DNA from: Duncaniella dubosii
Lineage (GTDB): Bacteria; Bacteroidota; Bacteroidia; Bacteroidales; Muribaculaceae
Direction: 5' to 3'
DNA length: 64,000 nt
Assembly: GCF_004803915.1 (NCBI RefSeq)
Contig: NZ_CP039396.1
Span: forward strand, 2,542,001-2,606,000
The notes below the pieces were generated by a model. The model was given only the letters and a program-made list of their open reading frames with translations, had not been told where the DNA came from and ran no database searches. Of the stretch, positions 1 through 64,000 are shown piece by piece. The number at the start of each line of letters is the position of its first letter. The first letter of the stretch is position 1. The position numbers and the translations under genes are program-made.

Positions 1-1
1 A

Positions 2-286
2 AGCATTTTCTATACTATCAAAGACATCTGTGAACAAACCCAAACTTGTTCAATTCTTTGGGATGACATCACTGGTCACGAAAACCCCGACATCTGTTAT
101 GAGAAAGACTCCGGCCCATCATCAGTATTGCCGGACACCATAGGTCTGACTGATGATGACAAGGGGTTCTACATCACTTTCGCTTCATACTGCGATGCAC
201 CATCATCAAATGACGGAGAAAACATCTATACAGAGACTCTGATTGATATTTTGGAGTATCTGGAAAATTATCGTTCCACTCTTTAA
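2..286 (+). CDS. C-terminal fragment of an unknown protein (5' end outside window)
   Basis: An open frame enters from the left edge and stops at TAA 284-286, giving 94 residues without a start. It is acidic and contains four cysteines. It ends with a helical segment rich in Leu and Glu, followed by RSTL. It lies 11 nt before the next plus-strand gene, so it is probably the same transcription unit. No family recognised. Confidence 0.6.
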   Translation, partial: SIFYTIKDICEQTQTCSILWDDITGHENPDICYEKDSGPSSVLPDTIGLTDDDKGFYITFASYCDAPSSNDGENIYTETLIDILEYLENYRSTL

Positions 287-297
287 CTAAATTCGAC

Positions 298-480
298 ATG
301 GCAGCTAAAAAGGACACTACCAAATCAACTTCTGAAACCCGTCCTGAAAATTACATACCACAGAAAGGCAATAAAGCCACTCTCACTCTCGCCGACTTCT
401 CAGATGACAACCTTTTTGGAGAACTGAGACGGCGTGGTTATCATGGCACGTTGCAATATTCTAAAACCATAAATGTATGA
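298..480 (+). CDS. small protein of unknown function (60 aa)
   Basis: A lysine- and threonine-rich N-terminus is followed by a C-terminal segment, FGELRRRGYHGTL, from about residue 40. The next gene carries a similar C-terminal segment (VRGLRAHRYSGVI), so the two appear to share a small domain. Its stop overlaps the ATG of the next gene (ATGA at 477-480), which implies translational coupling. The function is unknown. Confidence 0.55.
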   Translation: MAAKKDTTKSTSETRPENYIPQKGNKATLTLADFSDDNLFGELRRRGYHGTLQYSKTINV

Positions 481-749
481 ACCAAAGTAGCGCTGGAGAG
501 GCGTATCATGAGAATCTGACAATTCGACTGAAAGAATGTTGTAAGGAGTGCCCTTTTACTACAAGCAATCGCCCTTGCAAAAAGTCTAAGACCAACTGTT
601 GTTTCTACAATATGACAATAGCAGAATATGTAGTAACGACATATTCTGAGAAAGTGCTTGAAACGATCCCAGTCGAAAGTTTTGTTCGAGGACTCCGTGC
701 TCATCGGTATTCAGGAGTAATAAAGCAAACAACTGATATACAAATATGA
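477..749 (+). CDS. small cysteine-rich protein of unknown function (90 aa)
   Basis: The protein has five cysteines near residues 21-41 (CCKEC, then C and CC), which suggests a metal site, and a C-terminal segment resembling that of the preceding gene. Start and stop overlap the neighbours by ATGA on both sides, so it sits inside a coupled three-gene unit (298-1165). Confidence 0.6.
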   Translation: MNQSSAGEAYHENLTIRLKECCKECPFTTSNRPCKKSKTNCCFYNMTIAEYVVTTYSEKVLETIPVESFVRGLRAHRYSGVIKQTTDIQI

Positions 750-1165
750 AAAAGATTAAGCTCACAGCTGAACAGCAAAAACTGTTCAATACCAACTTCA
801 ATCGAAAGGCTTATGAAGAGGCGAAAAAGCCTATTCAGGAAGCCATCTCAGGCTCTAAATCCTTTGATGAGTTATGGAGTAAACTTCATAACCATGAATG
901 TGATGTGGAATATGAAGATGACTGCACTATTATATCTTGTGAGGTCGAACTTGACAGAAGTCACATGGAAACTGAAGGTGATTATGTCGGAGTTTGTTTC
1001 TATATCAAATGGTATGATGAAGCTGATTCCGGCACGATAAGCAAGGTGGAACTCTATTCTTCAGAAACATCAGGTAACTACCTCGCCGACCACCTTTGCA
1101 ACATACACCCTGAGACTTGTGAAATCACAGAGTGGGTTTATGATGATATTGATGACAAGCAGTGA
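746..1165 (+). CDS. acidic protein of unknown function (139 aa)
   Basis: This is an acidic soluble protein whose middle part reads like beta strands (CTIISCEVELDRS, YVGVCFYIKWYD). Its ATG overlaps the previous stop. Its final codons (DDKQ-stop) coincide with one copy of the recurring TGATnAAAGCAGT-like motif at 1150-1163. No family recognised. Confidence 0.6.
   Translation: MKKIKLTAEQQKLFNTNFNRKAYEEAKKPIQEAISGSKSFDELWSKLHNHECDVEYEDDCTIISCEVELDRSHMETEGDYVGVCFYIKWYDEADSGTISKVELYSSETSGNYLADHLCNIHPETCEITEWVYDDIDDKQ
1150..1163 (+). promoter_or_regulatory. recurring leader motif, copy 1 (TGATGACAAGCAGT)
   Basis: This copy resembles the motif found before 3250, 4733, 5453, 5839 and 7056. It overlaps the end of the upstream gene. 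Before the IS inserted, it would have lain about 22 nt ahead of the ATG now at 2418. It is the weakest copy because it is also coding. Confidence 0.3.
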
Positions 1166-1192
1166 TTATCGTCAATAACCAATAATGAAAAA

Positions 1193-2314
1193 TTAAGTAC
1201 ATGACAAAAATTTGAAAACATCGAATTTAGTAGTATAAGCCGGACGCAGAAGTATGGTCGCAATCTCCTCCAAACCATACTTGACAAGCGACTTTGCCTT
1301 TCTTCCATGTTTCAGAATCCTTATCGGTTTAATATTTATATCTTTATGTTCACCAACGAGATACGCCCATACAAGAGCCATGCAGACCATCGCCGTAAGA
1401 CGAGCGATGCGGTTGATGTCGCGCAGGTGGGTGTCCTCGATGTTGAAGCCGGAGGATTTCATAGCTCTGAAGCATGTCTCAATCTGCCATCGTTGTTTGT
1501 AAGTGGCAACGGCCTCTTCGGGGCGGTTATAACAAATCAGAATTTGCAGTTCAGGCACGCCATCGGAGTTTTTCAGCAAGGCTCCGGAAATATAGACATA
1601 TTCCCCTTTGAGGAGAAACAGCTTGTCGTAGACACGTTCCTGGCCGAGCTTAAGACCGTGAAACAGATGCCACGCCCTGACATCCTGGCAGGATTTGGGA
1701 TTGCGCAACCAAAAATTCTGTTTAATCCGCAGATAGTATCGGATGCGTCTGTTGTTGAGATATTCGACCCATTCCTTGCCGACAAACTCGCGGTCGGCAA
1801 CAAGAGAGTCGATACACTCGGCTCCGAACAATCGTATAAATCTATCAATCAGCCACGTCCGTTCTTTCCAATTGGAATTGCCGCGTTTGTCGAGCATGGT
1901 AAAGAGCAGAGGAAAGGCAACACCCTTGTAAGTGACACCAAGCATAAGGATATTGATGTTGACCTCACCGAATTTCCAGTTGGTGCGGTCAAGGCTCAGG
2001 ACCAGTCCTGTCTTGACGGGCAGAAGAGCAAATATCACTTTGGCGATAAGGTCAAGGTTGAGGGCATATCCGGCAAGGAACCTTTGCAGACGGCGCAGGT
2101 TGGAATCACGCTCCACACACGTAGGCATTGCAGATGCTATCTTGTGGAGACTGACTGTCTGCACAACGCAAAGTGCCTGAAGAACAAACGCAAGCAATTT
2201 TATGCGGGCAAGATTCATTACCGAGCCAAGATGCTCTTGCATAATCGGGACAATTTGATTAACTTTGCCATTGTCCCTGAGAGTTGTCGTAACTTTCATG
2301 GAAAAAGCGGTCAA
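1193..2314 (-). CDS. IS4-family DDE transposase
   Basis: This 373-residue transposase catalyses cut-and-paste movement of the surrounding IS. An LSLDRTNW segment near residue 107 carries the first catalytic Asp. LVADREFVG near residue 171 carries the second. YKQRWQIETCFRAMK, about residues 272-286, has the Y-x2-R-x3-E-x6-K signature typical of IS4. The stop codon is formed by the first bases of the IS end (TTA at 1193-1195), so the gene runs right to the tip of the element. A long plus-strand frame over the same bases is its antisense shadow. Confidence 0.93.
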   Translation of the reverse strand: MTAFSMKVTTTLRDNGKVNQIVPIMQEHLGSVMNLARIKLLAFVLQALCVVQTVSLHKIASAMPTCVERDSNLRRLQRFLAGYALNLDLIAKVIFALLPVKTGLVLSLDRTNWKFGEVNINILMLGVTYKGVAFPLLFTMLDKRGNSNWKERTWLIDRFIRLFGAECIDSLVADREFVGKEWVEYLNNRRIRYYLRIKQNFWLRNPKSCQDVRAWHLFHGLKLGQERVYDKLFLLKGEYVYISGALLKNSDGVPELQILICYNRPEEAVATYKQRWQIETCFRAMKSSGFNIEDTHLRDINRIARLTAMVCMALVWAYLVGEHKDINIKPIRILKHGRKAKSLVKYGLEEIATILLRPAYTTKFDVFKFLSCT

Positions 2315-2385
2315 ACTTTTCTTTAAAGTTACTAATTTTCAGGGACTTTTACAAGTAATAACTAATTAAAAATCAATCATATAAC

Positions 2386-2407
2386 TGACAAAAATTAATT
2401 TTTGTCA
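2386..2407. repeat. perfect 22-bp palindrome at the right end of the IS
   Basis: TGACAAAAATT is followed directly by its reverse complement. The outer half is the terminal inverted repeat, and the inner half is a second, inward-facing copy that the left end lacks. It could be a second transposase-binding site or a promoter-proximal operator, because it lies upstream of the transposase start. Confidence 0.7.
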
Positions 2408-2417
2408 TCTACTAAAA

Positions 2418-2807
2418 ATGAAAAAGAAACAAACCCATGACTCAACCAGAGTTAAAGGCTTTTACATCAATGAACTAATAAGAGGATTTTTCGGAGATCG
2501 TTATGAAGGAAAAGAAATGCTGAAAATCATGGGGCTGCCACCAGATGCAGTGCCATTCAGTGTTGTGGTCTTTCTCCAGAATCAACGTGTCTTTTGGCAA
2601 GATAAAGACGGCAACCGCGTCACAATCTCCTTCAAACTCAAACCCAATCAACTGGAATGTTTCGGAACTTATCTTAAAAAGAGAAAATCTATAAGATTAT
2701 TCCGTGAATGGGGAAATCACGAAGATCCTGAAGTAATTGCTCGTCTGGAGTCCGAAGCCATTGGGGACTGTTGTATGAGATGTATCTACGAGAACTTAAT
2801 AGAATAA
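2418..2807 (+). CDS. protein of unknown function (129 aa), start codon regenerated by IS
   Basis: A basic N-terminus (MKKKQTHDSTRVKGF) precedes a mixed alpha/beta body with cysteines near the end (CCMRC, about residues 118-122). The start codon lies within the 9-bp target duplication of the IS, so the reading frame is intact but its native leader is now 1.2 kb away. Expression may depend on the IS end. One base separates its stop from the next gene. No family recognised. Confidence 0.6.
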   Translation: MKKKQTHDSTRVKGFYINELIRGFFGDRYEGKEMLKIMGLPPDAVPFSVVVFLQNQRVFWQDKDGNRVTISFKLKPNQLECFGTYLKKRKSIRLFREWGNHEDPEVIARLESEAIGDCCMRCIYENLIE

Positions 2808-2808
2808 T

Positions 2809-3144
2809 ATGGGCTGGCTAATATTTGCAGCATACCTTTTTTGTGGTATAATGTGCCATCTGTTCAATCAGATAGAGCAATCGGCACCTGAAGGGAGTCT
2901 TGAAAAAAAGATTGCAAAGATAGTAATGTATTCCGTAATGGGCATTGTAGGTCTTGGAGTAGTAATTTTGGCACTATATGCTATCGGATGGATATGGTAC
3001 TTTTTCTGTGGAGGATTTCTCATTTTTGAGGATCAACCGTTCTGGGATAAGGTCGTATACGGACTGATGTCTCTCATTTTTCTCGGACTCCTTTTTGGGT
3101 TTGTCTTGGTTTGTCTTGGTTGGGATCCGGACAATCGGCGCTAA
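2809..3144 (+). CDS. integral membrane protein (111 aa), unknown
   Basis: Three hydrophobic segments are visible: about residues 3-20, 38-70 (long, with WIWYFF) and 88-105. The loop between the last two is acidic and aromatic. The protein is probably in the inner membrane. A hairpin with an 11-bp stem follows at 3161-3204. The function is unknown. Confidence 0.65.
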   Translation: MGWLIFAAYLFCGIMCHLFNQIEQSAPEGSLEKKIAKIVMYSVMGIVGLGVVILALYAIGWIWYFFCGGFLIFEDQPFWDKVVYGLMSLIFLGLLFGFVLVCLGWDPDNRR

Positions 3145-3160
3145 CTCAATCAAAATATTG

Positions 3161-3204
3161 GAGGGATTAACTTTTCTTTACAAATAATGAGAGGTTAATC
3201 CCTC
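3161..3204. terminator. 11-bp perfect stem hairpin, possible terminator
   Basis: GAGGGATTAAC (3161-3171) pairs with GTTAATCCCTC (3194-3204) across a 22-nt loop. No clean T-run follows, so it may be a terminator or an RNA-processing or operator site between the 2809 gene and the 3250 gene. Confidence 0.4.
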
Positions 3205-3218
3205 TATTATGTTATATC

Positions 3219-3231
3219 TGATGAAAGCAGT
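3219..3231 (+). promoter_or_regulatory. recurring leader motif, copy 2 (TGATGAAAGCAGT)
   Basis: Exact 13-mer, shared with 4699-4711, located 18 nt before the ATG at 3250. Confidence 0.45.
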
Positions 3232-3249
3232 TATACTAATTCATTAACG

Positions 3250-3828
3250 ATGAATATTTCAAATGTAAAAGTTTATGACTTGGAAGAGTCAGTAATCGCT
3301 TGCCGAAATGCAATGCGACTTTCTTTGCCTGAATATAATCAAGAAGAGTTTGAAGCAAGTCTCGAAAGGGCAAAGAAGCTCTGTCAGGCGTCTAAAGGCG
3401 AGGTAAGGTGCCACGCCAACTTCCGCACTGGTATCCGTGTTAGCTTTGATATAGAATATCCGAACTACATTTCTCCGGAAATGCAGCGTTACCATTGGTT
3501 TGATATTGTGACATCATCTTCAAAGATGCACCGTATCATGCAAATGGATTTCGATAAATGTTGCAATAAATATGTGACCGAAGCCACGAAAGATCAGATG
3601 AAACAACTCGTCCAAGAGTATAACGATGATAAATCTGAGGAGAACTTTATGCGGGTTCTTTCAAATTGCCCACAAGGTGTTATGCTCTTTATGCGTATTT
3701 CCACCAATTATGAGCAGCTTCGGACAATATATCTCCAGCGGAAGAACCATAAATTACCTGAGTGGCGGTCATTCTGCCAGTGGATAGAAAGCCTGCCCTA
3801 TGCTCAAGAACTAATCGTTTGCTCGTGA
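3250..3828 (+). CDS. protein of unknown function (192 aa)
   Basis: A soluble helical protein with several cysteines spread along it and a hydrophobic C-terminal tail (YAQELIVCS). It is not similar to a family I recognise. It starts after leader motif copy 2 and is followed by a promoter-like box at 3878. Confidence 0.6.
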   Translation: MNISNVKVYDLEESVIACRNAMRLSLPEYNQEEFEASLERAKKLCQASKGEVRCHANFRTGIRVSFDIEYPNYISPEMQRYHWFDIVTSSSKMHRIMQMDFDKCCNKYVTEATKDQMKQLVQEYNDDKSEENFMRVLSNCPQGVMLFMRISTNYEQLRTIYLQRKNHKLPEWRSFCQWIESLPYAQELIVCS

Positions 3829-3877
3829 AATATCAACCATTTATATAGACCATATTAAAAGACACTGTAATTTTTTG

Positions 3878-3885
3878 TAATTTTG
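3878..3885 (+). promoter_or_regulatory. Bacteroidetes -7 promoter box TAATTTTG
   Basis: It matches TAnnTTTG and lies 28 nt before the ATG at 3914 in a short AT-rich gap. A loose inverted repeat (AAAGACACTG at 3859-3868 and CAGCGTCTTT at 3886-3895) brackets it. No convincing -33 box is visible. Confidence 0.45.
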
Positions 3886-3913
3886 CAGCGTCTTTCAGTA
3901 ACTACCAACCAAT

Positions 3914-4261
3914 ATGAATAGACAAAGGAGAAGTGTTCTTCACGCCGTTCTTGACGGCTTGGCAAGATTGAGAGACCCGGTTGAAAAGGATGAGGCCCTG
4001 ATGATTCTTCAGAAAGCTCAATCTGATGTTCAGAAATGTGCCGATGAAGAGGAAGAAGCTCTTGACAACCGGCCAGAATCGCTCCAGTGGTCTGCGGTCA
4101 ATGATGCAATGTCAGATAACATATCTGACTTGACTGACGCAAGCGGAGAGCTGGAAGTTCTTATCGACAAATGCCAGTCGGCCGATATGTTCTCATACAA
4201 ATCGGTCAAAGGTGACGTTATTAAGATAGTGAACAAGATCAAACAGACTATTCATAGATGA
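3914..4261 (+). CDS. small helical phage/plasmid-type protein with DNRPESLQ motif (115 aa)
   Basis: The pattern is an RRSVLHAVLDGLARL opening, a charged helix, then EEEEALDNRPESLQW, then DAMSDNISDLTDASGELE. It resembles short coiled-coil proteins common in phages and plasmids (NRRKAL ... EEExAxDNxPESLQ). The role of that group is unknown. The protein is almost entirely helical by composition. It overlaps the next gene by ATGA at 4258-4261. Confidence 0.65.
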   Translation: MNRQRRSVLHAVLDGLARLRDPVEKDEALMILQKAQSDVQKCADEEEEALDNRPESLQWSAVNDAMSDNISDLTDASGELEVLIDKCQSADMFSYKSVKGDVIKIVNKIKQTIHR

Positions 4262-4701
4262 ATCAGGAACAACTCGCAGATAGAATCAAAGAAGCCACTA
4301 ATGGAGCTGCCTATACAGGTAGCTTAACATCTTATGCCGTACAGTCTATAGAGTTAGCAAGAAGTAACTATCCAGTCCAAAATTTAATTTCATTCTGTCA
4401 AGATATGAATTTGAAGTTTGTGATGACCGATATGGCGACGGAAGATCGCTTCTATCCTGAGTCTGTGCTGGACGTTCACAAGGTGTTGGATTTGCTTATG
4501 AAACGATATAAAGTTGATCATAAGTTAGTCTATCGAAAGACTGGTATTCATTATACGCCGCCCAAGTCTTTAGATCCTGAAGATATTGAACGTATGAAGG
4601 AAGAGGCCGACGGTCGTAAATATGTGATACCGCTTTCGATTAAAACCTTATTGGCTGTCTGTGAGGTGATTTATTGCGATTTGACGTTTGACCCTAAGTG
4701 A
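4258..4701 (+). CDS. protein of unknown function (147 aa)
   Basis: It is translationally coupled to the preceding gene. A helical N-terminal half (MNQEQLADRIKEATNG) is followed by a charged region (SLDPEDIERMKEEADGRKYVIPLS) and a short hydrophobic end. Parts read like a helix-turn-helix-sized domain but no motif is decisive. The stop codon overlaps leader motif copy 3. Confidence 0.55.
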   Translation: MNQEQLADRIKEATNGAAYTGSLTSYAVQSIELARSNYPVQNLISFCQDMNLKFVMTDMATEDRFYPESVLDVHKVLDLLMKRYKVDHKLVYRKTGIHYTPPKSLDPEDIERMKEEADGRKYVIPLSIKTLLAVCEVIYCDLTFDPK

Positions 4702-4711
4702 TGAAAGCAGT
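4699..4711 (+). promoter_or_regulatory. recurring leader motif, copy 3 (TGATGAAAGCAGT)
   Basis: It overlaps the TGA stop of the upstream gene and lies 21 nt before the ATG at 4733. Confidence 0.45.
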
Positions 4712-4732
4712 GTCATAATTTAATATACGATT

Positions 4733-5029
4733 ATGGCAATAAAAAAAGAGGTTCTTGAACAATCCCAGAAAGCTATCGCAACCTACTTTCAATTATCAAA
4801 GTATTTGTTCGGAGAGGATGCTCCCGAAGATGTGAATGAAATCCCACCAGAAAATCCATACTATGAGAGTGCCAAGACAATCTCAGATGAGATGGGGCTG
4901 GACTGGGATAATATGTCACACGAGGACAGTATTCGCGTTATGCTCAATATGCTTGCTGACGCTTTCGCCGCCATCGAACCGGATGAGCATTATGACGCAG
5001 TTCTGACAATTTCTTTTAAGAAGGTGTGA
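4733..5029 (+). CDS. acidic protein of unknown function (98 aa)
   Basis: Strongly acidic, with stretches such as FGEDAPEDVNEIPPENP and FAAIEPDEHYD. It is probably a small soluble helical protein. The next gene begins one base after its stop. No family recognised. Confidence 0.55.
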   Translation: MAIKKEVLEQSQKAIATYFQLSKYLFGEDAPEDVNEIPPENPYYESAKTISDEMGLDWDNMSHEDSIRVMLNMLADAFAAIEPDEHYDAVLTISFKKV

Positions 5030-5030
5030 T

Positions 5031-5432
5031 ATGGGGCTGGCCGATACAGTTCAATTTACCCTCCGGCCAAAAGATTTGGAGAAGGCGAGTGATATGTTTG
5101 GTATAGAGATTGCCTTACTGGAACGTCTCAACGACCAGAGGCTTCTTAATGCCACATACATTCGCAATCTCCTCATCAGAGCCGATTATGAAAGACTGAC
5201 AAGCGGATTGCATTGGCTGGAACATCAGGACAAGAATTATAACTTCCCTGAAGTGCTGAGAGCGTTGTCACGAGAATACAATATCAGTCAGCAAAATCTC
5301 AAAGACATTCTTCATGGGAGGAATGAATCACTCTTGTTCTGTAACCGGTGCGGCAAACGCATTGGTAAGTCTCAGTATAACAGAACAAAAGGTTTTTGTT
5401 CCAACTGCTTTGCAGATACATTGGAACTATAA
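5031..5432 (+). CDS. protein with C-terminal zinc ribbon (133 aa)
   Basis: A helical N-terminal part of about 95 residues is followed by a CNRCGK ... CSNCF arrangement (two CxxC pairs, about residues 104-128), a zinc-ribbon signature. The central segment REYNISQQNLKDIL looks like a helix-turn-helix. It could bind DNA or RNA, but this is inference. Confidence 0.6.
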   Translation: MGLADTVQFTLRPKDLEKASDMFGIEIALLERLNDQRLLNATYIRNLLIRADYERLTSGLHWLEHQDKNYNFPEVLRALSREYNISQQNLKDILHGRNESLLFCNRCGKRIGKSQYNRTKGFCSNCFADTLEL

Positions 5433-5433
5433 T

Positions 5434-5447
5434 TGATTAAAAGCAGT
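5434..5447 (+). promoter_or_regulatory. recurring leader motif, copy 4 (TGATTAAAAGCAGT)
   Basis: Five bases before the ATG at 5453. Its core is almost the same as the copy before the integrase on the other strand (15374-15386). Confidence 0.45.
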
Positions 5448-5452
5448 TTGAT

Positions 5453-5728
5453 ATGAACACAACATTCAAAATCCAGCAAATATGGCAATATTTAGGGGTT
5501 CAGGATGATGAAATCCTAATCATTCGACACTATAATAAGTCCGATGATAAAGATGAGTTCTTGATCGCTGAAGTAACCCAAGATGGTCTAAAAATCACAA
5601 CGGCTCCAACTATGCCTGAACTTAGGGCCGACAGACCGTTCCAGATAATTCAACAGCGTGATTCATCCGGGAAATTCATAATCCTATCAGTAACTCAGCT
5701 AATCAATGATAAGGTTAGCGATTATTAA
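5453..5728 (+). CDS. protein of unknown function (91 aa)
   Basis: A compact, apparently beta-rich protein (DEILIIRHYNKS, EFLIAEVTQDGLKITTAP, GKFIILSVTQL). It is followed by a rho-independent terminator, which makes it the last gene of its transcription unit. No family recognised. Confidence 0.55.
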   Translation: MNTTFKIQQIWQYLGVQDDEILIIRHYNKSDDKDEFLIAEVTQDGLKITTAPTMPELRADRPFQIIQQRDSSGKFIILSVTQLINDKVSDY

Positions 5729-5774
5729 CCAACACCAATAGGCTTTTTAAGATTTGTTAACAAATCTTTCTGAA

Positions 5775-5809
5775 GGCTCTGCACTATTACTCGGTGCAGG
5801 GCCTTTTTG
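5775..5809 (+). terminator. rho-independent terminator
   Basis: GGCTCTGCAC (5775-5784) pairs with GTGCAGGGCC (5794-5803) across a 9-nt loop and is followed directly by TTTTT. Confidence 0.85.
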
Positions 5810-5820
5810 TATGCCCTAAT

Positions 5821-5833
5821 TGATAAAAGCAAT
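5821..5833 (+). promoter_or_regulatory. recurring leader motif, copy 5 (TGATAAAAGCAAT)
   Basis: Five bases before the ATG at 5839 and just after the terminator, so here the motif must belong to the downstream gene. Confidence 0.45.
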
Positions 5834-5838
5834 ATAAC

Positions 5839-6333
5839 ATGGCACAGAGAATTAAAACCAATATCAAGTTCTACAAAGGGCTTGACAACGTTGCAGATAA
5901 GCTCTACGGTTTTGTCGCCAAGTCCAATGGAAGTTGGAGGGGGTGCCGCGAAACTGAGAGTAAGAAAAAAATCGTGTTTGTAGATACGGCTATTGCTAAA
6001 GACATCATCCCCAATACGCTTTACAGTTGCTCACTGGTTCCTATGCGTAATGAAGGAGGCTTCATAGCCAAGTCTGCAACCATAATCAAATTCCCCGGCA
6101 CGGTAGCTACAGTATGCCGTAAAAATGTCTTTCTGGTGCGAATAACATTCGGCAACAAGGAATACATCTACGATCCTTCCAGTAAGGAAAAGCGCAAAAA
6201 CGACATCAAATCTATCGCAGACATTCTTCGGAGCCGGCACGACCTCGAAAATGCGATAAGTGTGGCTGAAGATTTTATTGATAACGCCTGTATAGTCAAA
6301 AGACTCTACGAACAATCTCAATCCAATGTTTGA
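5839..6333 (+). CDS. protein of unknown function (164 aa)
   Basis: Lysine-rich, mixed alpha/beta. No transmembrane segment or recognisable motif. It overlaps the start of the next gene by 8 nt, so the two are probably co-translated. Confidence 0.55.
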   Translation: MAQRIKTNIKFYKGLDNVADKLYGFVAKSNGSWRGCRETESKKKIVFVDTAIAKDIIPNTLYSCSLVPMRNEGGFIAKSATIIKFPGTVATVCRKNVFLVRITFGNKEYIYDPSSKEKRKNDIKSIADILRSRHDLENAISVAEDFIDNACIVKRLYEQSQSNV

Positions 6334-7030
6334 AGAAACCATGTCAGGTGACGAGCTGCTGAATGAGTATCGCTTAGACCTTCCTGAAATTCAGGCCAAA
6401 ACTCTGCGCTATGATAAGTCAGATTATGTGACCCGATATTTATGGAAACATCACAAGCAGCCCACTGTCATAATGACCAAGATATTTGACTCATCTCGTG
6501 GCAATGCCTATTTGGGAATATTGGTCTATTTTCAAACTGGTATCGGAAAGACTAAAAAATGGGATTGGTCATCTTTCCATATCGGACTGATGAATATCAA
6601 CAAGGGTGTATCAGCTATTGCTTTTTATGCAGAGAGCAAGCAGGCTATTAAGTTCAATCCTCATTTCTTTCAACGTTACAAGGAACGCTTTATCGAAGTA
6701 TGTGACTGGCAGACCAGGAACCAACTTGCCACAGCCAAAGACATCATTGATGTTATCGGCATATATATGAAGCGCAACCTGACTATGACTTGGATTGAGA
6801 CCAAATCCGTCTTTCGTGATAAAGTTCACATTTTCGGTCCGGTCAATGATGGAGTTGCACTACTCCAGTGGAGCAAACATCATAGACTCCTTCAAGCAAA
6901 CACATTTGTCACAATGGATATGCTTGATGCGAAACAGACCCAAATGGTAGAGTATGCCAAAATATATTTCTCCCTCTCCAAAGCACAAAGAAAGAAATTC
7001 CGTTTCCCGGATTTCATCTTAAATGATTAA
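6326..7030 (+). CDS. protein of unknown function (234 aa)
   Basis: A basic, aromatic-rich protein. The segment FNPHFFQRYKERF (about residues 110-122) is rich in His, Phe and Arg and looks like a conserved core. The C-terminus (KAQRKKFRFPDFI) is strongly basic, compatible with nucleic-acid binding. It overlaps the preceding gene. No family recognised. Confidence 0.55.
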   Translation: MFEETMSGDELLNEYRLDLPEIQAKTLRYDKSDYVTRYLWKHHKQPTVIMTKIFDSSRGNAYLGILVYFQTGIGKTKKWDWSSFHIGLMNINKGVSAIAFYAESKQAIKFNPHFFQRYKERFIEVCDWQTRNQLATAKDIIDVIGIYMKRNLTMTWIETKSVFRDKVHIFGPVNDGVALLQWSKHHRLLQANTFVTMDMLDAKQTQMVEYAKIYFSLSKAQRKKFRFPDFILND

Positions 7031-7036
7031 CGCAGT
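7024..7036 (+). promoter_or_regulatory. recurring leader motif, copy 6 (TGATTAACGCAGT)
   Basis: It overlaps the TGA-proximal end of the upstream gene and lies 19 nt before the ATG at 7056. Confidence 0.4.
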
Positions 7037-7055
7037 GTAAAATAACTATCTTGAT

Positions 7056-7451
7056 ATGATAAGTCTCAACGAGGGCATAGCGGTCGATGCAGCCCATTCA
7101 ATGAAGAATCGCAAGACAGAATTTCAGGGGGTTGACCTAAAAACTGGTAAAACACTCTTCTATACCGATCTTGGTAATCAGACCATAAACATCGGTGAGT
7201 TCCTTGCAATAGTTGAGGCTGTCAAATACATCATCGACCATGACTTTCAACCTAAAGTCATCTTCTCAGATAGTACAACTGCTATAAGCTGGTTCAAGAA
7301 CAAACGTACTGCATCCGGCAAGCGAAACGCCAAGTTGATGAAAGCTGAGATATATCTGAGAGCTATGGCTTATTGGGTAGATGAGATTGAGATAGTTAAA
7401 TGGGATAATCGTCAATGGGGCGAGATTCCTGCTGACTTTGATAGAAAGTAA
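7056..7451 (+). CDS. ribonuclease HI
   Basis: RNase HI cleaves the RNA strand of RNA-DNA hybrids. The catalytic acidic residues are visible in order: Asp in IAVDAA near residue 11, Glu in GEFLAIVEAV near residue 47, Asp in FSDSTTAISW near residue 71, and Asp in EIPADFDRK at the C-terminus. The length (131 aa) is that of the compact Bacteroidetes type. In this element it may process primers or R-loops during replication. The protein is complete. Confidence 0.85.
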   Translation: MISLNEGIAVDAAHSMKNRKTEFQGVDLKTGKTLFYTDLGNQTINIGEFLAIVEAVKYIIDHDFQPKVIFSDSTTAISWFKNKRTASGKRNAKLMKAEIYLRAMAYWVDEIEIVKWDNRQWGEIPADFDRK

Positions 7452-7455
7452 ATTT

Positions 7456-7668
7456 ATGAAATATACCGATTTATGCTCTGGATACACAGGTGTCTTTTTG
7501 AACCCTTTTAGTTCTCTTTTGAATGAAATCAACAAATTCAAAAGAGAGAGTGAAATCATAGACGTAGAATATGAGGACCTTTCCGATCAGATTAATGATC
7601 AATCTGAAATAGAATCAAACAAACAACTTTTAATCGCTCAATATTATGCTGATACAGATAACAAATAA
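7456..7668 (+). CDS. small acidic protein upstream of radical SAM gene (70 aa)
   Basis: The ATG at 7456 was preferred to an upstream TTG at 7438. The second half is very acidic (EIIDVEYEDLSDQINDQSEIES). Its last 23 bases overlap the start of the radical SAM gene, so the two are coupled. There is no leader-peptide or core-peptide signature that would make it a convincing peptide substrate. Confidence 0.5.
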   Translation: MKYTDLCSGYTGVFLNPFSSLLNEINKFKRESEIIDVEYEDLSDQINDQSEIESNKQLLIAQYYADTDNK

Positions 7669-8461
7669 ATGCTACGAGGGTTGTGCTCACTGCATGCAAT
7701 GCTCCCATCCCAAAGGCGAGCACATGGATATGGCCACCTTCAAAAACGCCCTTAGATTTGCTCGATTCTTAGGCGTGTGTTCCTACATTATAACCGGTGG
7801 AGAGCCAACTGAACATCCTCAGTTCTATGAGTTTTGCGAAGCCCTAAACCGCTTCATCAAAGGCAGTAAAGAAGTAGGGGCCTTCACTATAACTTCTAAC
7901 GGTACATGGTTTCCTGAGCGCAAAGACGAAATGGAAAAGCTGGCCAAACTCGACCATTATGTCGGTATGCAAGTCTATACTAATCCTAAATGGTATAAGG
8001 ACGCTCCTTTTATACTTGAACACAAGAATGAAATCAATGCCATTCCCAAAGTAATGGTAGATACCAGTGATATTCAGGGTATGCAGGATTTAGGAAGGGC
8101 CAAAACCAATGAGCAGGCTCAGGCAGAGGTCGCTAACAATCGTTACCACATGTCATGCTTGAACGGACACCTGCTATTTAAGCAAACAAGCCCAACAAGA
8201 AGGCTCTCTGGCTTAGATCGTCAACCCGGTATAATGTGTAAGCCTTGCGTGGACTACAAGGGCAACGTACACCTCTCAGAGTCTCATCTTTGTCCTTCAT
8301 TCGGTAATGTCAATGATAATTATTGGCTTGAAATTTTCAACAATCTCAGAAACGCAAAACCCTGTTGTCAGTGCGCTTTGGGGAAGAAATTTCTTACAAC
8401 CGATAATATCAAAATACAGGTTGCACGAAACTTATTAGGATTTGAGGAACCATCAAAATGA
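7646..8461 (+). CDS. radical SAM protein
   Basis: Residues 9-16 (CYEGCAHC) give the CxxxCxxC motif that binds the [4Fe-4S] cluster used to cleave S-adenosylmethionine. ITGGEPTEHP, about residues 49-58, is the GGEP motif that contacts the methionine end of the cofactor. The C-terminal third has further cysteines (MCKPC, LCP, CCQC near residues 195-250), suggesting an auxiliary metal site. At 271 aa it is smaller than most SPASM enzymes. The gene overlaps those before and after it, which points to a coupled module. The substrate cannot be told from sequence. Confidence 0.85.
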   Translation: MLIQITNKCYEGCAHCMQCSHPKGEHMDMATFKNALRFARFLGVCSYIITGGEPTEHPQFYEFCEALNRFIKGSKEVGAFTITSNGTWFPERKDEMEKLAKLDHYVGMQVYTNPKWYKDAPFILEHKNEINAIPKVMVDTSDIQGMQDLGRAKTNEQAQAEVANNRYHMSCLNGHLLFKQTSPTRRLSGLDRQPGIMCKPCVDYKGNVHLSESHLCPSFGNVNDNYWLEIFNNLRNAKPCCQCALGKKFLTTDNIKIQVARNLLGFEEPSK

Positions 8462-8772
8462 AAGTAAAGTATTTTGACATCTTTGGATTGAGAGGCAACA
8501 TCAAGATGTCGGTAAACCCGCCTCAATGTATTGTTGATGCAGACTTCTGTATCGTTATGGGTGGTAAAGTTTTTCAATGGGTTGGCATTGGCTGGACTGA
8601 AATTCGAGATGCTACTCCAAAAGACGATGAAACCCTCCCTCTTGTACTCATACCGCATTGCTCTCACTGTAAGCATTATGATGTGATGAAAGATAAGACA
8701 ATGTACTGTTTCAAGACTCATAAACGTATAACGGCTCGTAAGAAGCCATGTAAAGATTACTCTGAACAATGA
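8458..8772 (+). CDS. protein with cysteine/histidine cluster (104 aa)
   Basis: The ATG overlaps the radical SAM stop (ATGA at 8458-8461). The C-terminal half reads HCSHCKHYD ... YCFKTH ... KPCKDY, a probable metal-binding cluster of about 30 residues. Co-translation with the radical SAM gene suggests a partner or accessory role, which is inference. Confidence 0.55.
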   Translation: MKVKYFDIFGLRGNIKMSVNPPQCIVDADFCIVMGGKVFQWVGIGWTEIRDATPKDDETLPLVLIPHCSHCKHYDVMKDKTMYCFKTHKRITARKKPCKDYSEQ

Positions 8773-9017
8773 AGAAACAACTTGTAACCTCCGTAGATAT
8801 AGCCCATGTTTGTCATAACACATTTGACTATATGGAACTCGTCGCACTCGGCGAAGTATTTTATATGCGTCGAACACGCTTTCTGAAGCGCCTTGTGCGT
8901 AAGGTCATCCATAAGGTTGAAGTGCCGGTGGACTATTTCACTTCTGCTGAAGAAGCTAAAGCAGAGGCTCGCCGGCAGATGGATGAATTTGTAAAAAAGT
9001 ATTATGTCTCCATCTAA
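8769..9017 (+). CDS. small basic protein (82 aa), unknown
   Basis: It overlaps the preceding stop by ATGA (8769-8772). The middle is strongly basic (YMRRTRFLKRLVRKVIHK) and an amphipathic helix follows (SAEEAKAEARRQMDEFVKKY). Nucleic-acid or membrane-surface binding is possible. Confidence 0.55.
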   Translation: MKKQLVTSVDIAHVCHNTFDYMELVALGEVFYMRRTRFLKRLVRKVIHKVEVPVDYFTSAEEAKAEARRQMDEFVKKYYVSI

Positions 9018-9028
9018 TTTCACAGAAT

Positions 9029-9370
9029 ATGCACGAAGATTTATACTTTGATAGAGAAGAGCTTTGCACATTAAAGCAAACAGACGCTCTACTGACTTTA
9101 GGAATGGGAACTGAAAAACTCTACTACCACGAGGAAGGGGCTGGTTATTTTCTATTCCCTCTCAGTTCTGCAATCAAATGGTTACGAGAGAATAAGCATA
9201 TAAATATCCGTGCCAATTATCGTTATATCGCTCGTGATTGGTTTGCGGATTGGCTAAATCTGGAAACATCTGAATATGATGATTCTGATGAGTATTATCC
9301 CACCTCAGAAGCTGCTCAATCGGCAATGCTATCAACCGTCTTATCAAATCTCTCACAAAATGAAAAATAG
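9029..9370 (+). CDS. protein of unknown function (113 aa)
   Basis: Rich in Tyr and Asp, with an acidic patch EYDDSDEYYP. Soluble. It overlaps the next gene by 11 nt. No recognisable motif. Confidence 0.55.
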   Translation: MHEDLYFDREELCTLKQTDALLTLGMGTEKLYYHEEGAGYFLFPLSSAIKWLRENKHINIRANYRYIARDWFADWLNLETSEYDDSDEYYPTSEAAQSAMLSTVLSNLSQNEK

Positions 9371-9614
9371 TAGTAAGTTTCTTTTAGCAATGTTAGGAGC
9401 TGCCGCTATACAGGCTCAATATGCTGATAACTTTTATCGCTATGGTGAGCGTAAGCGTTATCCAGCCCCTGATTCCAGGAATGGGTTTAATAAGACTACA
9501 GTAAAAGCAGTAGATAGTCGCCAGTTGCGAGAGTTTTCAATCAAAGGTCATAAGGTAATGGCATTCTCTAAGAAGGATGCTATTACCAGACTCAAACATC
9601 AGAAAAAGATATGA
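9360..9614 (+). CDS. small protein with signal-like N-terminus (84 aa)
   Basis: The ATG at 9360 was chosen because it overlaps the preceding stop and begins MKNSSKFLLAMLGAAAIQAQ, which resembles a signal peptide. The remainder is strongly basic (DSRQLREFSIKGHKVMAFSKK). The basic, phage-like tail makes export uncertain. It overlaps the next gene by ATGA. Confidence 0.5.
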   Translation: MKNSSKFLLAMLGAAAIQAQYADNFYRYGERKRYPAPDSRNGFNKTTVKAVDSRQLREFSIKGHKVMAFSKKDAITRLKHQKKI

Positions 9615-9916
9615 ATACCGAAGAAATAAAGGCATTGGCAACTGAAGTGGCTGCCATTCTATACAATGAAGATAAGACTTATAACTCTCATCTTTGGTGG
9701 AGCGTAGATCCTAAAGAACGTAAAGCTGAAGAACTTGAAGATACGATCGCTGTCATTCTGAGAGATCACTGTATTGTTCCAAAGGCAAAAGCCCAAGAAC
9801 TGTGCCAACTGACGTTAGAGCATGGCGATAGTGAAGATTTTGGTCTCATTGACGGTCTTGTAGATATAGTGTGTGATATGTTTGAAGATGAATATCATCA
9901 AGAGGCAGAAAAATGA
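9611..9916 (+). CDS. acidic protein of unknown function (101 aa)
   Basis: A helical, acidic protein (NTEEIKALATEVAAILYNEDK, then DIVCDMFEDEYHQEAEK). ATG and stop overlap both neighbours by four bases, so it sits within a coupled run from 9029 to 10398. Confidence 0.55.
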   Translation: MNTEEIKALATEVAAILYNEDKTYNSHLWWSVDPKERKAEELEDTIAVILRDHCIVPKAKAQELCQLTLEHGDSEDFGLIDGLVDIVCDMFEDEYHQEAEK

Positions 9917-10398
9917 GTGTAACGATACGAGGTCGATACGGACAAACAACCATTGTGCATGATCTCTCAGTTCTCGACGATATCATAAGAGCTGACAAAA
10001 AATTTTATGCTGAATGTGATGCGTTCCATGCAAAAATGATGGAATTGGGCGTAAAGGCATATCGGTGTAATGACGGCTGGATAAATAGAGAACATAATAT
10101 TGTTACTTTTCATCCAGATGATAGAGTTCATGGCTATTATTGGGGGAATCGAGATCTTAAAAGTGGTGATAAGATTTTCATCGGAAATGCAGGTGATGGA
10201 GGCAAATTCGCCTATATAGATTATATGGTGGAAATTACCCCGTATTGTGTTAGATACCACTATATTTTATCTGATGAGATATTGGATGCGCAAGGGAATG
10301 TTTCAAATCCGAAACTCCAAGCATCTGAAAAACGTCTAAAGAAATTCAAGTTCTTTAGAAATATCGTGAAAAGAATATTCAAACGGACAAAAAACTAA
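9913..10398 (+). CDS. protein of unknown function with basic tail (161 aa)
   Basis: A beta-rich middle region (KSGDKIFIGNAGDGGKFAY, IDYMVEITPYCVRYHYIL) and a very basic C-terminal helix (EKRLKKFKFFRNIVKRIFKR). The last feature suggests contact with nucleic acid or membrane. No family recognised. Confidence 0.55.
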   Translation: MSVTIRGRYGQTTIVHDLSVLDDIIRADKKFYAECDAFHAKMMELGVKAYRCNDGWINREHNIVTFHPDDRVHGYYWGNRDLKSGDKIFIGNAGDGGKFAYIDYMVEITPYCVRYHYILSDEILDAQGNVSNPKLQASEKRLKKFKFFRNIVKRIFKRTKN

Positions 10399-10410
10399 AG
10401 AGATCCAATT

Positions 10411-10875
10411 ATGGCTAAAGATACTCAACCCAAGCCCTATGATGGAATGCTTCTTTTCAGACAAAATCATCCATATACAAAAGAAGAGTTTGAGGCTATG
10501 AAACAGAATTTCTATAAATACTGTGGTCCACTTTTCCCAGCCAAAAATGAACCTACATCTTTTGTTATGCTTGGATATGTATCACGGGGTTTATCAGGAG
10601 AACTAAAGCTGACCCATAGCCATCCCAGTATGTCTGATAATTTCAACTTATTGCCTCCAGACTTATTCCCGGAGGTTCAATATGGTTCCGAGCCACTTTG
10701 CGTTGAAATCAAACTCACGCCAGTACCAAATATCAAAGCCTCCGAAGTCCCCAAAGAACAGACAGAGTTTCAGGAAAGGATTTTGTGCAATCCTGACCGG
10801 CCAACCGATGAGGAAATCTGGAGAGATACAACTGATGAAGTGCCATTAAACGATAGTGAAGAAAATGAAGCGTGA
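10411..10875 (+). CDS. protein of unknown function (154 aa)
   Basis: Proline-rich and acidic, with an N-terminal segment YTKEEFEAMKQNFYKYCGPL that looks conserved and a long acidic C-terminus. Soluble. It overlaps the next gene. No family recognised. Confidence 0.5.
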   Translation: MAKDTQPKPYDGMLLFRQNHPYTKEEFEAMKQNFYKYCGPLFPAKNEPTSFVMLGYVSRGLSGELKLTHSHPSMSDNFNLLPPDLFPEVQYGSEPLCVEIKLTPVPNIKASEVPKEQTEFQERILCNPDRPTDEEIWRDTTDEVPLNDSEENEA

Positions 10876-11095
10876 CAATAACAGAATATCCTTAACTCTT
10901 AAAGAAGCTGATGAGGTAAGAGAACATCTTGAAACTCTTTATGCAATGGAAGGGACACTTGATGAAGATTTCAATCGTGAGTGTCATCGAGCAGGATTCT
11001 TTGCGCGAAAAATATGTGAACTGATACATGGGCATCGACATCCCCAGTGGGAAACTCCAGAGCCTCCAGAACCAAAATATACTCCAACAATATAA
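10865..11095 (+). CDS. small protein of unknown function (76 aa)
   Basis: The ATG at 10865 was preferred to a GTG at 10856. The segment SLTLKEADEVREHLETLYAM is a clear helix. A His-rich stretch (ELIHGHRHPQWETPEPPEP) leads to a proline-rich end. Confidence 0.5.
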   Translation: MKRDNNRISLTLKEADEVREHLETLYAMEGTLDEDFNRECHRAGFFARKICELIHGHRHPQWETPEPPEPKYTPTI

Positions 11096-11106
11096 AGTTA
11101 CTACCA

Positions 11107-13014
11107 ATGCAAAATTATGAGCTAAAACCAGTTGTTTCCAGTATTCTTCAATTTCTTGAAGAAATGACTGGCTGCAATTTGAAAGAATTGACAGAACAGT
11201 CATCTTTCAAAGGGACATTGGGCACATATATAAATGCTAAAGATCTCTTCGCAATCAATAATAATATTCAGAGTGGAGAGTATGGCATTGCCTATGAAAA
11301 GGAAGTAACATTCTTAAAAAACTTCTTATCTGAGATAAGACTCTCTCATAATTTTGATAGGCTTATCGGGGAATGTAAAGAATTAGGCTCTATTCTTTTA
11401 GAAGCTCATACTATTTTCAAAGATTACATGATATGGGCCGCCGAAGAGAAAAAGTATTTTCGGGAATATCTTTTTAATAATGAACTCCTGAAAGAAGAAG
11501 AAAAAACTGATGACTTTCTCAATAAGTTTAGTTATGAATGGGTTGATGCAGCCAAGAAATCTGTTCAATCCAAGTTACTCCAGTTATATAATTTTGGTAA
11601 TGCTTCCAATACCACTCTCAGCATAGGCCACACAACGCCATATTCTATTTCTGACGCACTTTGTATCTCAGATGATATAAACCTATGTATTGGGACAAAT
11701 AAAGGCCAGGAAGAGGATATATGCTATGCTCGTCTGGCTTTGAAAATTGACCGAGAATTGGCTTTCTCTCACTTCATTATAACAATCCAATACAAGGATA
11801 AGATATGGTTGGTTACAGACAAACCGACTATGCCCAATCCCCAGTTCCGCGAAAACACCAGAAACCCTTATAGATGGCGTGAAGAGGCTTTTGACAATAT
11901 TCAGCTTCCTTATGGCCTATTGGATCACATTGAGGAATGGCGTAAAGAGTCAAAAGCCGTAGCCAAGGAAAATAGTTCCGAGGTCTATATAAAGTCTATG
12001 AGGGATTTTCTACCTCCGGCAAGTAAGATTCTGATTAAATTGATTATAGAAGAATTGATATATAATGTCATCCCTATGAAGCAATTTGATCTGAAGAGAA
12101 TCGGTTTAGCCGGGGAGAATGTCAAGCTTCTGGGTAATGGCAAAACCTTAGAAAATGTCGATGATATTTTTGTAAAAATCAATCAGGAAGCCAATGAAGA
12201 ACGGATAAACAGTATTATTTATCCAACTTCTACTGAGCTTATCAAGATTGACCCTACAAAGGCTGTTGCACAATATATAGAGGCTGGAGAACTGTGTACC
12301 GTAGATGAGATAAGGAAAATCGCTATCTGGTCTCAAAAGGAAGAACAGCGTAGAAACAAACAAAAACTACTGGATGAAGCCTATACTCGTGAAAGAATGA
12401 GGGCTGATGAAGAGGAACTAAATAAGATACTATTTGACAATGTTGAAAGCCTTTATGAGGTAGTTTTCTCAGCAGATATAGTTTTTATGTGCATAGAGGA
12501 CGAAAACGCCAGATCCTTTGGGTCCTCAACTGAAAGTGCAATCATTCAGATTTGCGATACCAGCCTTTTTAAGTCATCTTACTCCAAACAGTATCTCACA
12601 AATTATCATCTTAACAATTTTAGAGATGAATGGCATGTGGCAAATTGCGTAATGTGTGACTGCGAAAATCCGGTAAATCTCCAATTAAAAATCTACTCCT
12701 ATAAAGAACTTTGTGGGATTCTTAAAGTTAAACGTGAACAACTGCCATATACATTCCAGAATTATACCGCGAATTTCTATGTGCCATATATAGGAAATAC
12801 AATTCTGGATAATGTCAATCCAGAATACAAGATACTTGACCTCCGAAGCAGAGAACTCCAACATTACTATTCAATAGGTATTCCTTTGAATAAACGCTGT
12901 TTCAATAAGCTCCGCAAGAAATACTGGAAGTATGAGAAAAGTCTCGTAACAATAAACTATACAAAAGGAACTATAAAAATCCAAGAATATGGAAAAGGAA
13001 CTCAAAACGCTTGA
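11107..13014 (+). CDS. large protein of unknown function (about 635 aa)
   Basis: This is the largest gene of the left element. The ATG at 11107 was chosen because the 20 residues from an upstream in-frame start at 11047 run through the end of the preceding gene. The protein is soluble, Glu/Lys/Asn-rich and largely helical, with a charged coiled stretch EEQRRNKQKLLDEAYTRER (about residues 412-430). The C-terminal 200 residues look more beta-rich. No nucleotide-binding, nuclease or transmembrane motif was found. It overlaps the next gene by 26 nt. Confidence 0.6.
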   Translation: MQNYELKPVVSSILQFLEEMTGCNLKELTEQSSFKGTLGTYINAKDLFAINNNIQSGEYGIAYEKEVTFLKNFLSEIRLSHNFDRLIGECKELGSILLEAHTIFKDYMIWAAEEKKYFREYLFNNELLKEEEKTDDFLNKFSYEWVDAAKKSVQSKLLQLYNFGNASNTTLSIGHTTPYSISDALCISDDINLCIGTNKGQEEDICYARLALKIDRELAFSHFIITIQYKDKIWLVTDKPTMPNPQFRENTRNPYRWREEAFDNIQLPYGLLDHIEEWRKESKAVAKENSSEVYIKSMRDFLPPASKILIKLIIEELIYNVIPMKQFDLKRIGLAGENVKLLGNGKTLENVDDIFVKINQEANEERINSIIYPTSTELIKIDPTKAVAQYIEAGELCTVDEIRKIAIWSQKEEQRRNKQKLLDEAYTRERMRADEEELNKILFDNVESLYEVVFSADIVFMCIEDENARSFGSSTESAIIQICDTSLFKSSYSKQYLTNYHLNNFRDEWHVANCVMCDCENPVNLQLKIYSYKELCGILKVKREQLPYTFQNYTANFYVPYIGNTILDNVNPEYKILDLRSRELQHYYSIGIPLNKRCFNKLRKKYWKYEKSLVTINYTKGTIKIQEYGKGTQNA

Positions 13015-13333
13015 AACACGAGCTCATGAATATGCTTATCCTGTTGCAAAAACATTATATCGACAAGGTTTCGTGAAAGAAACATGGCTTGAAAATGTAG
13101 TCGCAGACGGATATATGGCAGGGCATGAAGCTGCAATTAAAAACCAATGGCGTGATGCAACAGATTATCCTCCCATTGATGAGGATGTGCTGGTTGATTA
13201 CCCATACGAACATGGATATGTCGTAGCTTATTACGATGGCGAGGACTGGTATATCACAGAAACCGGGAGATTGATACGGCCTACACATTGGATGTCTATT
13301 CCACCACATAATAAAACTGAGGGGAATGAGTAA
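12989..13333 (+). CDS. DUF551-like protein (114 aa)
   Basis: The C-terminal half has the DUF551 pattern: a WRDATDYPPIDEDVLV opening, then YYDGEDWYIT, and a closing PTHWMSIP. Such domains are frequent in phages and integrative elements and have no proven function. The N-terminal 50 residues are helical. It overlaps genes on both sides. Confidence 0.65.
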   Translation: MEKELKTLETRAHEYAYPVAKTLYRQGFVKETWLENVVADGYMAGHEAAIKNQWRDATDYPPIDEDVLVDYPYEHGYVVAYYDGEDWYITETGRLIRPTHWMSIPPHNKTEGNE

Positions 13334-13679
13334 CCGTAGATTTCGCAAATATCCTCAGACCATTGTTCTTCGATGTCCTTGCTGCCAGGAAGTAAAATAT
13401 ACACTTTGTCATTTTGACTCCACTGGAGAAGCGGAATATCGTTGTCAATGCGGCTACATCAGTAAAATCAAACTCGCTAAATTGAATAACATGAAAAAGA
13501 AATTCAAAATCAAAAGTTGTGTAAAAACTTGTTCGGCTTGTCCGAGCCAGTGGGATCTATATACCACAATGGGGCAATACATCTATGCTCGCTACAGATG
13601 GGGAGGTCTAACTCTTACCCTTAATATGGGTAAGCCCAACAGTGAAGTTATCTATCACAAAGGGATAGGTGATGGCTGA
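13326..13679 (+). CDS. zinc-ribbon protein (117 aa)
   Basis: RCPCCQEV ... YRCQCGY (about residues 16-43) forms a zinc-ribbon. A second cysteine group (SCVKTCSACPS, near residues 64-74) follows. An internal in-frame ATG at 13491 could start a second, shorter protein (MKKKFKIKSC), so this may be two products or a fusion. Confidence 0.5.
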   Translation: MSNRRFRKYPQTIVLRCPCCQEVKYTLCHFDSTGEAEYRCQCGYISKIKLAKLNNMKKKFKIKSCVKTCSACPSQWDLYTTMGQYIYARYRWGGLTLTLNMGKPNSEVIYHKGIGDG

Positions 13680-13758
13680 GATGGAGTTTTATCAACCTCA
13701 GAACTTAAAAAACATACACGATCAGTTTTAGACTGGAGTCTGATGAAATAAATCAAAG

Positions 13759-13941
13759 ATGAAAAAGAAACATATACAATATTGGGTATATTTCTTTTCT
13801 ACCGCTATATTTTTCTTTTGGCTTGGAAGTCTTTGTGGTGCTGGATTGGCATATCACAATGCTGAAAAGCAATCTGAGAAATACCGGGTGGAAATGGTGA
13901 AGGATTCACTTTATTTTGAATACACTCATAACCCACAGTAA
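13759..13941 (+). CDS. small single-pass membrane protein (60 aa)
   Basis: A basic N-terminus (MKKKHIQYW) precedes one hydrophobic segment, about residues 10-32 (YFFSTAIFFFWLGSLCG). The C-terminal half is charged. A weak version of the leader motif (TGATGAAATAAATC) lies at 13741. Confidence 0.55.
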   Translation: MKKKHIQYWVYFFSTAIFFFWLGSLCGAGLAYHNAEKQSEKYRVEMVKDSLYFEYTHNPQ

Positions 13942-13945
13942 AACA

Positions 13946-14035
13946 ATGAAATTCCAAACAACCCAATGGCCCATCACTATAACTTTAGATGTGGAAGACA
14001 TTCAAAATCTTCCGCAACCACTGTCAGGATTGTAA
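13946..14035 (+). CDS. possible 29-residue peptide
   Basis: An ATG four bases after the previous stop opens a short frame (MKFQTTQWPITITLDVEDI...) ending at TAA 14033-14035. Position and composition are plausible for a real small gene, but nothing else supports it. Confidence 0.25.
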   Translation: MKFQTTQWPITITLDVEDIQNLPQPLSGL

Positions 14036-14071
14036 TATACAATACACTTTCCAACGACCGAACAAATGAGA

Positions 14072-14104
14072 AATGGGGGTAGTCATTAATTGACCGCCCC
14101 CATT
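14072..14104. terminator. hairpin between convergent genes
   Basis: AATGGGGG (14072-14079) pairs with CCCCCATT (14097-14104) across a 17-nt loop. It lies between the plus-strand gene run and the stop of the minus-strand integrase, so it probably serves as a bidirectional terminator. Confidence 0.6.
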
Positions 14105-14106
14105 CT

Positions 14107-15369
14107 TTAGAACTTCATCGCTGCCAGTACCTTATTCCGGCTGGAAGCGTCCCCCTGATTATTGTAATAAATCTTCTCACAGTTATCAACACTGGTTCCC
14201 ATCATATTCGCCACATATATCACCGGTACGCCTTTGCTGATATAATGGGTTATTGCAGTGTGACGAAATGTGTACGTATGTAGAGGGAAAGAACAGCCTA
14301 TGGCTTTTCCCACTTTTTTTAACCAATAATTCAATTTCCCTATAAAGTGTTTTATATCACCATTATTGGTGGTTTGCGTTTTTAGTTTTTCCTTATTTCG
14401 TATAGGGAAAATATAACCATCCTTAGAGTATTGCCGCCATCTTAGCATAATCCGGTCAAGCTCCTGATTAATAGGAACAGAACAAGGAACCGACTGTTTC
14501 TCTGAAATCTTCCTGCGCTTAAACACAAAGTGGCTGATGCCTCCTATTTTTTGTATGTCCGAATATCTAAGAGATATGGCATCACAGGCGGACTGACCGG
14601 TATAAAGAATAAACAGACAGAAATCACGATACAGCTCATTCAATGGGGATGTGGAAACTTCCGCAAGATCAAGATTGGCAAATTGCTGACATTGCTTCTC
14701 AGTGAGTGTGTTAAACTTATGTGCGCTGCCACGTTTTTTCTTCCACCAGCTGCAATCTTTAAAGTCCTCGAATTTAAGATGTCCCGCCTTCTCCGCTTTT
14801 ACGATTATAGAATGCAACATGGTTGAAACATAATTCTTACCCTTGCCAGCCCGTGATTTTTCAATCCACTCAAACGTGCTGTCGATGAATCCCGGGGTAA
14901 GTTCTGTAATTAGCAATTTCTCATATTTTATTTTTTTTGCCTTACAAAACTCCTGAAGCCTACGTTCACATTTCTGATAAACTTCAAAACTGCCTTTTGT
15001 TGTTCCGTCAGAATGTTTCCTTTTGTTGAGGTCATCTATCACAGATTGGATAAACTGCGAGACAGTGGGGGTGCCGGCATTATCCTGCCTTGCAGTCTCC
15101 ATAGCGGCAATCATTCCAAACACACTTCCTGTCCAATTGATTGCCGCCTCATCATATTTTTGCCGGAATTGCACGAGAATTGAGTTGTTCTCATCACTGA
15201 AGGGACAACTTGGGATAAAAAGCTGTTTCTTCTGGTTCCAATGTCTTTTCTGTATTGAACCTTTCAGCAGCTTTGTGACATTGATAAACTTCGTTTCTCC
15301 GTCTTGATAAAGCCTTAACCGGAGTTGGAAACCTTTGTTTCCGAACATCTGATAGTTGATGGTGATCAT
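14107..15369 (-). CDS. tyrosine-type site-specific integrase (420 aa)
   Basis: The architecture is an N-terminal arm-type DNA-binding domain (beta-rich, residues 1-90), a SAM-like core-binding domain (about 95-210) and a C-terminal catalytic domain. A possible first Arg region is LYTGQSACDAISLRYSD, in which the expected Arg position appears to be Gln. The second-box HTYTFRHTAITH supplies His and Arg, and CEKIYYNNQG supplies the Tyr nucleophile. The ATG at 15369 was preferred to an upstream TTG. It sits beside tRNA-Ser with the tRNA 3' end facing it, the usual arrangement for an integrase that uses the tRNA end as attachment site. It probably moves the left element. Confidence 0.85.
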   Translation of the reverse strand: MITINYQMFGNKGFQLRLRLYQDGETKFINVTKLLKGSIQKRHWNQKKQLFIPSCPFSDENNSILVQFRQKYDEAAINWTGSVFGMIAAMETARQDNAGTPTVSQFIQSVIDDLNKRKHSDGTTKGSFEVYQKCERRLQEFCKAKKIKYEKLLITELTPGFIDSTFEWIEKSRAGKGKNYVSTMLHSIIVKAEKAGHLKFEDFKDCSWWKKKRGSAHKFNTLTEKQCQQFANLDLAEVSTSPLNELYRDFCLFILYTGQSACDAISLRYSDIQKIGGISHFVFKRRKISEKQSVPCSVPINQELDRIMLRWRQYSKDGYIFPIRNKEKLKTQTTNNGDIKHFIGKLNYWLKKVGKAIGCSFPLHTYTFRHTAITHYISKGVPVIYVANMMGTSVDNCEKIYYNNQGDASSRNKVLAAMKF

Positions 15370-15373
15370 TACG

Positions 15374-15386
15374 TTGCTTTTAATCA
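15374..15386 (-). promoter_or_regulatory. recurring leader motif before the integrase (TGATTAAAAGCAA)
   Basis: On the minus strand, four bases before the ATG at 15369. It differs from the copy at 5434-5447 only at its end. This links the integrase to the plus-strand genes of the left element. Confidence 0.45.
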
Positions 15387-15530
15387 ATTAACTATTGCCG
15401 ATTTTTTGCGTCACAAATCATGCACATCGTTAATTGTTTTTAGCCTGACACTGCTTAACCGACCATAAACTGTACAGCGTTTTGTTCGGACTTTGATAAG
15501 CTAATTCAAAGTTTTTCAACTTATTATGAT

Positions 15531-15570
15531 AAAAACCAGTTTGCCTTGGTGTACAGGGTAAACTGGTTTT
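15531..15570 (-). terminator. terminator of tRNA-Ser
   Basis: On the minus strand AAAACCAGTTTACCC pairs with GGCAAACTGGTTTT and runs into a T-rich end, 11 bases beyond the tRNA 3' end. Confidence 0.75.
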
Positions 15571-15580
15571 CATCATTCAG

Positions 15581-15667
15581 CGGAAAGACAGGGATTCGAA
15601 CCCTGGGTTCCCGTAAGGGAACAACGGTTTTCGAGACCGCCCCGATCGACCACTCCGGCATCCTTCC
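15581..15667 (-). tRNA. tRNA-Ser (anticodon CGA)
   Basis: An 87-nt cloverleaf with the long variable arm of class II tRNAs. The acceptor stem is GGAAGGA with TCTTTCC, and the anticodon stem-loop is GCGGT-CTCGAAA-ACCGT, giving anticodon CGA. The variable arm is GTTCCC-TTAC-GGGAAC. The T-arm is CAGGG-TTCGAAT-CCCTG. The discriminator is G and CCA is not encoded. A -7 box lies at 15707-15714 on the same strand. Confidence 0.93.
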
Positions 15668-15706
15668 TTTGGTGTTGTTGTATTGTCGATTTTTATTTTG
15701 ACGGTG

Positions 15707-15714
15707 CAAAGGTA
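15707..15714 (-). promoter_or_regulatory. -7 promoter box TACCTTTG for tRNA-Ser
   Basis: It matches TAnnTTTG on the minus strand, 39 bases upstream of the mature tRNA 5' end in an AT-rich gap. No clear -33 box. Confidence 0.6.
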
Positions 15715-15864
15715 TAAAAAATTTTTTAATCACCGTCTTTTTTATTCCAAAAAATATTGAGTGAAATATTTTAAAAGTCCGGATTCAGATTCATCGAAAG
15801 ACACCTATAGTGGGGAATTGCGACGTTCGTCCGGATTCTCCCCTGAAAAACAGTCTGTTGGGTT

Positions 15865-16752
15865 TTAACCGGCTCTTTTGCCATCCGAGATTTCGAACGG
15901 CAGTTTATGGCGCTCGAATGCGTCGATAAAAGAGCCGGGGGTGGAATTATAGATACGACATCCCCTGTCGCGGGCATAAGCCTCAAGCGCGTGATACGAT
16001 TTGAACGCAAGGTGAAAACTCAGCAATATGTCGTGGAGACGCACGTCGCGATACACCGATGCCACCCGCTTTTTCTCCTCCGCGTTATCCTTATAGAAAT
16101 GCGGCTGTATGCTCACCACCTCGTTGTTGTCGGTCACACTCAGCGTATTGAGCCACCCGTGGTCAGCGCCGGTAAGGTATATTTCACTGAATCCGGCAAG
16201 CATAGCCGTCATTATTGCCGGTATGAGCACATTTCTCGGGCGAGGCATCGCCAGACCATGACTGTAGAGATAGTCTGTCAGCCAGCCGAATCCTTCCGCG
16301 CCTACAAAATTGAATGTCTCCACGATGATATGCCCGTTGTCTAAACCGAGACTCTTTGACGAATGGCCTGAGGGGACATAGAGCGTCATTGGCCAGTCGA
16401 CAATCGTATTGAGACGTGAATATAACCTTTCGACATTAGGGTCATCGGCTCTCCCGGTAAAAAAATGTGGATCGGCCATGAGATAGAAATCTGGCCGCAG
16501 CGATTTGAACTCCTCGGCGTTCGCAGCAAAGTTCAGCGCCATCGTGACAGCCTGCGACAGCTCTCGTCCGTGTCTGGCGATAACGTCTGCAAGCGACGGT
16601 CCGTTGCCCATAATGATGAGTGCCTTTCCGTCGGCTGCGCTTTTGGCTTTGCTGATATGCGCTCCGTGTGACTGCAGGGCCACTTTTATCAGGCTCTTGG
16701 CCGATGATGCTGCCTGAGAGCCGAAAAGAGAAAGTCGGTCTGAAAATTTCAT
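15865..16752 (-). CDS. MptE-like / DUF115 family protein
   Basis: ALIIMGNGPSLADVI (about residues 44-58) is the nucleotide-binding-like signature of the 6-hydroxymethylpterin pyrophosphokinase MptE-like superfamily. FKSLRPDFYLMADPHFF and IYLTGADHGW match the later conserved blocks. In Bacteroidetes such proteins often occur with surface-polysaccharide genes; the substrate is unknown. The ATG at 16752 was chosen over a TTG two codons earlier. A -7 box ends only 3 bases upstream, so the mRNA could be leaderless. Confidence 0.75.
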   Translation of the reverse strand: MKFSDRLSLFGSQAASSAKSLIKVALQSHGAHISKAKSAADGKALIIMGNGPSLADVIARHGRELSQAVTMALNFAANAEEFKSLRPDFYLMADPHFFTGRADDPNVERLYSRLNTIVDWPMTLYVPSGHSSKSLGLDNGHIIVETFNFVGAEGFGWLTDYLYSHGLAMPRPRNVLIPAIMTAMLAGFSEIYLTGADHGWLNTLSVTDNNEVVSIQPHFYKDNAEEKKRVASVYRDVRLHDILLSFHLAFKSYHALEAYARDRGCRIYNSTPGSFIDAFERHKLPFEISDGKRAG

Positions 16753-16755
16753 GCG

Positions 16756-16763
16756 CAAATTTA
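16756..16763 (-). promoter_or_regulatory. -7 promoter box TAAATTTG directly before the MptE-like gene
   Basis: It matches TAnnTTTG on the minus strand and ends three bases before the ATG at 16752, implying a very short or absent 5' leader if used. Confidence 0.4.
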
Positions 16764-16831
16764 CACCTTTTTAGCCGAACAGTCAAAATATCGGAGCAAC
16801 GTCGCTCCATCTCTTCATCACCGGTCATTAC

Positions 16832-16880
16832 AAAAAAACGAAACCCTCGGCTTTCCGCAGATGGGGAGGCCGACGGTTTC
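16832..16880 (-). terminator. rho-independent terminator of the glutaminase-like gene
   Basis: On the minus strand GAAACCGTCGGCCTCCC (16880-16864) pairs with GGAAAGCCGAGGGTTTC (16856-16840) and is followed by a run of seven T. Confidence 0.85.
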
Positions 16881-17005
16881 GCCACCGAATGTGTGTCGAG
16901 GATTCCTTAATCACCATGTCCTGATTTCAGGGTTGGCTTTTGATCTGGTCCTCTTGGTGTGTGTGTTTCTCAATGCAATTAGATGTGTATATCTTTGTCT
17001 TTGTG

Positions 17006-17953
17006 CTACTCGATGTCTACGCGGGCGCTTGAAAAAGCGCTGAGCTGCAGAGAGGTCACTATGTCTTTGATAGCTCTTGCAGCCTTCATCGGGACTCCGG
17101 CCTCGTTCAACTCGGGTGAGAATGCGGCGATTGAGCCAAGTCCGGGAACGACGGCTACGAATCCGCCTCCGAATCCCGACATTGCCGGGACGCCTGTCAT
17201 AATCAGCCATGGCTTGCCCATATGTTTCGGGCCTTTGGCTGCCATCATCGCACATACGGTAGCCGACAGTTCTCCGTCGAACACAACGGCTTGTGTGGCC
17301 GGATTGACACCGTCGGCTGCTATGGTCGCACCCATTTCAGCAAGCTGTTCGGTGGTGACGAGCATTGAACGCAGACGGTTATAGAGATTGACCGACAGTC
17401 CGGCCTCGTCATAAAGTTCATAGCCGGTTTCGGCAAATGAGTTTACTATGTTCTTTTCAGCTGCCTTCTGCTGTGTGGCTTCATAGAGCTTATCGTCAAG
17501 CACCGGCGATGAGCCCATCAGCCCGATCATAAGGTTGGATAAGATATCCATTTTTCCGTCAAAATCACCGACCGGCTCCACAAGGCTTGCCGCGCGGACT
17601 CCCTTTGCGTGCATGCCCTTGATTTTCTGTTTGGGTTCGTCGGGTTTAGGTCCGCATCCACAGCCACAGCCCTTGTGGCCGAGACCCATTTTTTTCACAA
17701 GATCAGCTGGCTGCATCTGGGTCAGTAGCTGTATCGCAATTGGCAGACGTGAAATCGCGCCCATTGCAAACTGGGCCTGACTGTGCCCGACATCAAATTT
17801 CGTCCCGTCAGTCAGACGGACCGAAATGCCGAACATTCCCTGATTCATGTCTGCTACTTTGGGACTTGGAGTTCCGCCCATGTCATTTTTATGATTGTCG
17901 TAGGCTTCTTGAACGGCCGACTTAAGGTCGGAGAGCTTGATTTTTCTATCCAT
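17006..17953 (-). CDS. glutaminase-like protein with altered active site
   Basis: The C-terminal half matches the serine-dependent glutaminase fold: VTTEQLAEMGATIAADGVNPAT, then GVPAMSGFGGGFVAVVPGLG. The region that should hold the catalytic Ser-x-x-Lys (usually QSISK) reads GAISR (about residues 86-90), so both catalytic residues appear replaced. The usual EPSG...FNS region is replaced by a GCGCGCGPKP cysteine-rich insert near residues 115-124. If the alignment is right, the protein cannot hydrolyse glutamine in the usual way and may bind metal. 315 aa, close to normal length. It ends at a strong terminator. Confidence 0.7.
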   Translation of the reverse strand: MDRKIKLSDLKSAVQEAYDNHKNDMGGTPSPKVADMNQGMFGISVRLTDGTKFDVGHSQAQFAMGAISRLPIAIQLLTQMQPADLVKKMGLGHKGCGCGCGPKPDEPKQKIKGMHAKGVRAASLVEPVGDFDGKMDILSNLMIGLMGSSPVLDDKLYEATQQKAAEKNIVNSFAETGYELYDEAGLSVNLYNRLRSMLVTTEQLAEMGATIAADGVNPATQAVVFDGELSATVCAMMAAKGPKHMGKPWLIMTGVPAMSGFGGGFVAVVPGLGSIAAFSPELNEAGVPMKAARAIKDIVTSLQLSAFSSARVDIE

Positions 17954-18333
17954 AATAGTGTAAAATATTTTTTCGAACAGTCTGTAGTCTGCATGGCCAT
18001 TTCCTTTACAGGCAGTCTGATTGATTATTTTTCAATAAAAACCGTTTTGACGCTCGACTTGTTGGCCGGTTTAGCGAAGCTTATGCTATTTTATCACTTG
18101 TTAAGCAACACTGAGAACCGAATTTATACTATCCCCTGCGCTTCAGGCATTGGTTAATTCAGCCTTATTGTTTTTGATTGATTCAACGGCTTTGCGAGGA
18201 TTTACCTTGCTACGTCCTGCATCCCGTGATGACATTTAACATTTCCATCACTCAACTTTTGTGGACTAAAAAATGTTTACAATTCTAAAGGAAATACAAT
18301 GATTATTCACCTGTTTTTATCCTCTTTTTGCCT
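17954..18333. other. 380-bp intergenic region between divergent genes
   Basis: AT-rich promoter region for the glutaminase-like gene (minus) and the lipoprotein gene (plus). The only structured item seen is a 12-codon open frame at 18299-18337, preceded by AAAGGAAATACA, whose TGA overlaps the lipoprotein ATG. No RNA gene or clear TAnnTTTG box was recognised. Confidence 0.5.
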
Positions 18334-18782
18334 ATGAAACGTCTTGAAAAGCTTACTCTTTTGTCTCTGCTCGTTATACTCCTCTTTATGGGTGCGTGTT
18401 CAAACAACGAATGGGATGAAATTCCTACCCCGATCACATCGTTTATCGAACAATATTATCCGGAAGCGGTGTGAAGAGCTTCTCTCAGAACGACTCCGGC
18501 TATAAAGTGAAAATCACCAACGGCGCATCGCTTTCGTTCGACACGGAATATTCATGGACATTCATCGATGGCAACGGCGTGCGCCTTCCCGAAGTCATCG
18601 TCTACAATCAGCTCCCGCCCGCACTCTTCAACTATCTTCAGGGCATCGAGCAGCAGGCCGATGTCTATGCGATGAGTCGCGACAAGACATACTATAAACT
18701 CACGATGCACGACACTATTATAATTTATGAGATTTCGACGGGTAAGATATCATACCCCGACGGTAAGACTCTCGACACTTGA
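18334..18782 (+). pseudogene. PepSY-like (DUF2874-type) lipoprotein, frameshifted
   Basis: The first frame starts at 18334 with a lipoprotein signal (LLVILLFMGACSNN, Cys near residue 22) and reads FIEQYYPEAV before TGA at 18472. The -1 frame continues KSFSQNDSGYKVKITNGASLSFD ... to 18782. Joined, this matches the beta-rich PepSY-like fold of Bacteroidetes periplasmic lipoproteins (yyP.a.v..f.....y.V.l.nG..i.Fd). A single missing base near 18468-18471 explains the break. Alternatively the GTG at 18471 restarts translation, but that product would lack the signal peptide. A terminator follows at 18808. Confidence 0.7.
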
Positions 18783-18807
18783 ACGTGTCGACACTCCCTT
18801 GCCGGAA

Positions 18808-18838
18808 GCCGGAGACCATTCAGGTCGTCCGGCTTTTA
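18808..18838 (+). terminator. rho-independent terminator after the lipoprotein gene
   Basis: GCCGGAGACC (18808-18817) pairs with GGTCGTCCGGC (18823-18833), followed by TTTTATTT. Confidence 0.85.
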
Positions 18839-18940
18839 TTTGCCCTGTTGAAATATATCCGCCACTGATCCGAGTAAAAACTGCCCGTGAAATGTTATAA
18901 AAGAAATACAAATCTATTGTTTTATTAAAAATACTTTCCT

Positions 18941-20122
18941 ATGGAAAATGCAATGTTCAAGATTCCCTACGGACTCTATGTCGTCACGACAAATGTCGAT
19001 GGTCGCGACAATGGCTGTATATCAAATACTCTTGCGCAGGTTACCGCCAGCCCCAATCAGGTTTCGCTGTGCATATGCAAGCAGAACCTCACTTGTGAGA
19101 TGATTGAAAAATCAGGCATCTTCACGGCTTCTGTCATAAGCGAAAAGGTCTGTTTCTCCCTCTTTCAGCGCTTCGGCTTCCAGTCAGGCCGTCAGGTCGA
19201 CAAATTCAAGGATTTCACCGGATGTGAGCGCGTCGCCAACGGCACTCTGGCTGTGACTGAGGGCACGAATGCCTATATCAGTGCCAAAGTCGATAAGACG
19301 GTCAATCTCGGAACCCACATGATGTTTATCGGTGAGGTGACGGAGATGAAGACGCTTTCCGATGTCCCGTCGGCAACCTACTGCTACTATCAGGAACACA
19401 TAAAACCAAAGCCTCAGCCATCATCCGACGTGCAGAACGGCCACACCGTGTGGCGCTGCAAGGTGTGTGGCTACGAATATGTCGGCGACGAGCTGCCCGA
19501 CGGTTTCGTCTGTCCCGTCTGCAAGCATCCGGCATCTGATTTTGAGAAAGTTGAGATTACCGACAGTGTGGCCGACCGGCCCACCAATCAGTATTCCGGA
19601 ACTAAGACCGAAAAAAATCTTCAGGAGGCGTTTGCCGGCGAGAGCATGGCGCGTAACAAATACACCTATTTCGCTTCCGTGGCACGTAAAAACGGTTTCG
19701 AGCAGATTGCGGCACTCTTCCTTAAGACTGCCGACAATGAGAAGGAGCATGCAGAATTATGGTGTAAGGCTCTCGGCGGAGTGAGCGCTGACACGGCTGT
19801 CAACCTTCTCCATGCGGCTGAAGGTGAGAACTACGAATGGACCGACATGTATGACCGTTTTGCCCGGGATGCCGATGAGGAGGGCTTCCACGCCTTGGCC
19901 GAACAGTTCCGTGGGGTGGCCGCGATTGAAAAGCACCATGAGGAGCGCTATCGTGCGTTGCTGCGCAATGTTGAGGCTCACGAAGTATTCCGCAAGAGCG
20001 GTGTCACAGTGTGGGAATGCCGTAACTGCGGACATATCTGCATAAGCACTGAAGCTCCCGAGGTCTGCCCCGTATGCTTCCATGCCCAAAGCTACTTTGA
20101 AGTCCATGCCGAAAACTATTGA
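18941..20122 (+). CDS. flavin reductase-rubredoxin-rubrerythrin fusion
   Basis: Four modules are joined in 393 residues. Residues 1-160 form a flavin reductase-like FMN-binding domain. Rubredoxin 1 has CKVCGY/CPVCK (173-194). A ferritin-like rubrerythrin domain carries diiron ligands in [13 protein letters not shown] (229-241), EKEHAE (267-272) and the later E-x2-H run [11 protein letters not shown] (327-337). The last module is a second rubredoxin-like site (CRNCGH/CPVCF, 360-379). Flavin reductase could pass NAD(P)H electrons through rubredoxin to the diiron centre to reduce peroxide, giving a self-contained oxygen-stress enzyme of an anaerobe. It stands alone between terminators. Confidence 0.9.
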
Positions 20123-20182
20123 TGTCCCTTGTTTTGAGACACCCTCTTAAACTTCTGTGGAATAGCTTAATTAATTGCTCCG

Positions 20183-20217
20183 GCCGGTCAGCACCCCGAT
20201 GCTGTCCGGCTGGATTT
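20183..20217 (+). terminator. rho-independent terminator after the rubrerythrin fusion
   Basis: GCCGGTCAGCA (20183-20193) pairs with TGCTGTCCGGC (20200-20210) across CCCCGA, followed by TGGATTTTC. Confidence 0.75.
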
Positions 20218-20359
20218 TCATTCATGGACAGATATTTAGAGGATGTTCAGCATTTGTTATGAAACACCCCTTAGTCGCGGTTATGTGCGCATTTACTTTG
20301 CGCGGTATTAGAAAATGACTATTTTTGCGGGATAATGATCATGTTGCAGATAAATTCCT

Positions 20360-21381
20360 ATGCCAATCAACCGAGCCACACTCATCAGGATTTCAACCAT
20401 TGATCGTTGTCTTCATAACCGTTATCGACGATGGACAATCAACGATCTTATTGAAGCATGCACAGATGCGCTGGCGGAGTTCGAGGGGAGGGCCAATCCC
20501 GTCAGCCGGCGCACATTTCAAAACGATCTCGCGCTGATGCGCAGTGACCGGCTCGGCTACAACGCACCGATTGTCGTGCGCGACAATAAATATTACGAAT
20601 ACGAAGACCCTGATTTCACCATAACCCATCTCCCGCTTAACGACGAGGGGCTTGATGCGCTCAATTCTGCCCTTGATATTCTCCGTCAGCTTCAGTGCTT
20701 TCCTCAGCTGGCCTCGTCAATCGAGACCATCAGTAAACTCAACGAGCAGATTTCTCGCCAGACAGGAGCGTCAGTCCCGGCGATGGATATGGAACATGTC
20801 GACGGTTACCGCGGAAAGCGGTTCATAGGCATGATATACGATGCTGTTCGTAAACATCGGACAATTACGATTGAATATCAGTCGTTCAAAGCCTCGCGCC
20901 CTGACACCCTGACCGTCTATCCCTATCTTTTGAAAGAATATCGTAACCGTTGGTTTCTCGTAGGGGAGAAGTCGACAAACCGCGCACCGCATGTCAACAT
21001 ATTCGCGCTCGACCGCATCCATTCGGTCAAATTCGACCATGAGCATCCTTTCAGAAAATGCGCCGGATTTGACCCGGAACACTTTTTGACGACACCATCG
21101 GTGTGACCCGTCAGATTGGTGACAAGCCCCGACACGTTGTGATAGACATAGACTCCACGCAGGCACCATATATCGAGTCAAAGCCTTTTCACCGCTCGCA
21201 GAAAGTGGAACAGCGCTTCGATGACGGTAGCATCAGGATTTCGTTGAAGGTCGTCATCAATAACGAGCTTGTGCGTCTGATTCTCGGCTATGGAGGTCAT
21301 GCCGAAGTCATTGCACCACCTGAGCTTCGTGTGAAAGTGGCCGAAAGCGTCATCAAGGCCGCCGACCGCTACCGTGAATAA
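20360..21381 (+). pseudogene. WYL-domain transcriptional regulator, frameshifted
   Basis: Residues 1-75 form a winged HTH (INDLIEACTDALAEFEG ... SRRTFQNDLALM). The WYL domain follows, with IEYQSFKAS and YPYLLKEYRNRWFLVG, which normally bind a ligand. The first frame stops at 21106 after HFLTTPSV. The next frame continues DDTIGVTRQIGDKP ... to 21381, the usual C-terminal extension. One missing T in the run at 21083-21087 restores HFFDDTIGVT. The gene is therefore either inactivated or carries a sequencing indel. Confidence 0.85.
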
Positions 21382-21568
21382 GCCGGAAGGATGATTGAAT
21401 CTGCTGTTGCATTATCATTACTCCAATTCCATTTTAAATCTGTTGTCCCTCGATTAACTCCCGTAAAACCTTACTTTTCGCGGAACAGCCACAGAATTCG
21501 AGTGTTTAATACCGAAAATCTAACCGAAAATGATTAAATTTGCAACCTAAGTATATAATGCGAATGTC

Positions 21569-21799
21569 ATGGCTATTACAATGGATACTAAGACACTTGA
21601 ATTTGTAACATATTGTATCTGCAAACTCTCGCAGGTGCTGAAGATAAGCCAGCGGGAGGTATATCGGAGGCTAAAGCTGTCGGGCATACTCTATGGTTAT
21701 ATCGTGCCGTCCTATGATGTGTTGCATACTTTTAGTTCACGTTATCTTGTTGAAGATCTCATTGACTATATGAGAGAGAAAGGAGTGCTGCCACAATGA
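21569..21799 (+). CDS. DUF3791-like small protein (76 aa), possible antitoxin
   Basis: The sequence YCICKLSQVLKISQREVYRRLKLSGIL ... HTFSSRYLVEDLIDYM has the DUF3791 shape: a helix-turn-helix-like small protein encoded just before DUF3990 genes. The stop overlaps the next start (ATGA at 21796-21799). It probably neutralises or directs the DUF3990 product, by gene order; this is inference. Confidence 0.7.
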   Translation: MAITMDTKTLEFVTYCICKLSQVLKISQREVYRRLKLSGILYGYIVPSYDVLHTFSSRYLVEDLIDYMREKGVLPQ

Positions 21800-22266
21800 A
21801 ACTATATCATTCATCCAATGTGTCAGTTATTAAGCCTGATATTATCTATTCTCGGGATTATCTTGATTTCGGCAAAGGTTTTTATCTGACCTCGATTCAT
21901 GAACAGGCCGTCAGATATGGGCAACGATTCATCCGGCGTCAGCGAGAGGCTTGGTTGAACGCCTACGAATTTGAATTTAACAGTTCGGAATGGAAAATTT
22001 TGGAACTCGACAGTTATGATAAGGATTGGCTCGATTTTGTGGCCAGCTGTCGTGCCGGGAATGATGTTTCTGATTTTGATCTCGTAATCGGAGGTATAGC
22101 CAACGACAAGGTTATTCAAACGCTTGACAGATATTTCGATGGAGAATTGTCGGAGGATAAAGCATTAGGGTTGCTCAAATATGAACGACCAAATATCCAG
22201 TATTGTATCCGATCGCAGAAGATGCTTGACGATTGTTTGAAACATATAGAAAGCAGACAACTATGA
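21796..22266 (+). CDS. DUF3990 protein, probable ADP-ribosyltransferase-fold toxin
   Basis: MKLYHSSNVSVIKPDI opens the DUF3990 family. DFGKGFYLTSIHEQAVRYGQRF (residues 26-47) is the NAD-binding-like core seen in ADP-ribosyltransferase folds (GxGFY.T). DFDLVIGGIANDKVI is the second conserved block. 156 aa, full length. It is coupled by ATGA overlaps to small DUF3791-like proteins on both sides. Likely a toxin modifying a cellular target; the target is unknown. Confidence 0.75.
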   Translation: MKLYHSSNVSVIKPDIIYSRDYLDFGKGFYLTSIHEQAVRYGQRFIRRQREAWLNAYEFEFNSSEWKILELDSYDKDWLDFVASCRAGNDVSDFDLVIGGIANDKVIQTLDRYFDGELSEDKALGLLKYERPNIQYCIRSQKMLDDCLKHIESRQL

Positions 22267-22484
22267 CCGAAGAAAGTAACTTGGCTTTTCATGCCGGCAA
22301 AAGTGCCAATATCATAAAGAGCTTGAGCGACCTCTACGGACTGTCCTTACAAGAGGCTGCTGATATATACTACCAATCCGACACATCGGAATTGATAGAA
22401 GACGGTATTGCTGATTTGCATTGTCGAAGCGACAAGTATCTTGCCACTGTTATTTGGGAGGAACATCAAGAGTCTCGTAAATAA
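22263..22484 (+). CDS. DUF3791-like second small protein (73 aa)
   Basis: The ATG at 22263 overlaps the DUF3990 stop. It was preferred to an upstream frame start inside the preceding gene. KSLSDLYGLSLQEAADIYYQSDTSELIEDGIADLH resembles the first protein of the cassette in fold and length, so the toxin-like gene is flanked by two related small proteins. Confidence 0.6.
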   Translation: MTEESNLAFHAGKSANIIKSLSDLYGLSLQEAADIYYQSDTSELIEDGIADLHCRSDKYLATVIWEEHQESRK

Positions 22485-22632
22485 TAAATCTTCCAAATCT
22501 GAAATTTGTAAGGCCGTGTCCAATCTTCAGTCTTGTAATTATTTATGTGCTTCGGAAAAGAAAAACTGTCGGATTGCGGGTTTTATAGCGGATTTTCCGG
22601 ATGGATAATTAAAAAAATGCAGAAAAATATCA

Positions 22633-22670
22633 GGTGCGCAGAATGGTTGCGCACCCACTGCCTAACTTTG
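22633..22670 (+). promoter_or_regulatory. 8-bp inverted repeat overlapping the rtcB promoter region
   Basis: GGTGCGCA (22633-22640) and TGCGCACC (22648-22655) are perfectly inverted. A -7 box TAACTTTG follows at 22663-22670, 29 nt before the rtcB ATG. The repeat lies where a -33 box and an operator would be expected. Confidence 0.5.
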
Positions 22671-22699
22671 CCCTCATAATTATAAATACACTTTGAATT

Positions 22700-23953
22700 A
22701 TGAAGACAATAGACGGTCACGACGTGAAGATTTTCACTGACAACATTGAGGCCAATGCCTTGGCCCAGATTAATGAACTGCTCTCAATCGATGTGTTTTC
22801 CGACAAGAAAATACGCATTATGCCGGACGTACACGCCGGCGCAGGATGCGTAATCGGTTTCACCGGCGACCTTGGCGACAAGGTTATCCCCAACATCGTC
22901 GGTGTGGACATCGGCTGCGGTATGCGCATACTCAGGCTCGGCCGTCTCTCTGACATCGACTACCATGCTTTCAATGAACATATTCTTGCCAACATACCCT
23001 CAGGCATGAGGGTGCGTGAGGATAAATACGGGTTCACTCCTCTCGGCGTGGACGAGATGGATATCTATCGTGAGGCAAAGCAGCTCCTGACCGAACTCTA
23101 TTGCTACCGTGAGCTTAAGGACACCGCACGCATAAAGAAAGCCATAGGTTCTCTCGGCGGAGGGAATCACTTCATCGAGCTTGACAAGGATGAGGAAAGT
23201 AACGTCTATCTCGTGATTCACACCGGATCGCGAAATCTCGGCAAGCAGGTGGCCGACATCTATCAGGCTCGTGCGGTCAGGCACTTGATCGCCGGAGAAG
23301 ATGAATTTGAGGAATCAGTCAGACGTACTATTGAGGAATACAAGGCTGCCGGACGCCGGTCGGAGCTACAGGCTGTCATTAGGAAAATGCGCAAGGAGCG
23401 CCGGATGGCTGTGCCGTCACTTCCGCCCGCGCTCTGTTATGTCGAAGGCGAGATGCGCCGACAATATCTACACGACATGCGTCTGTGTCAGCGCTGGGCC
23501 GTGCTCAACCGTAAGCTCATATCTCGTCTGCTCATGAAATTTTTCCCTGACGTAGAGGTGACCGAAGAGTTTGAATCGGTCCACAACTACATAAGCGACG
23601 ACAACATCATCCGCAAGGGGGCGATTTCTGCTTTGGAGGGCGAACGGTGCATCATTCCGCTTAACATGCGCGACGGATCGTTGCTTTGCACCGGCAAGGG
23701 AAATTCCGACTGGAACTGTTCGGCACCCCACGGTGCCGGGCGTGTGTTGAGCCGTAGTCAGGCATATCAGAAAATTTCAATTGACGACTTCAAGGCTTCT
23801 ATGCAGGGCATATATTCCGAGTCGGTCAATGACTTCACCCGCGATGAATCCCCGATGGTCTATAAACCGGCCGACGAAATTATTGCCAATATCGGAGATA
23901 CGGTAAACATCGATTCTGTCATACGCCCCATTTTCAACTTCAAAGCTTCATGA
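22700..23953 (+). CDS. rtcB: RNA-splicing ligase RtcB
   Basis: RtcB joins 2',3'-cyclic-phosphate or 3'-phosphate RNA ends to 5'-OH ends using GTP and Mn2+. Visible signatures are MPDVHAGAGCVIGFT (residues 33-47), GVDIGCGM with the metal-binding Cys, GGGNHFIEL, HTGSRNLGKQVA and the C-terminal SAPHGAGRVLSRSQA with the guanylylated His. 417 aa, full length. It stands alone, with the inverted repeat upstream as possible control. Confidence 0.95.
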   Translation: MKTIDGHDVKIFTDNIEANALAQINELLSIDVFSDKKIRIMPDVHAGAGCVIGFTGDLGDKVIPNIVGVDIGCGMRILRLGRLSDIDYHAFNEHILANIPSGMRVREDKYGFTPLGVDEMDIYREAKQLLTELYCYRELKDTARIKKAIGSLGGGNHFIELDKDEESNVYLVIHTGSRNLGKQVADIYQARAVRHLIAGEDEFEESVRRTIEEYKAAGRRSELQAVIRKMRKERRMAVPSLPPALCYVEGEMRRQYLHDMRLCQRWAVLNRKLISRLLMKFFPDVEVTEEFESVHNYISDDNIIRKGAISALEGERCIIPLNMRDGSLLCTGKGNSDWNCSAPHGAGRVLSRSQAYQKISIDDFKASMQGIYSESVNDFTRDESPMVYKPADEIIANIGDTVNIDSVIRPIFNFKAS

Positions 23954-23970
23954 CCCTCTAAATCTTTGGA

Positions 23971-24002
23971 GTTGTATTTTTCAGCAATAATCCTTATTTT
24001 TG
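23971..24002 (+). promoter_or_regulatory. Bacteroidetes promoter (GTTG, 20 bp, TATTTTTG)
   Basis: The -33-like GTTG at 23971-23974 and the -7 box TATTTTTG at 23995-24002 have the spacing usual for Bacteroidetes sigma-ABfr promoters. They lie 42 nt before the ATG at 24045. Confidence 0.55.
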
Positions 24003-24044
24003 CATAATCAGGTTGCTGATACCGTATTTGATACCATTCTCACA

Positions 24045-25055
24045 ATGCGTTTCCTGCTCTACATAGCCATTCTCTTTGTTGCCACTGCTTGTTCGGTCGG
24101 CAACAGCTACCGTCATGAGCTTGACCGTGCGCAGAGCGAAATGGAACATTCGCCCGACAAGGCGCTTGAGCGTCTGAATGCCATTGATGTTTCCGATCTC
24201 TCTGACTCGGCGACCATAGCCCGTTGGGCTTTGCTCTATTCCGAAGCTATCAACCGCAACCGGCTCGCGGTTCCTTCCGATACAATAATAAACATAGCCG
24301 TCGATTATTATCGCATACACGGCGATTCGTCCGAGCGGCGGCAGGCCGAGGCCATCCGCTCGGCGATGGCAGAAAACAGTGTGCCGGAATCGGGTGCAGA
24401 CCCTCTTCTCAGTGCAAGGTATCTTCAGAAAGTGAGGGAATACACCCTCTATCGCGAGCGTCAGGAACGCCGGACTTTCGTATGTTTTGCTGTCGTTGTT
24501 TTGGCAATCGCTATAGCAATCATCGTCTGGCTCTATAGCCGTCTGCGTCTGAAGAAAGCGGAAACCGATGCGCTGCTCGCCGAGGCTGCCTCGCTGCGCG
24601 GACTTGCTACGGACAACTCCGTCCTTCGCGATTCCGTGGCACAGCTTTTCGGCTCACGCTTCGAGCTTATCGACCGCCTGTGTGGCACATACTACGAGTC
24701 GCAGGGGACTAAGGTCGAAAAGACGGCCATAGTCAGTCAGGTCAAAGCAGAGATAGAGGCCATGCGTGCAGACAGCTCTACATTCGCCCGGCTCGAAAAC
24801 GCGGTTAACGAGGGTAGGGAACAGTTGCTCGTGATTCTCCGCACTGCTTTTCCCGATATCAAGCACGATGACTATGCGCTTGCCGTTTATCTCGCATGCG
24901 GATTTTCAAACCGGGCAATAGCTCTGTTGCTTGAAGAAAAGATTGATGTCATCTATAAACGCAAATCCCGTCTGAAAGCCAAGATCGCCGCCCTTCCGGC
25001 CGAATATTCCGGCTTGTTGGCCTCCATTTTTGCCGATGGTCAGAAAAAAAACTGA
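24045..25055 (+). CDS. lipoprotein/TPR membrane-anchored HTH regulator
   Basis: The N-terminus MRFLLYIAILFVATACS is a lipoprotein-like signal (Cys 16). A TPR-like periplasmic part follows (about 20-130), then a membrane helix (FVCFAVVVLAIAIAIIVWLY, near 147-166), a coiled coil (LKKAETDALLAEAASLRGL) and a C-terminal LuxR-like helix-turn-helix (YALAVYLACGFSNRAIA ... VIYKRKSRLKAKI). This layout is that of Bacteroidetes membrane-tethered regulators that sense an envelope signal. It precedes an outer-membrane receptor gene in the same direction, a likely target or partner. Confidence 0.7.
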   Translation: MRFLLYIAILFVATACSVGNSYRHELDRAQSEMEHSPDKALERLNAIDVSDLSDSATIARWALLYSEAINRNRLAVPSDTIINIAVDYYRIHGDSSERRQAEAIRSAMAENSVPESGADPLLSARYLQKVREYTLYRERQERRTFVCFAVVVLAIAIAIIVWLYSRLRLKKAETDALLAEAASLRGLATDNSVLRDSVAQLFGSRFELIDRLCGTYYESQGTKVEKTAIVSQVKAEIEAMRADSSTFARLENAVNEGREQLLVILRTAFPDIKHDDYALAVYLACGFSNRAIALLLEEKIDVIYKRKSRLKAKIAALPAEYSGLLASIFADGQKKN

Positions 25056-25139
25056 TACACCGGTGCAACAGATTGATATATAGCGTTGTGCGGAGATGCC
25101 TGTCAGACCGCAGATAGCCTCCGTTTCGCCCTGTTGACC

Positions 25140-25147
25140 TAACTTTG
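25140..25147 (+). promoter_or_regulatory. -7 promoter box TAACTTTG before the outer-membrane receptor
   Basis: Exact TAnnTTTG, 24 nt before the ATG at 25172. No convincing -33 box, so an activator may be needed. Confidence 0.55.
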
Positions 25148-25171
25148 CATAAGCAATTCAACCCACATTCA

Positions 25172-27283
25172 ATGCTTATGTCAAAAGTTATCCTACCATT
25201 CATCCTTATTATGTCAGTCGCCTTTACGGCGCGTTCACAACAACCGTCCGTCACCCCCACGCAGCCGTCCGACAGTCTCGTCCGTGAGCTTGGCGAAGTG
25301 GTCGTGACCGCACGTGACCAATCGACACGTCTTGTCGGCAACTCACTTGTCTCGACCATCGCCGGAACGCCTCTTGCCGAACTTGGCAACGCTCTTGATG
25401 TCCTCTCGCAGCTTCCGATGATAAAGGTGTCGGACGATGAGGTCAGCATCCACGGCAAAGGTTCGCCGCTGATTTATATAGATAACCGTCCTGTCAGCGA
25501 CGGTTTCGATTTGCGGACACTCCGTAGCCGTAACATCCGCAATGTAGAGCTGATTCTCGCTCCCGGAGCGGAATATGACGCGACTGTCGGCGCAGTGTTG
25601 AAAATCACCACGCGCCGCACATTCATCGAAGGACTTAGCCTTGACGACGAACTTCAGGGAAAGGCGGCGCGGTCGCTCACAGGCTACGAGATTCTTAATC
25701 TCCGTTACTTTTTCCGTAGTTCTACCGAGCTGTTTGCCACAGGCTTAGCCGCACACAACAATTCGGTCATGCGCGGTGCTACGGTCAATTCGCTTGACTA
25801 TGAGGGACAGCCTACGGTGGTGGGCAGCAGTCAGTCGATCCGCAGACCCTCCAACAATCTCAGTGCTAAATTCGGTTTCAATCAGACGTTTGGTTCGCTT
25901 TCGTTTGGCGCATGGTACAAAGTGCTGCGTGAGGACGGCCATTTTTCAAACCAAGGCTCAGAGTGGCTTGATGATAATCCGCTGATTGAACGTAATATAA
26001 CTAAGCGTATCAGCGGTACAAACCACTACTCTCAGTATTATCTCGACAAATCGTTCGCATCCGGAGGCCGAATCCATTTTGATGGTTCGCTCATTGACCG
26101 TAACACCCGTAGCGCAACCACGACGGCCTACACTCTGTCAGACCTTTATCCCGATGTAAGTTCCACCCAGCGTTATGATTCCCGTCTATATGCAGGAAAA
26201 CTGACATATTCAATGCCGCTCTCCAAAGGTTCGTTAGTTGTTGGCACAGAAGATTCCTATACCACAACACGCGTTGACTACAGGATGCTCAACGAAGAGA
26301 TCGGCAGCTATATCCCCTCGGCGCTGTCGGAGGTGGCACAGACCTCTCTGGCAGGATTCGCGAGCTACTCTGCCGGATTTGGAAAGCTCGGTCTCACCGC
26401 AGGGCTGCGCTATGAATATAAAAACTTCAGCTATCGTCTTGACGGCAAGCGTGATGACAGTCTGTCGCGTCGCGACAATTTCGTCACGCCAGACATATCG
26501 CTGTCCTACGACTTTTCCGGCGACGGTTCGAAGTCGCTGTCACTCAGCTATAAAAGTTTCACCGAACTACCTCCATACTCAAGCCTTTCCAACGGACTAT
26601 CCTACACGGGGATTCATGAGATCGAGGGTGGTAATCCTGCTCTGCGCGACGGCCGCAGCCATCAGTTGCAGCTCCTCGGCATGATGGGCGACTTTATGAT
26701 GCAGGCCACGTTCCGCCGTTCGTTTGACACCTACGGGTTCATCAAGCGCATCTATCCTGCCGATAATCTCCAGCTCATTTTCCAGCCGGTCAATTTCAAT
26801 GTGTCGGCCGCATGGGTCTACTTCGTCTGGCAGAGGCGCATCGGTTGCTGGCAACCGGTTTTGACATTGGGCGTTAACCCGCAGTGGCTTGAGGTCGGAG
26901 GTGAGAAATACGACAAGCCTGTCTACGCTTGGTTTTTCGATAACACGCTCTCGCTTCCGTTCGGAATCCTTCTGACTGCCAACTTATACGGGCAGAGCAG
27001 CGGATATATCCACACTCAGCTCATGGAATCGAAGCCGTTGATGATGGATGCCGGAATACAGAAGTCTTTCCTCGGCAAATCGCTGACCGTCAAGCTGTCG
27101 GCGTCAAATATATTCAATAGCCGCCGTGATGGCTGGAGGTTGAGAAGCTACGGTGTCGACATGATTAAACGCCAGACTTACGACAATCGCTATATAGCCC
27201 TGACACTAAGCTACTCTTTCCAGCCACGCAAATCGTCCTACAAAGGCTCTGACGCAGCTTCGTCGGAAATTAATCGTCTGTGA
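25172..27283 (+). CDS. TonB-dependent-receptor-like outer membrane protein
   Basis: A signal peptide (MSKVILPFILIMSVAFTARSQ) is followed by a TonB-plug-like domain: LGEVVVTARDQSTRLV, about residues 39-54, then VLSQLPMIKVSDDEVSIHGKGSPLIYIDNRPV. A long beta-barrel with many aromatic-alternating strands fills residues 160-690. It lacks the N-terminal carboxypeptidase-like domain typical of SusC. The start was set at 25172 rather than a TTG at 25145. The transported substrate is unknown; no SusD partner is adjacent. Confidence 0.8.
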   Translation: MLMSKVILPFILIMSVAFTARSQQPSVTPTQPSDSLVRELGEVVVTARDQSTRLVGNSLVSTIAGTPLAELGNALDVLSQLPMIKVSDDEVSIHGKGSPLIYIDNRPVSDGFDLRTLRSRNIRNVELILAPGAEYDATVGAVLKITTRRTFIEGLSLDDELQGKAARSLTGYEILNLRYFFRSSTELFATGLAAHNNSVMRGATVNSLDYEGQPTVVGSSQSIRRPSNNLSAKFGFNQTFGSLSFGAWYKVLREDGHFSNQGSEWLDDNPLIERNITKRISGTNHYSQYYLDKSFASGGRIHFDGSLIDRNTRSATTTAYTLSDLYPDVSSTQRYDSRLYAGKLTYSMPLSKGSLVVGTEDSYTTTRVDYRMLNEEIGSYIPSALSEVAQTSLAGFASYSAGFGKLGLTAGLRYEYKNFSYRLDGKRDDSLSRRDNFVTPDISLSYDFSGDGSKSLSLSYKSFTELPPYSSLSNGLSYTGIHEIEGGNPALRDGRSHQLQLLGMMGDFMMQATFRRSFDTYGFIKRIYPADNLQLIFQPVNFNVSAAWVYFVWQRRIGCWQPVLTLGVNPQWLEVGGEKYDKPVYAWFFDNTLSLPFGILLTANLYGQSSGYIHTQLMESKPLMMDAGIQKSFLGKSLTVKLSASNIFNSRRDGWRLRSYGVDMIKRQTYDNRYIALTLSYSFQPRKSSYKGSDAASSEINRL

Positions 27284-27331
27284 ATCAGTTTTGTAGACCT
27301 ATTGGCTTGATTGCCGGTTTTCTTAGTAATT

Positions 27332-27742
27332 CTATGAAATGATTGTCGCCACGATTTTTCGCGGACCGCCATAGTCGCGGAACTCGCAGAGATATATTCC
27401 CTGCCATGTCCCGAGGTTGAGGCGTCCGCGTGAAATCGGCAGGCTGAGCGACGGGCCGACAAGCACAGACTTGGCATGTGACGGCATGTCGTCAGAACCT
27501 TCGTCGGTGTGGAGATAGAACGGCGCGTTTTCCGGCACGAGCCGGTTGAAAATGGCGTTTAGGTCATGGCGCACGTCAGGGTCTGCGTTCTCATTGAGGG
27601 CGAGGGCAGCCGATGTGTGCTTTATCAGCAGGTTAAGCAGTCCGCATTCAGGAAGTTCGGGCAATTCTCTCATCACATCGCCTGTCACGAGGTGGACTCC
27701 GCGCGGATAAGCGCGCAGTGTGAATTCGATTTGTTTTATCAT
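27332..27742 (-). CDS. YjbQ/UPF0047 family protein
   Basis: LLNLLIKHTSAALALNENADPDVRHDL (about residues 35-61) and the HTDEGSDDMPSHAKSVLVG block with its His residues are diagnostic of UPF0047. GRLNLGTWQGIYLCEFRDYGGPR closes the fold. E. coli YjbQ has weak thiamin-phosphate synthase activity in vitro; the cellular role is unsettled. 136 aa, complete. Confidence 0.9.
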   Translation of the reverse strand: MIKQIEFTLRAYPRGVHLVTGDVMRELPELPECGLLNLLIKHTSAALALNENADPDVRHDLNAIFNRLVPENAPFYLHTDEGSDDMPSHAKSVLVGPSLSLPISRGRLNLGTWQGIYLCEFRDYGGPRKIVATIIS

Positions 27743-27957
27743 TACGGTATATATGTTTCTTGTGGTCGATATGCCGGCCGGATAGGATGCTCTGTAGCCG
27801 TGACACCGGTTGGCGGTTGCAAAGTTACGAAATCTTTGTTGAACATTTTTAACAATTGTTTCGTTCTATAATTGCTATCGAAACTTTCATTAGCCGGTAA
27901 TAGAAATTAATATCAGACGGTTGTTTACTTTGCAGAAAATTTAAAACGACCACGAAA

Positions 27958-28167
27958 ATGATTACACTTAATGTCCCTCTGATTACTTGGTGTGTGATTG
28001 CCTTTGCGATGGCAGTATTGATTGTTGTAAGAATCTGCCACAAGACCTATAATAACTCGCGTCGCCACGCCCATATTTTTGAAATAGGCAGTGAGAGAGA
28101 GGAATTCTTCGTCCCGGGTGACAGGCTCGTAAAAAAAGAAGAAGATATTTATGATGACGAGGATTGA
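27958..28167 (+). CDS. small single-pass membrane protein (69 aa)
   Basis: One hydrophobic helix (about residues 4-25, VPLITWCVIAFAMAVLIVV) and a basic then acidic tail. Its end overlaps the ThrE N-terminal gene by 17 nt, so the two are co-expressed. Function unknown. Confidence 0.6.
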   Translation: MITLNVPLITWCVIAFAMAVLIVVRICHKTYNNSRRHAHIFEIGSEREEFFVPGDRLVKKEEDIYDDED

Positions 28168-28993
28168 CGATGCTTCCGCCACGTCGGCTGTTCCGGTAGC
28201 CTCAGCGGGATGCGTCTGTGGAGGCGAGATTCATTCGCTAAAGGAAATTTGTCTTTTCATATCGGAATATTCGGCATGGCTGCTCGGCTGCGGTGCGACG
28301 TGCATACGTCTCGAACGCAACGTCATGCGCATGGCCGAGGCTCTTGGCTGCGGGGTAGTGATGACAATTCTCCCGCGCCACATCCATCTCTCCGTGTGTC
28401 TGCCTGACAAATCCGACAGTTATACTTATATAACCGCAACGCGGACACTTCCCATAAGTTTCGACATTAACACCCGTCTCAGTGAGCTGAGCTGGGCTTT
28501 GGCCGACGGAAAGATAAATTTTGAAGAAGCCAAGGTGCAGTTTGACAGTATCATCCGCACGCCTCCGGCCGACAAAAATCTTGTTCTCCTTCTCGCCTCA
28601 CTGGCCAATGCCTCCTTCTGCCGTCTTTTCACCGGCGACTGGCCTGCGGTGGCTGTGGTGTTTCTCTCAACCCTTGCAGGCTATTATCTGAAACAGGTGC
28701 TTTGCGAGCATAAGGTCGACCTTCGTCTGGTGTTTATCCTCTGTGCGTTTGTGTCGTCGGTTCTCGGTGCGAGCGACGCCCTTTTCAATCTCGGCACTAC
28801 GCCCGAGATCGCTGTCGGGACGAGTGTGCTCTATCTTGTTCCCGGCATTCCGTTCCTAAACTCGTTCAGCGACATGCTCGCCGGTCACTACATCTGCTCT
28901 TTCTGCCGTTTCATCCATGCCGTGATTCTCACATGCTGTCTGTCCATCGGACTTTGCGGAGGTCTGCTTATGATGAACCTCGGGATGTTCTGA
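28151..28993 (+). CDS. threonine/serine exporter, N-terminal component (ThrE/YjjP-like)
   Basis: CLFISEYSAWLLGCGATCIRLERNVMRMAEALG (about residues 30-62) opens the DUF1212 domain, followed by five hydrophobic segments from residue 150 on. In other bacteria this half and the C-terminal half form one exporter of small amino acids or organic acids. The companion half is the next gene, so the transporter is split. Confidence 0.85.
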   Translation: MMTRIDDASATSAVPVASAGCVCGGEIHSLKEICLFISEYSAWLLGCGATCIRLERNVMRMAEALGCGVVMTILPRHIHLSVCLPDKSDSYTYITATRTLPISFDINTRLSELSWALADGKINFEEAKVQFDSIIRTPPADKNLVLLLASLANASFCRLFTGDWPAVAVVFLSTLAGYYLKQVLCEHKVDLRLVFILCAFVSSVLGASDALFNLGTTPEIAVGTSVLYLVPGIPFLNSFSDMLAGHYICSFCRFIHAVILTCCLSIGLCGGLLMMNLGMF

Positions 28994-29037
28994 TTTCTGT
29001 TACCCCATCCAACAACTTTGAGACTCATTTCATCGCA

Positions 29038-29520
29038 ATGCTAAGTGAATTTCTTCAAGACGGATTTTTTGCGGCGATAGCGGCCGTCGGTTTCGCCGCT
29101 ATAAGCAACCCTCCGAAGAGGGCCTATCTCTATTGTGCGCTCATCGCCGCCATCGGGCATTCGTCACGGTTTCTGATGATGCACCAGTCTGTGTTCGGCC
29201 TCCATATCGTTATCGCCAGCACCATAGCCGCCCTGCTCGTCGGAACGCTTGCCGTATTGCTCTCTCCCGTAGCGAAGACTCCCGCCGAGACATGTCTGTT
29301 TCCGTCACTGCTGCCGATGATTCCGGGGATATATGCCTATAAGACCTTCGGAGGACTTGTCATGTGCATCTATCAGGGAGGTGAAGGGCGTTTCAGCCAT
29401 TATTTTTATCTCTTTGCGAGCAACGGGCTTACGTGTCTGTTCATACTCCTCGGCATGGTTATCGGCGCTACCATCCCAATCTTCCTGTTCAAAAACATTT
29501 CATTTCAGGCCACACGATAG
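29038..29520 (+). CDS. threonine/serine exporter, C-terminal component (DUF3815/YjjB-like)
   Basis: The ATG at 29038 was preferred to an upstream in-frame start that would overlap the preceding gene. Four to five membrane segments are visible and the LPMIPGIYAYKTFGGLVMC block is typical of this half. 160 aa. Encoded 44 nt after its partner. Confidence 0.85.
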   Translation: MLSEFLQDGFFAAIAAVGFAAISNPPKRAYLYCALIAAIGHSSRFLMMHQSVFGLHIVIASTIAALLVGTLAVLLSPVAKTPAETCLFPSLLPMIPGIYAYKTFGGLVMCIYQGGEGRFSHYFYLFASNGLTCLFILLGMVIGATIPIFLFKNISFQATR

Positions 29521-29577
29521 GGACATCCTAATGCGTTTTACTTCTATACAAGCAATCATCACTCACCGGTCCGTCAC

Positions 29578-30480
29578 ATGGAACTCCGTCAACTGAAATA
29601 TTTCGTCAAAGTCGCGGAAACGCTTAACTTTTCCGAGGCATCCCGTGCGCTTTTCATCACTCAGAGCACATTGTCGCAACAGATCAAACAGCTTGAGCAG
29701 GAACTCGGCTCTCCGCTTTTCCAGCGCGACAGCCACCGTGTCTGTCTCACCGAAGCCGGAAGCGAGCTGCTGCCCTACGCAGTCAGGACTCTCCATGACT
29801 CGCAGCTCTGTCTTGACCGTATGAATGACCTGCGTGAGCTTCTTGCCGGAACTCTCAACATCGGTGTGACCTATTCGTTCAGCCCGATACTGACGGAGAC
29901 GATCATTGACTTCATGAAACTTTATCCCGGAGTGAAGCTCAACATTTTCTATAAGCCTGTTTCCGAACTGATGGGGATGCTGACCGAACGGGAGGTTGAT
30001 TTTGTGCTTGCATTCCGTCCGCGTCTGTCGACCGATGAAATCGAGTCGCACGTATTGTTCCAGAACTATCTTGCCGTAATCGTCAACTCTTCCCATCCGC
30101 TTGCGTCGCGACAGAAAGTGACTCTCGACGAGCTTTCATACTACGACCTCGCGCTTCCTTCGCGCGGACTTCAGGCACGCAATTATTTCGATGCCGTAAG
30201 TTCGGCACGCGGTGTCAGCATGAAGGTGAAAATAGAGCTTAACGAAGTCAATATACTTCTTAAACTGATAAGCGGCAGCCGGCTTGCGACCGTGCTTGCC
30301 GAGGCCACCATACACAACGTGAAGGATGTGAAGGCAGTGCCACTCGATGTTCCTTCAAACGAGATGACAGGCTGCGTCCACACCCTTCGCGACAGTTACC
30401 GCAAGCGGTCTATGCGTGAGTTTGTCAGAATGCTGAGCGAGTCGGCCGCTATACGCGAGCGCGTCAATGCGTGGCTCTGA
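29578..30480 (+). CDS. LysR-family transcriptional regulator
   Basis: MELRQLKYFVKVAETLNFSEASRAL with QSTLSQQIKQLEQELG is a classic LysR winged HTH (residues 1-60), followed by the periplasmic-binding-like effector domain (90-295). Its position 57 nt after the ThrE pair in the same direction suggests control of export or an autoregulated operon. 300 aa, complete. The effector cannot be told. Confidence 0.9.
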   Translation: MELRQLKYFVKVAETLNFSEASRALFITQSTLSQQIKQLEQELGSPLFQRDSHRVCLTEAGSELLPYAVRTLHDSQLCLDRMNDLRELLAGTLNIGVTYSFSPILTETIIDFMKLYPGVKLNIFYKPVSELMGMLTEREVDFVLAFRPRLSTDEIESHVLFQNYLAVIVNSSHPLASRQKVTLDELSYYDLALPSRGLQARNYFDAVSSARGVSMKVKIELNEVNILLKLISGSRLATVLAEATIHNVKDVKAVPLDVPSNEMTGCVHTLRDSYRKRSMREFVRMLSESAAIRERVNAWL

Positions 30481-30508
30481 GTCTGACAGATGCTGACTTG
30501 GCTATTTC

Positions 30509-32968
30509 TCAGTCGAGAGTCTTTTTGGGATATAGCGATTCCCACCACGATTCATCGTCCTGAAGATATTTTGCAAACCAAGCGAAAATGGTCTCCTGCC
30601 ATTGCTTGCGTTTGTTGAATTCGGTCACCTGATGGTTTGCATCCCTGACGGCTACGAATGCAGTCTCGCGTCCGAGCAGCTTGAGAGCCGTATACATCTG
30701 AATGCTCTCGCCGAAGGGCACATTGGTGTCGGAATCACCGTGGAGGAAAAGAATCGGTGTATGGATTTTGTCGGCGTTATATAGCGGGCTTTGCTTCACG
30801 TAGAGATCCGAATGACTCCAAGGGTAGCTTTTAGCCATGCTGACCTCGCTGTAGGAATATCCCCAGTAACCTTCGCCCCAGTAGCTCGTATGGTCACTGA
30901 TGCCTGCGTGCGAGATGGCAGCTGCGAAGAGGTCGGTTTTCGTCTGGAGATATTGTGTCATGAATCCGCCATACGATGCGCCTATGCACCCGATTTTTGA
31001 AGCATCGACCCAAGGATTCGCCTTGATGAACTGCCGGACACCTTCGATGATGTCTTCTGCCACACCTTCGCCGGCCGTATTGACGTGGCGCGATGCGAAT
31101 TCCTGACCGAAGCCCGCGCTGCCGCTCGGATTGATGACAAGCACCACATAGCCGTGGGCGGCGTACACATGGTGTGGATAGCGGCTTTCAAATGTGCGGC
31201 TCGTAGGCGAGCATCCGCCATAGTAGTTCACGATCATCGGATATTTGCGCGTCGGGTCGAAGTCTGGAGGAAGGATGTAGCGTCCGCAGATGCTGTCGCC
31301 ACGCGACGATTTGTAGATCCAAGGCTTGCATTCGCCGAGCATCACACCGTCGAGCCGCTCGGCGCTGAGATCCTCGATGAGATTCTGACGCAGATTTTTC
31401 GTGTTGAGCGAATAGAGACGGTCGGAATTGACAGCTCCCTGTCCGACATACACCATGTCGTTGCTTCCATTCGAGAGTGAGAACGACATCACATAGTCCT
31501 CTTTTGCATTGAGATTGTCTATTTTCCCGCTTGTGGGATTGACACGGAACAGCGAACGCCTGTCGCGGTCACTGGCGATGAAATATATGTTGCCGTCGTT
31601 GCGGTTCCACTTCACATTGTCGACCGATGGATCAAAATCGCGTGTAAGCGGTGTGATGGCTTTTGTGGCTACATCGAGCACGTAGAGCTGGTTGTCATAC
31701 ATGCTCGGGATGCGGTCGTCGGGCAGATTGCGTCCGACAGCACCGTAGGCTTCGGGCGAACCGATGAGAGCCACTTTTGTCCCGTCGGGCGAGAGGATAG
31801 CCCCGCCGAAAAATCCTTCCTTCTCGACGAGTGTCATGACTGAATTGTCGGACAGGTCGAGAAGATAGAGCGACGTGAGGGTGGTTGGGCGCTTCTCAAG
31901 GCGTGATTCCGAAACCTGATAGAGAAGTTTCCGTCCGTCGTCCGACAGACCGCATAGACCCGTGTTTCGGTTGCCGAAAGTCAGAGGAGTCGACATCCCT
32001 GTGGCGAAATCATATTTCATGAGCGTCCCTCTGTTGCGCCATCCCGGCTGACGGTCCTCGGGATGTATGATTTCGTAAAGATCGGCATTTTTCTCCTTAG
32101 GTCCTTCCTGCTGGCGGGTGTAGATGAGAAAATCTTCTGTAGGTGAGATTGTAAAGTAGCTCTCAGGTACATCATTAGCTATGACAGTCTCGCTTCCGTT
32201 GGCCGGGTCTACGGTCACAAGCTGGAGTTTTCCGTCGACGTAGCGTGTGTAATACAGACGGTCACTTTTGGGCATCCAGCGTAGCGATTTAGTGCGCTTT
32301 GCCAATACGCGGCCTGAAGCGAAATCGCAGATGTCAAATGAAAATGTGTTAGCTCCGCCGTCGTGTGTATAATAATAGGAGCGGAGGAGATATTTGCCGC
32401 TCGGCGAAAGAGTGGACGAGCTGAAACGTTTTCCGGTCATCACGTCGTTGAGTGTGAAACGACGCTTTTCGACACCGCTGTTGATTTTCATAAGCCCGGG
32501 ATGCTCACTCTCGATAGCGACATGCAGTGAATCGGCCGATGAATTGTCGGTGAGGCATTTGATGGTCACATTGTGAGTGGCCGGGGTGAGCGTGAGTTTG
32601 TCGCCGTCGAGCTTCTTGCCGTCGAGATACACTTCGTGGTGGCGCAGACCGTCGATTTTGAGCGTGGCGGTGACATAGCGTTCGTTGTCAATCGAGAAGT
32701 TCAGCAGATGGATTGCATCGCGATTTGAGCCAAGCACAACATCGCCTGTGATTTCCCGGCCGTTTGCGGCTGTTTCGAGTGAAATGGGGGTCGCAAGCAG
32801 CGAGGTGCGGTCAAATTTTTTGGAATTGACATCGACGCTGTCGACCATCACCGGATGGTTGACAACAAAAGGTCCTTGGTATCTGAACGAAGTGACATCG
32901 ATTTTTCCGGCCGACGCACCGAGCCACAGTGTTGCCAGTCCGGCCAATGATAATGCACGTATATTCAT
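30509..32968 (-). CDS. S9 family prolyl oligopeptidase / dipeptidyl peptidase IV-type
   Basis: A signal-like N-terminus (MNIRALSLAGLATLWLGASA), an eight-bladed propeller region (about 170-560) and an alpha/beta-hydrolase domain at the C-terminus. The nucleophile Ser is in GASYGGF near residue 665, the Asp in HGDSDTNVPF near 747, and the His in RDANHQV near 779. It is a secreted or periplasmic peptidase that probably cleaves dipeptides from peptide N-termini. 819 aa, complete. A hairpin lies in its upstream region (33005-33051). Confidence 0.9.
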   Translation of the reverse strand: MNIRALSLAGLATLWLGASAGKIDVTSFRYQGPFVVNHPVMVDSVDVNSKKFDRTSLLATPISLETAANGREITGDVVLGSNRDAIHLLNFSIDNERYVTATLKIDGLRHHEVYLDGKKLDGDKLTLTPATHNVTIKCLTDNSSADSLHVAIESEHPGLMKINSGVEKRRFTLNDVMTGKRFSSSTLSPSGKYLLRSYYYTHDGGANTFSFDICDFASGRVLAKRTKSLRWMPKSDRLYYTRYVDGKLQLVTVDPANGSETVIANDVPESYFTISPTEDFLIYTRQQEGPKEKNADLYEIIHPEDRQPGWRNRGTLMKYDFATGMSTPLTFGNRNTGLCGLSDDGRKLLYQVSESRLEKRPTTLTSLYLLDLSDNSVMTLVEKEGFFGGAILSPDGTKVALIGSPEAYGAVGRNLPDDRIPSMYDNQLYVLDVATKAITPLTRDFDPSVDNVKWNRNDGNIYFIASDRDRRSLFRVNPTSGKIDNLNAKEDYVMSFSLSNGSNDMVYVGQGAVNSDRLYSLNTKNLRQNLIEDLSAERLDGVMLGECKPWIYKSSRGDSICGRYILPPDFDPTRKYPMIVNYYGGCSPTSRTFESRYPHHVYAAHGYVVLVINPSGSAGFGQEFASRHVNTAGEGVAEDIIEGVRQFIKANPWVDASKIGCIGASYGGFMTQYLQTKTDLFAAAISHAGISDHTSYWGEGYWGYSYSEVSMAKSYPWSHSDLYVKQSPLYNADKIHTPILFLHGDSDTNVPFGESIQMYTALKLLGRETAFVAVRDANHQVTEFNKRKQWQETIFAWFAKYLQDDESWWESLYPKKTLD

Positions 32969-33004
32969 GGGTATAAAGAGTGATTAAAAAAGCCTCTTAT
33001 TTCA

Positions 33005-33051
33005 TTTGCATTCCTGCCGGCTCTGAAGAGTCAAAGCGGCAGGAATGCAAA
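33005..33051. repeat. 15-bp perfect inverted repeat upstream of the S9 peptidase gene
   Basis: TTTGCATTCCTGCCG (33005-33019) and its exact reverse complement (33037-33051) are separated by 17 nt. There is no T-run on either strand, so an attenuator, operator or mRNA stabiliser is as likely as a terminator. Confidence 0.7.
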
Positions 33052-33110
33052 GTGGTGGGTAATGTGGATTATAGCAGAGTGATGAGTGGATGGATTGTCA
33101 TAAAGTTTGA

Positions 33111-34289
33111 TTAGTAACAATCCCAATAATACATTATATCTGAGAAGTCCTTTTTAATGAGCTTATCGCGGTTTATGAAGAAGTGGGCAATTCCCATGTC
33201 GCCCCACATAGCCTTGAAATCAGATTCATCTTCATCGTCAGAGGTTGTCATCTGGAACAGTTGCGTGTCATATCCGGCATATTGTTCATCGTCAGTTCTG
33301 GGATCGTATTGAGTAAAGACCGGATAGCCCAACAGACAGTTTTCATCAATGTATGAACAGTCAAACAGTTCTGAATATACGTCTTCTTCAAGACAATCAT
33401 CCAGGTCTGTAATCGTGCCGTTCTCATCATCTATCTGCCACCCGTATGTGCCGGCTTTTTCTATGAACTTATCTTTAAAATCACTCTGACCGAGAATAGC
33501 TTTCTTCTTGATATTGAAGTCAAGCCCTATTTCACCTGAGATCGGTTCATAGTCGTTTTCCAATGAGAGTGCTTCCGGAATATTCAAATCCCGAATGTCC
33601 TCGACTGTAATCTCCGGATTGATTGAGGGATGGTAGATGACACGGAAAAGATTGTTGTTGGTATAGTCGTCTAAATCAGAACCATAGAAACAATCCTCTT
33701 CGGGCAAGATAAAAAACTGTAGCATTCCGCTTTCAGGGAGTAGGCCACCGCACGAATGACAGGCTTCCGCTATTTCACCCAGATTGAACTGAGCAAGCAG
33801 TTTCAGTTTATTTCCTTTGTTGTCCGTAGGATATGGGAGCGAGTCATCCCAATAAGGTAAACCACCGAATTTACTGCTCGTAAGAGTGATTTCTTTGTCT
33901 TTGTTCGGATAGATGAAAATTGTAGTTAAACCGATTTCTTCATTTAGCTCTTCTGCAATTTTTCTGGTCAATTCAAGTTTGTCCATAATCTTGGCGTTTT
34001 TAATTAGGTTACTTTGAGTAGAGGATTTAATATAGGTATTGTTTACACGGTAGGTCAGAATCCCGACAATAATGACAAATAGAATCGCACACAATCCTGC
34101 GCATCCACGCATGACGAGCAGCATTGTGTCGGATATGTCATCTATCAGGATAGCGGCTATCCCCATGAGGATGATTGCTACACAAATCACGCCGATGGCG
34201 ATATGTTTCAATCGTAAATTGGCCGGCGTATTATAGATTTTTTCAATCTCCTCGCGCCGGTGCAATATGTTTCTTGTTTTTCGTATCAT
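33111..34289 (-). CDS. membrane-anchored DUF1963 (YwqG-like) protein
   Basis: Two hydrophobic helices lie near residues 30-50 and 63-85 (IAIGVICVAIILMGIAAILI; LVMRGCAGLCAILFVIIVGIL). The DUF1963 domain follows: SSKFGGLPYWDDSLPYP, then KLKLLAQFNLGEIAEACHSCGGLLPESGMLQFF, and a late FTQYDPR block. The domain is widespread and has no proven biochemical role. 392 aa. A -7 box lies at 34345-34352. Confidence 0.8.
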   Translation of the reverse strand: MIRKTRNILHRREEIEKIYNTPANLRLKHIAIGVICVAIILMGIAAILIDDISDTMLLVMRGCAGLCAILFVIIVGILTYRVNNTYIKSSTQSNLIKNAKIMDKLELTRKIAEELNEEIGLTTIFIYPNKDKEITLTSSKFGGLPYWDDSLPYPTDNKGNKLKLLAQFNLGEIAEACHSCGGLLPESGMLQFFILPEEDCFYGSDLDDYTNNNLFRVIYHPSINPEITVEDIRDLNIPEALSLENDYEPISGEIGLDFNIKKKAILGQSDFKDKFIEKAGTYGWQIDDENGTITDLDDCLEEDVYSELFDCSYIDENCLLGYPVFTQYDPRTDDEQYAGYDTQLFQMTTSDDEDESDFKAMWGDMGIAHFFINRDKLIKKDFSDIMYYWDCY

Positions 34290-34344
34290 TGTGAATTTGT
34301 ATGTGTTGTGGGGAGGAATGGTTTTTAACGCATTTTAATAGTCG

Positions 34345-34352
34345 CAAATTTA
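34345..34352 (-). promoter_or_regulatory. -7 promoter box TAAATTTG for the DUF1963 gene
   Basis: On the minus strand, 55 nt before the start codon at 34289. Confidence 0.45.
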
Positions 34353-34357
34353 TGAAA

Positions 34358-34834
34358 TTATTCCTGAATCGGCAATGGAATTTTAAGCGTATTTTCGTTG
34401 AATGGCAATGATTTTTCAATTGGCAGGATTAAAGGAGTTTCTTCGTCGGCAGATTGGAGATTTTGGCAGAGCGGCAGTTCCGCTTTCTTTGCTTCCTCTC
34501 TGAGCTCACGCCGACGTGCTGCGCGTAGCCGTGCCTGAGCCGAGCGGTCGATTGCCTCGTCGATTTCGGCACGCAGGGCGCAGAATGCACCCATTATGGC
34601 CGGGTCACACCATCTGTAGCTTGGACACGAGCCATCGAGAAGATATCGGTCGATGATTCGCATCAATTCGTGTCTGAAGCCGGTGCTATAGAGCATCCAG
34701 TCTATTATTTTTTCCACCTTTGCTGTCAGCTTGGCATAGAAGGCTTTCGAGACCGGCTTGTCCCAGACCGCTTTGGGCTTTTTTTGAGTTTTCTTTTCGT
34801 GCTTGTTGGCCGTTGTGTTTTCGCAGTTTTTCAT
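34358..34834 (-). CDS. basic protein of unknown function (158 aa)
   Basis: A lysine-rich start is followed by AFYAKLTAKVEKIIDWMLYSTGFRHELM and DRYLLDGSCPSYRWCDPAIMGAFCALRAEID, and then a strongly charged helix (ARLRAARRRELREEAKKAE). Mostly helical and cytoplasmic by composition. No family recognised with confidence. Confidence 0.55.
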   Translation of the reverse strand: MKNCENTTANKHEKKTQKKPKAVWDKPVSKAFYAKLTAKVEKIIDWMLYSTGFRHELMRIIDRYLLDGSCPSYRWCDPAIMGAFCALRAEIDEAIDRSAQARLRAARRRELREEAKKAELPLCQNLQSADEETPLILPIEKSLPFNENTLKIPLPIQE

Positions 34835-34870
34835 TTATGGTGTGATTTTGTCGCTTACAGGTTGTTTCTG

Positions 34871-34878
34871 CAAAGATA
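34871..34878 (-). promoter_or_regulatory. -7 promoter box TATCTTTG
   Basis: On the minus strand, 36 nt upstream of the start codon at 34834. Confidence 0.45.
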
Positions 34879-35065
34879 GCTGTCTACGGCAATCGAAAAG
34901 GTGCGGTAATACAAAAACTTGTCGGATGAAAATCTAACTAATAGCCTTCTGAGCGTGTTGTAAAGAAGCATAATTGAAATTGTCACGTATAAGAGCCAGC
35001 GTGAAATATTTATGACAGAATGACAATAAATGTTGCTATTTTAATGAAAATTTAAATAAAAAGGC

Positions 35066-35073
35066 TAACTTTG
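35066..35073 (+). promoter_or_regulatory. -7 promoter box TAACTTTG of the his operon
   Basis: Exact TAnnTTTG, 30 nt before hisG, in a 270-bp gap that otherwise shows only AT-rich DNA. No histidine-rich leader peptide or attenuator hairpin is visible. Confidence 0.6.
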
Positions 35074-35103
35074 CATTCCAAATTTTAAGGAAAAGAGATT
35101 AAT

Positions 35104-35955
35104 ATGTTACGAATTGCTATTCAGGCCAAGGGTCGTCTCAACGAGAAGACTATGGCGCTGCTTGCCGATGCCGGCATCTCGGCTTCTGTTGGAAGCCGTT
35201 CGTTGATAGCCCATGCCAAGGGTTTTCCCGTTGATTTGTTATTGTTGCGCGACGACGATATCCCTCAGGCCGTTGCAATGGGAACTGCCGACATCGGAAT
35301 TGTCGGTCTTAACGAAGTGGAGGAGAAAGGTGTGGAAGTCGAGCGCGTGCTTGACCTTGGTTTCGGCGGATGCCGTCTGAGCCTCGCCGTGCCACGTGAG
35401 GCCGACTATAAGGACCTTGGATGGTTCGATGGGAAACGCATCGCCACGTCATATCCTGAAATTCTTTCCCGCTTTTTGAAAGCCAATTCAATAAATGCCA
35501 AGATACACACGATTACCGGCTCTGTCGAGATTGCTCCGGCGGTCGGAATGGCTGATGCGATTTTTGATATTGTCTCCTCGGGAGGCACACTGATTCAGAA
35601 TGGACTCGTGGAAGTGAAGAGCGTTCTCGATTCACAGGCCGTGCTTATTGCATCTCCGGGATTGTCGGCTGAAAAACGCGAGGAACTCGACAAGCTCTGT
35701 TTTCGCTTCCGCTCAATCATCGAGAGCAGGGGCATGAAATATGTGCTGATGAATATTCCTAAACAGTCGCTCGACGAAGCTCTGAAGGTACTCCCCGGAA
35801 TGAAGAGCCCGACCATTCTCCATCTTGCTGACCCCGACTGGCTTTCGCTTCATGCGGTGATTCCTGAATCGCAGTTGTGGGAGCGCATCGAACGCCTCAA
35901 GGCCATCGGTGCGGAGGATATACTCGTGCTTGTGCTTGAAAACATCGTAAAATAA
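35104..35955 (+). CDS. hisG: ATP phosphoribosyltransferase, long form
   Basis: First step of histidine synthesis: ATP plus PRPP gives phosphoribosyl-ATP. MLRIAIQAKGRLNEKTMALLADAGI and GTADIGIVGLNEVEE match the catalytic domains. IFDIVSSGGTLIQNGL is the PRPP-binding loop. The 283-aa length includes the C-terminal ACT-like regulatory domain that binds histidine, so it should work without HisZ. First gene of the operon; 14 nt to hisD. Confidence 0.95.
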   Translation: MLRIAIQAKGRLNEKTMALLADAGISASVGSRSLIAHAKGFPVDLLLLRDDDIPQAVAMGTADIGIVGLNEVEEKGVEVERVLDLGFGGCRLSLAVPREADYKDLGWFDGKRIATSYPEILSRFLKANSINAKIHTITGSVEIAPAVGMADAIFDIVSSGGTLIQNGLVEVKSVLDSQAVLIASPGLSAEKREELDKLCFRFRSIIESRGMKYVLMNIPKQSLDEALKVLPGMKSPTILHLADPDWLSLHAVIPESQLWERIERLKAIGAEDILVLVLENIVK

Positions 35956-35969
35956 AAAAAATAGCTGAT

Positions 35970-37252
35970 ATGCAGACGTTTATAAATCCGTTGCGTTCAG
36001 AATGGACGGCATTGACCGAGCGAAACATCCCTGACGATCCGGCCGTTGACGCGGCTGTCAGCGCAATCATCGATGAGGTCAGGGCTAAGGGCGATGCGGC
36101 ATTGCGCGAGATGGCGCTGAAATTTGACCGCTGCAACGTCGGTGCGCTTGAAGTCTCTGAGGCCGAGATTGCAGAAGGATGTGCGCGTGTCAGCGACGAG
36201 GTCAAGGCGGCAATAGGACTTGCGAAGGAAAACATATCGAAATTCCATGCGGCCCAGATGCCTGAGGAGGTCGATGTCACGACGCTTCCCGGAGTGAGAT
36301 GCCTGCAGCGCCCGGTTGCGATTGACCGTGTCGGACTGTATATTCCCGGCGGTCAGGCACCGCTGTTTTCTACGGTGCTTATGCTGGCATGTCCGGCAAA
36401 GATTGCGGGATGCCGTGAAGTGATTTTATGTACACCTCAGAGCGGCGACCGTCCGATAGCTCCTGAAATCCTCTATGCGGCTTCGATTTGCGGCATTGAC
36501 CGGATTTATCGCGTCGGCGGAGCGCAGGCTATCGCCGCAATGGCGCTCGGAACCGAGACCATCGGCCGTGTAGACAAGATTTTCGGACCCGGAAACCGCT
36601 ATGTGACAAAGGCTAAACAACATCTGAGTTCTGTCATGGCCATCGATATGCCGGCCGGTCCGAGTGAGGTGCTTGTGATGGCTGATAGTTCGGCCGATGC
36701 TACATTTGTCGCTGCCGACCTTCTTTCACAGGCCGAGCACGGACGCGACAGTCAGGCCATACTTGTCTGTGACTCAGAGGAGACCGCGCGAAAGGTCGAT
36801 GCTGAGGTCAGACGGCTCATGAACCGTCTGAGCCGTGCGGAGTCAGTCGAAGGCTCGTTGTCACACAGCCGTCTGGTTGTCTTCACCGACAGTGACGATA
36901 TGATGGATTTCGTCAACGCCTATGCTCCCGAACATCTTATCATTTCGATGCGCGATGCTTGGACTCTCGCCTCGAAAGTCCGTGCCGCCGGCAGTGTGTT
37001 CATCGGCAACTATTCGCCCGAAAGCGCAGGCGACTATGCTTCGGGTACGAACCACACTCTCCCACGGCAGCGTGGGCGCGCTCCTACAGCGGTGTGAATA
37101 TCGACAGTTTCATGCGCAAGATAACTTATCAGGAACTCACACGCGATGGGCTTGGACTGCTTGCCCCGACCATCGTGGCGATGGCCGAGGCCGAAGGGCT
37201 CGACGCACACGCGCTGGCTGTCAAGGTGAGGGTGGATGAAGAGGCAAAGTAA
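35970..37252 (+). pseudogene. hisD: histidinol dehydrogenase, interrupted by a one-base frameshift
   Basis: It oxidises histidinol to histidine in two NAD+-dependent steps. FGPGNRYVTKAKQHLSS and DMPAGPSEVLVMAD are present, and the zinc/active-site HG in SQAEHGRDSQA. The frame breaks in a C run at 37061-37063: the first frame ends at 37097 in junk residues. The +1 frame reads TAAWARSYSGVNIDSFMRKITYQEL ... to 37252, the normal C-terminus. One extra C restores the full protein of about 428 aa. The rest of the operon looks intact, so an assembly indel is likely. Confidence 0.85.
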
Positions 37253-37297
37253 TTATCATAGACATAAAACAAGAATCCGACATATACAACGATTCCG

Positions 37298-38335
37298 ATG
37301 AAGAAAAATCCACTTGACTTCGTGCGTCCCAACATTCTGGCTCTTGAACCCTACTCGACAGCCCGCGATGAGTTCAAGGGAGGCGACATTTCAGTATGGC
37401 TCGACGCGAACGAGAGTCCCTATCCGAGCGGACTTAACCGCTATCCCGACCCGCATCAGAAAAAACTCAAGCAGGCGATTGCCCGGTTGAAGGGAGTGGC
37501 GGAGAACCGTATATTTATCGGCGGCGCAGGCAGCGACGAGGCTATTGATCTGGTCTACCGTATATTCTGTCGTCCGGGTGTCGACAATGCCATCTCCATC
37601 ACTCCGACCTACGGAGTGTATGAGGTGAGTGCCGATATCAATGATGTCGAACTGCGCAAGGTGGCTCTCGGCGAAGGATATTCGCTCCCGGTCGACGACC
37701 TGCTTGCCGCAGCCGACCGAAACAGCAAGGTGATGTGGATATGCTCGCCAAACAATCCGACAGGCAATGCTTTTGCACCTGAAGATATAATCTGCCTGCT
37801 TGACGGATTTGACGGTATGGTGGTTGTCGATGAGGCATACGTCGACTTCTCTCCATATCTTTCGCTGCTCAATGTACTTGACGCTTACCCCAATCTAATT
37901 GTCATGCAAACTTTTTCGAAGGCATGGGGCATGGCCTCTCTCCGCATGGGACTGGCCTTCGCCTCGCCTGAGATTTCCGAACTGTTCGCAAGGGTGAAAT
38001 ATCCCTATAATGTCAACGGCCCTACTCAGGAAGAACTGTTGCGGCGAATAGCCTCGACCGACATCGCCCCGGAAGTCGGCGAGATAGTCGGCGAGCGCAT
38101 GCGTCTGGCCTCCGCGCTGTCGGCCATGCCGAAGGTGAGAAATGTGCATCATTCCGATGCCAACTTCCTGCTTGTCGAGGTCAGCGACGCCGATGCGATG
38201 TATGACTATCTTATCGGCCACGGCGTTATTGTCCGCAACCGCAACAGGGTGAACGGCTGCAAGGGCTGTCTGCGCTTCACCGTCGGCACACCTGCCGAGA
38301 ACGACAAGGTGATTTCCTTGGTCGAAAAATTCTAA
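37298..38335 (+). CDS. hisC: histidinol-phosphate aminotransferase
   Basis: PLP enzyme of fold type I that makes histidinol phosphate from imidazole-acetol phosphate. [18 protein letters not shown] is the N-terminal substrate loop. CSPNNPTGN and VVDEAYVDF bind [19 protein letters not shown] contains the Schiff-base Lys. 345 aa, complete. Third gene of the his operon. Confidence 0.95.
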
Positions 38336-38360
38336 AACTCTCACTCAAAACAAGATCCGG

Positions 38361-39464
38361 ATGTTAAAGAAAGCAATATTCATCGACCGCGACGGCACGA
38401 TTATCAAAGAACCGGCCGACGAGCAGATTGACTCGCTTGAGAAACTTGAATTCATACCCGGTGTCATCTCCGGGCTTCGCTCGCTTATGGGACACGGGTT
38501 TGAGCTTGTGATGGTTTCGAATCAGGATGGTCTCGGGACAGACTCGTTTCCCGAGGACACTTTCTGGCCTGCCCACAACCGGATGCTGTCGACTCTCGCC
38601 GGGGAGGGCATCACGTTTGACGACATTCTCATTGACCGCTCTTTCCCCGAGGATAACGCGCCGACACGCAAGCCACGCACAGGAATGCTAACACGATATA
38701 CCGACGGCAGCTATGATCTTGCAAACAGTTTTGTGATAGGCGACCGTCTGACCGACATCGAGCTTGCACGCAACCTCGGTGCTCGCGGCATACTGATTGC
38801 TCCTGCCGAGTCGTCGGAGTGTCCCGACGGCTGCGGGTTGGTCAGCGACGACTGGCAGCTGATTGCGCGCCATATACTTTCGTCGGACCGCGTCGCGACT
38901 GTCGAGCGTAACACGTCGGAGACCCGCATATCGGTCACTCTTGATCTCGACGGACACCTTCCGTCGGCAATCGACAGCGGACTGAAATTTTTCGACCACA
39001 TGCTCTGGCAGCTTCCCCACCATGCGGGAATCTCGCTCGATCTCGTCTGCAAGGGTGATCTTGAAGTTGACGAACACCACTCGATGGAGGATGTGGCGAT
39101 AGCTCTCGGGCAGGCCATTGACACGGCTCTCGGCTCGAAGCGCGGCATAGACCGTTATGGATTCGTGCTGCCGATGGACGAATGCAAAGCTATGGTGCTG
39201 ATTGATTTCGGCGGACGTGCCGATTTCGTATGGGATGTGGAGTTTACGCGCGAATATGTCGGTGATACTCCAACCGAGATGTATAAGCATTTCTTCAAAT
39301 CGCTTTGTGTGGCCATGCGCTGCAATCTCCACATATCTGCTCGTGGTGAAAACAACCATCATCTTATCGAAGGAGTGTTCAAGGCGTTCGCCCGTGCGCT
39401 CCGTATGGCGGTGCGCCGCGATGTGTTTTCCTATTCTTTACCTTCAAGCAAAGGAGTGTTATGA
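38361..39464 (+). CDS. hisB: bifunctional histidinol phosphatase / imidazoleglycerol-phosphate dehydratase
   Basis: Residues 1-170 are the HAD-type histidinol phosphatase: [10 protein letters not shown] holds the nucleophile and acid Asp pair, [11 protein letters not shown] the metal site. Residues 175-367 are the dehydratase, with [23 protein letters not shown] and the later NNHHLIEG metal-binding His motifs. The phosphatase zinc-loop cysteines of the E. coli type are absent ([14 protein letters not shown]). The stop overlaps hisH by four bases. Confidence 0.92.
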
Positions 39465-40048
39465 TAGCAGTAATTGATTATGAAATGGGCAATCTGCGTT
39501 CGGTAGGCAATGCCCTTGACCGTCTTGGGGCGGAGTGGAAGCTCACTGCCGACCACGATGAAATCCGCCGGGCCTCCAAAGTGTTGCTCCCGGGAGTCGG
39601 CAACGATGCCGAGGCTATGGCGCGTCTGCGTGACCGTGACCTGTGTCAGCTCATCAGGGATTTACGCCGGCCGGTGTTGGGTATATGTGTAGGCATGCAG
39701 GTGATGTGTCGTCATTCGGAAGAGGGCGATGTGGATTGCCTCGGTATTTTTGATGCGAAAGTGCGCCGTTTCCCAGACGAAGATGGGCTGAAAGTCCCTC
39801 ATGTCGGCTGGAACCGCATCAACAATCTCGACTCGAAACTGCTGAAGGGAATTGAGCGAGGCGCTTACGTCTATTATGTCCATTCGTATTATGCTCCGCT
39901 TTGCCCCGACACGATAGCCACCACGCGTTATGGTTCGACAATGTTCAGCGCAGCGCTGAAATATGAGAATTTCTACGGCACCCAGTTCCATCCAGAAAAG
40001 AGCGGGGATGTGGGCGAAAAAATTCTTGAGAACTTCCTCGCGCTATAA
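39461..40048 (+). CDS. hisH: imidazole glycerol phosphate synthase glutaminase subunit
   Basis: A class I glutamine amidotransferase that supplies ammonia to His[11 protein letters not shown] holds the catalytic Cys. [15 protein letters not shown] holds the His-x-Glu pair. [13 protein letters not shown] forms the oxyanion region. 195 aa, complete. Its obligatory partner hisF is not found in this window. Confidence 0.95.
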
Positions 40049-40124
40049 TGAAAATATAGTGTGAAGCCCTTTTGCAAAACTTATCACACACCTGTTTAAC
40101 CACATATCCGAAACCACGGCAGTA

Positions 40125-40847
40125 ATGATTGAAGTAATCCCTGCAATAGACCTTATCGACGGCAAATGTGTACGTCTCAGCCAAGGCGATTATGACCGCT
40201 GTACCGACTACGGTGCATCGCCGGTCGATATGGCGAAACTTTTTCTTGACAATGGTCTCACACGCATACATCTCGTGGACCTCGACGGCGCAAAGGCAAG
40301 CGCACCCCGAAATCTCCGCACTCTTGAGCAGATTGCACGTCTCGATGGAGTCGAAGTGGAGTGGGGCGGAGGCATCAAGACCGACCGCAGCCTTAAAGAT
40401 GTGTTCAATGCCGGAGGCACGTATGCTATAATCGGCAGTGTAGCAGCCCGTCAGCCGGAACTGATGGCGCGGTGGCTCGACGAGCATGGCGGAGAGCGCC
40501 TTGTGTTGGGCGCGGATGTGCGCGACGGCCGTGTGGCTGTCAGCGGATGGATGGAGGAAACATCAGATACCATTGACGATCTTATCCGTCGTTTCAGACC
40601 TCACGGACTTACTCAGGCTATCTGCACCGACATTTCAAAGGACGGGATGCTCGAAGGTCCGGCCTACGGGCTATATGAACGTCTTGACCGTGAGTTCCCT
40701 GATGTGATTTTCACCGTCTCGGGAGGTGTCAGCTCCATCGACGACATCATCAGGCTCGACGCTCTCGGGATGAAGCGCGTCATCACAGGCAAGGCGCTCT
40801 ATGAGAACCGCATTTCCCTCGCCGACCTGCGCCGGTTTGTCGATTGA
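40125..40847 (+). CDS. hisA: phosphoribosylformimino-5-aminoimidazole carboxamide ribotide isomerase
   Basis: A (beta/alpha)8 barrel that isomerises ProFAR to PRFAR. VIPAIDLIDGKCVRLSQGDYD carries the catalytic first Asp, GLTQAICTDISKDGMLEG the second, and FTVSGGVSSIDDI plus VEWGGGIKT the two phosphate-binding loops. The sequence follows HisA rather than HisF (IDGKCV, no K-x-R HisF loop). 240 aa. Last his gene seen on this strand. Confidence 0.93.
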   Translation: MIEVIPAIDLIDGKCVRLSQGDYDRCTDYGASPVDMAKLFLDNGLTRIHLVDLDGAKASAPRNLRTLEQIARLDGVEVEWGGGIKTDRSLKDVFNAGGTYAIIGSVAARQPELMARWLDEHGGERLVLGADVRDGRVAVSGWMEETSDTIDDLIRRFRPHGLTQAICTDISKDGMLEGPAYGLYERLDREFPDVIFTVSGGVSSIDDIIRLDALGMKRVITGKALYENRISLADLRRFVD

Positions 40848-40905
40848 CACCGGCTGTCGGCCGATAAGGGAATTTAGCAGTTAAGATATTGCACAAGTGT
40901 GACTT

Positions 40906-41802
40906 TTAAAAAGTCACTGAAATTGTGCGGTTGGTCTTCGGTGCTGATTTTTTCTTTGTCGGTTTAGTCTCGCGGACAGTTTTCCCTGAGTTGTTTCGGG
41001 TTTTATATGTGCCGGTCCGTGATATTCCGTCGGCCTCGCATCGTTCGGTTATGTGCTCGATTCGTGCGGCCGTGTCGGGGTGGTCTGAAAACATCTGCCT
41101 GAGATAACCGCCGGAATTGCCCGACTGCTGTTCAAGTTTCTGCATTTTTTCGAATGCGTCAACCATACCCCAAGGATTTTTTCCATGTTCTTTCAGGAAA
41201 TCGTAGCCATAGTCGTCGGCTTCGCTTTCCTGTTTTTGTGAATACTTGGCGTTGAGCAGCGACTCGCTTAGCTTCATCAGCTGCGATTCTGTCAGGGCAG
41301 CCATCCCGCCGCCGGCCGAGGCTATGCCGTCTTTAAGGGCATCTTCGAGCAGCGCGTTGCGGAACGCGTTTTTCGAATGGTGCTTGGCTACGTGGCCGAT
41401 TTCATGGCCTATGATACCGAGAAGTTCGTCATCGTCCATCATATCCATCAGTGCGGAAAATACTCTTACACTGCCGTCGGCACAGGCGAATGCGTTGACG
41501 TCAGTTACTTTGTAGGCCTTGAAGTTGAGAGGGATTCCGTTGACATCGTTAAGATTTTCGGTTATCTTTCTGAGACGCACCGTGTATGGATCATCTTCCG
41601 GTGCCACGGGATTGTTCTGGTCCATCCAGTCGACAGACTCTTTCACGTAGGCTGCCATCTGCGCGTCGGTTAGGGTCGCGGCCTGTACAGCCTTTGTTCC
41701 GGCGCTGATGATTCGGCCAAGATCAAACTGGGCCGATGCCGGAATTGCGGTGGCGCTGAGAGCGAGCGCTACGGCAAATGACTTCAGAAGATTCTTTTTC
41801 AT
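40906..41802 (-). CDS. M48-family zinc metallopeptidase, secreted/periplasmic
   Basis: A signal peptide (MKKNLLKSFAVALALSATAIPASAQ) is followed by the catalytic GHEIGHVAKHHSK zinc motif near residues 131-143 and the third ligand in ESEADDYGYDFL near 191-202. The late MFSDHPDTAARIEHI is the usual M48 closing block. A basic tail ends the protein. Similar proteins in other bacteria degrade or assist misfolded outer-membrane proteins. 298 aa, complete. Confidence 0.9.
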   Translation of the reverse strand: MKKNLLKSFAVALALSATAIPASAQFDLGRIISAGTKAVQAATLTDAQMAAYVKESVDWMDQNNPVAPEDDPYTVRLRKITENLNDVNGIPLNFKAYKVTDVNAFACADGSVRVFSALMDMMDDDELLGIIGHEIGHVAKHHSKNAFRNALLEDALKDGIASAGGGMAALTESQLMKLSESLLNAKYSQKQESEADDYGYDFLKEHGKNPWGMVDAFEKMQKLEQQSGNSGGYLRQMFSDHPDTAARIEHITERCEADGISRTGTYKTRNNSGKTVRETKPTKKKSAPKTNRTISVTF

Positions 41803-42266
41803 GAACGGGTGTTTTAATTCATGCCGGTATGTAGGGGAGGGCGATTAAATGGGCGGCAGATCTGTCTGGATTCAGCGGAATTCTATTGATATTTGACTCA
41901 AAGAAGTGGCTTATGCCAACGCGCCCCGGCCAAAGGCCGACTTTCGCTCTTCTTTTCGTCGAATATTCTCCGTATATTTGATGTAGTCCTGGGCTAATAT
42001 TTTGACTACAAGGTTATTCTTGAGAATTCGCGTGAGGATGGGCAATGGATAAGAAATTGGTAGTGTGTTTGGTTACGCTATATTTCTCACGCTTTCAAAT
42101 AACTCTTTTACTTTGATGCAAAGTTAGCATTTATTTTTGAATTACGCCTCATTCCGGAGCGTAATTCTCTTTTATATTGTCTTTTCTGCGTCGCGGAAGC
42201 GACTATGCTTCAATAAGAAAAATACGAAATAAGGATACCATCATATAGAGGCTGAGTTTCCATAAC
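41803..42266. other. 464-bp intergenic region at the core/element boundary
   Basis: It holds a minus-strand -7 box TAACTTTG at 42119-42126 that may serve the M48 gene. A minus-strand open stretch without ATG at 41911-42072 ends QDYIKYTENIRRKEERKSAF and then GRGALA, and may be a protein remnant. GC content changes near 42240. No attachment-site repeat could be identified because only one end is visible. Confidence 0.45.
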
Positions 42267-42446
42267 CACAGGCAAAGGTAGTCCGTGTTCTTATCAGCCG
42301 TGCAAGGTCAGGCCCTTCGGGTTTCGTGGAAAAATCTTCCGCGCCCCGAGGGGCTTGCGGTATTTTTCCCGAAAACCTTGCGCGGCTGGAACACGACCTT
42401 TTAAGCCTGTAGTTATGGGAACTCCGGCCCCATAAGCCGGAATAAC
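42267..42446 (+). ncRNA. long structured leader RNA, copy 1
   Basis: A nested set of stems precedes the ATG at 42462. The outer stem is ACAGGC (42268-42273) with GCCTGT (42405-42410), then AAGGT with ACCTT. CGTGTTC (42284-42290) pairs with GAACACG (42389-42395). The 13-bp AGCCGTGCAAGGT (42296-42308) pairs with ACCTTGCGCGGCT (42375-42387). TTTCG(T)GGAAAAAT (42322-42335) pairs with ATTTTTCCCGAAA (42362-42374), topped by a GC-rich apical hairpin. A final pair of mutually exclusive hairpins, TTATGGG/CCCATAA or TCCGGC/GCCGGA, sits directly before the start codon. A diverged second copy at 47369 keeps the pairing through compensatory changes. The role, perhaps translational control, is inference. 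Confidence 0.8.
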
Positions 42447-42461
42447 AAAAAATAAGATGGT

Positions 42462-43283
42462 ATGTCAGAAACGACAAAGAACAAGTACACCCTTGAAAAC
42501 CTACTGCCGTTGAATGTGTCATACGACAGGGATCATATCCTCAGACAGCAGGATGTGGATATGGTGAACAGGCTCGTGGAAGTCATCGAAGGCTCACGCT
42601 CAAGCCTCACGCCTAAGATCGGAGACAGGATGCGTCATGTTGACCGGGAAGGAGATTTCTACGGATACGCGCTGCTTGAGAATTTTCGGGCAGACAAGAT
42701 GTCGGTATGCCTTGCACCATACGTGCCGTTTGTAGGTATCGGCGATCCTGATATATGGCTCAGCGTCAGCGGAGGGCCGTTCACAAGCATCGATCCCGCC
42801 GAAATGAAGTTCATCGGTTGGGAGGACGGGGTATTTAGCGCATGGGGACATTGCGGACCGTGCGCCAACGGAAGCGTGAGATTCATGGCTAAGGTCGCCA
42901 AATGGGAATACTCTGATCCGGAACCGCTCTATGGGGATTTCACCACCGAGACATGGCGCAAACTCTATGTCCGCATCAATGATAATCCTGAATCTCGCTA
43001 CCGGTATGTCGCCGACGGAACAGCCTTCCGTGACGATGCCGACTTTGACAAGTTCAAGAAGAACTATGAAGCGACAGTATTCAATCATTCAGATTCCATG
43101 CTGGTTGTATGGTGCTTCCGGGATAAGACCGAGTTCCTACAGGAAGATGAATGGAACAGACGGGATTTGCCAATGCAGGCGCGGATGTACAACGGACAAC
43201 TCGTGAAAGTCAAGATCAAAAAAGACATGGAGCGCCATGTCACCACATTCTACCGCATAGAACTACCACCGATAACTTACTAA
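42462..43283 (+). CDS. DUF4121-like protein of mobile elements (273 aa)
   Basis: GDRMRHVDREGDFYGYALLEN opens a compact domain. WLSVSGGPFTSIDPAEMKFIGWEDGVFSAWGHCGPCANGS is a striking conserved-looking core with Trp, Cys and Gly. The C-terminus is mixed. It resembles a family of unknown function (DUF4121) found in Bacteroidetes conjugative elements; the assignment is from memory of the family pattern. It is read from the structured leader RNA. Confidence 0.55.
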   Translation: MSETTKNKYTLENLLPLNVSYDRDHILRQQDVDMVNRLVEVIEGSRSSLTPKIGDRMRHVDREGDFYGYALLENFRADKMSVCLAPYVPFVGIGDPDIWLSVSGGPFTSIDPAEMKFIGWEDGVFSAWGHCGPCANGSVRFMAKVAKWEYSDPEPLYGDFTTETWRKLYVRINDNPESRYRYVADGTAFRDDADFDKFKKNYEATVFNHSDSMLVVWCFRDKTEFLQEDEWNRRDLPMQARMYNGQLVKVKIKKDMERHVTTFYRIELPPITY

Positions 43284-43294
43284 AACCATACGAT

Positions 43295-44233
43295 ATGCAG
43301 ACAACAACAGCAACACATGCAGGCGGCAATGCCGACCTGCTTTCCGGTATTCTCGGAGTGGAAATCCGGAACGAGGAGAAGATAACGGCTCAGGACAGGC
43401 TCTTTTGCGAAAAGCAGCAGGAAATGCTGTACAATGTGCTCGAACAGATAGACCAATGGTACGGAATCTTCACAAAAGAGGCCGAGAAATACCGTGAAAG
43501 CCACAGGATAAGCTACAAGGAGAACGGCGAAATCAGACACACTTACTCAACAGCCGATTCCGAGTATAAGGACTATACCGTCCACACGTTCAAGCCATTC
43601 AAGGCCATCAACGAACTTGTATCCTCAAATCTTAACGCCAACAAAGGGTTTGCCCAAAGGATAATCGGATATTTCAACCGCACATACAATGTGTCGGTAC
43701 CGGTTCCAGAAATAAACGGGAACACTCTTAAAATGGGTTCTCGTCCGCATTACATGACGTATGTGGATGCTGTAATAGAGCATCTCGGAGGACGCAGTTT
43801 CCGAAAGACCGCCGAGGAGGAACTTATCAAACGTTTCCACCAGCTTGTAAAACCTCATCGTTGGAGCAAGGTCAAACCGGAACTGAAAGGTGACAAGATT
43901 TCATTCCCGAACATCGTTGTCTTCGATAGTTTCTACTACGATTACAACCGCACAAACCATGTGCATTACAACTATCACGGGAACATATCAACTCTCTGCG
44001 AGGGGATAGCCTTCGGCTCCGATGATGTGCTGTGCGGGGACAAAGGAATGGTCATGCGTCTGAATCAGGACAATGTGGATATATCAGGCTGGTATGACCT
44101 GATGACAACCAACGCCACGGGGATGAAGTTCTTCCGCAACGGGCGAATAGATGTCAGATTCAAGGACAGAGAAGCGGCAAGCCTGTGTTTCAACCGTCTC
44201 CGCCTTGACGAACTGCGGTTGCAGGAGGAATAG
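43295..44233 (+). CDS. DUF4942-like protein of mobile elements (312 aa)
   Basis: The ATG at 43295 was chosen over an upstream frame start inside the preceding gene. EKQQEMLYNVLEQIDQWYG and AVIEHLGGRSFRKTAEEELIKRFHQ are helical. The central FPNIVVFDSFYYDYNRTNHVHYNYHGNISTLCEGIAF and GMKFFRNGRIDVRFKD are typical of DUF4942 proteins carried beside methylase-helicase genes. Function unknown. Confidence 0.6.
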   Translation: MQTTTATHAGGNADLLSGILGVEIRNEEKITAQDRLFCEKQQEMLYNVLEQIDQWYGIFTKEAEKYRESHRISYKENGEIRHTYSTADSEYKDYTVHTFKPFKAINELVSSNLNANKGFAQRIIGYFNRTYNVSVPVPEINGNTLKMGSRPHYMTYVDAVIEHLGGRSFRKTAEEELIKRFHQLVKPHRWSKVKPELKGDKISFPNIVVFDSFYYDYNRTNHVHYNYHGNISTLCEGIAFGSDDVLCGDKGMVMRLNQDNVDISGWYDLMTTNATGMKFFRNGRIDVRFKDREAASLCFNRLRLDELRLQEE

Positions 44234-44323
44234 ACAATCATAACAGAGAACAGACATCAGGAAGCACGGATATCGGCAACGGTGTGCGTGCTTCCCCATT
44301 TATAACCATATCCCAAGACGATC

Positions 44324-47323
44324 ATGTACGCCATCATACCCCAACAGATTCCCCCGAACCAGCGGGAGGAGATAAACGAGAAGATACTCTTCTGCATAGA
44401 TTCCGGCAAGGACACCATACCGGCGGAAAGCATCTACAACTGCTATACCGGCATCGGAGGGTTGCATAATCTGAGACGTGCCGATTACAGCAGCTACAAC
44501 GAGTATGCCGAGGCAAAGCGGGAGTTCGAGATGGGCCAGTTCTTCACGCCCCATGAGATATGCCGCGACATGGTGGATATGCTTTCACCCCAACCGTCGG
44601 AAATGATACTCGACATGTGCTGCGGCATGGGAAACTTCTTCAACCACCTGCCGAACCAACGCAACGCGCACGGGTTCGACATAGCCCCCAAGGCGGTTGC
44701 GGTGGCAAGACACTTATACCCCGATGCAAATATCATGCAATGCGACATTCAGCAGTTCGCACCGGAGAGCCGGTACGACGTGATAATCGGCAACCCGCCG
44801 TTCAACCTCAAATTCGGCATCAAAGTATCGCAGGTCTATTATGTAGACAAGGCACACGATGCGCTGAATCCTGCCGGTATACTTATGCTGATTGTCCCCG
44901 CATCTTTCCTGCAAAGCGAGTTCTGGGAGAAATCGAAGGTCAGGGCCGTAAACGCGCAGTTCTCGTTCATAGGACAGACCCTGCTTGATCCGGATGCCTT
45001 CGCATCACTCGGAGTCCGCAATTTCGGCACCAAGATAATGGTTTTCCTGCGTCACTCCCGACACATTGACATGCAGCCTTACAACGCTGACGATTTTGTG
45101 AGCGCGGAAGAACTGAAACAGCGCATAACTGACGCACGGGCGATGAAAGCCAGACTCAAGCTGCCGCTCATGCAGGAGACCAATGCCGTATGCCGTGAGG
45201 AACTTGAAAGGTTCGAGTATCTGCTCGCCAAATATATGTACGAGCTGAAAGCCCACAAGCGATTGAACCGACACATAGACAAGGCATTGGAACTCGTCGC
45301 AAAATTCCGCAACCAGAAACCGCCGGAGAACTGTACTCAAGCCGAGCGTGACGAATGGGAACGAAAGAAACTTACTCCGAACAAGGTACTGTCAGTCATA
45401 CGACGGTATATCCGTAATCAGGACACTATACGCCGCAAGGAAATAGCACTCGTAAAGACATCATACGGATTCAAGCTCAAGGCATACGCCCCAAAGATGC
45501 TTGAAAAAGATAAGCGTGCTGTTGTAAGCATGAACGACCTGATACTTGAACGCTCGGAGCTACCTGTGCCGGAAAAACCGACAGAGGCGAACTTACGCCA
45601 ACATAAGGCCGCAATGCGACTGATACGCAAAAAGCGGCACAGATATAGTCTTCAGAGCCGGACATTCGAGAGCATGGAGCCGCTGCCGGAACTGGCCGAA
45701 TATCTTGACAGGGCGACTTTCGTGAACAAGGACATGGATGTGTGCGAGTTCACCAACCTGCAAAAGCACGACCTGAACCTCATGTTGCAGAAACGGTACG
45801 CCCTGCTCAACTGGCAGCAGGGATCCGGCAAGACAGCGGCAGTTTATCAGAGGGCGAAGTATCTTCTGAAATTCAACAAGGTCCGGAATGTCATTGTGCT
45901 TGCTCCTGCAATAGCCACGAACATGACATGGGAGCCGTTTCTGAGAAACAACCGCGAGCCATACAGATTGCTGCGGAGCCATGCCGATTTTGAGAATATC
46001 CCCGCCGGAACATTCCTGATAGTATCGACCTCCATGCTCTGTAAGCTGAAACGATATCTCATGAAGTTCATCAAGCTGTCGGCCAGGAGGCTGTGCCTCA
46101 TATTCGACGAGTCGGATGAGATTACCAATCCCGTATCACAGAGAACGAGATATATACTCGCCATATTCCGCAGGGTGAAATACAAGATCCTTGACACCGG
46201 CACCACTACCCGGAACAACATAACGGAACTTTACAGCCAGTTCGAGTTGCTGTATAACAATTCGGTCAACATGACCTGTTGGAGTCCGCAGGTATATAAG
46301 CAGAACCGCGATAAGGAAATCGAGAGCGACAGCAACGACTGGTATGGAGAACCGTTCCCGGCTTTCAGGGGGCATGTGCTCTTCAAGTCGTGCCATTGTC
46401 CCGGAAAAGCGACAGTGTTCGGGATTGAGAAGCAGAACCAGGACATTTATAACAAGGACACGCTTTTCGAGCTTATCGGCAAGACAATCATCACGCGCAA
46501 GTTCAGGGATTTCGCCGGCGAGAAATATGATGTCAGGACGCAGACGGTCATACCTTCACCCGGAGAACGGGAGGTCTACCGTTTGATAATAGAGGAATTC
46601 TGCCGTATATGCGAGCTTTACTACAACAGTACGGGAGATGCGAAGAAGGACGCGGGGCTTCGGCTCATGCGTCAGATAAAGCTGCTGATAAAAGCCTGTT
46701 CGGTTCCGCATCTTATCGAGGGATATTACGGTGATGAATATCCGGGTAAGGTTCACCACATAGGCCGGATGATACGCCGGACAAAAGGGAAAGTAGCTGT
46801 GGGCTGCACATCTATTTCCGCCTATGAGATGTATGCCGGGTACATAAAGGAACATTTTCCCGACAGGCCGGTGTTCACAGTGACCGGAGCCATACCCTTC
46901 AAGAAACGGCAGGCCATCGTCAGCGAGTTCGACTCCACAATCAACGGTGTCCTCGTATGCACGCAGCAGTCTTTGAGCAGCTCGGTCAACATCCCGTCTT
47001 GCAACCAGATAATACTGGAATCCCTGCAATGGAACATCCCTAAGATGGAGCAGTTCTATTTCCGCTTCATACGACTTGATTCAAAAGACAAAAAGAAGGT
47101 GCATTTCGTGACATACGAGGATTCCGTGGAGCAGAACCTGATGGCGTTGGTGCTCACCAAGGAGCGCCTTAACGAGTTCATCAAGTGCGGTGAGGTCAAG
47201 GAGCAGGCGGAGATATTCAACGAGTTCGACATATCCATGTCGGTGATCGACAGCCTGCTGAGGCGTGAGACAGATGCCGAAGGCAAAGTGAGGATAAGCT
47301 GGGGTCGCCAGCTGGTAACGTGA
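44324..47323 (+). CDS. N6-adenine DNA methylase-helicase fusion (DarB-like architecture)
   Basis: 999 residues. Residues 60-245 are a gamma-class amino-methyltransferase: DMCCGMGNFF (97-106) binds SAM and NPPF (157-160) is the catalytic motif for adenine N6. Residues 490-930 are an SF2 helicase: Walker A QQGSGKT (498-504), a DESDE box (595-599) instead of DEAH, and C-terminal motifs KVAVGCTSISAYEMYAGY and GVLVCTQQSLSSSVNI. The same order is found in phage P1 DarB and in mobile-element antirestriction proteins. No target-recognition domain or nuclease is obvious, so protection of transferred DNA is the likely role. Confidence 0.85.
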   Translation: MYAIIPQQIPPNQREEINEKILFCIDSGKDTIPAESIYNCYTGIGGLHNLRRADYSSYNEYAEAKREFEMGQFFTPHEICRDMVDMLSPQPSEMILDMCCGMGNFFNHLPNQRNAHGFDIAPKAVAVARHLYPDANIMQCDIQQFAPESRYDVIIGNPPFNLKFGIKVSQVYYVDKAHDALNPAGILMLIVPASFLQSEFWEKSKVRAVNAQFSFIGQTLLDPDAFASLGVRNFGTKIMVFLRHSRHIDMQPYNADDFVSAEELKQRITDARAMKARLKLPLMQETNAVCREELERFEYLLAKYMYELKAHKRLNRHIDKALELVAKFRNQKPPENCTQAERDEWERKKLTPNKVLSVIRRYIRNQDTIRRKEIALVKTSYGFKLKAYAPKMLEKDKRAVVSMNDLILERSELPVPEKPTEANLRQHKAAMRLIRKKRHRYSLQSRTFESMEPLPELAEYLDRATFVNKDMDVCEFTNLQKHDLNLMLQKRYALLNWQQGSGKTAAVYQRAKYLLKFNKVRNVIVLAPAIATNMTWEPFLRNNREPYRLLRSHADFENIPAGTFLIVSTSMLCKLKRYLMKFIKLSARRLCLIFDESDEITNPVSQRTRYILAIFRRVKYKILDTGTTTRNNITELYSQFELLYNNSVNMTCWSPQVYKQNRDKEIESDSNDWYGEPFPAFRGHVLFKSCHCPGKATVFGIEKQNQDIYNKDTLFELIGKTIITRKFRDFAGEKYDVRTQTVIPSPGEREVYRLIIEEFCRICELYYNSTGDAKKDAGLRLMRQIKLLIKACSVPHLIEGYYGDEYPGKVHHIGRMIRRTKGKVAVGCTSISAYEMYAGYIKEHFPDRPVFTVTGAIPFKKRQAIVSEFDSTINGVLVCTQQSLSSSVNIPSCNQIILESLQWNIPKMEQFYFRFIRLDSKDKKKVHFVTYEDSVEQNLMALVLTKERLNEFIKCGEVKEQAEIFNEFDISMSVIDSLLRRETDAEGKVRISWGRQLVT

Positions 47324-47368
47324 TAATCAAAGGAATAATGAAAACATGCAATCCGTGGCATCCATTCC

Positions 47369-47533
47369 CACAGGCAAAGGTAGGCCGTGTCCCCGTCGGC
47401 AGTGCAAGGTCGGGCCGCAAGCGGTTTACGGGAAAATCATCCTCGCCGAAGGCTCCGGTATTTTCCCGTAAAACCCTGCACAGCCGGGACACGCACCTTT
47501 TGATGCCTGTGGAATGGAACCCACGGGTTCCAC
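47369..47533 (+). ncRNA. long structured leader RNA, copy 2
   Basis: It has the same layout as copy 1. ACAGGC (47370-47375) pairs with GCCTGT (47505-47510). CGTGTCCC (47386-47393) pairs with GGGACACG (47486-47493). GTGCAAGGT (47402-47410) pairs with ACCCTGCAC (47473-47481). TTTACGGGAAAAT (47425-47437) pairs perfectly with ATTTTCCCGTAAA (47460-47472). The 3' end again offers two exclusive hairpins, GTGGAA/TTCCAC or GGAACC/GGTTCC. It ends 17 nt before the ATG at 47551. Confidence 0.8.
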
Positions 47534-47550
47534 GAAACATAATTATAAAA

Positions 47551-48057
47551 ATGGAAAGAATGAATCTCAACGAGGCTGAACTGACGGTAACGACGCAGTA
47601 CATGATAGACATATCCCAAAGGACTGACTACAACATGACGCTGAGCGATTACGGCGACATGCAGGAATTCCTGTGCTGTTGCTCGGAACTGTTCCCGCAG
47701 GAACGGCATCCGCAATACAGATATGTGGCATGGGACAATATACCGTCCATATTGATAAACCGTGAATGGCTGTGTCCCAACTTCTTTGATATAAGGGATG
47801 CTTTCGACCAGCTTGATGACGAGGATATGGCCGATTTCGAGAGATGGTGCGCCAGATACGGCTATGACCTGAGAACCGACAATCCGCACCTGCTTGTGGC
47901 GCATTACAGGAACATGTACGGCGACAATGTAAGCTACAATGCCGAGTGTTATCTGCCTGATACGGATAACGAAAGCAGTTCTTGTATCTGTTACCCCGAA
48001 GGCTGGTTCGACCAAAACCTGCTGAGGCAGGAGATATTCGGTGACAATTACGATTAA
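47551..48057 (+). CDS. protein of unknown function (168 aa) under structured leader
   Basis: The ATG at 47551 is chosen because an earlier in-frame start at 47320 would place the whole structured RNA inside the coding sequence. The protein is acidic and rich in Tyr, Asp and Asn (FDQLDDEDMADFERWCARYGYDL). Its C-terminus, SSSCICYPEGWFDQNLLRQEIFGDNY, looks conserved. Function unknown; shares its leader type with the 42462 gene. Confidence 0.65.
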   Translation: MERMNLNEAELTVTTQYMIDISQRTDYNMTLSDYGDMQEFLCCCSELFPQERHPQYRYVAWDNIPSILINREWLCPNFFDIRDAFDQLDDEDMADFERWCARYGYDLRTDNPHLLVAHYRNMYGDNVSYNAECYLPDTDNESSSCICYPEGWFDQNLLRQEIFGDNYD

Positions 48058-48069
48058 AGACGAGGAATC

Positions 48070-48384
48070 ATGAGAATCAACCATCTGTCACCGCTGTATC
48101 CGACCGACCCGCGCGTGCACCGTGCCTATTCGGAGATACTCAATATCGTCCTGCTCTCACGGCATATAATGGATGTCAGCAGGATGCTCATCGAGAGGAA
48201 TGTCCGGCACGAGTACGGTTCGCTGTCCGGGCATTTCCACTGGTCGTTCAGGAACGACTGCTTCACACTGTGGCAAAGGACCGGATACAACCACCACACC
48301 TGTTTCCCGCAGAGGGTGATAGCCGTGCAATTCGGGACTATTGCCGCAAAGGATAAGGAAATAGATAACGTATCATTGAATTAA
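48070..48384 (+). CDS. protein of unknown function (104 aa)
   Basis: MRINHLSPLYPTDPRVHRAYSEILNIVL begins a small protein with several His and Arg residues (SGHFHWSFRNDCFTLWQRTGYNHHTCF). It lies 12 nt after the preceding gene. No family recognised. Confidence 0.55.
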   Translation: MRINHLSPLYPTDPRVHRAYSEILNIVLLSRHIMDVSRMLIERNVRHEYGSLSGHFHWSFRNDCFTLWQRTGYNHHTCFPQRVIAVQFGTIAAKDKEIDNVSLN

Positions 48385-48395
48385 AACAAAATATT

Positions 48396-48764
48396 ATGAG
48401 TCATCAGATAATCACAAAAATGGCATACAATGCCTCGACGCGCCATATCGAGACTTGGCAGCACTCCAACAATGTGTGGCCAAGGACCGACTGTTTCTAT
48501 GCCATGGATGTCGGAACCGATGAAAAGATGTTTCAATTCATAAAACTTATTGCCGAACGTTCATGGCAGGGACGCAAATGGCGAAGACAGTTTGAAATAC
48601 TGTTCAAGGAATACCCCGAACTACGCATGGACTCGTATGAAAATGAATTGAGGGGCAAAACCTGGGAGGAATATTGCGCCATAAGACGCAAATATGAAGA
48701 ACTGGCTGAAAGCAAACGAGGAGATATTGTAGCCCGGTTCAAGCAACTTGTGAAAATAAAATAG
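48396..48764 (+). CDS. basic protein of unknown function (122 aa)
   Basis: The middle is rich in Trp, Arg and Lys (ERSWQGRKWRRQFEILFKEYPEL), followed by a charged helix to the end (YCAIRRKYEELAESKRGDIVARF). Its base use differs slightly from its neighbours (more A/T). Possibly nucleic-acid binding. Confidence 0.55.
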   Translation: MSHQIITKMAYNASTRHIETWQHSNNVWPRTDCFYAMDVGTDEKMFQFIKLIAERSWQGRKWRRQFEILFKEYPELRMDSYENELRGKTWEEYCAIRRKYEELAESKRGDIVARFKQLVKIK

Positions 48765-48769
48765 ATGCC

Positions 48770-49063
48770 ATGAAAAGTGTGACAATATCCAACCGCGAGA
48801 TAGCGACTATGGCCTTCGACAGGCTGTGCAAGGAAAATAAAACGGATGCCGCCATAAGGCTCGCCCATGCGATGCTACACTCACAGTCGATATGCCTCGG
48901 ACTTGGCGATATGGAATGGGATATAGACCTCACCATCCAGAAATGCGGTGGTGAACCGAGGACAAACTACTGCGGGTATGCTGCACGCTTCCATTTCTCA
49001 CGGGAAACGGAGATGTCGGAACACAGATACCGCAGCATAAGAAACGAAATATACGGTGAATGA
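48770..49063 (+). CDS. protein of unknown function (97 aa)
   Basis: A helical first half (NREIATMAFDRLCKENKTDAAIRLAHAM) and a second half with two cysteines and several Arg/His residues. The stop overlaps an ATG of the next frame. No family recognised. Confidence 0.55.
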   Translation: MKSVTISNREIATMAFDRLCKENKTDAAIRLAHAMLHSQSICLGLGDMEWDIDLTIQKCGGEPRTNYCGYAARFHFSRETEMSEHRYRSIRNEIYGE

Positions 49064-49064
49064 T

Positions 49065-49934
49065 ATGGGAAATAAGGACAAAGAACTGACAATGGATTTC
49101 ATCAGATCCGTAATGGAGGACTCATATACCCTTGTGTGGGTCAATTATGATGACAACCTCAACGAGAACCTTGATGTCATAGAGACTTGCGTGAAAGAAA
49201 AAAGTACAATGACCCTATATGACAAGACCGATGACTGGTATCAGGATGCCAGATGGCACGGTGTCAGTCAGATTTTGGAGGATATCAGGTCAAGTTGTAT
49301 TGACGAAGGCTTTGACGAGGATGCCGTGGAGGAATTCATGGATACGCACCGCGATGATATAGTGAACATTATTTATGAGCGTGACGATTCGGACGCACTT
49401 AGCGGCCTGTTGAAGAATACGGATGACATTCCGGTTCGGGTCGAGATGCTTTCCAACTATGACTGTATCAACTCGCATTGGCTGGAATCGCAGGGAGGAT
49501 ATGTCTATCCCGACTCGTATTTCGGCGATATGGTGGATGCGCTTAACCTCAATCCTGCAAAGGTAAAAAGTTTCCTGGCTGAAAAAGGGATTGCCGTGTA
49601 TGGCAGGTGCCATTACCGGAAATCGCGTGACGGAAAGGAACTGGTGTCATATGAGGATTTTCACCGGGAGCTTGTCAACTCATGCTGCGGGGCCAATCTG
49701 CTGACCTATATCGGAAAGATAAATATCAAGGAACTTTATGAGTCAGGTTTCTCGGTGGCAAAGGTTACAATTCCGAAAGACAACTGTTGCGGCATATTCA
49801 GTTCGATGTATGGCGGCGGAAGCGTGCTTGATATGAAACTGCGGGAGGATGTAACCCTTGAACTGAAAATCGAGGATTACCACGGCTACCGCCTGGTGAT
49901 CGACAACCCCGAAAGAAATATGACTATTCAATAG
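49065..49934 (+). CDS. acidic protein of unknown function, probably frameshifted at its end
   Basis: The ATG at 49065 was chosen over a GTG at 49056. The protein is acidic with many Asp/Tyr residues. The segment YVYPDSYFGDMVDALNLNPAKVKSFLAEKGI (residues 146-176) is its most regular part. The annotated frame stops at 49934. Another frame continues KYDYSIGQVYGVSDSFFGE ... DMITL to a stop at 50011 and looks like a natural C-terminus. One missing A in the AAAGAAA run near 49912-49918 would join them. Function unknown. Confidence 0.6.
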   Translation: MGNKDKELTMDFIRSVMEDSYTLVWVNYDDNLNENLDVIETCVKEKSTMTLYDKTDDWYQDARWHGVSQILEDIRSSCIDEGFDEDAVEEFMDTHRDDIVNIIYERDDSDALSGLLKNTDDIPVRVEMLSNYDCINSHWLESQGGYVYPDSYFGDMVDALNLNPAKVKSFLAEKGIAVYGRCHYRKSRDGKELVSYEDFHRELVNSCCGANLLTYIGKINIKELYESGFSVAKVTIPKDNCCGIFSSMYGGGSVLDMKLREDVTLELKIEDYHGYRLVIDNPERNMTIQ

Positions 49935-50029
49935 GACAAGTGTACGGCGTAAGCGACTCTTTCTTCGGTGAGACCGTGAAACTTACGCCTACCGATATGA
50001 TAACTTTATAACAGCTAAATATTTACCAC

Positions 50030-50395
50030 ATGGAAGATTTCAGCAAACAGATTGAAGATCTCCGCAAGGAGATTACCGGAGCAATAATAGGATTGCTTCG
50101 CAGACACGGACTGACGGAACTGGAATTTCCGGAGTCCGGCACAGTTCCCAACGCCCCGGATTCAGTATATGTCATATTCTTTGACGATGATGGAGACCCG
50201 TTCGAGTGTATCATCACAAAAGTTTCGGTAATGGGTGACTCTTTATACCTGACCGCGAGAGAAAAGCATGACGGATACATATTCCGGACCGAGAGCCAAT
50301 TCAATCTCTCGGTTCGCAGCCTTATATGGCTCAACGAAATCCTGCTTGCGACGCAGGAACTGCTTGAACCCGAAAATGAACCATTAAAAACATAA
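50030..50395 (+). CDS. acidic protein of unknown function (121 aa)
   Basis: An N-terminal amphipathic helix (MEDFSKQIEDLRKEITGAIIGLLRRHGL) precedes beta strands (SVYVIFFDDDGDPFECIITKVSVMGDSLYLTA) and a Leu-rich C-terminal helix. Six bases separate it from the next ATG. No family recognised. Confidence 0.55.
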   Translation: MEDFSKQIEDLRKEITGAIIGLLRRHGLTELEFPESGTVPNAPDSVYVIFFDDDGDPFECIITKVSVMGDSLYLTAREKHDGYIFRTESQFNLSVRSLIWLNEILLATQELLEPENEPLKT

Positions 50396-50400
50396 AAAGT

Positions 50401-50625
50401 ATGGCAACAGACATGAACAGGCATATATGGGAGGGATGGACTGTCGGAATGTTCATTTCCGAACTCGCCCCCATCGTGGAGATGATAATGACCGGACAGA
50501 GCTGGCGCAGACCCTTCACCTCAAAAGCGGAGCTTGCCGACTGGTGCAGGGAAAACCAGCCATTCTATAAGAAACGTATTCCGGCGGTGAATAACCATTT
50601 CGCAAAAATGTACAACCTCAAATGA
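50401..50625 (+). CDS. small protein of unknown function (74 aa)
   Basis: WEGWTVGMFISELAPIVEMIMTGQSWRRPF followed by LADWCRENQPFYKKRIPAVNNHFA. The spacing of hydrophobic and basic residues suggests a small helical domain. It has the size and position common for accessory proteins of Bacteroidetes integrative elements. Confidence 0.55.
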   Translation: MATDMNRHIWEGWTVGMFISELAPIVEMIMTGQSWRRPFTSKAELADWCRENQPFYKKRIPAVNNHFAKMYNLK

Positions 50626-50632
50626 CACGGAT

Positions 50633-50836
50633 ATGGATATAGTGAATCTGATTTCGACAACCTGCTCCTGCGACAAGCAGACCGCACAGGAATATCTCGA
50701 AGCCGAGGTACGTCATCTTCAGGAATTGCAGGAACTTAGCGACCTCCGTGAAGATGACCTGTATATGGCTTGTAGCAATCTTGGCATAGAAGACGACTAT
50801 GTGGAGTATTTCATCAACCGCGTGGCTATGGCCTGA
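50633..50836 (+). CDS. small helical protein, UBA-like (67 aa)
   Basis: IVNLISTTCSCDKQTAQEYLEAEVRHLQEL resembles the three-helix UBA-type pattern in which a CDKQTAQEYL turn joins the helices. The rest is acidic and helical. Function unknown. Confidence 0.5.
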   Translation: MDIVNLISTTCSCDKQTAQEYLEAEVRHLQELQELSDLREDDLYMACSNLGIEDDYVEYFINRVAMA

Positions 50837-50854
50837 CGCACAAAATTTAACGAT

Positions 50855-51889
50855 ATGATCTACTTTCAGAACATCAACAGTCTGGCGGACCTGAAAAAGA
50901 AGTACCGTCGGCTCGCAATCGACAACCATCCCGACAAAGGTGGCAGCACGGAAACAATGCAGCGCATCAACTCCGAGTTTGAGAAGCTGTTTGCAGTATG
51001 GAAGGACGTCCCTGTGTCGCCGACATCGGATCTTAACGGATACGAGAACGACTATGGCGGAGCATCCGCCGGTGAATACACCCGCTATGTCTACAACGAA
51101 TACCGGTGGCGAGGCAGTAACTATAAAGGACAATCTTCACGGGAGATTGTAGAGATAATACGTAACTGGCTCAAGGAAACTTATCCGAAATACAAGTTCT
51201 CGGTAAGACGTGACGGATACAGTTCAATACACGTCACCCTAATGACTGCCGATTTCGAGGCATTCACAAAAGAGTCAGGATATATCCACTGTTCTATCAA
51301 TCATTACCGGGTTGAAAGAGAACAAGGATTGACAGACCGTGCCCGGGAGGTGATGACCAACGTAAAGGATTTTGTCATGTCGTACAACTATGACGACAGT
51401 GACCCTATGACCGACTACTTCTGCACCAACTTCTATCTTACTCTCGGCATCGGCAAATGGAGCAATCCCTACAAAGTCGTGCTTCCGAAACTCGGCATGA
51501 AAGGCCCGAAGCCAAAGACTTTCAGGCATCCCGAAGGTGCGGCGCACAAGGCTATCCGGCTGGCTCTTGAAAAAGGTCGATTCGACTTTGTGGAGAGTAT
51601 GCGACATTCCGGATACAAGGTCTACGGCTCGGACCACTACGGCTCAAAGGGCGAGCATTACTTCTGGCCGAAACAGTATTCAAGCGCCAAGTCCGCACAG
51701 AAACGCATCGACAAACTGGAAAAGGCAGGCATAATCTGCCGGTTGACCGGATATAACGGCGGCTGTATCCGTTTCATCGGCTACACTCCTGAAACGGAGC
51801 GTATGCTCCGGCAGGAAGAACTGGAATATAACGAAGCCCGTGAGAAATGGGAGTTGGAGAATGGCCCCCTATGTCCGGCTTCGGCATAA
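50855..51889 (+). CDS. J-domain protein with LPD29-like region (344 aa)
   Basis: Residues 1-50 form a short J domain with the HPD motif (LKKKYRRLAIDNHPDKGGSTETMQRINSEFEKLF). It would stimulate an Hsp70 ATPase. Residues 85-135 (EIVEIIRNWLKETYPKYKFSVRRDGYSSIHV) match the pattern of large polyvalent protein-associated domain 29. Near 230-300 is a third region rich in Lys and Gly. Polyvalent domains are typical of proteins delivered or used by mobile elements on entry. Complete. Confidence 0.75.
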   Translation: MIYFQNINSLADLKKKYRRLAIDNHPDKGGSTETMQRINSEFEKLFAVWKDVPVSPTSDLNGYENDYGGASAGEYTRYVYNEYRWRGSNYKGQSSREIVEIIRNWLKETYPKYKFSVRRDGYSSIHVTLMTADFEAFTKESGYIHCSINHYRVEREQGLTDRAREVMTNVKDFVMSYNYDDSDPMTDYFCTNFYLTLGIGKWSNPYKVVLPKLGMKGPKPKTFRHPEGAAHKAIRLALEKGRFDFVESMRHSGYKVYGSDHYGSKGEHYFWPKQYSSAKSAQKRIDKLEKAGIICRLTGYNGGCIRFIGYTPETERMLRQEELEYNEAREKWELENGPLCPASA

Positions 51890-51946
51890 CGAAACAATGA
51901 GGATTTCTGCTTTTTATGGGAATCCTCAAAAACCTAAAAAATTCTT

Positions 51947-52456
51947 ATGGCACAGGAGAACATGGGCGACTGGATGGAATATGCCCACGAATATGCGAAA
52001 GCCCAACGGGAGATGAAAATCGAAAAATGGGTCTGTATCACCATTGAATACCGGACGAAGGAACGGCAACGGGTTGTTTTGTTCCGCTATGACCCCCCGC
52101 GTGATATATATGAGCGGCGCCAATGGGTTGTCAGATGGCGCCATGCCCGACTCCTGTGCCAATATCCCAAAGAGAACGTTCAGACATATTTCTCATATTA
52201 TGACAGGCGCACCGGACTAAGCATGGATTTCGGCTCTGCCCTCTCCAGACTGTCTGCGGCGAAGGCCCAAATCACAATAGCCCGACGCAAGGAACAGGAA
52301 TATCTTGAATACCAGCGGCAGAACAATATGTTCTTCAATGAGGCGGAAGATGAAACGCTTGCAAAATTTCGCCGGAAACTGCAATCCAAGATCGAAAAAT
52401 ATACCGAACTTGAAAGAGAGGTTATACTATCGGTTCAAAATGTGAGGCTACAATGA
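51947..52456 (+). CDS. basic coiled-coil protein of unknown function (169 aa)
   Basis: Highly charged: YAHEYAKAQREMKIEKWVC, then RYDPPRDIYERRQWVVRWRHARLL, and a C-terminal coiled-coil region (RKEQEYLEYQRQNNM ... FRRKLQSKIEKYTELEREV). It is convergent with the RhuM gene and overlaps its end by nine bases. No family recognised. Confidence 0.55.
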   Translation: MAQENMGDWMEYAHEYAKAQREMKIEKWVCITIEYRTKERQRVVLFRYDPPRDIYERRQWVVRWRHARLLCQYPKENVQTYFSYYDRRTGLSMDFGSALSRLSAAKAQITIARRKEQEYLEYQRQNNMFFNEAEDETLAKFRRKLQSKIEKYTELEREVILSVQNVRLQ

Positions 52457-53311
52457 ATCCAAGATCATTTCCGGGGATGATTCCATCTTTGAAAACGCGA
52501 ATAGTTTCATACCGAGGTCTTTTATTGAGGCTCCTATGTGATAGAGGGTATCATCAATCACGATAAAACGGTCATGAATACGTTGAGCCTGTCTGACATC
52601 AATTGGAGCGTATTGGTCATTATGCCTTTCTATATCAAGTTGCAACTGGTGGTCTATCCGCTTGGTATAGATTGTAGCCAAAACTCCACGACTTCGTTTG
52701 TCAAGAAGCGTCAATACTGTTTCATCAATGTAATTGTCAATTAGGACAATGCGTTTCTTTGCTCGCTTCACAAGGTCGCATACAAATCCATAGGCATCGA
52801 ATATCTGTCCGTCAAAGAAGATGCCCTCTTTGGGAGGAAGTGATGTGCGGAGAAAGAAATCCACTTTTCCTGATAATTCCTTTATCTGGTTGTCATGCTC
52901 AGAAAGTCTATGGTCTATACGGCTTTCCATATAAAGCAAACGCTGATTTACGCTATAACCGCGTAACAAATGGTCTTTCAACACTTGCGTAACCCAGATG
53001 CGAAAAAGTGTCGCATTTCGACTATTCACTCGATAGCCAACGGATAGGATTGCATCCAAATTATAATACTTTGTCGTATAACGCTGATTACTATCGTTAC
53101 CCATATGTTCCAAAATGGAACATGTGCTATTTTCCTCTAATTCCCCGGACTTGTATATATTTGCCAAGTGTTTGGTTATAGCCGGTCGTTTTGTGCCAAA
53201 CAGGTCGGCAATCTGCTGTTGTGTCAACCATACGGTTTCATTCTCAAGCCTGACTTCAAGTGAAACAGAGGCATCAGGTTGGTATAGTATTATTTCGTTG
53301 TTTGTATCCAT
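52448..53311 (-). CDS. RhuM-family protein with C-terminal phospholipase D-like region
   Basis: EVRLENETVWLTQQQIADLFGTKRPAITKHLANI (residues 18-51) is the RhuM N-terminal DNA-binding pattern. YYNLDAILSVGYRVNSRNATLFRIWVTQVL (81-110) is its second block. The C-terminal KRIVLIDNYIDETVLTLL and RIHDRFIVIDDTLYHIGAS (about 245-263) look like a half phospholipase D site with Asp in place of the canonical Lys (H-x-R/K-F). Such proteins accompany defence and restriction islands. It may act as regulator of, or effector with, the two genes upstream. Confidence 0.75.
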   Translation of the reverse strand: MDTNNEIILYQPDASVSLEVRLENETVWLTQQQIADLFGTKRPAITKHLANIYKSGELEENSTCSILEHMGNDSNQRYTTKYYNLDAILSVGYRVNSRNATLFRIWVTQVLKDHLLRGYSVNQRLLYMESRIDHRLSEHDNQIKELSGKVDFFLRTSLPPKEGIFFDGQIFDAYGFVCDLVKRAKKRIVLIDNYIDETVLTLLDKRSRGVLATIYTKRIDHQLQLDIERHNDQYAPIDVRQAQRIHDRFIVIDDTLYHIGASIKDLGMKLFAFSKMESSPEMILDSL

Positions 53312-53494
53312 AGAGAGTGTTTTTAGATTCCAAAATTAACGAAAATAATCGGCATTTCAGTGAGTTATGATTGATATTCGCTATAATTCCACAAATTTCC
53401 AATATATTACTGTAAGAATAAATGAAATATCCGAATGGGCAATTTACAAATTTTACAATGTGCTATCGCACCTATGATATATTTAGCAACACTC

Positions 53495-54904
53495 CTATAA
53501 CATATCAAAATAAAGGTTCATAGCAATTAATGCACGAGAAAAATCATATTTATCCAGATCTTTTTTTACTTCATTAATAATACTAATGATACTTTGGCAA
53601 TTATCTCCAACTACAATCTTACCATCACCATCAATCAATGTCCTATCTTTTAGAAAATGTCCATCAATAGCACAATAGTATTGATACAGCAACAAGAATT
53701 TATATAAACTATATGCGTTCTCCGGAGTTTTGGAAGTTCGTGCAAACATTGGAGAAATAACCTCATATAGGGCAGACATTGAAATCTGTTTAGAATAAAT
53801 TTCTTGGAATATATCATCCTTAAAGCATTTTAACACAGCTAATGGGATACTTAAAAAGAAAGGCAAGGTATCATATCTATGTGTTTTGAATCCCATTCCA
53901 CACAGGATACAGACTTTCTCAATTTGGCGTAAAGACAACTTTTGTGTTTCTGAAACTGAGCCTATGATTTCACATAAATCTTGTACGGCATGAGATCTCA
54001 TAGTAGATGAGATGCCTAATTTTCTTAAAACACTATTACAGAATGTTTCATTATCTGCATAAGGCAATGAAACCTCAATATCAATAAACCGCCTCAGGTA
54101 TTCCTCCGCTTTAATGCCGTCACTACCAAAATACCCTCTTATAGAACTGCATAGTTGTTCTTTATCAATAGCAAGGACAAATATTAAATTAGGAGTAGAA
54201 AATAGGTGTTTGATTTTCTCAAGCAATGCTACTGAATACTTTGGATTACATCGGTCCAGTTCATCAACGAATATTATAACCGGATGCCCTGTTTCTTCAG
54301 CGATATAGTTAATATAAGCACTAAATGCTTCTTTAAAGTCATTAAAAGCATTTATTTCATTTACATAGTCAGATATGGCGGTTTCCTTATAACGATAGTG
54401 CGTTTCTTTAGCATCTTTATATGCTTTTACACCTTCATCAACTCCATCGACTAAATCACCGCCATTACCCATTGTAAATAGAGATATTATAGTCTTGGCT
54501 AATCCTTTCTTGGCAGGTTTTATCCCTTGTAAGGCACCTATAAGTTTATTAGCCGCTTCAATATGATTTTCGTTTTCATCTGGCAAAAAAGATTTTAAGC
54601 AAGATAAGACAGCCAAAATTGGGTCTTCAAAGTATTCATGCTCCCAAGCGTTTAATATTTCAGCACAATACGGTATCTCGCCCGGCTTAGTCAATGACAA
54701 CATATCACGCCACATATTAATAAATGTTGTCTTGCCACTTCCCCACGATGAGTTTATCGCTAATACAAGTCCACCGCTATATGTATCAATCACATTTGTA
54801 AGAGCTTCCGCAAAAGGCTTTCTCCCTAAAGCACAATTGGCAAAAGGATTTTCTTTGTCGGATTCTGTATTAAGAACAGAATGGATATTTTTACCTTCAA
54901 TCAT
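53495..54904 (-). CDS. KAP-family P-loop NTPase
   Basis: WGSGKTTFIN (54-63) is Walker A and VIIFVDELDRCNPK (209-222) is Walker B with the KAP DELDRC signature. The rest is helical, with no clear transmembrane pair between the motifs, so it is probably a soluble member. KAP NTPases often appear in bacterial anti-phage loci as AAA-like switches. It follows the TIR gene by 76 nt on the same strand. Strongly AT-rich, unlike the core genes. 469 aa, complete. Confidence 0.85.
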   Translation of the reverse strand: MIEGKNIHSVLNTESDKENPFANCALGRKPFAEALTNVIDTYSGGLVLAINSSWGSGKTTFINMWRDMLSLTKPGEIPYCAEILNAWEHEYFEDPILAVLSCLKSFLPDENENHIEAANKLIGALQGIKPAKKGLAKTIISLFTMGNGGDLVDGVDEGVKAYKDAKETHYRYKETAISDYVNEINAFNDFKEAFSAYINYIAEETGHPVIIFVDELDRCNPKYSVALLEKIKHLFSTPNLIFVLAIDKEQLCSSIRGYFGSDGIKAEEYLRRFIDIEVSLPYADNETFCNSVLRKLGISSTMRSHAVQDLCEIIGSVSETQKLSLRQIEKVCILCGMGFKTHRYDTLPFFLSIPLAVLKCFKDDIFQEIYSKQISMSALYEVISPMFARTSKTPENAYSLYKFLLLYQYYCAIDGHFLKDRTLIDGDGKIVVGDNCQSIISIINEVKKDLDKYDFSRALIAMNLYFDML

Positions 54905-54980
54905 AAAGATGTGTTTGTTTTCTATAAATCAAATCCATAAAAACATTACCTGCGGCTTTAATTAGATTTTACCACATAAT

Positions 54981-57281
54981 CTATGTCGTTGAATTAACAA
55001 TTTTTTTATACGTATCATCCATATTCTGCCTATGACAAATTTCACGAAACGCATCTAAGGTATAGTTAACATCTCTGCTATGACGAATTTTAAGTATCCC
55101 AACTAAATCACTTATAGCCTCTTGAATATTACGATATACAAAATATTTAAGTTCTGCCTCCATTGTAGGAATAATAACATCGTTATAGCTATATGATGTA
55201 TGACGCATATTTGTTATCAATGTTTGCAGAATTTCCTTGTCCGGATATTGACTCCTTACATAACACCTAAAATACGCTTCAATAAAATATGGACTACTAT
55301 TATCTTGACTGTAGCAGTGTTCAGCTAATTTAAGTGCATCATTATATCTGCCTTGTTTCATAAGACAAATAACCAATTCATGTTCTGCTTTGTAATATTT
55401 TCGAGAATTATTCCCAATTTTATATGAAAGTGCTTTTTCAAATTCCTGTTGAGCTTTAGGGTAATTCCCTCCGATGCGATGATAATATCCTAAGATAAAA
55501 TGGTATGAATAATCAGAAAAATGAGCTAATTCTTTAAATAGTTCTTTATCTTGTGTTTTGCAATAAGCCAAACACATCCAATACCGAATCGGATATATAA
55601 TGGTTTCATAATTATTACGTTTATAATCATATAGCACTTTATGTGCTATATTTATTACATTCTCATTATCTCCTTTTCTGTATAAGTCAATTATCACTTT
55701 TAAAGCATATGATGGAAGTATATAACTTGTTGAAGCTCGGAATATTGGATTCTTAATTTGCTCTTTTATTCTAAATAATTCCTGAGACAAATCGAGGCTA
55801 TCAGCATCAGAAAGGCTAATATAATTAGCGGAGAGTTCATTTATACGATCCTCGTACTCTTTCTTGATTTTTAGTCGTTGCCGATCAATATAATCAGAAA
55901 AAGCAGGACTTATTCGCATGTATTGATTACAAGAACCAAATGTTTCATAGATAGAATAAAATCTAAATGTTTCCAATATTTCATCAAGATTTGTCTTTGA
56001 ATAGATTTGCGAAAGGAAATCATAGCTAATAAAATCAAATCGGCACATTATCTGTAACACCTGTATCTGATCATGGTCTTTTGCAAAAACTTGATAAAGC
56101 ATATGCAGATCATTATCATACATGGCTTGAATATTCTTTAAATCTGTTTTTGCTGTGTGCAAGTCATCATTAGCGATATCGTCCACTATACAATATACTT
56201 GCTTGGGAAATCCTGATAAACTATTTATGAAAAAGTCTAAATCATCATCACTGCATTTAACACCTTTATTTTTAGCATAAGCGATAAATATTTCTTTAAG
56301 ATACTTTTTCCCTATCACATCAATATTATGAGCCTGCAATTTTGTATTTTCTCGTTTTTCTTTAGGTGACAAAGAACAACTTGAAGCAATGAATAACATT
56401 ACTTGTTTAACCAAATCAGGATGGTTAATAATGTCTTTAAACCAATCAGCAACAATACCATATGATGTAACGATACACTTGTTGTCAGTTATTCGTATGC
56501 GCTCATGATATGACTCAACCTTATTAATAAGCTCAACAGCCAAGTCTTGGCATATTTCAGCAGATGCCATCTTGTTCTTAAGTTCAGTCTTGTCGTATAC
56601 TTGAACAAAATCATTCAACTGTTCAATGAAATCTTCAATTGAATCATGATCACTCAAGGAAATATCATATAGATCATATGACGGATGAAGGTTTTTAGTC
56701 ATTCGTGTCACATATACTTCTCGTAACAATCGCTTTCGACCTATATGTGGAATACCAGTTACAATAATTGCTCGTCGATCTGTGTTCATACTTTTGTTAA
56801 GTTCGGATGTGATCTCGCTGACATCATTATCTCTTCCAAAGAATATGCGCGACATTGCATCCAAATTAGGTTCTGCTTTCCAAAGCACTTCACATACTCG
56901 ACGCCTAATAACTCTTGAAAGCATTAACGCATTTGTATATTTACTAGTAAGGTATTTGCGTATCCAATTTTTAATCCGAGTATCATTAATATCTGTATCG
57001 TCAATTAAAAATGGTATAAATTCTGCTTTTTGTGTATCAAGTAAGTTATCACGAAATCGAGATAATTCATACTTGCACCAATCTGAATTTAATGATTCGT
57101 TCGAAATCAGCATAACGAATACATTAGAATTGTCTAATGAATTATTTATTTCATCTTCTAAATTTCTTCCATTTTCAAATACAAATCGGTCTACGATAGC
57201 AAAATCTTTGCCAATATGATTTGCTACCTCATCAACAAAATCTTTTTGACTCCAGCTATGAGATAAGAATATTTTAATCAT
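54981..57281 (-). CDS. TIR-STAND-like protein with TPR C-terminus
   Basis: TIR domain, residues 1-125: IFLSHSWSQKDFVDEV, then DNSNVFVMLISNESLNSDWCKYELSRF, in which the WCxxE Glu (near 72) is the expected NADase catalytic residue. Residues 150-420 form an NTPase region with a degenerate P-loop GIPHIGRKRLL (176-186) and no acidic Walker B in CIVTSYGIVADW. Residues 560-740 are TPR-like helices (GNYPKAQQEFEKALSY, GRYNDALKLAEHCY). This is the sensor-switch-effector layout of TIR-based anti-phage proteins: TPRs recognise, TIR destroys NAD+ and stops growth. First gene of the block. Confidence 0.8.
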   Translation of the reverse strand: MIKIFLSHSWSQKDFVDEVANHIGKDFAIVDRFVFENGRNLEDEINNSLDNSNVFVMLISNESLNSDWCKYELSRFRDNLLDTQKAEFIPFLIDDTDINDTRIKNWIRKYLTSKYTNALMLSRVIRRRVCEVLWKAEPNLDAMSRIFFGRDNDVSEITSELNKSMNTDRRAIIVTGIPHIGRKRLLREVYVTRMTKNLHPSYDLYDISLSDHDSIEDFIEQLNDFVQVYDKTELKNKMASAEICQDLAVELINKVESYHERIRITDNKCIVTSYGIVADWFKDIINHPDLVKQVMLFIASSCSLSPKEKRENTKLQAHNIDVIGKKYLKEIFIAYAKNKGVKCSDDDLDFFINSLSGFPKQVYCIVDDIANDDLHTAKTDLKNIQAMYDNDLHMLYQVFAKDHDQIQVLQIMCRFDFISYDFLSQIYSKTNLDEILETFRFYSIYETFGSCNQYMRISPAFSDYIDRQRLKIKKEYEDRINELSANYISLSDADSLDLSQELFRIKEQIKNPIFRASTSYILPSYALKVIIDLYRKGDNENVINIAHKVLYDYKRNNYETIIYPIRYWMCLAYCKTQDKELFKELAHFSDYSYHFILGYYHRIGGNYPKAQQEFEKALSYKIGNNSRKYYKAEHELVICLMKQGRYNDALKLAEHCYSQDNSSPYFIEAYFRCYVRSQYPDKEILQTLITNMRHTSYSYNDVIIPTMEAELKYFVYRNIQEAISDLVGILKIRHSRDVNYTLDAFREICHRQNMDDTYKKIVNSTT

Positions 57282-57330
57282 AGTTAATGCCTTCTAATCA
57301 AACAGAATGAGTGTTTTACTATTATATTTG

Positions 57331-57338
57331 CAAAGGTA
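57331..57338 (-). promoter_or_regulatory. -7 promoter box TACCTTTG for the TIR/KAP block
   Basis: An exact TAnnTTTG on the minus strand, 49 nt before the TIR start codon at 57281. No good -33 box. Confidence 0.5.
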
Positions 57339-57428
57339 CTCATTTTTAGCGAGAAATGGACTATGAAACGTGAAATATCCCTTGAGAAATCCGGTTAATC
57401 GGAAACTTAAGGGACATTTGTTTTGAGA

Positions 57429-57638
57429 TTACGGAATGAAGAACAGGGCGAACTCGGTCTTGCGGCGTTTCAGCAGACCGGCGTGGCGTCTGCCCTTGTA
57501 TCGGCAATAGCTGATATACTACTGATAGATATTGCGGTTGCCGGCCTCTAATTTTCGGATAAGGGTGCTTTTCGGTATCCTGCCGGAACCCAACAGTCTG
57601 TATTCACCCACATTGTACGAGAGTACCGCAAGTAACAG
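57429..57638 (-). pseudogene. lysozyme gene remnant, C-terminal part
   Basis: On the minus strand it reads LLLAVLSYNVGEYRLLGSG followed by RIPKSTLIRKLEAGNRNIYQ. An in-frame TAG follows, then ISYCRYKGRRHAGLLKRRKTEF to the natural stop at 57429. This is the second half of a phage-type lysozyme of the kind carried by Bacteroidetes conjugative elements. It continues the fragment at 61468-61617 once the recombinase element is removed. The internal stop is an additional mutation. Confidence 0.75.
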
Positions 57639-57730
57639 TTATCCCAACTTCATTATTATCCCAACCAAAGAGGTATATATCCTGTAAAACAGATTATTAT
57701 ATACGATTATGGTTGGGATAATAATTTGAT
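57636..57730 (+). repeat. left 95-bp terminal inverted repeat of the RIT element
   Basis: Perfect inverted copy of 61347-61441. Inside are two direct copies of TTATCCCAAC and one inverted copy (GTTGGGATAA), probable recombinase-binding sites. Confidence 0.92.
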
Positions 57731-57758
57731 TGTCCAATCAAACTTTGTTGAGTTTTTG

Positions 57759-58790
57759 CTACTTCAGACCAAAGGCAGCTGCAAGAGATTTTTTGACTTT
57801 GGATGTTTTGTAATGCTTTTCAATGTTTTTTGTAGTGGCATCATCCATTATGGCAAGAGCCTTGATCATTTGTTCTTTGGATATGCCGACATACTTCATG
57901 GTCGTTTCGATACTTTCATGTCCGAGCAACCGTTGGATTTGTACGATGTTCACACCATCTTCCAGCCAGTGTGTCGCCCTTGCATGCCGCAAGCTATGAC
58001 AATGGAATTTGTCCGATACCATTGGTGATTTGGATGCATATAGTTTAAGACGTTTTGAGACTGCCTCCTGACATAGCTTCGTATTTCTCCTGCCGTTGAT
58101 TGGAAAGAACAGAAAGTCCGATGGAACAGGGGCTTTCCCATGGAACACGGATATATAATGACCGATGATTTTTGCCACGCTTTTTAGAAGATAGATGCAA
58201 CGGCGTTTGCTTCCCTTTCCTGTCACCCTTATGCACGGACTCTTACTGCCAAGAGCGATATCGGCTATTTTTAGTGAAAGTACTTCATCTACACGTGTTG
58301 CAGTGCTGTACATGACATTGAACAGGGCAAAATCTCTCTTGCCTGTTATGGAGCCTGTGTCTATTGATGCAAACAAGGCTTTTATTGTTTCCCTTGATAT
58401 GACCTCCGGCAGCTTTTTTACCGGACGTATCCTTTTTACCGATGTGATACTACATCCATACTTTATGAACGCGACATTTTTCCTAGATAAAAAAGCTATA
58501 AAGCTTCGCAAAGCCGCCAAACGCAGGTTGCAGGTTGACGGTGAACAGCCTTTTGCCTCTTTCATCCATGCAAGCCAATTTTCAATCGTGTCCACTCGGA
58601 AACAATCCCCGACAAGAGTCTCCCGCCTTATCCCCTTCACCGACTCCAGATAATCAAGGAAGAGTCCAAGTCCGTTCCTGTATGATCTGATTGCATTCCC
58701 GCTTAGGTTTCTCACTTCTGTCAGATAGTACCCTTGCCATTCATTGATGGCTTCCCCCACCATTATGTGTTCTTTAAGTTCCTTAGTCAT
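57759..58790 (-). CDS. RIT tyrosine recombinase, third gene (343 aa)
   Basis: A SAM-like N-terminal domain with NLSGNAIRSYRNGLGLFLDYL precedes the catalytic domain. First Arg in YSTATRVDEVLSLK, the beta-hairpin Lys in TGKGSKRRCIYL, His-Arg in HCHSLRHARATHWL, and His and Tyr in LLGHESIETTMKYVG. All catalytic positions are present. Last of three co-translated recombinases; its end lies 29 nt from the inverted repeat. Confidence 0.9.
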   Translation of the reverse strand: MTKELKEHIMVGEAINEWQGYYLTEVRNLSGNAIRSYRNGLGLFLDYLESVKGIRRETLVGDCFRVDTIENWLAWMKEAKGCSPSTCNLRLAALRSFIAFLSRKNVAFIKYGCSITSVKRIRPVKKLPEVISRETIKALFASIDTGSITGKRDFALFNVMYSTATRVDEVLSLKIADIALGSKSPCIRVTGKGSKRRCIYLLKSVAKIIGHYISVFHGKAPVPSDFLFFPINGRRNTKLCQEAVSKRLKLYASKSPMVSDKFHCHSLRHARATHWLEDGVNIVQIQRLLGHESIETTMKYVGISKEQMIKALAIMDDATTKNIEKHYKTSKVKKSLAAAFGLK

Positions 58791-60096
58791 TTTCGAAGTA
58801 TTTGTTTAACCCCGGCAGCAGTTCATCGTAAGCGGATCCGGTAACAGACTCCAGTTCTTCCGAGAACAGCGGCACGAGTTTGTAATAGTATATTGTATTC
58901 TGTAAATATCTGTGTCCCATAGATCTGCTGAGGCACACCAGCTTCCTGTCCCAATCAGAATTTGAACCGTCCCCGCACCATTTGTTGATGTTTGTCACCG
59001 CATAGTTGCTCCTCAGGTCATAAGCACGGGCATAATCATTACTGACCCGCTTCCACAGCTTTTTGAAGTTGGAGCTTACCCATGCGTCGGAATACGGTCT
59101 GTCGTATTCATTTGGAAAGAACGTCTTTCTTCCGGGCATGATGGCGTCCATTTTCTTGTCGTATATTTCCAGGGCCTGTCTCATGGATTCATGTAATGCC
59201 ACACGATGCTCATTATAGCCTTTCGTTTGGCAGATATTGATAACACCCGCTATCAGATCAACATTGCAACGTTCAAGAAGGCGGGCCTCGGTGGTTCGCA
59301 TGCCGGAACTGTATAGAAGCCGGAAGAATACCGGAAGTTCAAGCCGGACCAGCGACGCTCGGATGTCATTACATGTGGCTGATGGGGTGAACGAGTCTGC
59401 CTCCGCAAAGAACGCGGCCAATTCTTCCTGAGTGAACGGATGTGGCGTATACGTACAACGGTTGGCTCTAGGGGTGGTCAGAGGCAGTCGCAGTGCCGTG
59501 AACCCTCTGCCATTGGCAAACCTGACAAACTCACGGACGGCTCCGATCCTGTTGTTGCGGCTTTTTGCGGACTCTTTTTCTCCGCGCTTGCAGAAATCAT
59601 CAATAATGCAGGCTGTCAGCTTTTTAGCATTCGGATATTTTGATGCGCAGAACTCATTGAACCTTCGGAGCCTCTCCATTGTACGGCTATTGAGCCTGCC
59701 CGATGCCTCTATATGGGATTGGTAGGTCTCAAGCATCTTGGATATGATACTCGGACGGAACGGAAGCCCACAGACTTTGGGGCGTATAGGCTTATGTATA
59801 TAGCCGGGATCCGGAGGGTATGACGGCAACGAAAACCGCACCCCTGTTTCCGTGGCGATATGTCGGACCAGTCTTCTGATGATTATGCATCTGGCTCTGT
59901 GGGTATAGTATTTTTCACTATCGCGTCTGTGACTCCATTCGGCTATCAACATGTCGTTCATTACACCACCGTGTGATTCACAATAGCGTAGAAAGGACTT
60001 TAGATATATTCCGGTTGCATAATCCAGTCTCCCTTCCTTTGTCAGAAGATTTGTATATTCTTCAACAATACATCCGATATTCTTCATTTCATTCAT
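58783..60096 (-). CDS. RIT tyrosine recombinase, second gene (437 aa)
   Basis: The longest of the trio. Its extended N-terminal part (1-200) contains IHKPIRPKVCGLPFRP. Catalytic positions: Arg in LYSSGMRTTEARLL, Lys in QTKGYNEHRVAL, Arg in AYDLRSNYAVTN (the usual His before it is Asp), and His and Tyr in RSMGHRYLQNTIYYYKLVP. It overlaps the genes on both sides by 8 nt. A homologue, with the same TYTP..-T/REE start of the catalytic domain, is encoded at the right edge of the window. Confidence 0.88.
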   Translation of the reverse strand: MNEMKNIGCIVEEYTNLLTKEGRLDYATGIYLKSFLRYCESHGGVMNDMLIAEWSHRRDSEKYYTHRARCIIIRRLVRHIATETGVRFSLPSYPPDPGYIHKPIRPKVCGLPFRPSIISKMLETYQSHIEASGRLNSRTMERLRRFNEFCASKYPNAKKLTACIIDDFCKRGEKESAKSRNNRIGAVREFVRFANGRGFTALRLPLTTPRANRCTYTPHPFTQEELAAFFAEADSFTPSATCNDIRASLVRLELPVFFRLLYSSGMRTTEARLLERCNVDLIAGVINICQTKGYNEHRVALHESMRQALEIYDKKMDAIMPGRKTFFPNEYDRPYSDAWVSSNFKKLWKRVSNDYARAYDLRSNYAVTNINKWCGDGSNSDWDRKLVCLSRSMGHRYLQNTIYYYKLVPLFSEELESVTGSAYDELLPGLNKYFEND

Positions 60097-61309
60097 CCGT
60101 ATAGGTTTTAGGCAATGGATACTTCTCTATGCTGAGTCCCAGTTCCCGAAGATGCGTGATGTCTGAGTCAACGTACGCTTCGACTGCCTGAGGGCAGGTA
60201 TGCCCCAAAATGCCACTTATTATGACTGATTCTGTGCCTGCTCCGAGAAGCCGTGTGGCAAGATTATGCCGGAACACACCGATTCCGCGATGGCTTTCGC
60301 CGGGACGCAGCCCAAGTTTGTCAAAGACTCCGGATATTATAGTCCCGATGCTTTTGTATGAAAGTCGTTTTCCGGGTTGTACTTTACTTGGGAAGACGTA
60401 TTCAGAACGGTCTTCCGCATTTCTTTCGTTCAGGATATATATCAACAGCGCATTGCCGACATTGGCTGACAACGGCAGCACAAGGGGGTACCCGGTCTTT
60501 ACCTGTATCAACCTGATTTCTTCGTTCTCCCAGTCAATGTCTCCGGATTTGAGGTTTGCAATATCACAGCCACGCATACCGGTATACAAAGCCAAAGCCA
60601 CTATGGCTTTCTCTCTCAGGGTCATTCGATTGTCCAACGGATTGGACAGACAGTCCTTGATTGCTTCCACTTCAAAGTCCCGTAGATTGTTATAGTTCCT
60701 TTTCTTGGGTTTCATCTTCGGCAACAACGAGATGATTCGTGGAATGTCAGGTGACAGGTCTCGGATCTTGTCCAATGCCAATCTGAGGTGGGACTGGGTG
60801 TGTTTTGAACCTTTTCGCTTTCCGGTCATGAAAAAATCCAAGACCAATTTGTCTGTTACCTCATTCAACATTACCGCCCCAGCAAGCTGCATCTTCAATA
60901 AGAACAATGCCAGCGTAGTGTATTTGGCGGATTTGGAAAGATTTTCCTCGGCCATGTTGGCCCTGTTCCGGAATTCATCCATTAAAAGCTTGTAACCTGG
61001 ATTGAGTTTCTTGTAATTGGATGAAAAAAGTAATTTTGCACAAGGACGCCCATTCGGCAGATGGCCGTACTCATCAAAGGCTCTTACTGTATTGAGATAC
61101 ATTTTCTTAAGATCCAAAGTGAACTTTGTGTATCTCCGGCTATTCACAATGCGTTCCCAGTAGTCTTCATAGGATGAGATTGGGGATTTTTCATCGAACA
61201 AAGCAGCAAGGATTATCTTCACCTCCTTTATATATACTTTGTTGTAGTTGCAACTCTCCAAATGAGCAAGCAACTTTTGGTGGGTAAATTTTAATTGTTC
61301 TATGTCCAT
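60089..61309 (-). CDS. RIT tyrosine recombinase, first gene (about 406 aa)
   Basis: The ATG at 61309 is preferred to a TTG at 61351 inside the inverted repeat. Catalytic positions: Arg in LYTGMRGCDIANLK, Lys in VKTGYPLVLPLS, Arg in GIGVFRHNLATRLL (His replaced by Val before F-R), and His and Tyr in ILGHTCPQAVEAYVDSD. A promoter-like pair, GTTG inside the repeat and TATATTTG at 61336-61343, would drive all three genes, so repeat binding could autoregulate the trio. Confidence 0.88.
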   Translation of the reverse strand: MDIEQLKFTHQKLLAHLESCNYNKVYIKEVKIILAALFDEKSPISSYEDYWERIVNSRRYTKFTLDLKKMYLNTVRAFDEYGHLPNGRPCAKLLFSSNYKKLNPGYKLLMDEFRNRANMAEENLSKSAKYTTLALFLLKMQLAGAVMLNEVTDKLVLDFFMTGKRKGSKHTQSHLRLALDKIRDLSPDIPRIISLLPKMKPKKRNYNNLRDFEVEAIKDCLSNPLDNRMTLREKAIVALALYTGMRGCDIANLKSGDIDWENEEIRLIQVKTGYPLVLPLSANVGNALLIYILNERNAEDRSEYVFPSKVQPGKRLSYKSIGTIISGVFDKLGLRPGESHRGIGVFRHNLATRLLGAGTESVIISGILGHTCPQAVEAYVDSDITHLRELGLSIEKYPLPKTYTDE

Positions 61310-61335
61310 ATATGTATTTGGCTTTAGTGCCAACA

Positions 61336-61365
61336 CAAATATAGATATCAAATTATTATCCCAAC
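61336..61365 (-). promoter_or_regulatory. promoter of the RIT operon, partly inside the terminal repeat
   Basis: On the minus strand GTTG (61365-61362) and TATATTTG (61343-61336) are separated by 18 bp. The -33-like box is part of the repeat's inverted GTTGGGATAA site. Confidence 0.5.
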
Positions 61366-61441
61366 CATAATCGTATATAATAATCTGTTTTACAGGATAT
61401 ATACCTCTTTGGTTGGGATAATAATGAAGTTGGGATAACTG
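61347..61441 (-). repeat. right 95-bp terminal inverted repeat of the RIT element
   Basis: Perfect reverse complement of 57636-57730; the match ends sharply on both sides. Confidence 0.92.
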
Positions 61442-61470
61442 CTATTATCCTAACTTTCGGATAATAGCAG
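61439..61470. repeat. 12-bp stem hairpin at the right end of the RIT element
   Basis: CTGCTATTATCC and GGATAATAGCAG are perfectly inverted around an 8-nt loop. It exists only at this end and may mark the recombination junction. Confidence 0.8.
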
Positions 61471-61617
61471 CGCGTCTTTTCCGAATCGGCGGAATGTCGA
61501 GCAACGCTTTATAAGGTCAGCCCTCAGCAGCGAGTCGGCCTGCGCTTTCGTCAGATTGCAGGTGAGTTTCTCGCCGGGAAGGAGCTTGTGGCCGTAACCT
61601 ATATAGGGCTTATCCAT
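61468..61617 (-). pseudogene. lysozyme gene remnant, middle part
   Basis: On the minus strand it reads DKPYIGYGHKLLPGE, LTKAQADSLLRADL and CSTFRRFGKDALL, the catalytic-loop region of phage-type lysozymes (YIGYGH ... QADSLL.aDl). The N-terminal 50-60 residues that should precede it are missing; the open frame stops near 61617-61625 next to a hairpin that may be the end of a second insertion. Confidence 0.75.
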
Positions 61618-61647
61618 AGCTTTTGATAAGCCGTATTATCAAAAGTA
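61618..61647. repeat. inverted repeat at the left edge of the second element
   Basis: CTTTTGATAA (61620-61629) and TTATCAAAAG (61636-61645) are perfectly inverted around GCCGTA, with a GTTATCC a few bases on. It resembles the hairpin at the right end of the first RIT element and may mark the end of the second. Confidence 0.5.
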
Positions 61648-61699
61648 TAACGTTATCCAAAGTAATGATATAAAAAGCTTCTATACTCATGGTTATACA

Positions 61700-62173
61700 T
61701 TGGATTTTGGATGTTATTCTTGTGATAATAAATCAGCCCTTACATTGTCAAAACATATAGAGAAAAGGTCTATTTTGTCAACTCCACTGAGAAAGATTAT
61801 TGTTACATCTCATTTTGGGAGGCGTACAGATCCGTTTACAAAAAAATCCAGATGGCATAATGGCGTGGATTTAAAAGCAGTTGCTGGAGAACCGACATAT
61901 GCAATGTTCGCGGGAGTGGTTGCCGAGGTGGGTTTTGACAATAGCAGGGGCCGGTATGTTATAGTCCGTAGTGGTCGGTATGCTTTTGAGTATTATCATT
62001 TAAGCCGGTGTCTTGTGTCCGAAGGGAGCTTGGTTTTAGCGGGAGATTCGATTGGGAATGCCGGTTCCACTGGTCGTTCTACTGGTCCCCATCTTCACAT
62101 CACTTTAAAATGTGATGGAGTAAGCATCAACCCGGCGATTCTTATTGACAGGATAAGACGTCATCGCTATTGA
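61700..62173 (+). CDS. M23-family peptidase domain protein, start unclear
   Basis: VTSHFGRRTDPFTKKSRWHNGVDLKA holds the first zinc ligands (His and Asp) and GPHLHITLK the H-x-H motif, so the catalytic zinc site is complete. It would cleave peptidoglycan cross-links. The only local start is TTG at 61700. The frame is open back to 61607 without ATG and there is no signal peptide, which suggests loss of the 5' end near the hairpin at 61618. Next to a lysozyme remnant it fits a conjugative cell-wall hydrolase module. Confidence 0.7.
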   Translation: MDFGCYSCDNKSALTLSKHIEKRSILSTPLRKIIVTSHFGRRTDPFTKKSRWHNGVDLKAVAGEPTYAMFAGVVAEVGFDNSRGRYVIVRSGRYAFEYYHLSRCLVSEGSLVLAGDSIGNAGSTGRSTGPHLHITLKCDGVSINPAILIDRIRRHRY

Positions 62174-62177
62174 TTAT

Positions 62178-63227
62178 TTAATGATTTCTGGAACCAAGCC
62201 TTTTAAGCCATTCTTTAAGACTCCTGTCTGTTTCCCAAGAAGGTCTCGATCCATCATCTGAAGTCTCGGGGATGACATCCCTGTATGCTTTCTCCAGAGC
62301 CTCCCGTTTCTGCCTGGAGTCCGCACGGGCATATATTTCAGTAGTCAGGATTGAGACATGTCCGAGAATATCTCTGATATATACAAGATTCACTCCGGCT
62401 TGCAAAAGATGCATTGCCCTTGTGTGACGTAGGCAATGCGGAGACAGTTTCACAGGAACTAAATCAGGATTGGCAGAATGAGCCTTTCGGATGTATTTCA
62501 TAAGTATATACGTTACCCCTGCACATGTGAGCCGTCCTCCAACTCTATTTTTAAATAATGGTTCCGTCTGCATTTCCGGCCGATGCAGAAGGTTGTCATT
62601 AAGGTATTCGGTCAGTAGTGCCACGTTCTTCTTTTGCAGCGGCACCGCCCTGTTTTTGTTTCCTTTCCCTTGAAGAACCAGATACGCCGGTTCTTCAAGG
62701 TGAAGGTCGCAGGGACGTAAAAGTACCAGCTCATTGACCCTCGCCCCTGTGTCATAGAGCAGTGCCAGCATGGCAAGATCTCGTCGGTGGCTGATTGTGT
62801 CTGTTGGAATTTGGTTTAGCAACAGCCTGATTCCGTCAACTGATAGAAACGACATGGGCTTGGCAGTACCTTTCTTTGTTTTTATGGTCAACACATCCTG
62901 CCATCTGTCAATATGAGGCACATCAACACGTTGCAGGTATCGGCATAACGAGTGGATAGCGGCAAGCCGCTGATTGCGGGTTGATACCGAGACATTTTTC
63001 TTGTCCTCAAGCCATGAAAGGTATTCAAGCACAAGTTTTTTTGTGACATACGCCGTGGTGATACGTTCTGAACGAATGTGTTGTGTCGTTTCAATGAAAT
63101 CAATATATGATGACAACGCATTGGCATAAGATCTTACAGTGTGGGGACTGCAACCTTTCTCGGCACACAAATAGACCGAAAAGAAGTTTCCGATGTATCT
63201 GGCTATATATGTTTCTGTCCTGTTCAT
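62178..63227 (-). CDS. tyrosine recombinase of a second RIT-like array (349 aa)
   Basis: NFFSVYLCAEKGCSPHTVRSYANALSSYIDFIE opens the core-binding domain. Catalytic positions: Arg in LYDTGARVNELVLLR, Lys in QGKGNKNRAVPLQ, His-Arg in SPHCLRHTRAMHLL, and His and Tyr in ILGHVSILTTEIYARAD. All are present. It is the closest match in the window to the third recombinase of the first RIT element. Three bases separate it from the upstream recombinase gene. Confidence 0.9.
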   Translation of the reverse strand: MNRTETYIARYIGNFFSVYLCAEKGCSPHTVRSYANALSSYIDFIETTQHIRSERITTAYVTKKLVLEYLSWLEDKKNVSVSTRNQRLAAIHSLCRYLQRVDVPHIDRWQDVLTIKTKKGTAKPMSFLSVDGIRLLLNQIPTDTISHRRDLAMLALLYDTGARVNELVLLRPCDLHLEEPAYLVLQGKGNKNRAVPLQKKNVALLTEYLNDNLLHRPEMQTEPLFKNRVGGRLTCAGVTYILMKYIRKAHSANPDLVPVKLSPHCLRHTRAMHLLQAGVNLVYIRDILGHVSILTTEIYARADSRQKREALEKAYRDVIPETSDDGSRPSWETDRSLKEWLKRLGSRNH

Positions 63228-63230
63228 AAA

Positions 63231-64000
63231 CTATATTGTTTTTATCGTTGGGAATACGTATTCTGATATGGGTGTGGTCAGTTCGGAGAAGTCTGGATAT
63301 GCCTGATTGGTGATTCTGACATAATATTCAGTGTCGGTGACACATTTGTGCCCTAACGCCACGGACAGTACCGGCAGGATGCAGTAAACATCACGGCCCT
63401 CTTTTGCCATCCGGTCAAGAGCATGCACGGCAAAGGTGTGTCGGAGGTCGTGTATCCTCGGTCCAATTCCGGGTATGTACTTTATGTCAGCATCCCTGAG
63501 TATCTTATGGAACCATGCGCCTATGCAGCTCGGATGTAGCCTATCGCCCCTGAGATTCACCAAAAAATAAGAGTCGGGATTATCTATGTTTTTGACAGGT
63601 AGTTTTCTCCTATAATCAAGATATTGCGTTACTGCATATTGAAGCGTAGGGATTATAGGCAGTAGGCGTTCCTGCCTGTTTTTCGTATTCCGGACGGTTA
63701 TCTTACCCGTTTGTATATCAACATCTGAATTCTTCAGGCTGCACGCCTCTCCGATTCTCATACCGGTCGAGTAAAGAAGCCGAAGAAGAACCGGGACTGA
63801 AAATATTACTGAATGATAGCGCAACGAACCAAGGCGTAAGGCGTCGGCTGCTCGAAAAATCTTCTGTATTTCCTCCCTGGAATAGATATATGGCGTATAC
63901 GTCTTTTTGGGTTTGCGAGGATATGCCGGCACCTCGCATTTTATTCCGAGTCTGATAAGATATTTACAGAACTGACCGATGGCGCTAATCTTCTCATATA
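63231..64000 (-). CDS. tyrosine recombinase, 5' end outside window
   Basis: The frame stays open to the right edge: before the GTG at 63932 it reads YEKISAIGQFCKYLIRLGIKCE. The true start therefore lies beyond 64000. Catalytic positions: Arg in LYSTGMRIGEACSL, Lys in RNTKNRQERLLP, His-Arg in RIHDLRHTFAVHAL, and His and Tyr in ALGHKCVTDTEYYVRI. YTPYIYSREEIQKIFRAAD resembles the second recombinase of the first RIT element. Confidence 0.88.
   Translation of the reverse strand, partial: YEKISAIGQFCKYLIRLGIKCEVPAYPRKPKKTYTPYIYSREEIQKIFRAADALRLGSLRYHSVIFSVPVLLRLLYSTGMRIGEACSLKNSDVDIQTGKITVRNTKNRQERLLPIIPTLQYAVTQYLDYRRKLPVKNIDNPDSYFLVNLRGDRLHPSCIGAWFHKILRDADIKYIPGIGPRIHDLRHTFAVHALDRMAKEGRDVYCILPVLSVALGHKCVTDTEYYVRITNQAYPDFSELTTPISEYVFPTIKTI

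Follow-up and report, generated by a model that had tools for sequence, protein, structure and literature searches.

Candidate single-stranded-DNA promoters with a Bacteroidota consensus in a conjugative element of Duncaniella dubosii

Two long, imperfect hairpins in the genome of Duncaniella dubosii are probably single-stranded-DNA promoters of a conjugative element, resembling in their working the Frpo sequences of plasmid F and built on the promoter consensus of the Bacteroidota, with the minus strand as the proposed transferred strand. They lie in the window that we analysed, i.e. the whole stretch of 64,000 nt from NZ_CP039396.1 (assembly GCF_004803915.1), positions 2,542,001 to 2,606,000 of the forward strand. 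The computed support consists of structure, co-evolving arms, a promoter box present in one arm, co-orientation with the genes that follow and, in part of the family, anti-restriction genes downstream. A first-pass annotation had read the two segments as copies of a conserved leader RNA of a mobile element, perhaps a translational switch; the conservation, the structure, the covariation and the position upstream of genes all hold, and it is the RNA as the functional molecule that we set aside.

The shared nested stems named for the two diverged copies are present, and both copies fold far better than shuffled sequence. Against dinucleotide shuffles, the plus-strand folds reach z scores of -10.2 (copy 1) and -5.4 (copy 2) and the minus-strand folds -8.7 and -6.9, and in each of the four folds (two copies, two strands) 0 of 200 shuffles was as stable as the real sequence. 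The copies are alignable along their length, and with longer flanks the basal stem extends 5' past the coordinates given earlier, to the limits listed in Table 1. A single strand of either copy is thus computed to form a long, stable hairpin, a property expected of Frpo and ssi sequences. The mutually exclusive 3' hairpins that the annotation described exist, on paper, for copy 1, where a shorter segment folds a local hairpin before the start codon and a longer segment places the same bases in the basal stem; copy 2 showed the basal-stem form only. Rfam, which had been suggested as a place to search, gave no match on either segment (Rfam 15, gathering score or E up to 5); sub-threshold matches to c-di-GMP-I and PVT1_3 fall elsewhere in the window.

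Table 1. Positions in the window of the two hairpins, their putative promoter boxes and the plus-strand genes around them
Feature	Position	Strand	Basis or match
Hairpin 1, long, imperfect	42238..42440	minus	DNA-parameter fold of minus strand 42235-42460, -60.3 kcal/mol
Hairpin 1, covariance-model match	42265-42418		E 1.4e-30; model member by construction
Hairpin 1, putative -7 box TACCTTTG (consensus TAnnTTTG)	42273..42280	minus	fold coordinates and conservation among relatives
Hairpin 1, -33-like CCTTGC (TTG), paired within inner stem	42302..42307	minus	
Hairpin 1, stem side opposite 42260-42273, just downstream of the -7 box	42405..42418	plus	fold
DUF4121 protein, first gene after hairpin 1	42462..43283	plus	PF13497, E 3.5e-65
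Protein without Pfam match, partly in the stretch colinear with the G504 element	43295..44233	plus	BLAST match
DNA methyltransferase-helicase fusion, 999 aa	44324..47323	plus	N6_Mtase E 3.3e-10, Helicase_C E 1.3e-9
Hairpin 2, same family as hairpin 1	47345..47534	minus	DNA-parameter fold of minus strand 47335-47550, -60.8 kcal/mol
Hairpin 2, covariance-model match	47367-47518		E 2.5e-26; model member
Hairpin 2, putative -7 box TACCTTTG	47375..47382	minus	
Hairpin 2, -33-like CCTTGC (TTG)	47404..47409	minus	
ArdA-like anti-restriction protein, 168 aa, first gene after hairpin 2	47551..48057	plus	sequence
Remaining plus-strand cluster, six ORFs, partly colinear with the G504 element	48070..51889	plus	
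Last ORF of the cluster	50855-51889	plus	LPD29 and weak DnaJ match

The hairpins belong to a family. BLAST with copy 1 finds matches in 7 of 61 genomes, its own counted, several of which cover the inner part only and differ in the outer arms. An inner-part pattern matches 14 of 198 genomes of the taxonomic family, whereas the reversed pattern has 0 matches among those listed for the same 198 genomes; it also finds at least 119 stretches in a named genome collection, by title mostly Bacteroidales with a few in other phyla, and 7 contigs in a viral collection. From 165 records we obtained 105 unique elements among the matches listed, with copy 2 added by hand, and kept 86 for detailed tables by requiring a relaxed -7 motif and a recognizable 3' end. 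Ten of those dropped were without even the relaxed motif, hits in Colwellia, Pseudorhodoplanes, Gallionellaceae and Planctomycetaceae among them, and nine were without the 3' end; two of the elements (L086 and L114) are incomplete and absent from most tables. The annotation had also proposed a covariance-model search. Our model, built from 31 elements, matches 55 of 295 genomes of the order and 15 of 296 phylum-wide genomes (13 from the same class, in other orders), both under stricter filters, which lose weak matches. Of 60 model matches, 51 form a set free of motif selection, though the model spans the motif columns; those left out are both window copies, four elements that the pattern set already contains or that are near-identical to copy 1, the partial matches L220 and L229, and in L207 a weak second match. 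Counts over 135 elements combine 84 kept for the relaxed box with these 51 model hits, and all family counts include related elements. The model search found no third hairpin in the window. A plasmid search with copy 1 gave no match, and a phage-collection search with copy 2 matched 4 unannotated faecal records. Within the family, the 3' arm is lost or replaced in L025, L040, L048, L057 and L086, the first four being without a recognizable core end and L086 running into other sequence, which suggests insertion into, or decay of, the hairpin. Seven model matches from another order of the class (L215, L219, L225, L226, L227, L232 and L235), 193-208 nt long and with ACTTGC as inner box, probably form a distinct subfamily.

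Compensatory pairing, first noticed between the two copies, extends to their relatives. Across 83 elements, the outer arms score on average 47.4 with their own partner, 21.9 with arms of other clusters and 23.0 with shuffled arms, and the own partner wins in 82 of the 83; the covariation is therefore real. RNAalifold fails to recover the outermost stems from a MAFFT alignment, in which the 3' arms are wrongly placed, and a palindrome alignment was used instead.

What do the conserved parts of the hairpin spell? Near its base the 5' arm carries GCAAAGGTA or a variant, which on the minus strand reads TACCTTTGC, and relatives have TAATTTTG, TATCTTTG, TAACTTTG, TATTTTTG or TAGCTTTG at the same site, giving the consensus TAnnTTTG, in which the two nn positions vary and TTTG hardly does. 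The primary sigma factor of the Bacteroidota is described, in the available text of PMC7366714, as using a -7 box TAnnTTTG paired with a TTTG near -33. The inner stem supplies CCTTGC, GCAAGG being fixed by the search pattern itself. The TTG is followed at 21-23 nt by a strict box in 69 of the 105 unique pattern hits among the matches listed, and by a relaxed box at that distance in 39 of the 51 model hits, while the intervening sequence is variable; a spacer of 21-23 nt is long, unless it is shortened by the bulge. The strict box occupies the minus-strand 3' arm in 58 of the 84 relaxed-box elements and 39 of the 51 model hits (97 of 135 together), as against 1 of 84 and 0 of 51 in the opposite arm, where shuffles expect 0.6 and 1.1. 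Because the box is all but confined to that arm, a folded minus strand has TTG and TAnnTTTG on the non-template side and the 5' arm as template, so that the boxes of the host sigma factor are rebuilt in the stem as in Frpo and ssi sequences, with the Bacteroidota consensus in place of that of sigma-70. As part of a duplex, this box is directed leftwards, away from the gene. Pairing over 77 elements (six without the motif excluded) is 0.57-0.66 across the first seven bases of the box and 0.43-0.61 across the five bases before it, rises to 0.96 at the last G of the box and the next base, and falls to 0.26 and 0.19 in the spacer bulge; the dip is therefore wider than the -7 box itself.

The genes to the right of the hairpins mostly run away from them. 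A mechanical-ORF count was noisy (right neighbour plus for 52 members, minus for 29, none for 14), and a hexamer-based gene caller replaced it; checked on L177, which is in its training set, the caller recovers 12 of 13 annotated genes at 15.8-24.6 kb, two with another start. Among 86 hairpins, near-duplicates included and six without a right gene, the right neighbour is on the plus strand in 74 of 80 and on the minus strand in 6. The segments are themselves seldom coding, as had been supposed: long ORFs do cross the hairpins, yet called genes overlap only 3 of 86, and on this ground we rejected the possibility of a translated segment. Two matched plasmid records annotate a 'hypothetical protein' across the hairpin.

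The proteins behind the two hairpins had been called unrelated and unknown, which is not quite so, as copy 1 precedes a DUF4121 protein and copy 2 an ArdA-like one. The latter has no Pfam or NCBIfam match by itself, but is 34% identical over 123 aa to an ArdA behind another hairpin, itself Pfam-positive (E 1.4e-34), and 42% to its homologue in L161. A structure search with its predicted fold (mean pLDDT 68.5) gave no PDB match at E 0.001 or better and a PDB sequence search gave none, so the assignment rests on sequence. An ArdA-like ORF follows within 3 kb on the same strand in at least 13 of 135 elements, a lower bound because many loci extend less than 3 kb, and in 0 of 135 for each of three other placements. 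In a Parabacteroides distasonis record an annotated ArdA starts 113 bp past the BLAST match and 136 bp past the model match (E 2.7e-11), and is followed by minus-strand tra genes and then by mobABC on the plus strand. ArdA from B. fragilis elements counters the type I enzyme EcoKI, according to the available part of PMC3969726. Further downstream genes in the family include PcfK/PcfJ clusters, whose hairpins were confirmed, PRTRC protein E and ThiF, together with many without an assigned function.

Which strand would enter a recipient? In a first set of 12 genomes, 30 of 39 hairpins have a relaxase gene (PF03432) within 50 kb, 29 on the same strand and 1 on the opposite one; in a second set of 24 genomes, 33 hairpins have one within 50 kb (26 same, 7 opposite) and 35 do not. 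This second set comprises 68 of 81 model hits, the other 13 being in genomes without any relaxase match, and the polarity counts are not independent because several hairpins share one element. Six of the seven opposite cases lie beside relaxases with open frames of 221-404 aa and one beside a frame of 562 aa; these relaxases may belong to other elements, and short frames also occur among the same-strand cases. The relaxase gene usually lies in the lagging region and enters last (PMC11541004, in its available text). From relaxase orientation and this general rule, we infer that the hairpin-led genes have the transferred strand as template. Many hairpins are 14-49 kb upstream of the relaxase, with tra genes between them where the map was read, and some are 3-30 kb on its far side, beyond mob genes and hence outside the leading region as usually defined. 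The available text of a study of Hfr-like transfer in B. fragilis (PMC5729914) gives no nick strand.

The closest view of a whole element comes from a related one in genome G504. Parts of its first plus-strand cluster are colinear with the window, at 66-75% identity (BLAST). The element carries six hairpins, all on the plus strand and each ahead of plus-strand genes. Its minus-strand block (by Pfam TraO, DUF4138 (TraN-like), TraM, TraJ, TraG ATPase and a ParA-like protein) has no hairpin before the tra genes. A gap at about 2461.2-2461.9 kb of the contig follows, and beyond it the plus strand encodes a MobC-like protein (PF19514) at the mobA position, the relaxase and, further on, topoisomerase and PRTRC E. 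Should oriT be in this gap and the relaxase enter last, all the hairpin-led genes would have the transferred strand as their template. The window at about 42000-52000 corresponds to the first hairpin-led cluster of such an element (G504:C1 2434-2445 kb). No tra or mob genes were seen among the window ORFs scanned, and since a third hairpin is likewise missing, the window's copy of the element may be a remnant or rearranged.

We therefore picture the following sequence of events, in which the use of the hairpins by RNA polymerase and the timing of expression are deduced from the features above. At transfer, the recipient would receive the window's minus strand in single-stranded form, and the folded stem of that strand would rebuild a promoter for the Bacteroidota housekeeping sigma factor, with the minus-strand 3' arm as non-template strand (TTG, TAnnTTTG), the 5' arm as template and a bulge in the spacer. 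Weak pairing of the -7 box and of the few bases before it would ease melting. RNA polymerase would then leave the hairpin at its base along the incoming strand, making mRNA for the plus-strand genes; in hairpin 1, the presumed start of transcription into the DUF4121 gene may be placed on the stem side just downstream of the -7 box (Table 1). The DUF4121, methyltransferase-helicase, ArdA-like and other genes would in this way be transcribed before a second strand exists, and once the DNA is double-stranded the box would face away from them.

In Frpo of plasmid F, the stem rebuilds -10 and -35 boxes and is needed for early expression of leading genes, second-strand synthesis shuts it off, and Frpo1 and Frpo2 are about 5 kb apart (PMC9849209, as far as its available text goes), a spacing that the window hairpins share. 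Like Frpo1 and Frpo2 and the Frpo-like sequences of ColIb-P9, the present hairpins are long and imperfect with boxes rebuilt in the stem. Frpo lies upstream of leading-region genes and uses sigma-70 boxes; the Bacteroidota family has TTG/TAnnTTTG boxes, recognized here from the sequence, and some of its hairpins are beyond mob genes. Plasmid F, taken as a yardstick, has a long hairpin upstream of ssb, and its ssb and psiB genes have the same orientation as traM; a TTGnnn-N15-19-TAnnnT scan of that hairpin found no box. By analogy the Bacteroidota family would work like Frpo, and sequence kinship is unsupported, since the family model has no match at E up to 1 in F 48000-68000 (the leading region) and the sigma consensus is another one. 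The Frpo-like candidates of Samuel et al. 2024 (PMC11541004) are, in the available text, likewise hairpins before anti-defence genes on the transferred strand; the queries described there were known Frpo sequences and the TTGACA/TATAAT consensus, so that the search should miss the Bacteroidota family, and 'Bacteroid' has 0 occurrences in the main text. EGeRS1 of pLS20-family plasmids (PMC8708921) also consists of repeated regulatory sequences before establishment genes. Its authors, in the part of their text available, judge it highly unlikely that a single-strand promoter is at work, since what is transferred is the non-template strand and the fold shows no promoter; for the Bacteroidota hairpins, in contrast, the inferred strand fits and a promoter is visible in the fold. 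Candidate structured RNAs of the HMP2_4078 type (PMC8040213, available text) are likewise palindromic and from Bacteroidetes, HMP2_4078 itself being 109 bp, near phage-integrase domains, proposed as an RNA and compared with the hairpin family by description only. Our literature search found no single-stranded-DNA promoter described for Bacteroidota; as its scope lay short of supplementary motif lists (e.g. that of PMC8040213) and subscription papers, the family is possibly already listed somewhere as an unnamed RNA motif.

Could the hairpins instead act as RNA? A structured 5' leader, in which an upstream promoter transcribes the plus-strand hairpin and the RNA controls transcription or translation of the next gene, would suit the stable plus-strand fold and the co-oriented genes, and ahead of copy 1 there is indeed a possible ordinary rightward box, TATTTTTG at 42132. 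That box, judged by position, is the sole such case: of 82 elements, 1 has a rightward TAnnTTTG in the 160 nt upstream, below the 6.0 expected by shuffling, and of 78 elements, 2 have one downstream of the hairpin (2.8 expected). The conserved motif reads as a -7 box on the antisense strand only and, with 1 exception among 135 elements, in one arm only; Rfam offers no match, and the translational switch of the first-pass annotation is likewise not supported. Among the arm transitions of 80 elements (three weak elements left out), 162 make a G.T wobble on the minus strand and 64 on the plus strand; by cluster, the lean is 19 minus to 6 plus, 12 clusters being tied (two-sided sign test 0.015). 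With 32 elements, an earlier version had given 70 to 25 and 5 of 7 clusters (p 0.16). Mispaired arms give 58% because of base composition, and against this control the cluster-averaged 65% is not significant (one-sided p 0.11), so the asymmetry is suggestive only, leaning against a sense RNA and giving no proof of a single DNA strand. We regard the leader RNA as unlikely for the family; at copy 1 in particular it is possible because of the box at 42132.

Sites that mainly prime second-strand synthesis, through an RNA primer or primosome loading and with expression secondary, could share the hairpin anatomy, and having several per element in one orientation, spread across it, would suit them. 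The title of the Frpo report is said to name both transcription and primer synthesis. What speaks against them is that the hairpins stand before co-oriented genes and are missing before the G504 tra genes; priming as the main role appears quite improbable to us. Finally, TTG and TAnnTTTG also read leftwards in double-stranded DNA, so the palindrome might contain an ordinary leftward promoter that makes an antisense or divergent transcript, and strict minus-strand boxes are somewhat common within the 160 nt upstream (11 of 82 against 6.0 expected). The left neighbour is, however, on the plus strand in 48 of 78 cases and on the minus strand in 30, copy 2 has as its left neighbour a plus-strand gene that ends 43 bp from it, and the co-evolving second arm would be left unexplained, which makes a leftward promoter very unlikely.

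Conjugative elements move genes, including resistance genes, between gut Bacteroidales, and to our knowledge little is known about how the elements of these bacteria survive restriction on entry. We lean, with some reserve, towards a broader proposal: that conjugative elements of the Bacteroidia carry single-stranded-DNA promoters of their own, of TTG/TAnnTTTG type and independent of Frpo in sequence, several per element and on one strand, giving a whole-element entry programme in which entry operons (anti-restriction, methyltransferase-helicase, PRTRC and others) are switched on from the incoming strand and the tra operon is not. If this is true, the entry programme would span the whole element, beyond the leading region; a promoter with activity confined to the incoming strand would allow entry genes to be recognized by sequence alone, among them many without an assigned function (DUF4121, the PcfK/PcfJ clusters, PRTRC); and single-strand promoters would also exist with an unrelated sigma consensus.

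Several further observations concern the surroundings of the hairpins. To the right of the plus-strand cluster, the minus strand of the window at 52448-57281 encodes RhuM (E 1.6e-17), a KAP NTPase (E 1.6e-34) and TIR domains (TIR_2 E 3.8e-16, with a weak ThsB_TIR match), possibly a defence island. Beyond it, at 57759-63932, five tyrosine-recombinase (Phage_integrase) ORFs form two minus-strand groups, 57759-61351 and 62178-63932, with an M23-peptidase ORF on the plus strand between them (61700-62173). The B. fragilis plasmid NZ_OR675140.1 (L175) has a second, diverged hairpin in opposite orientation (17245-17398, minus, E 3.7e-8); the adjoining mobilization genes, of the BfmA/BtgA type, and a putative abortive-infection gene likewise lie on the minus strand of the locus. 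Hairpins also recur in pairs about 570 nt apart, at 5114/5684 in L041, 6706/7273 in L106 and 3492802/3493381 in G000:C1, and the pairs of L041 and L106 enclose a small gene.
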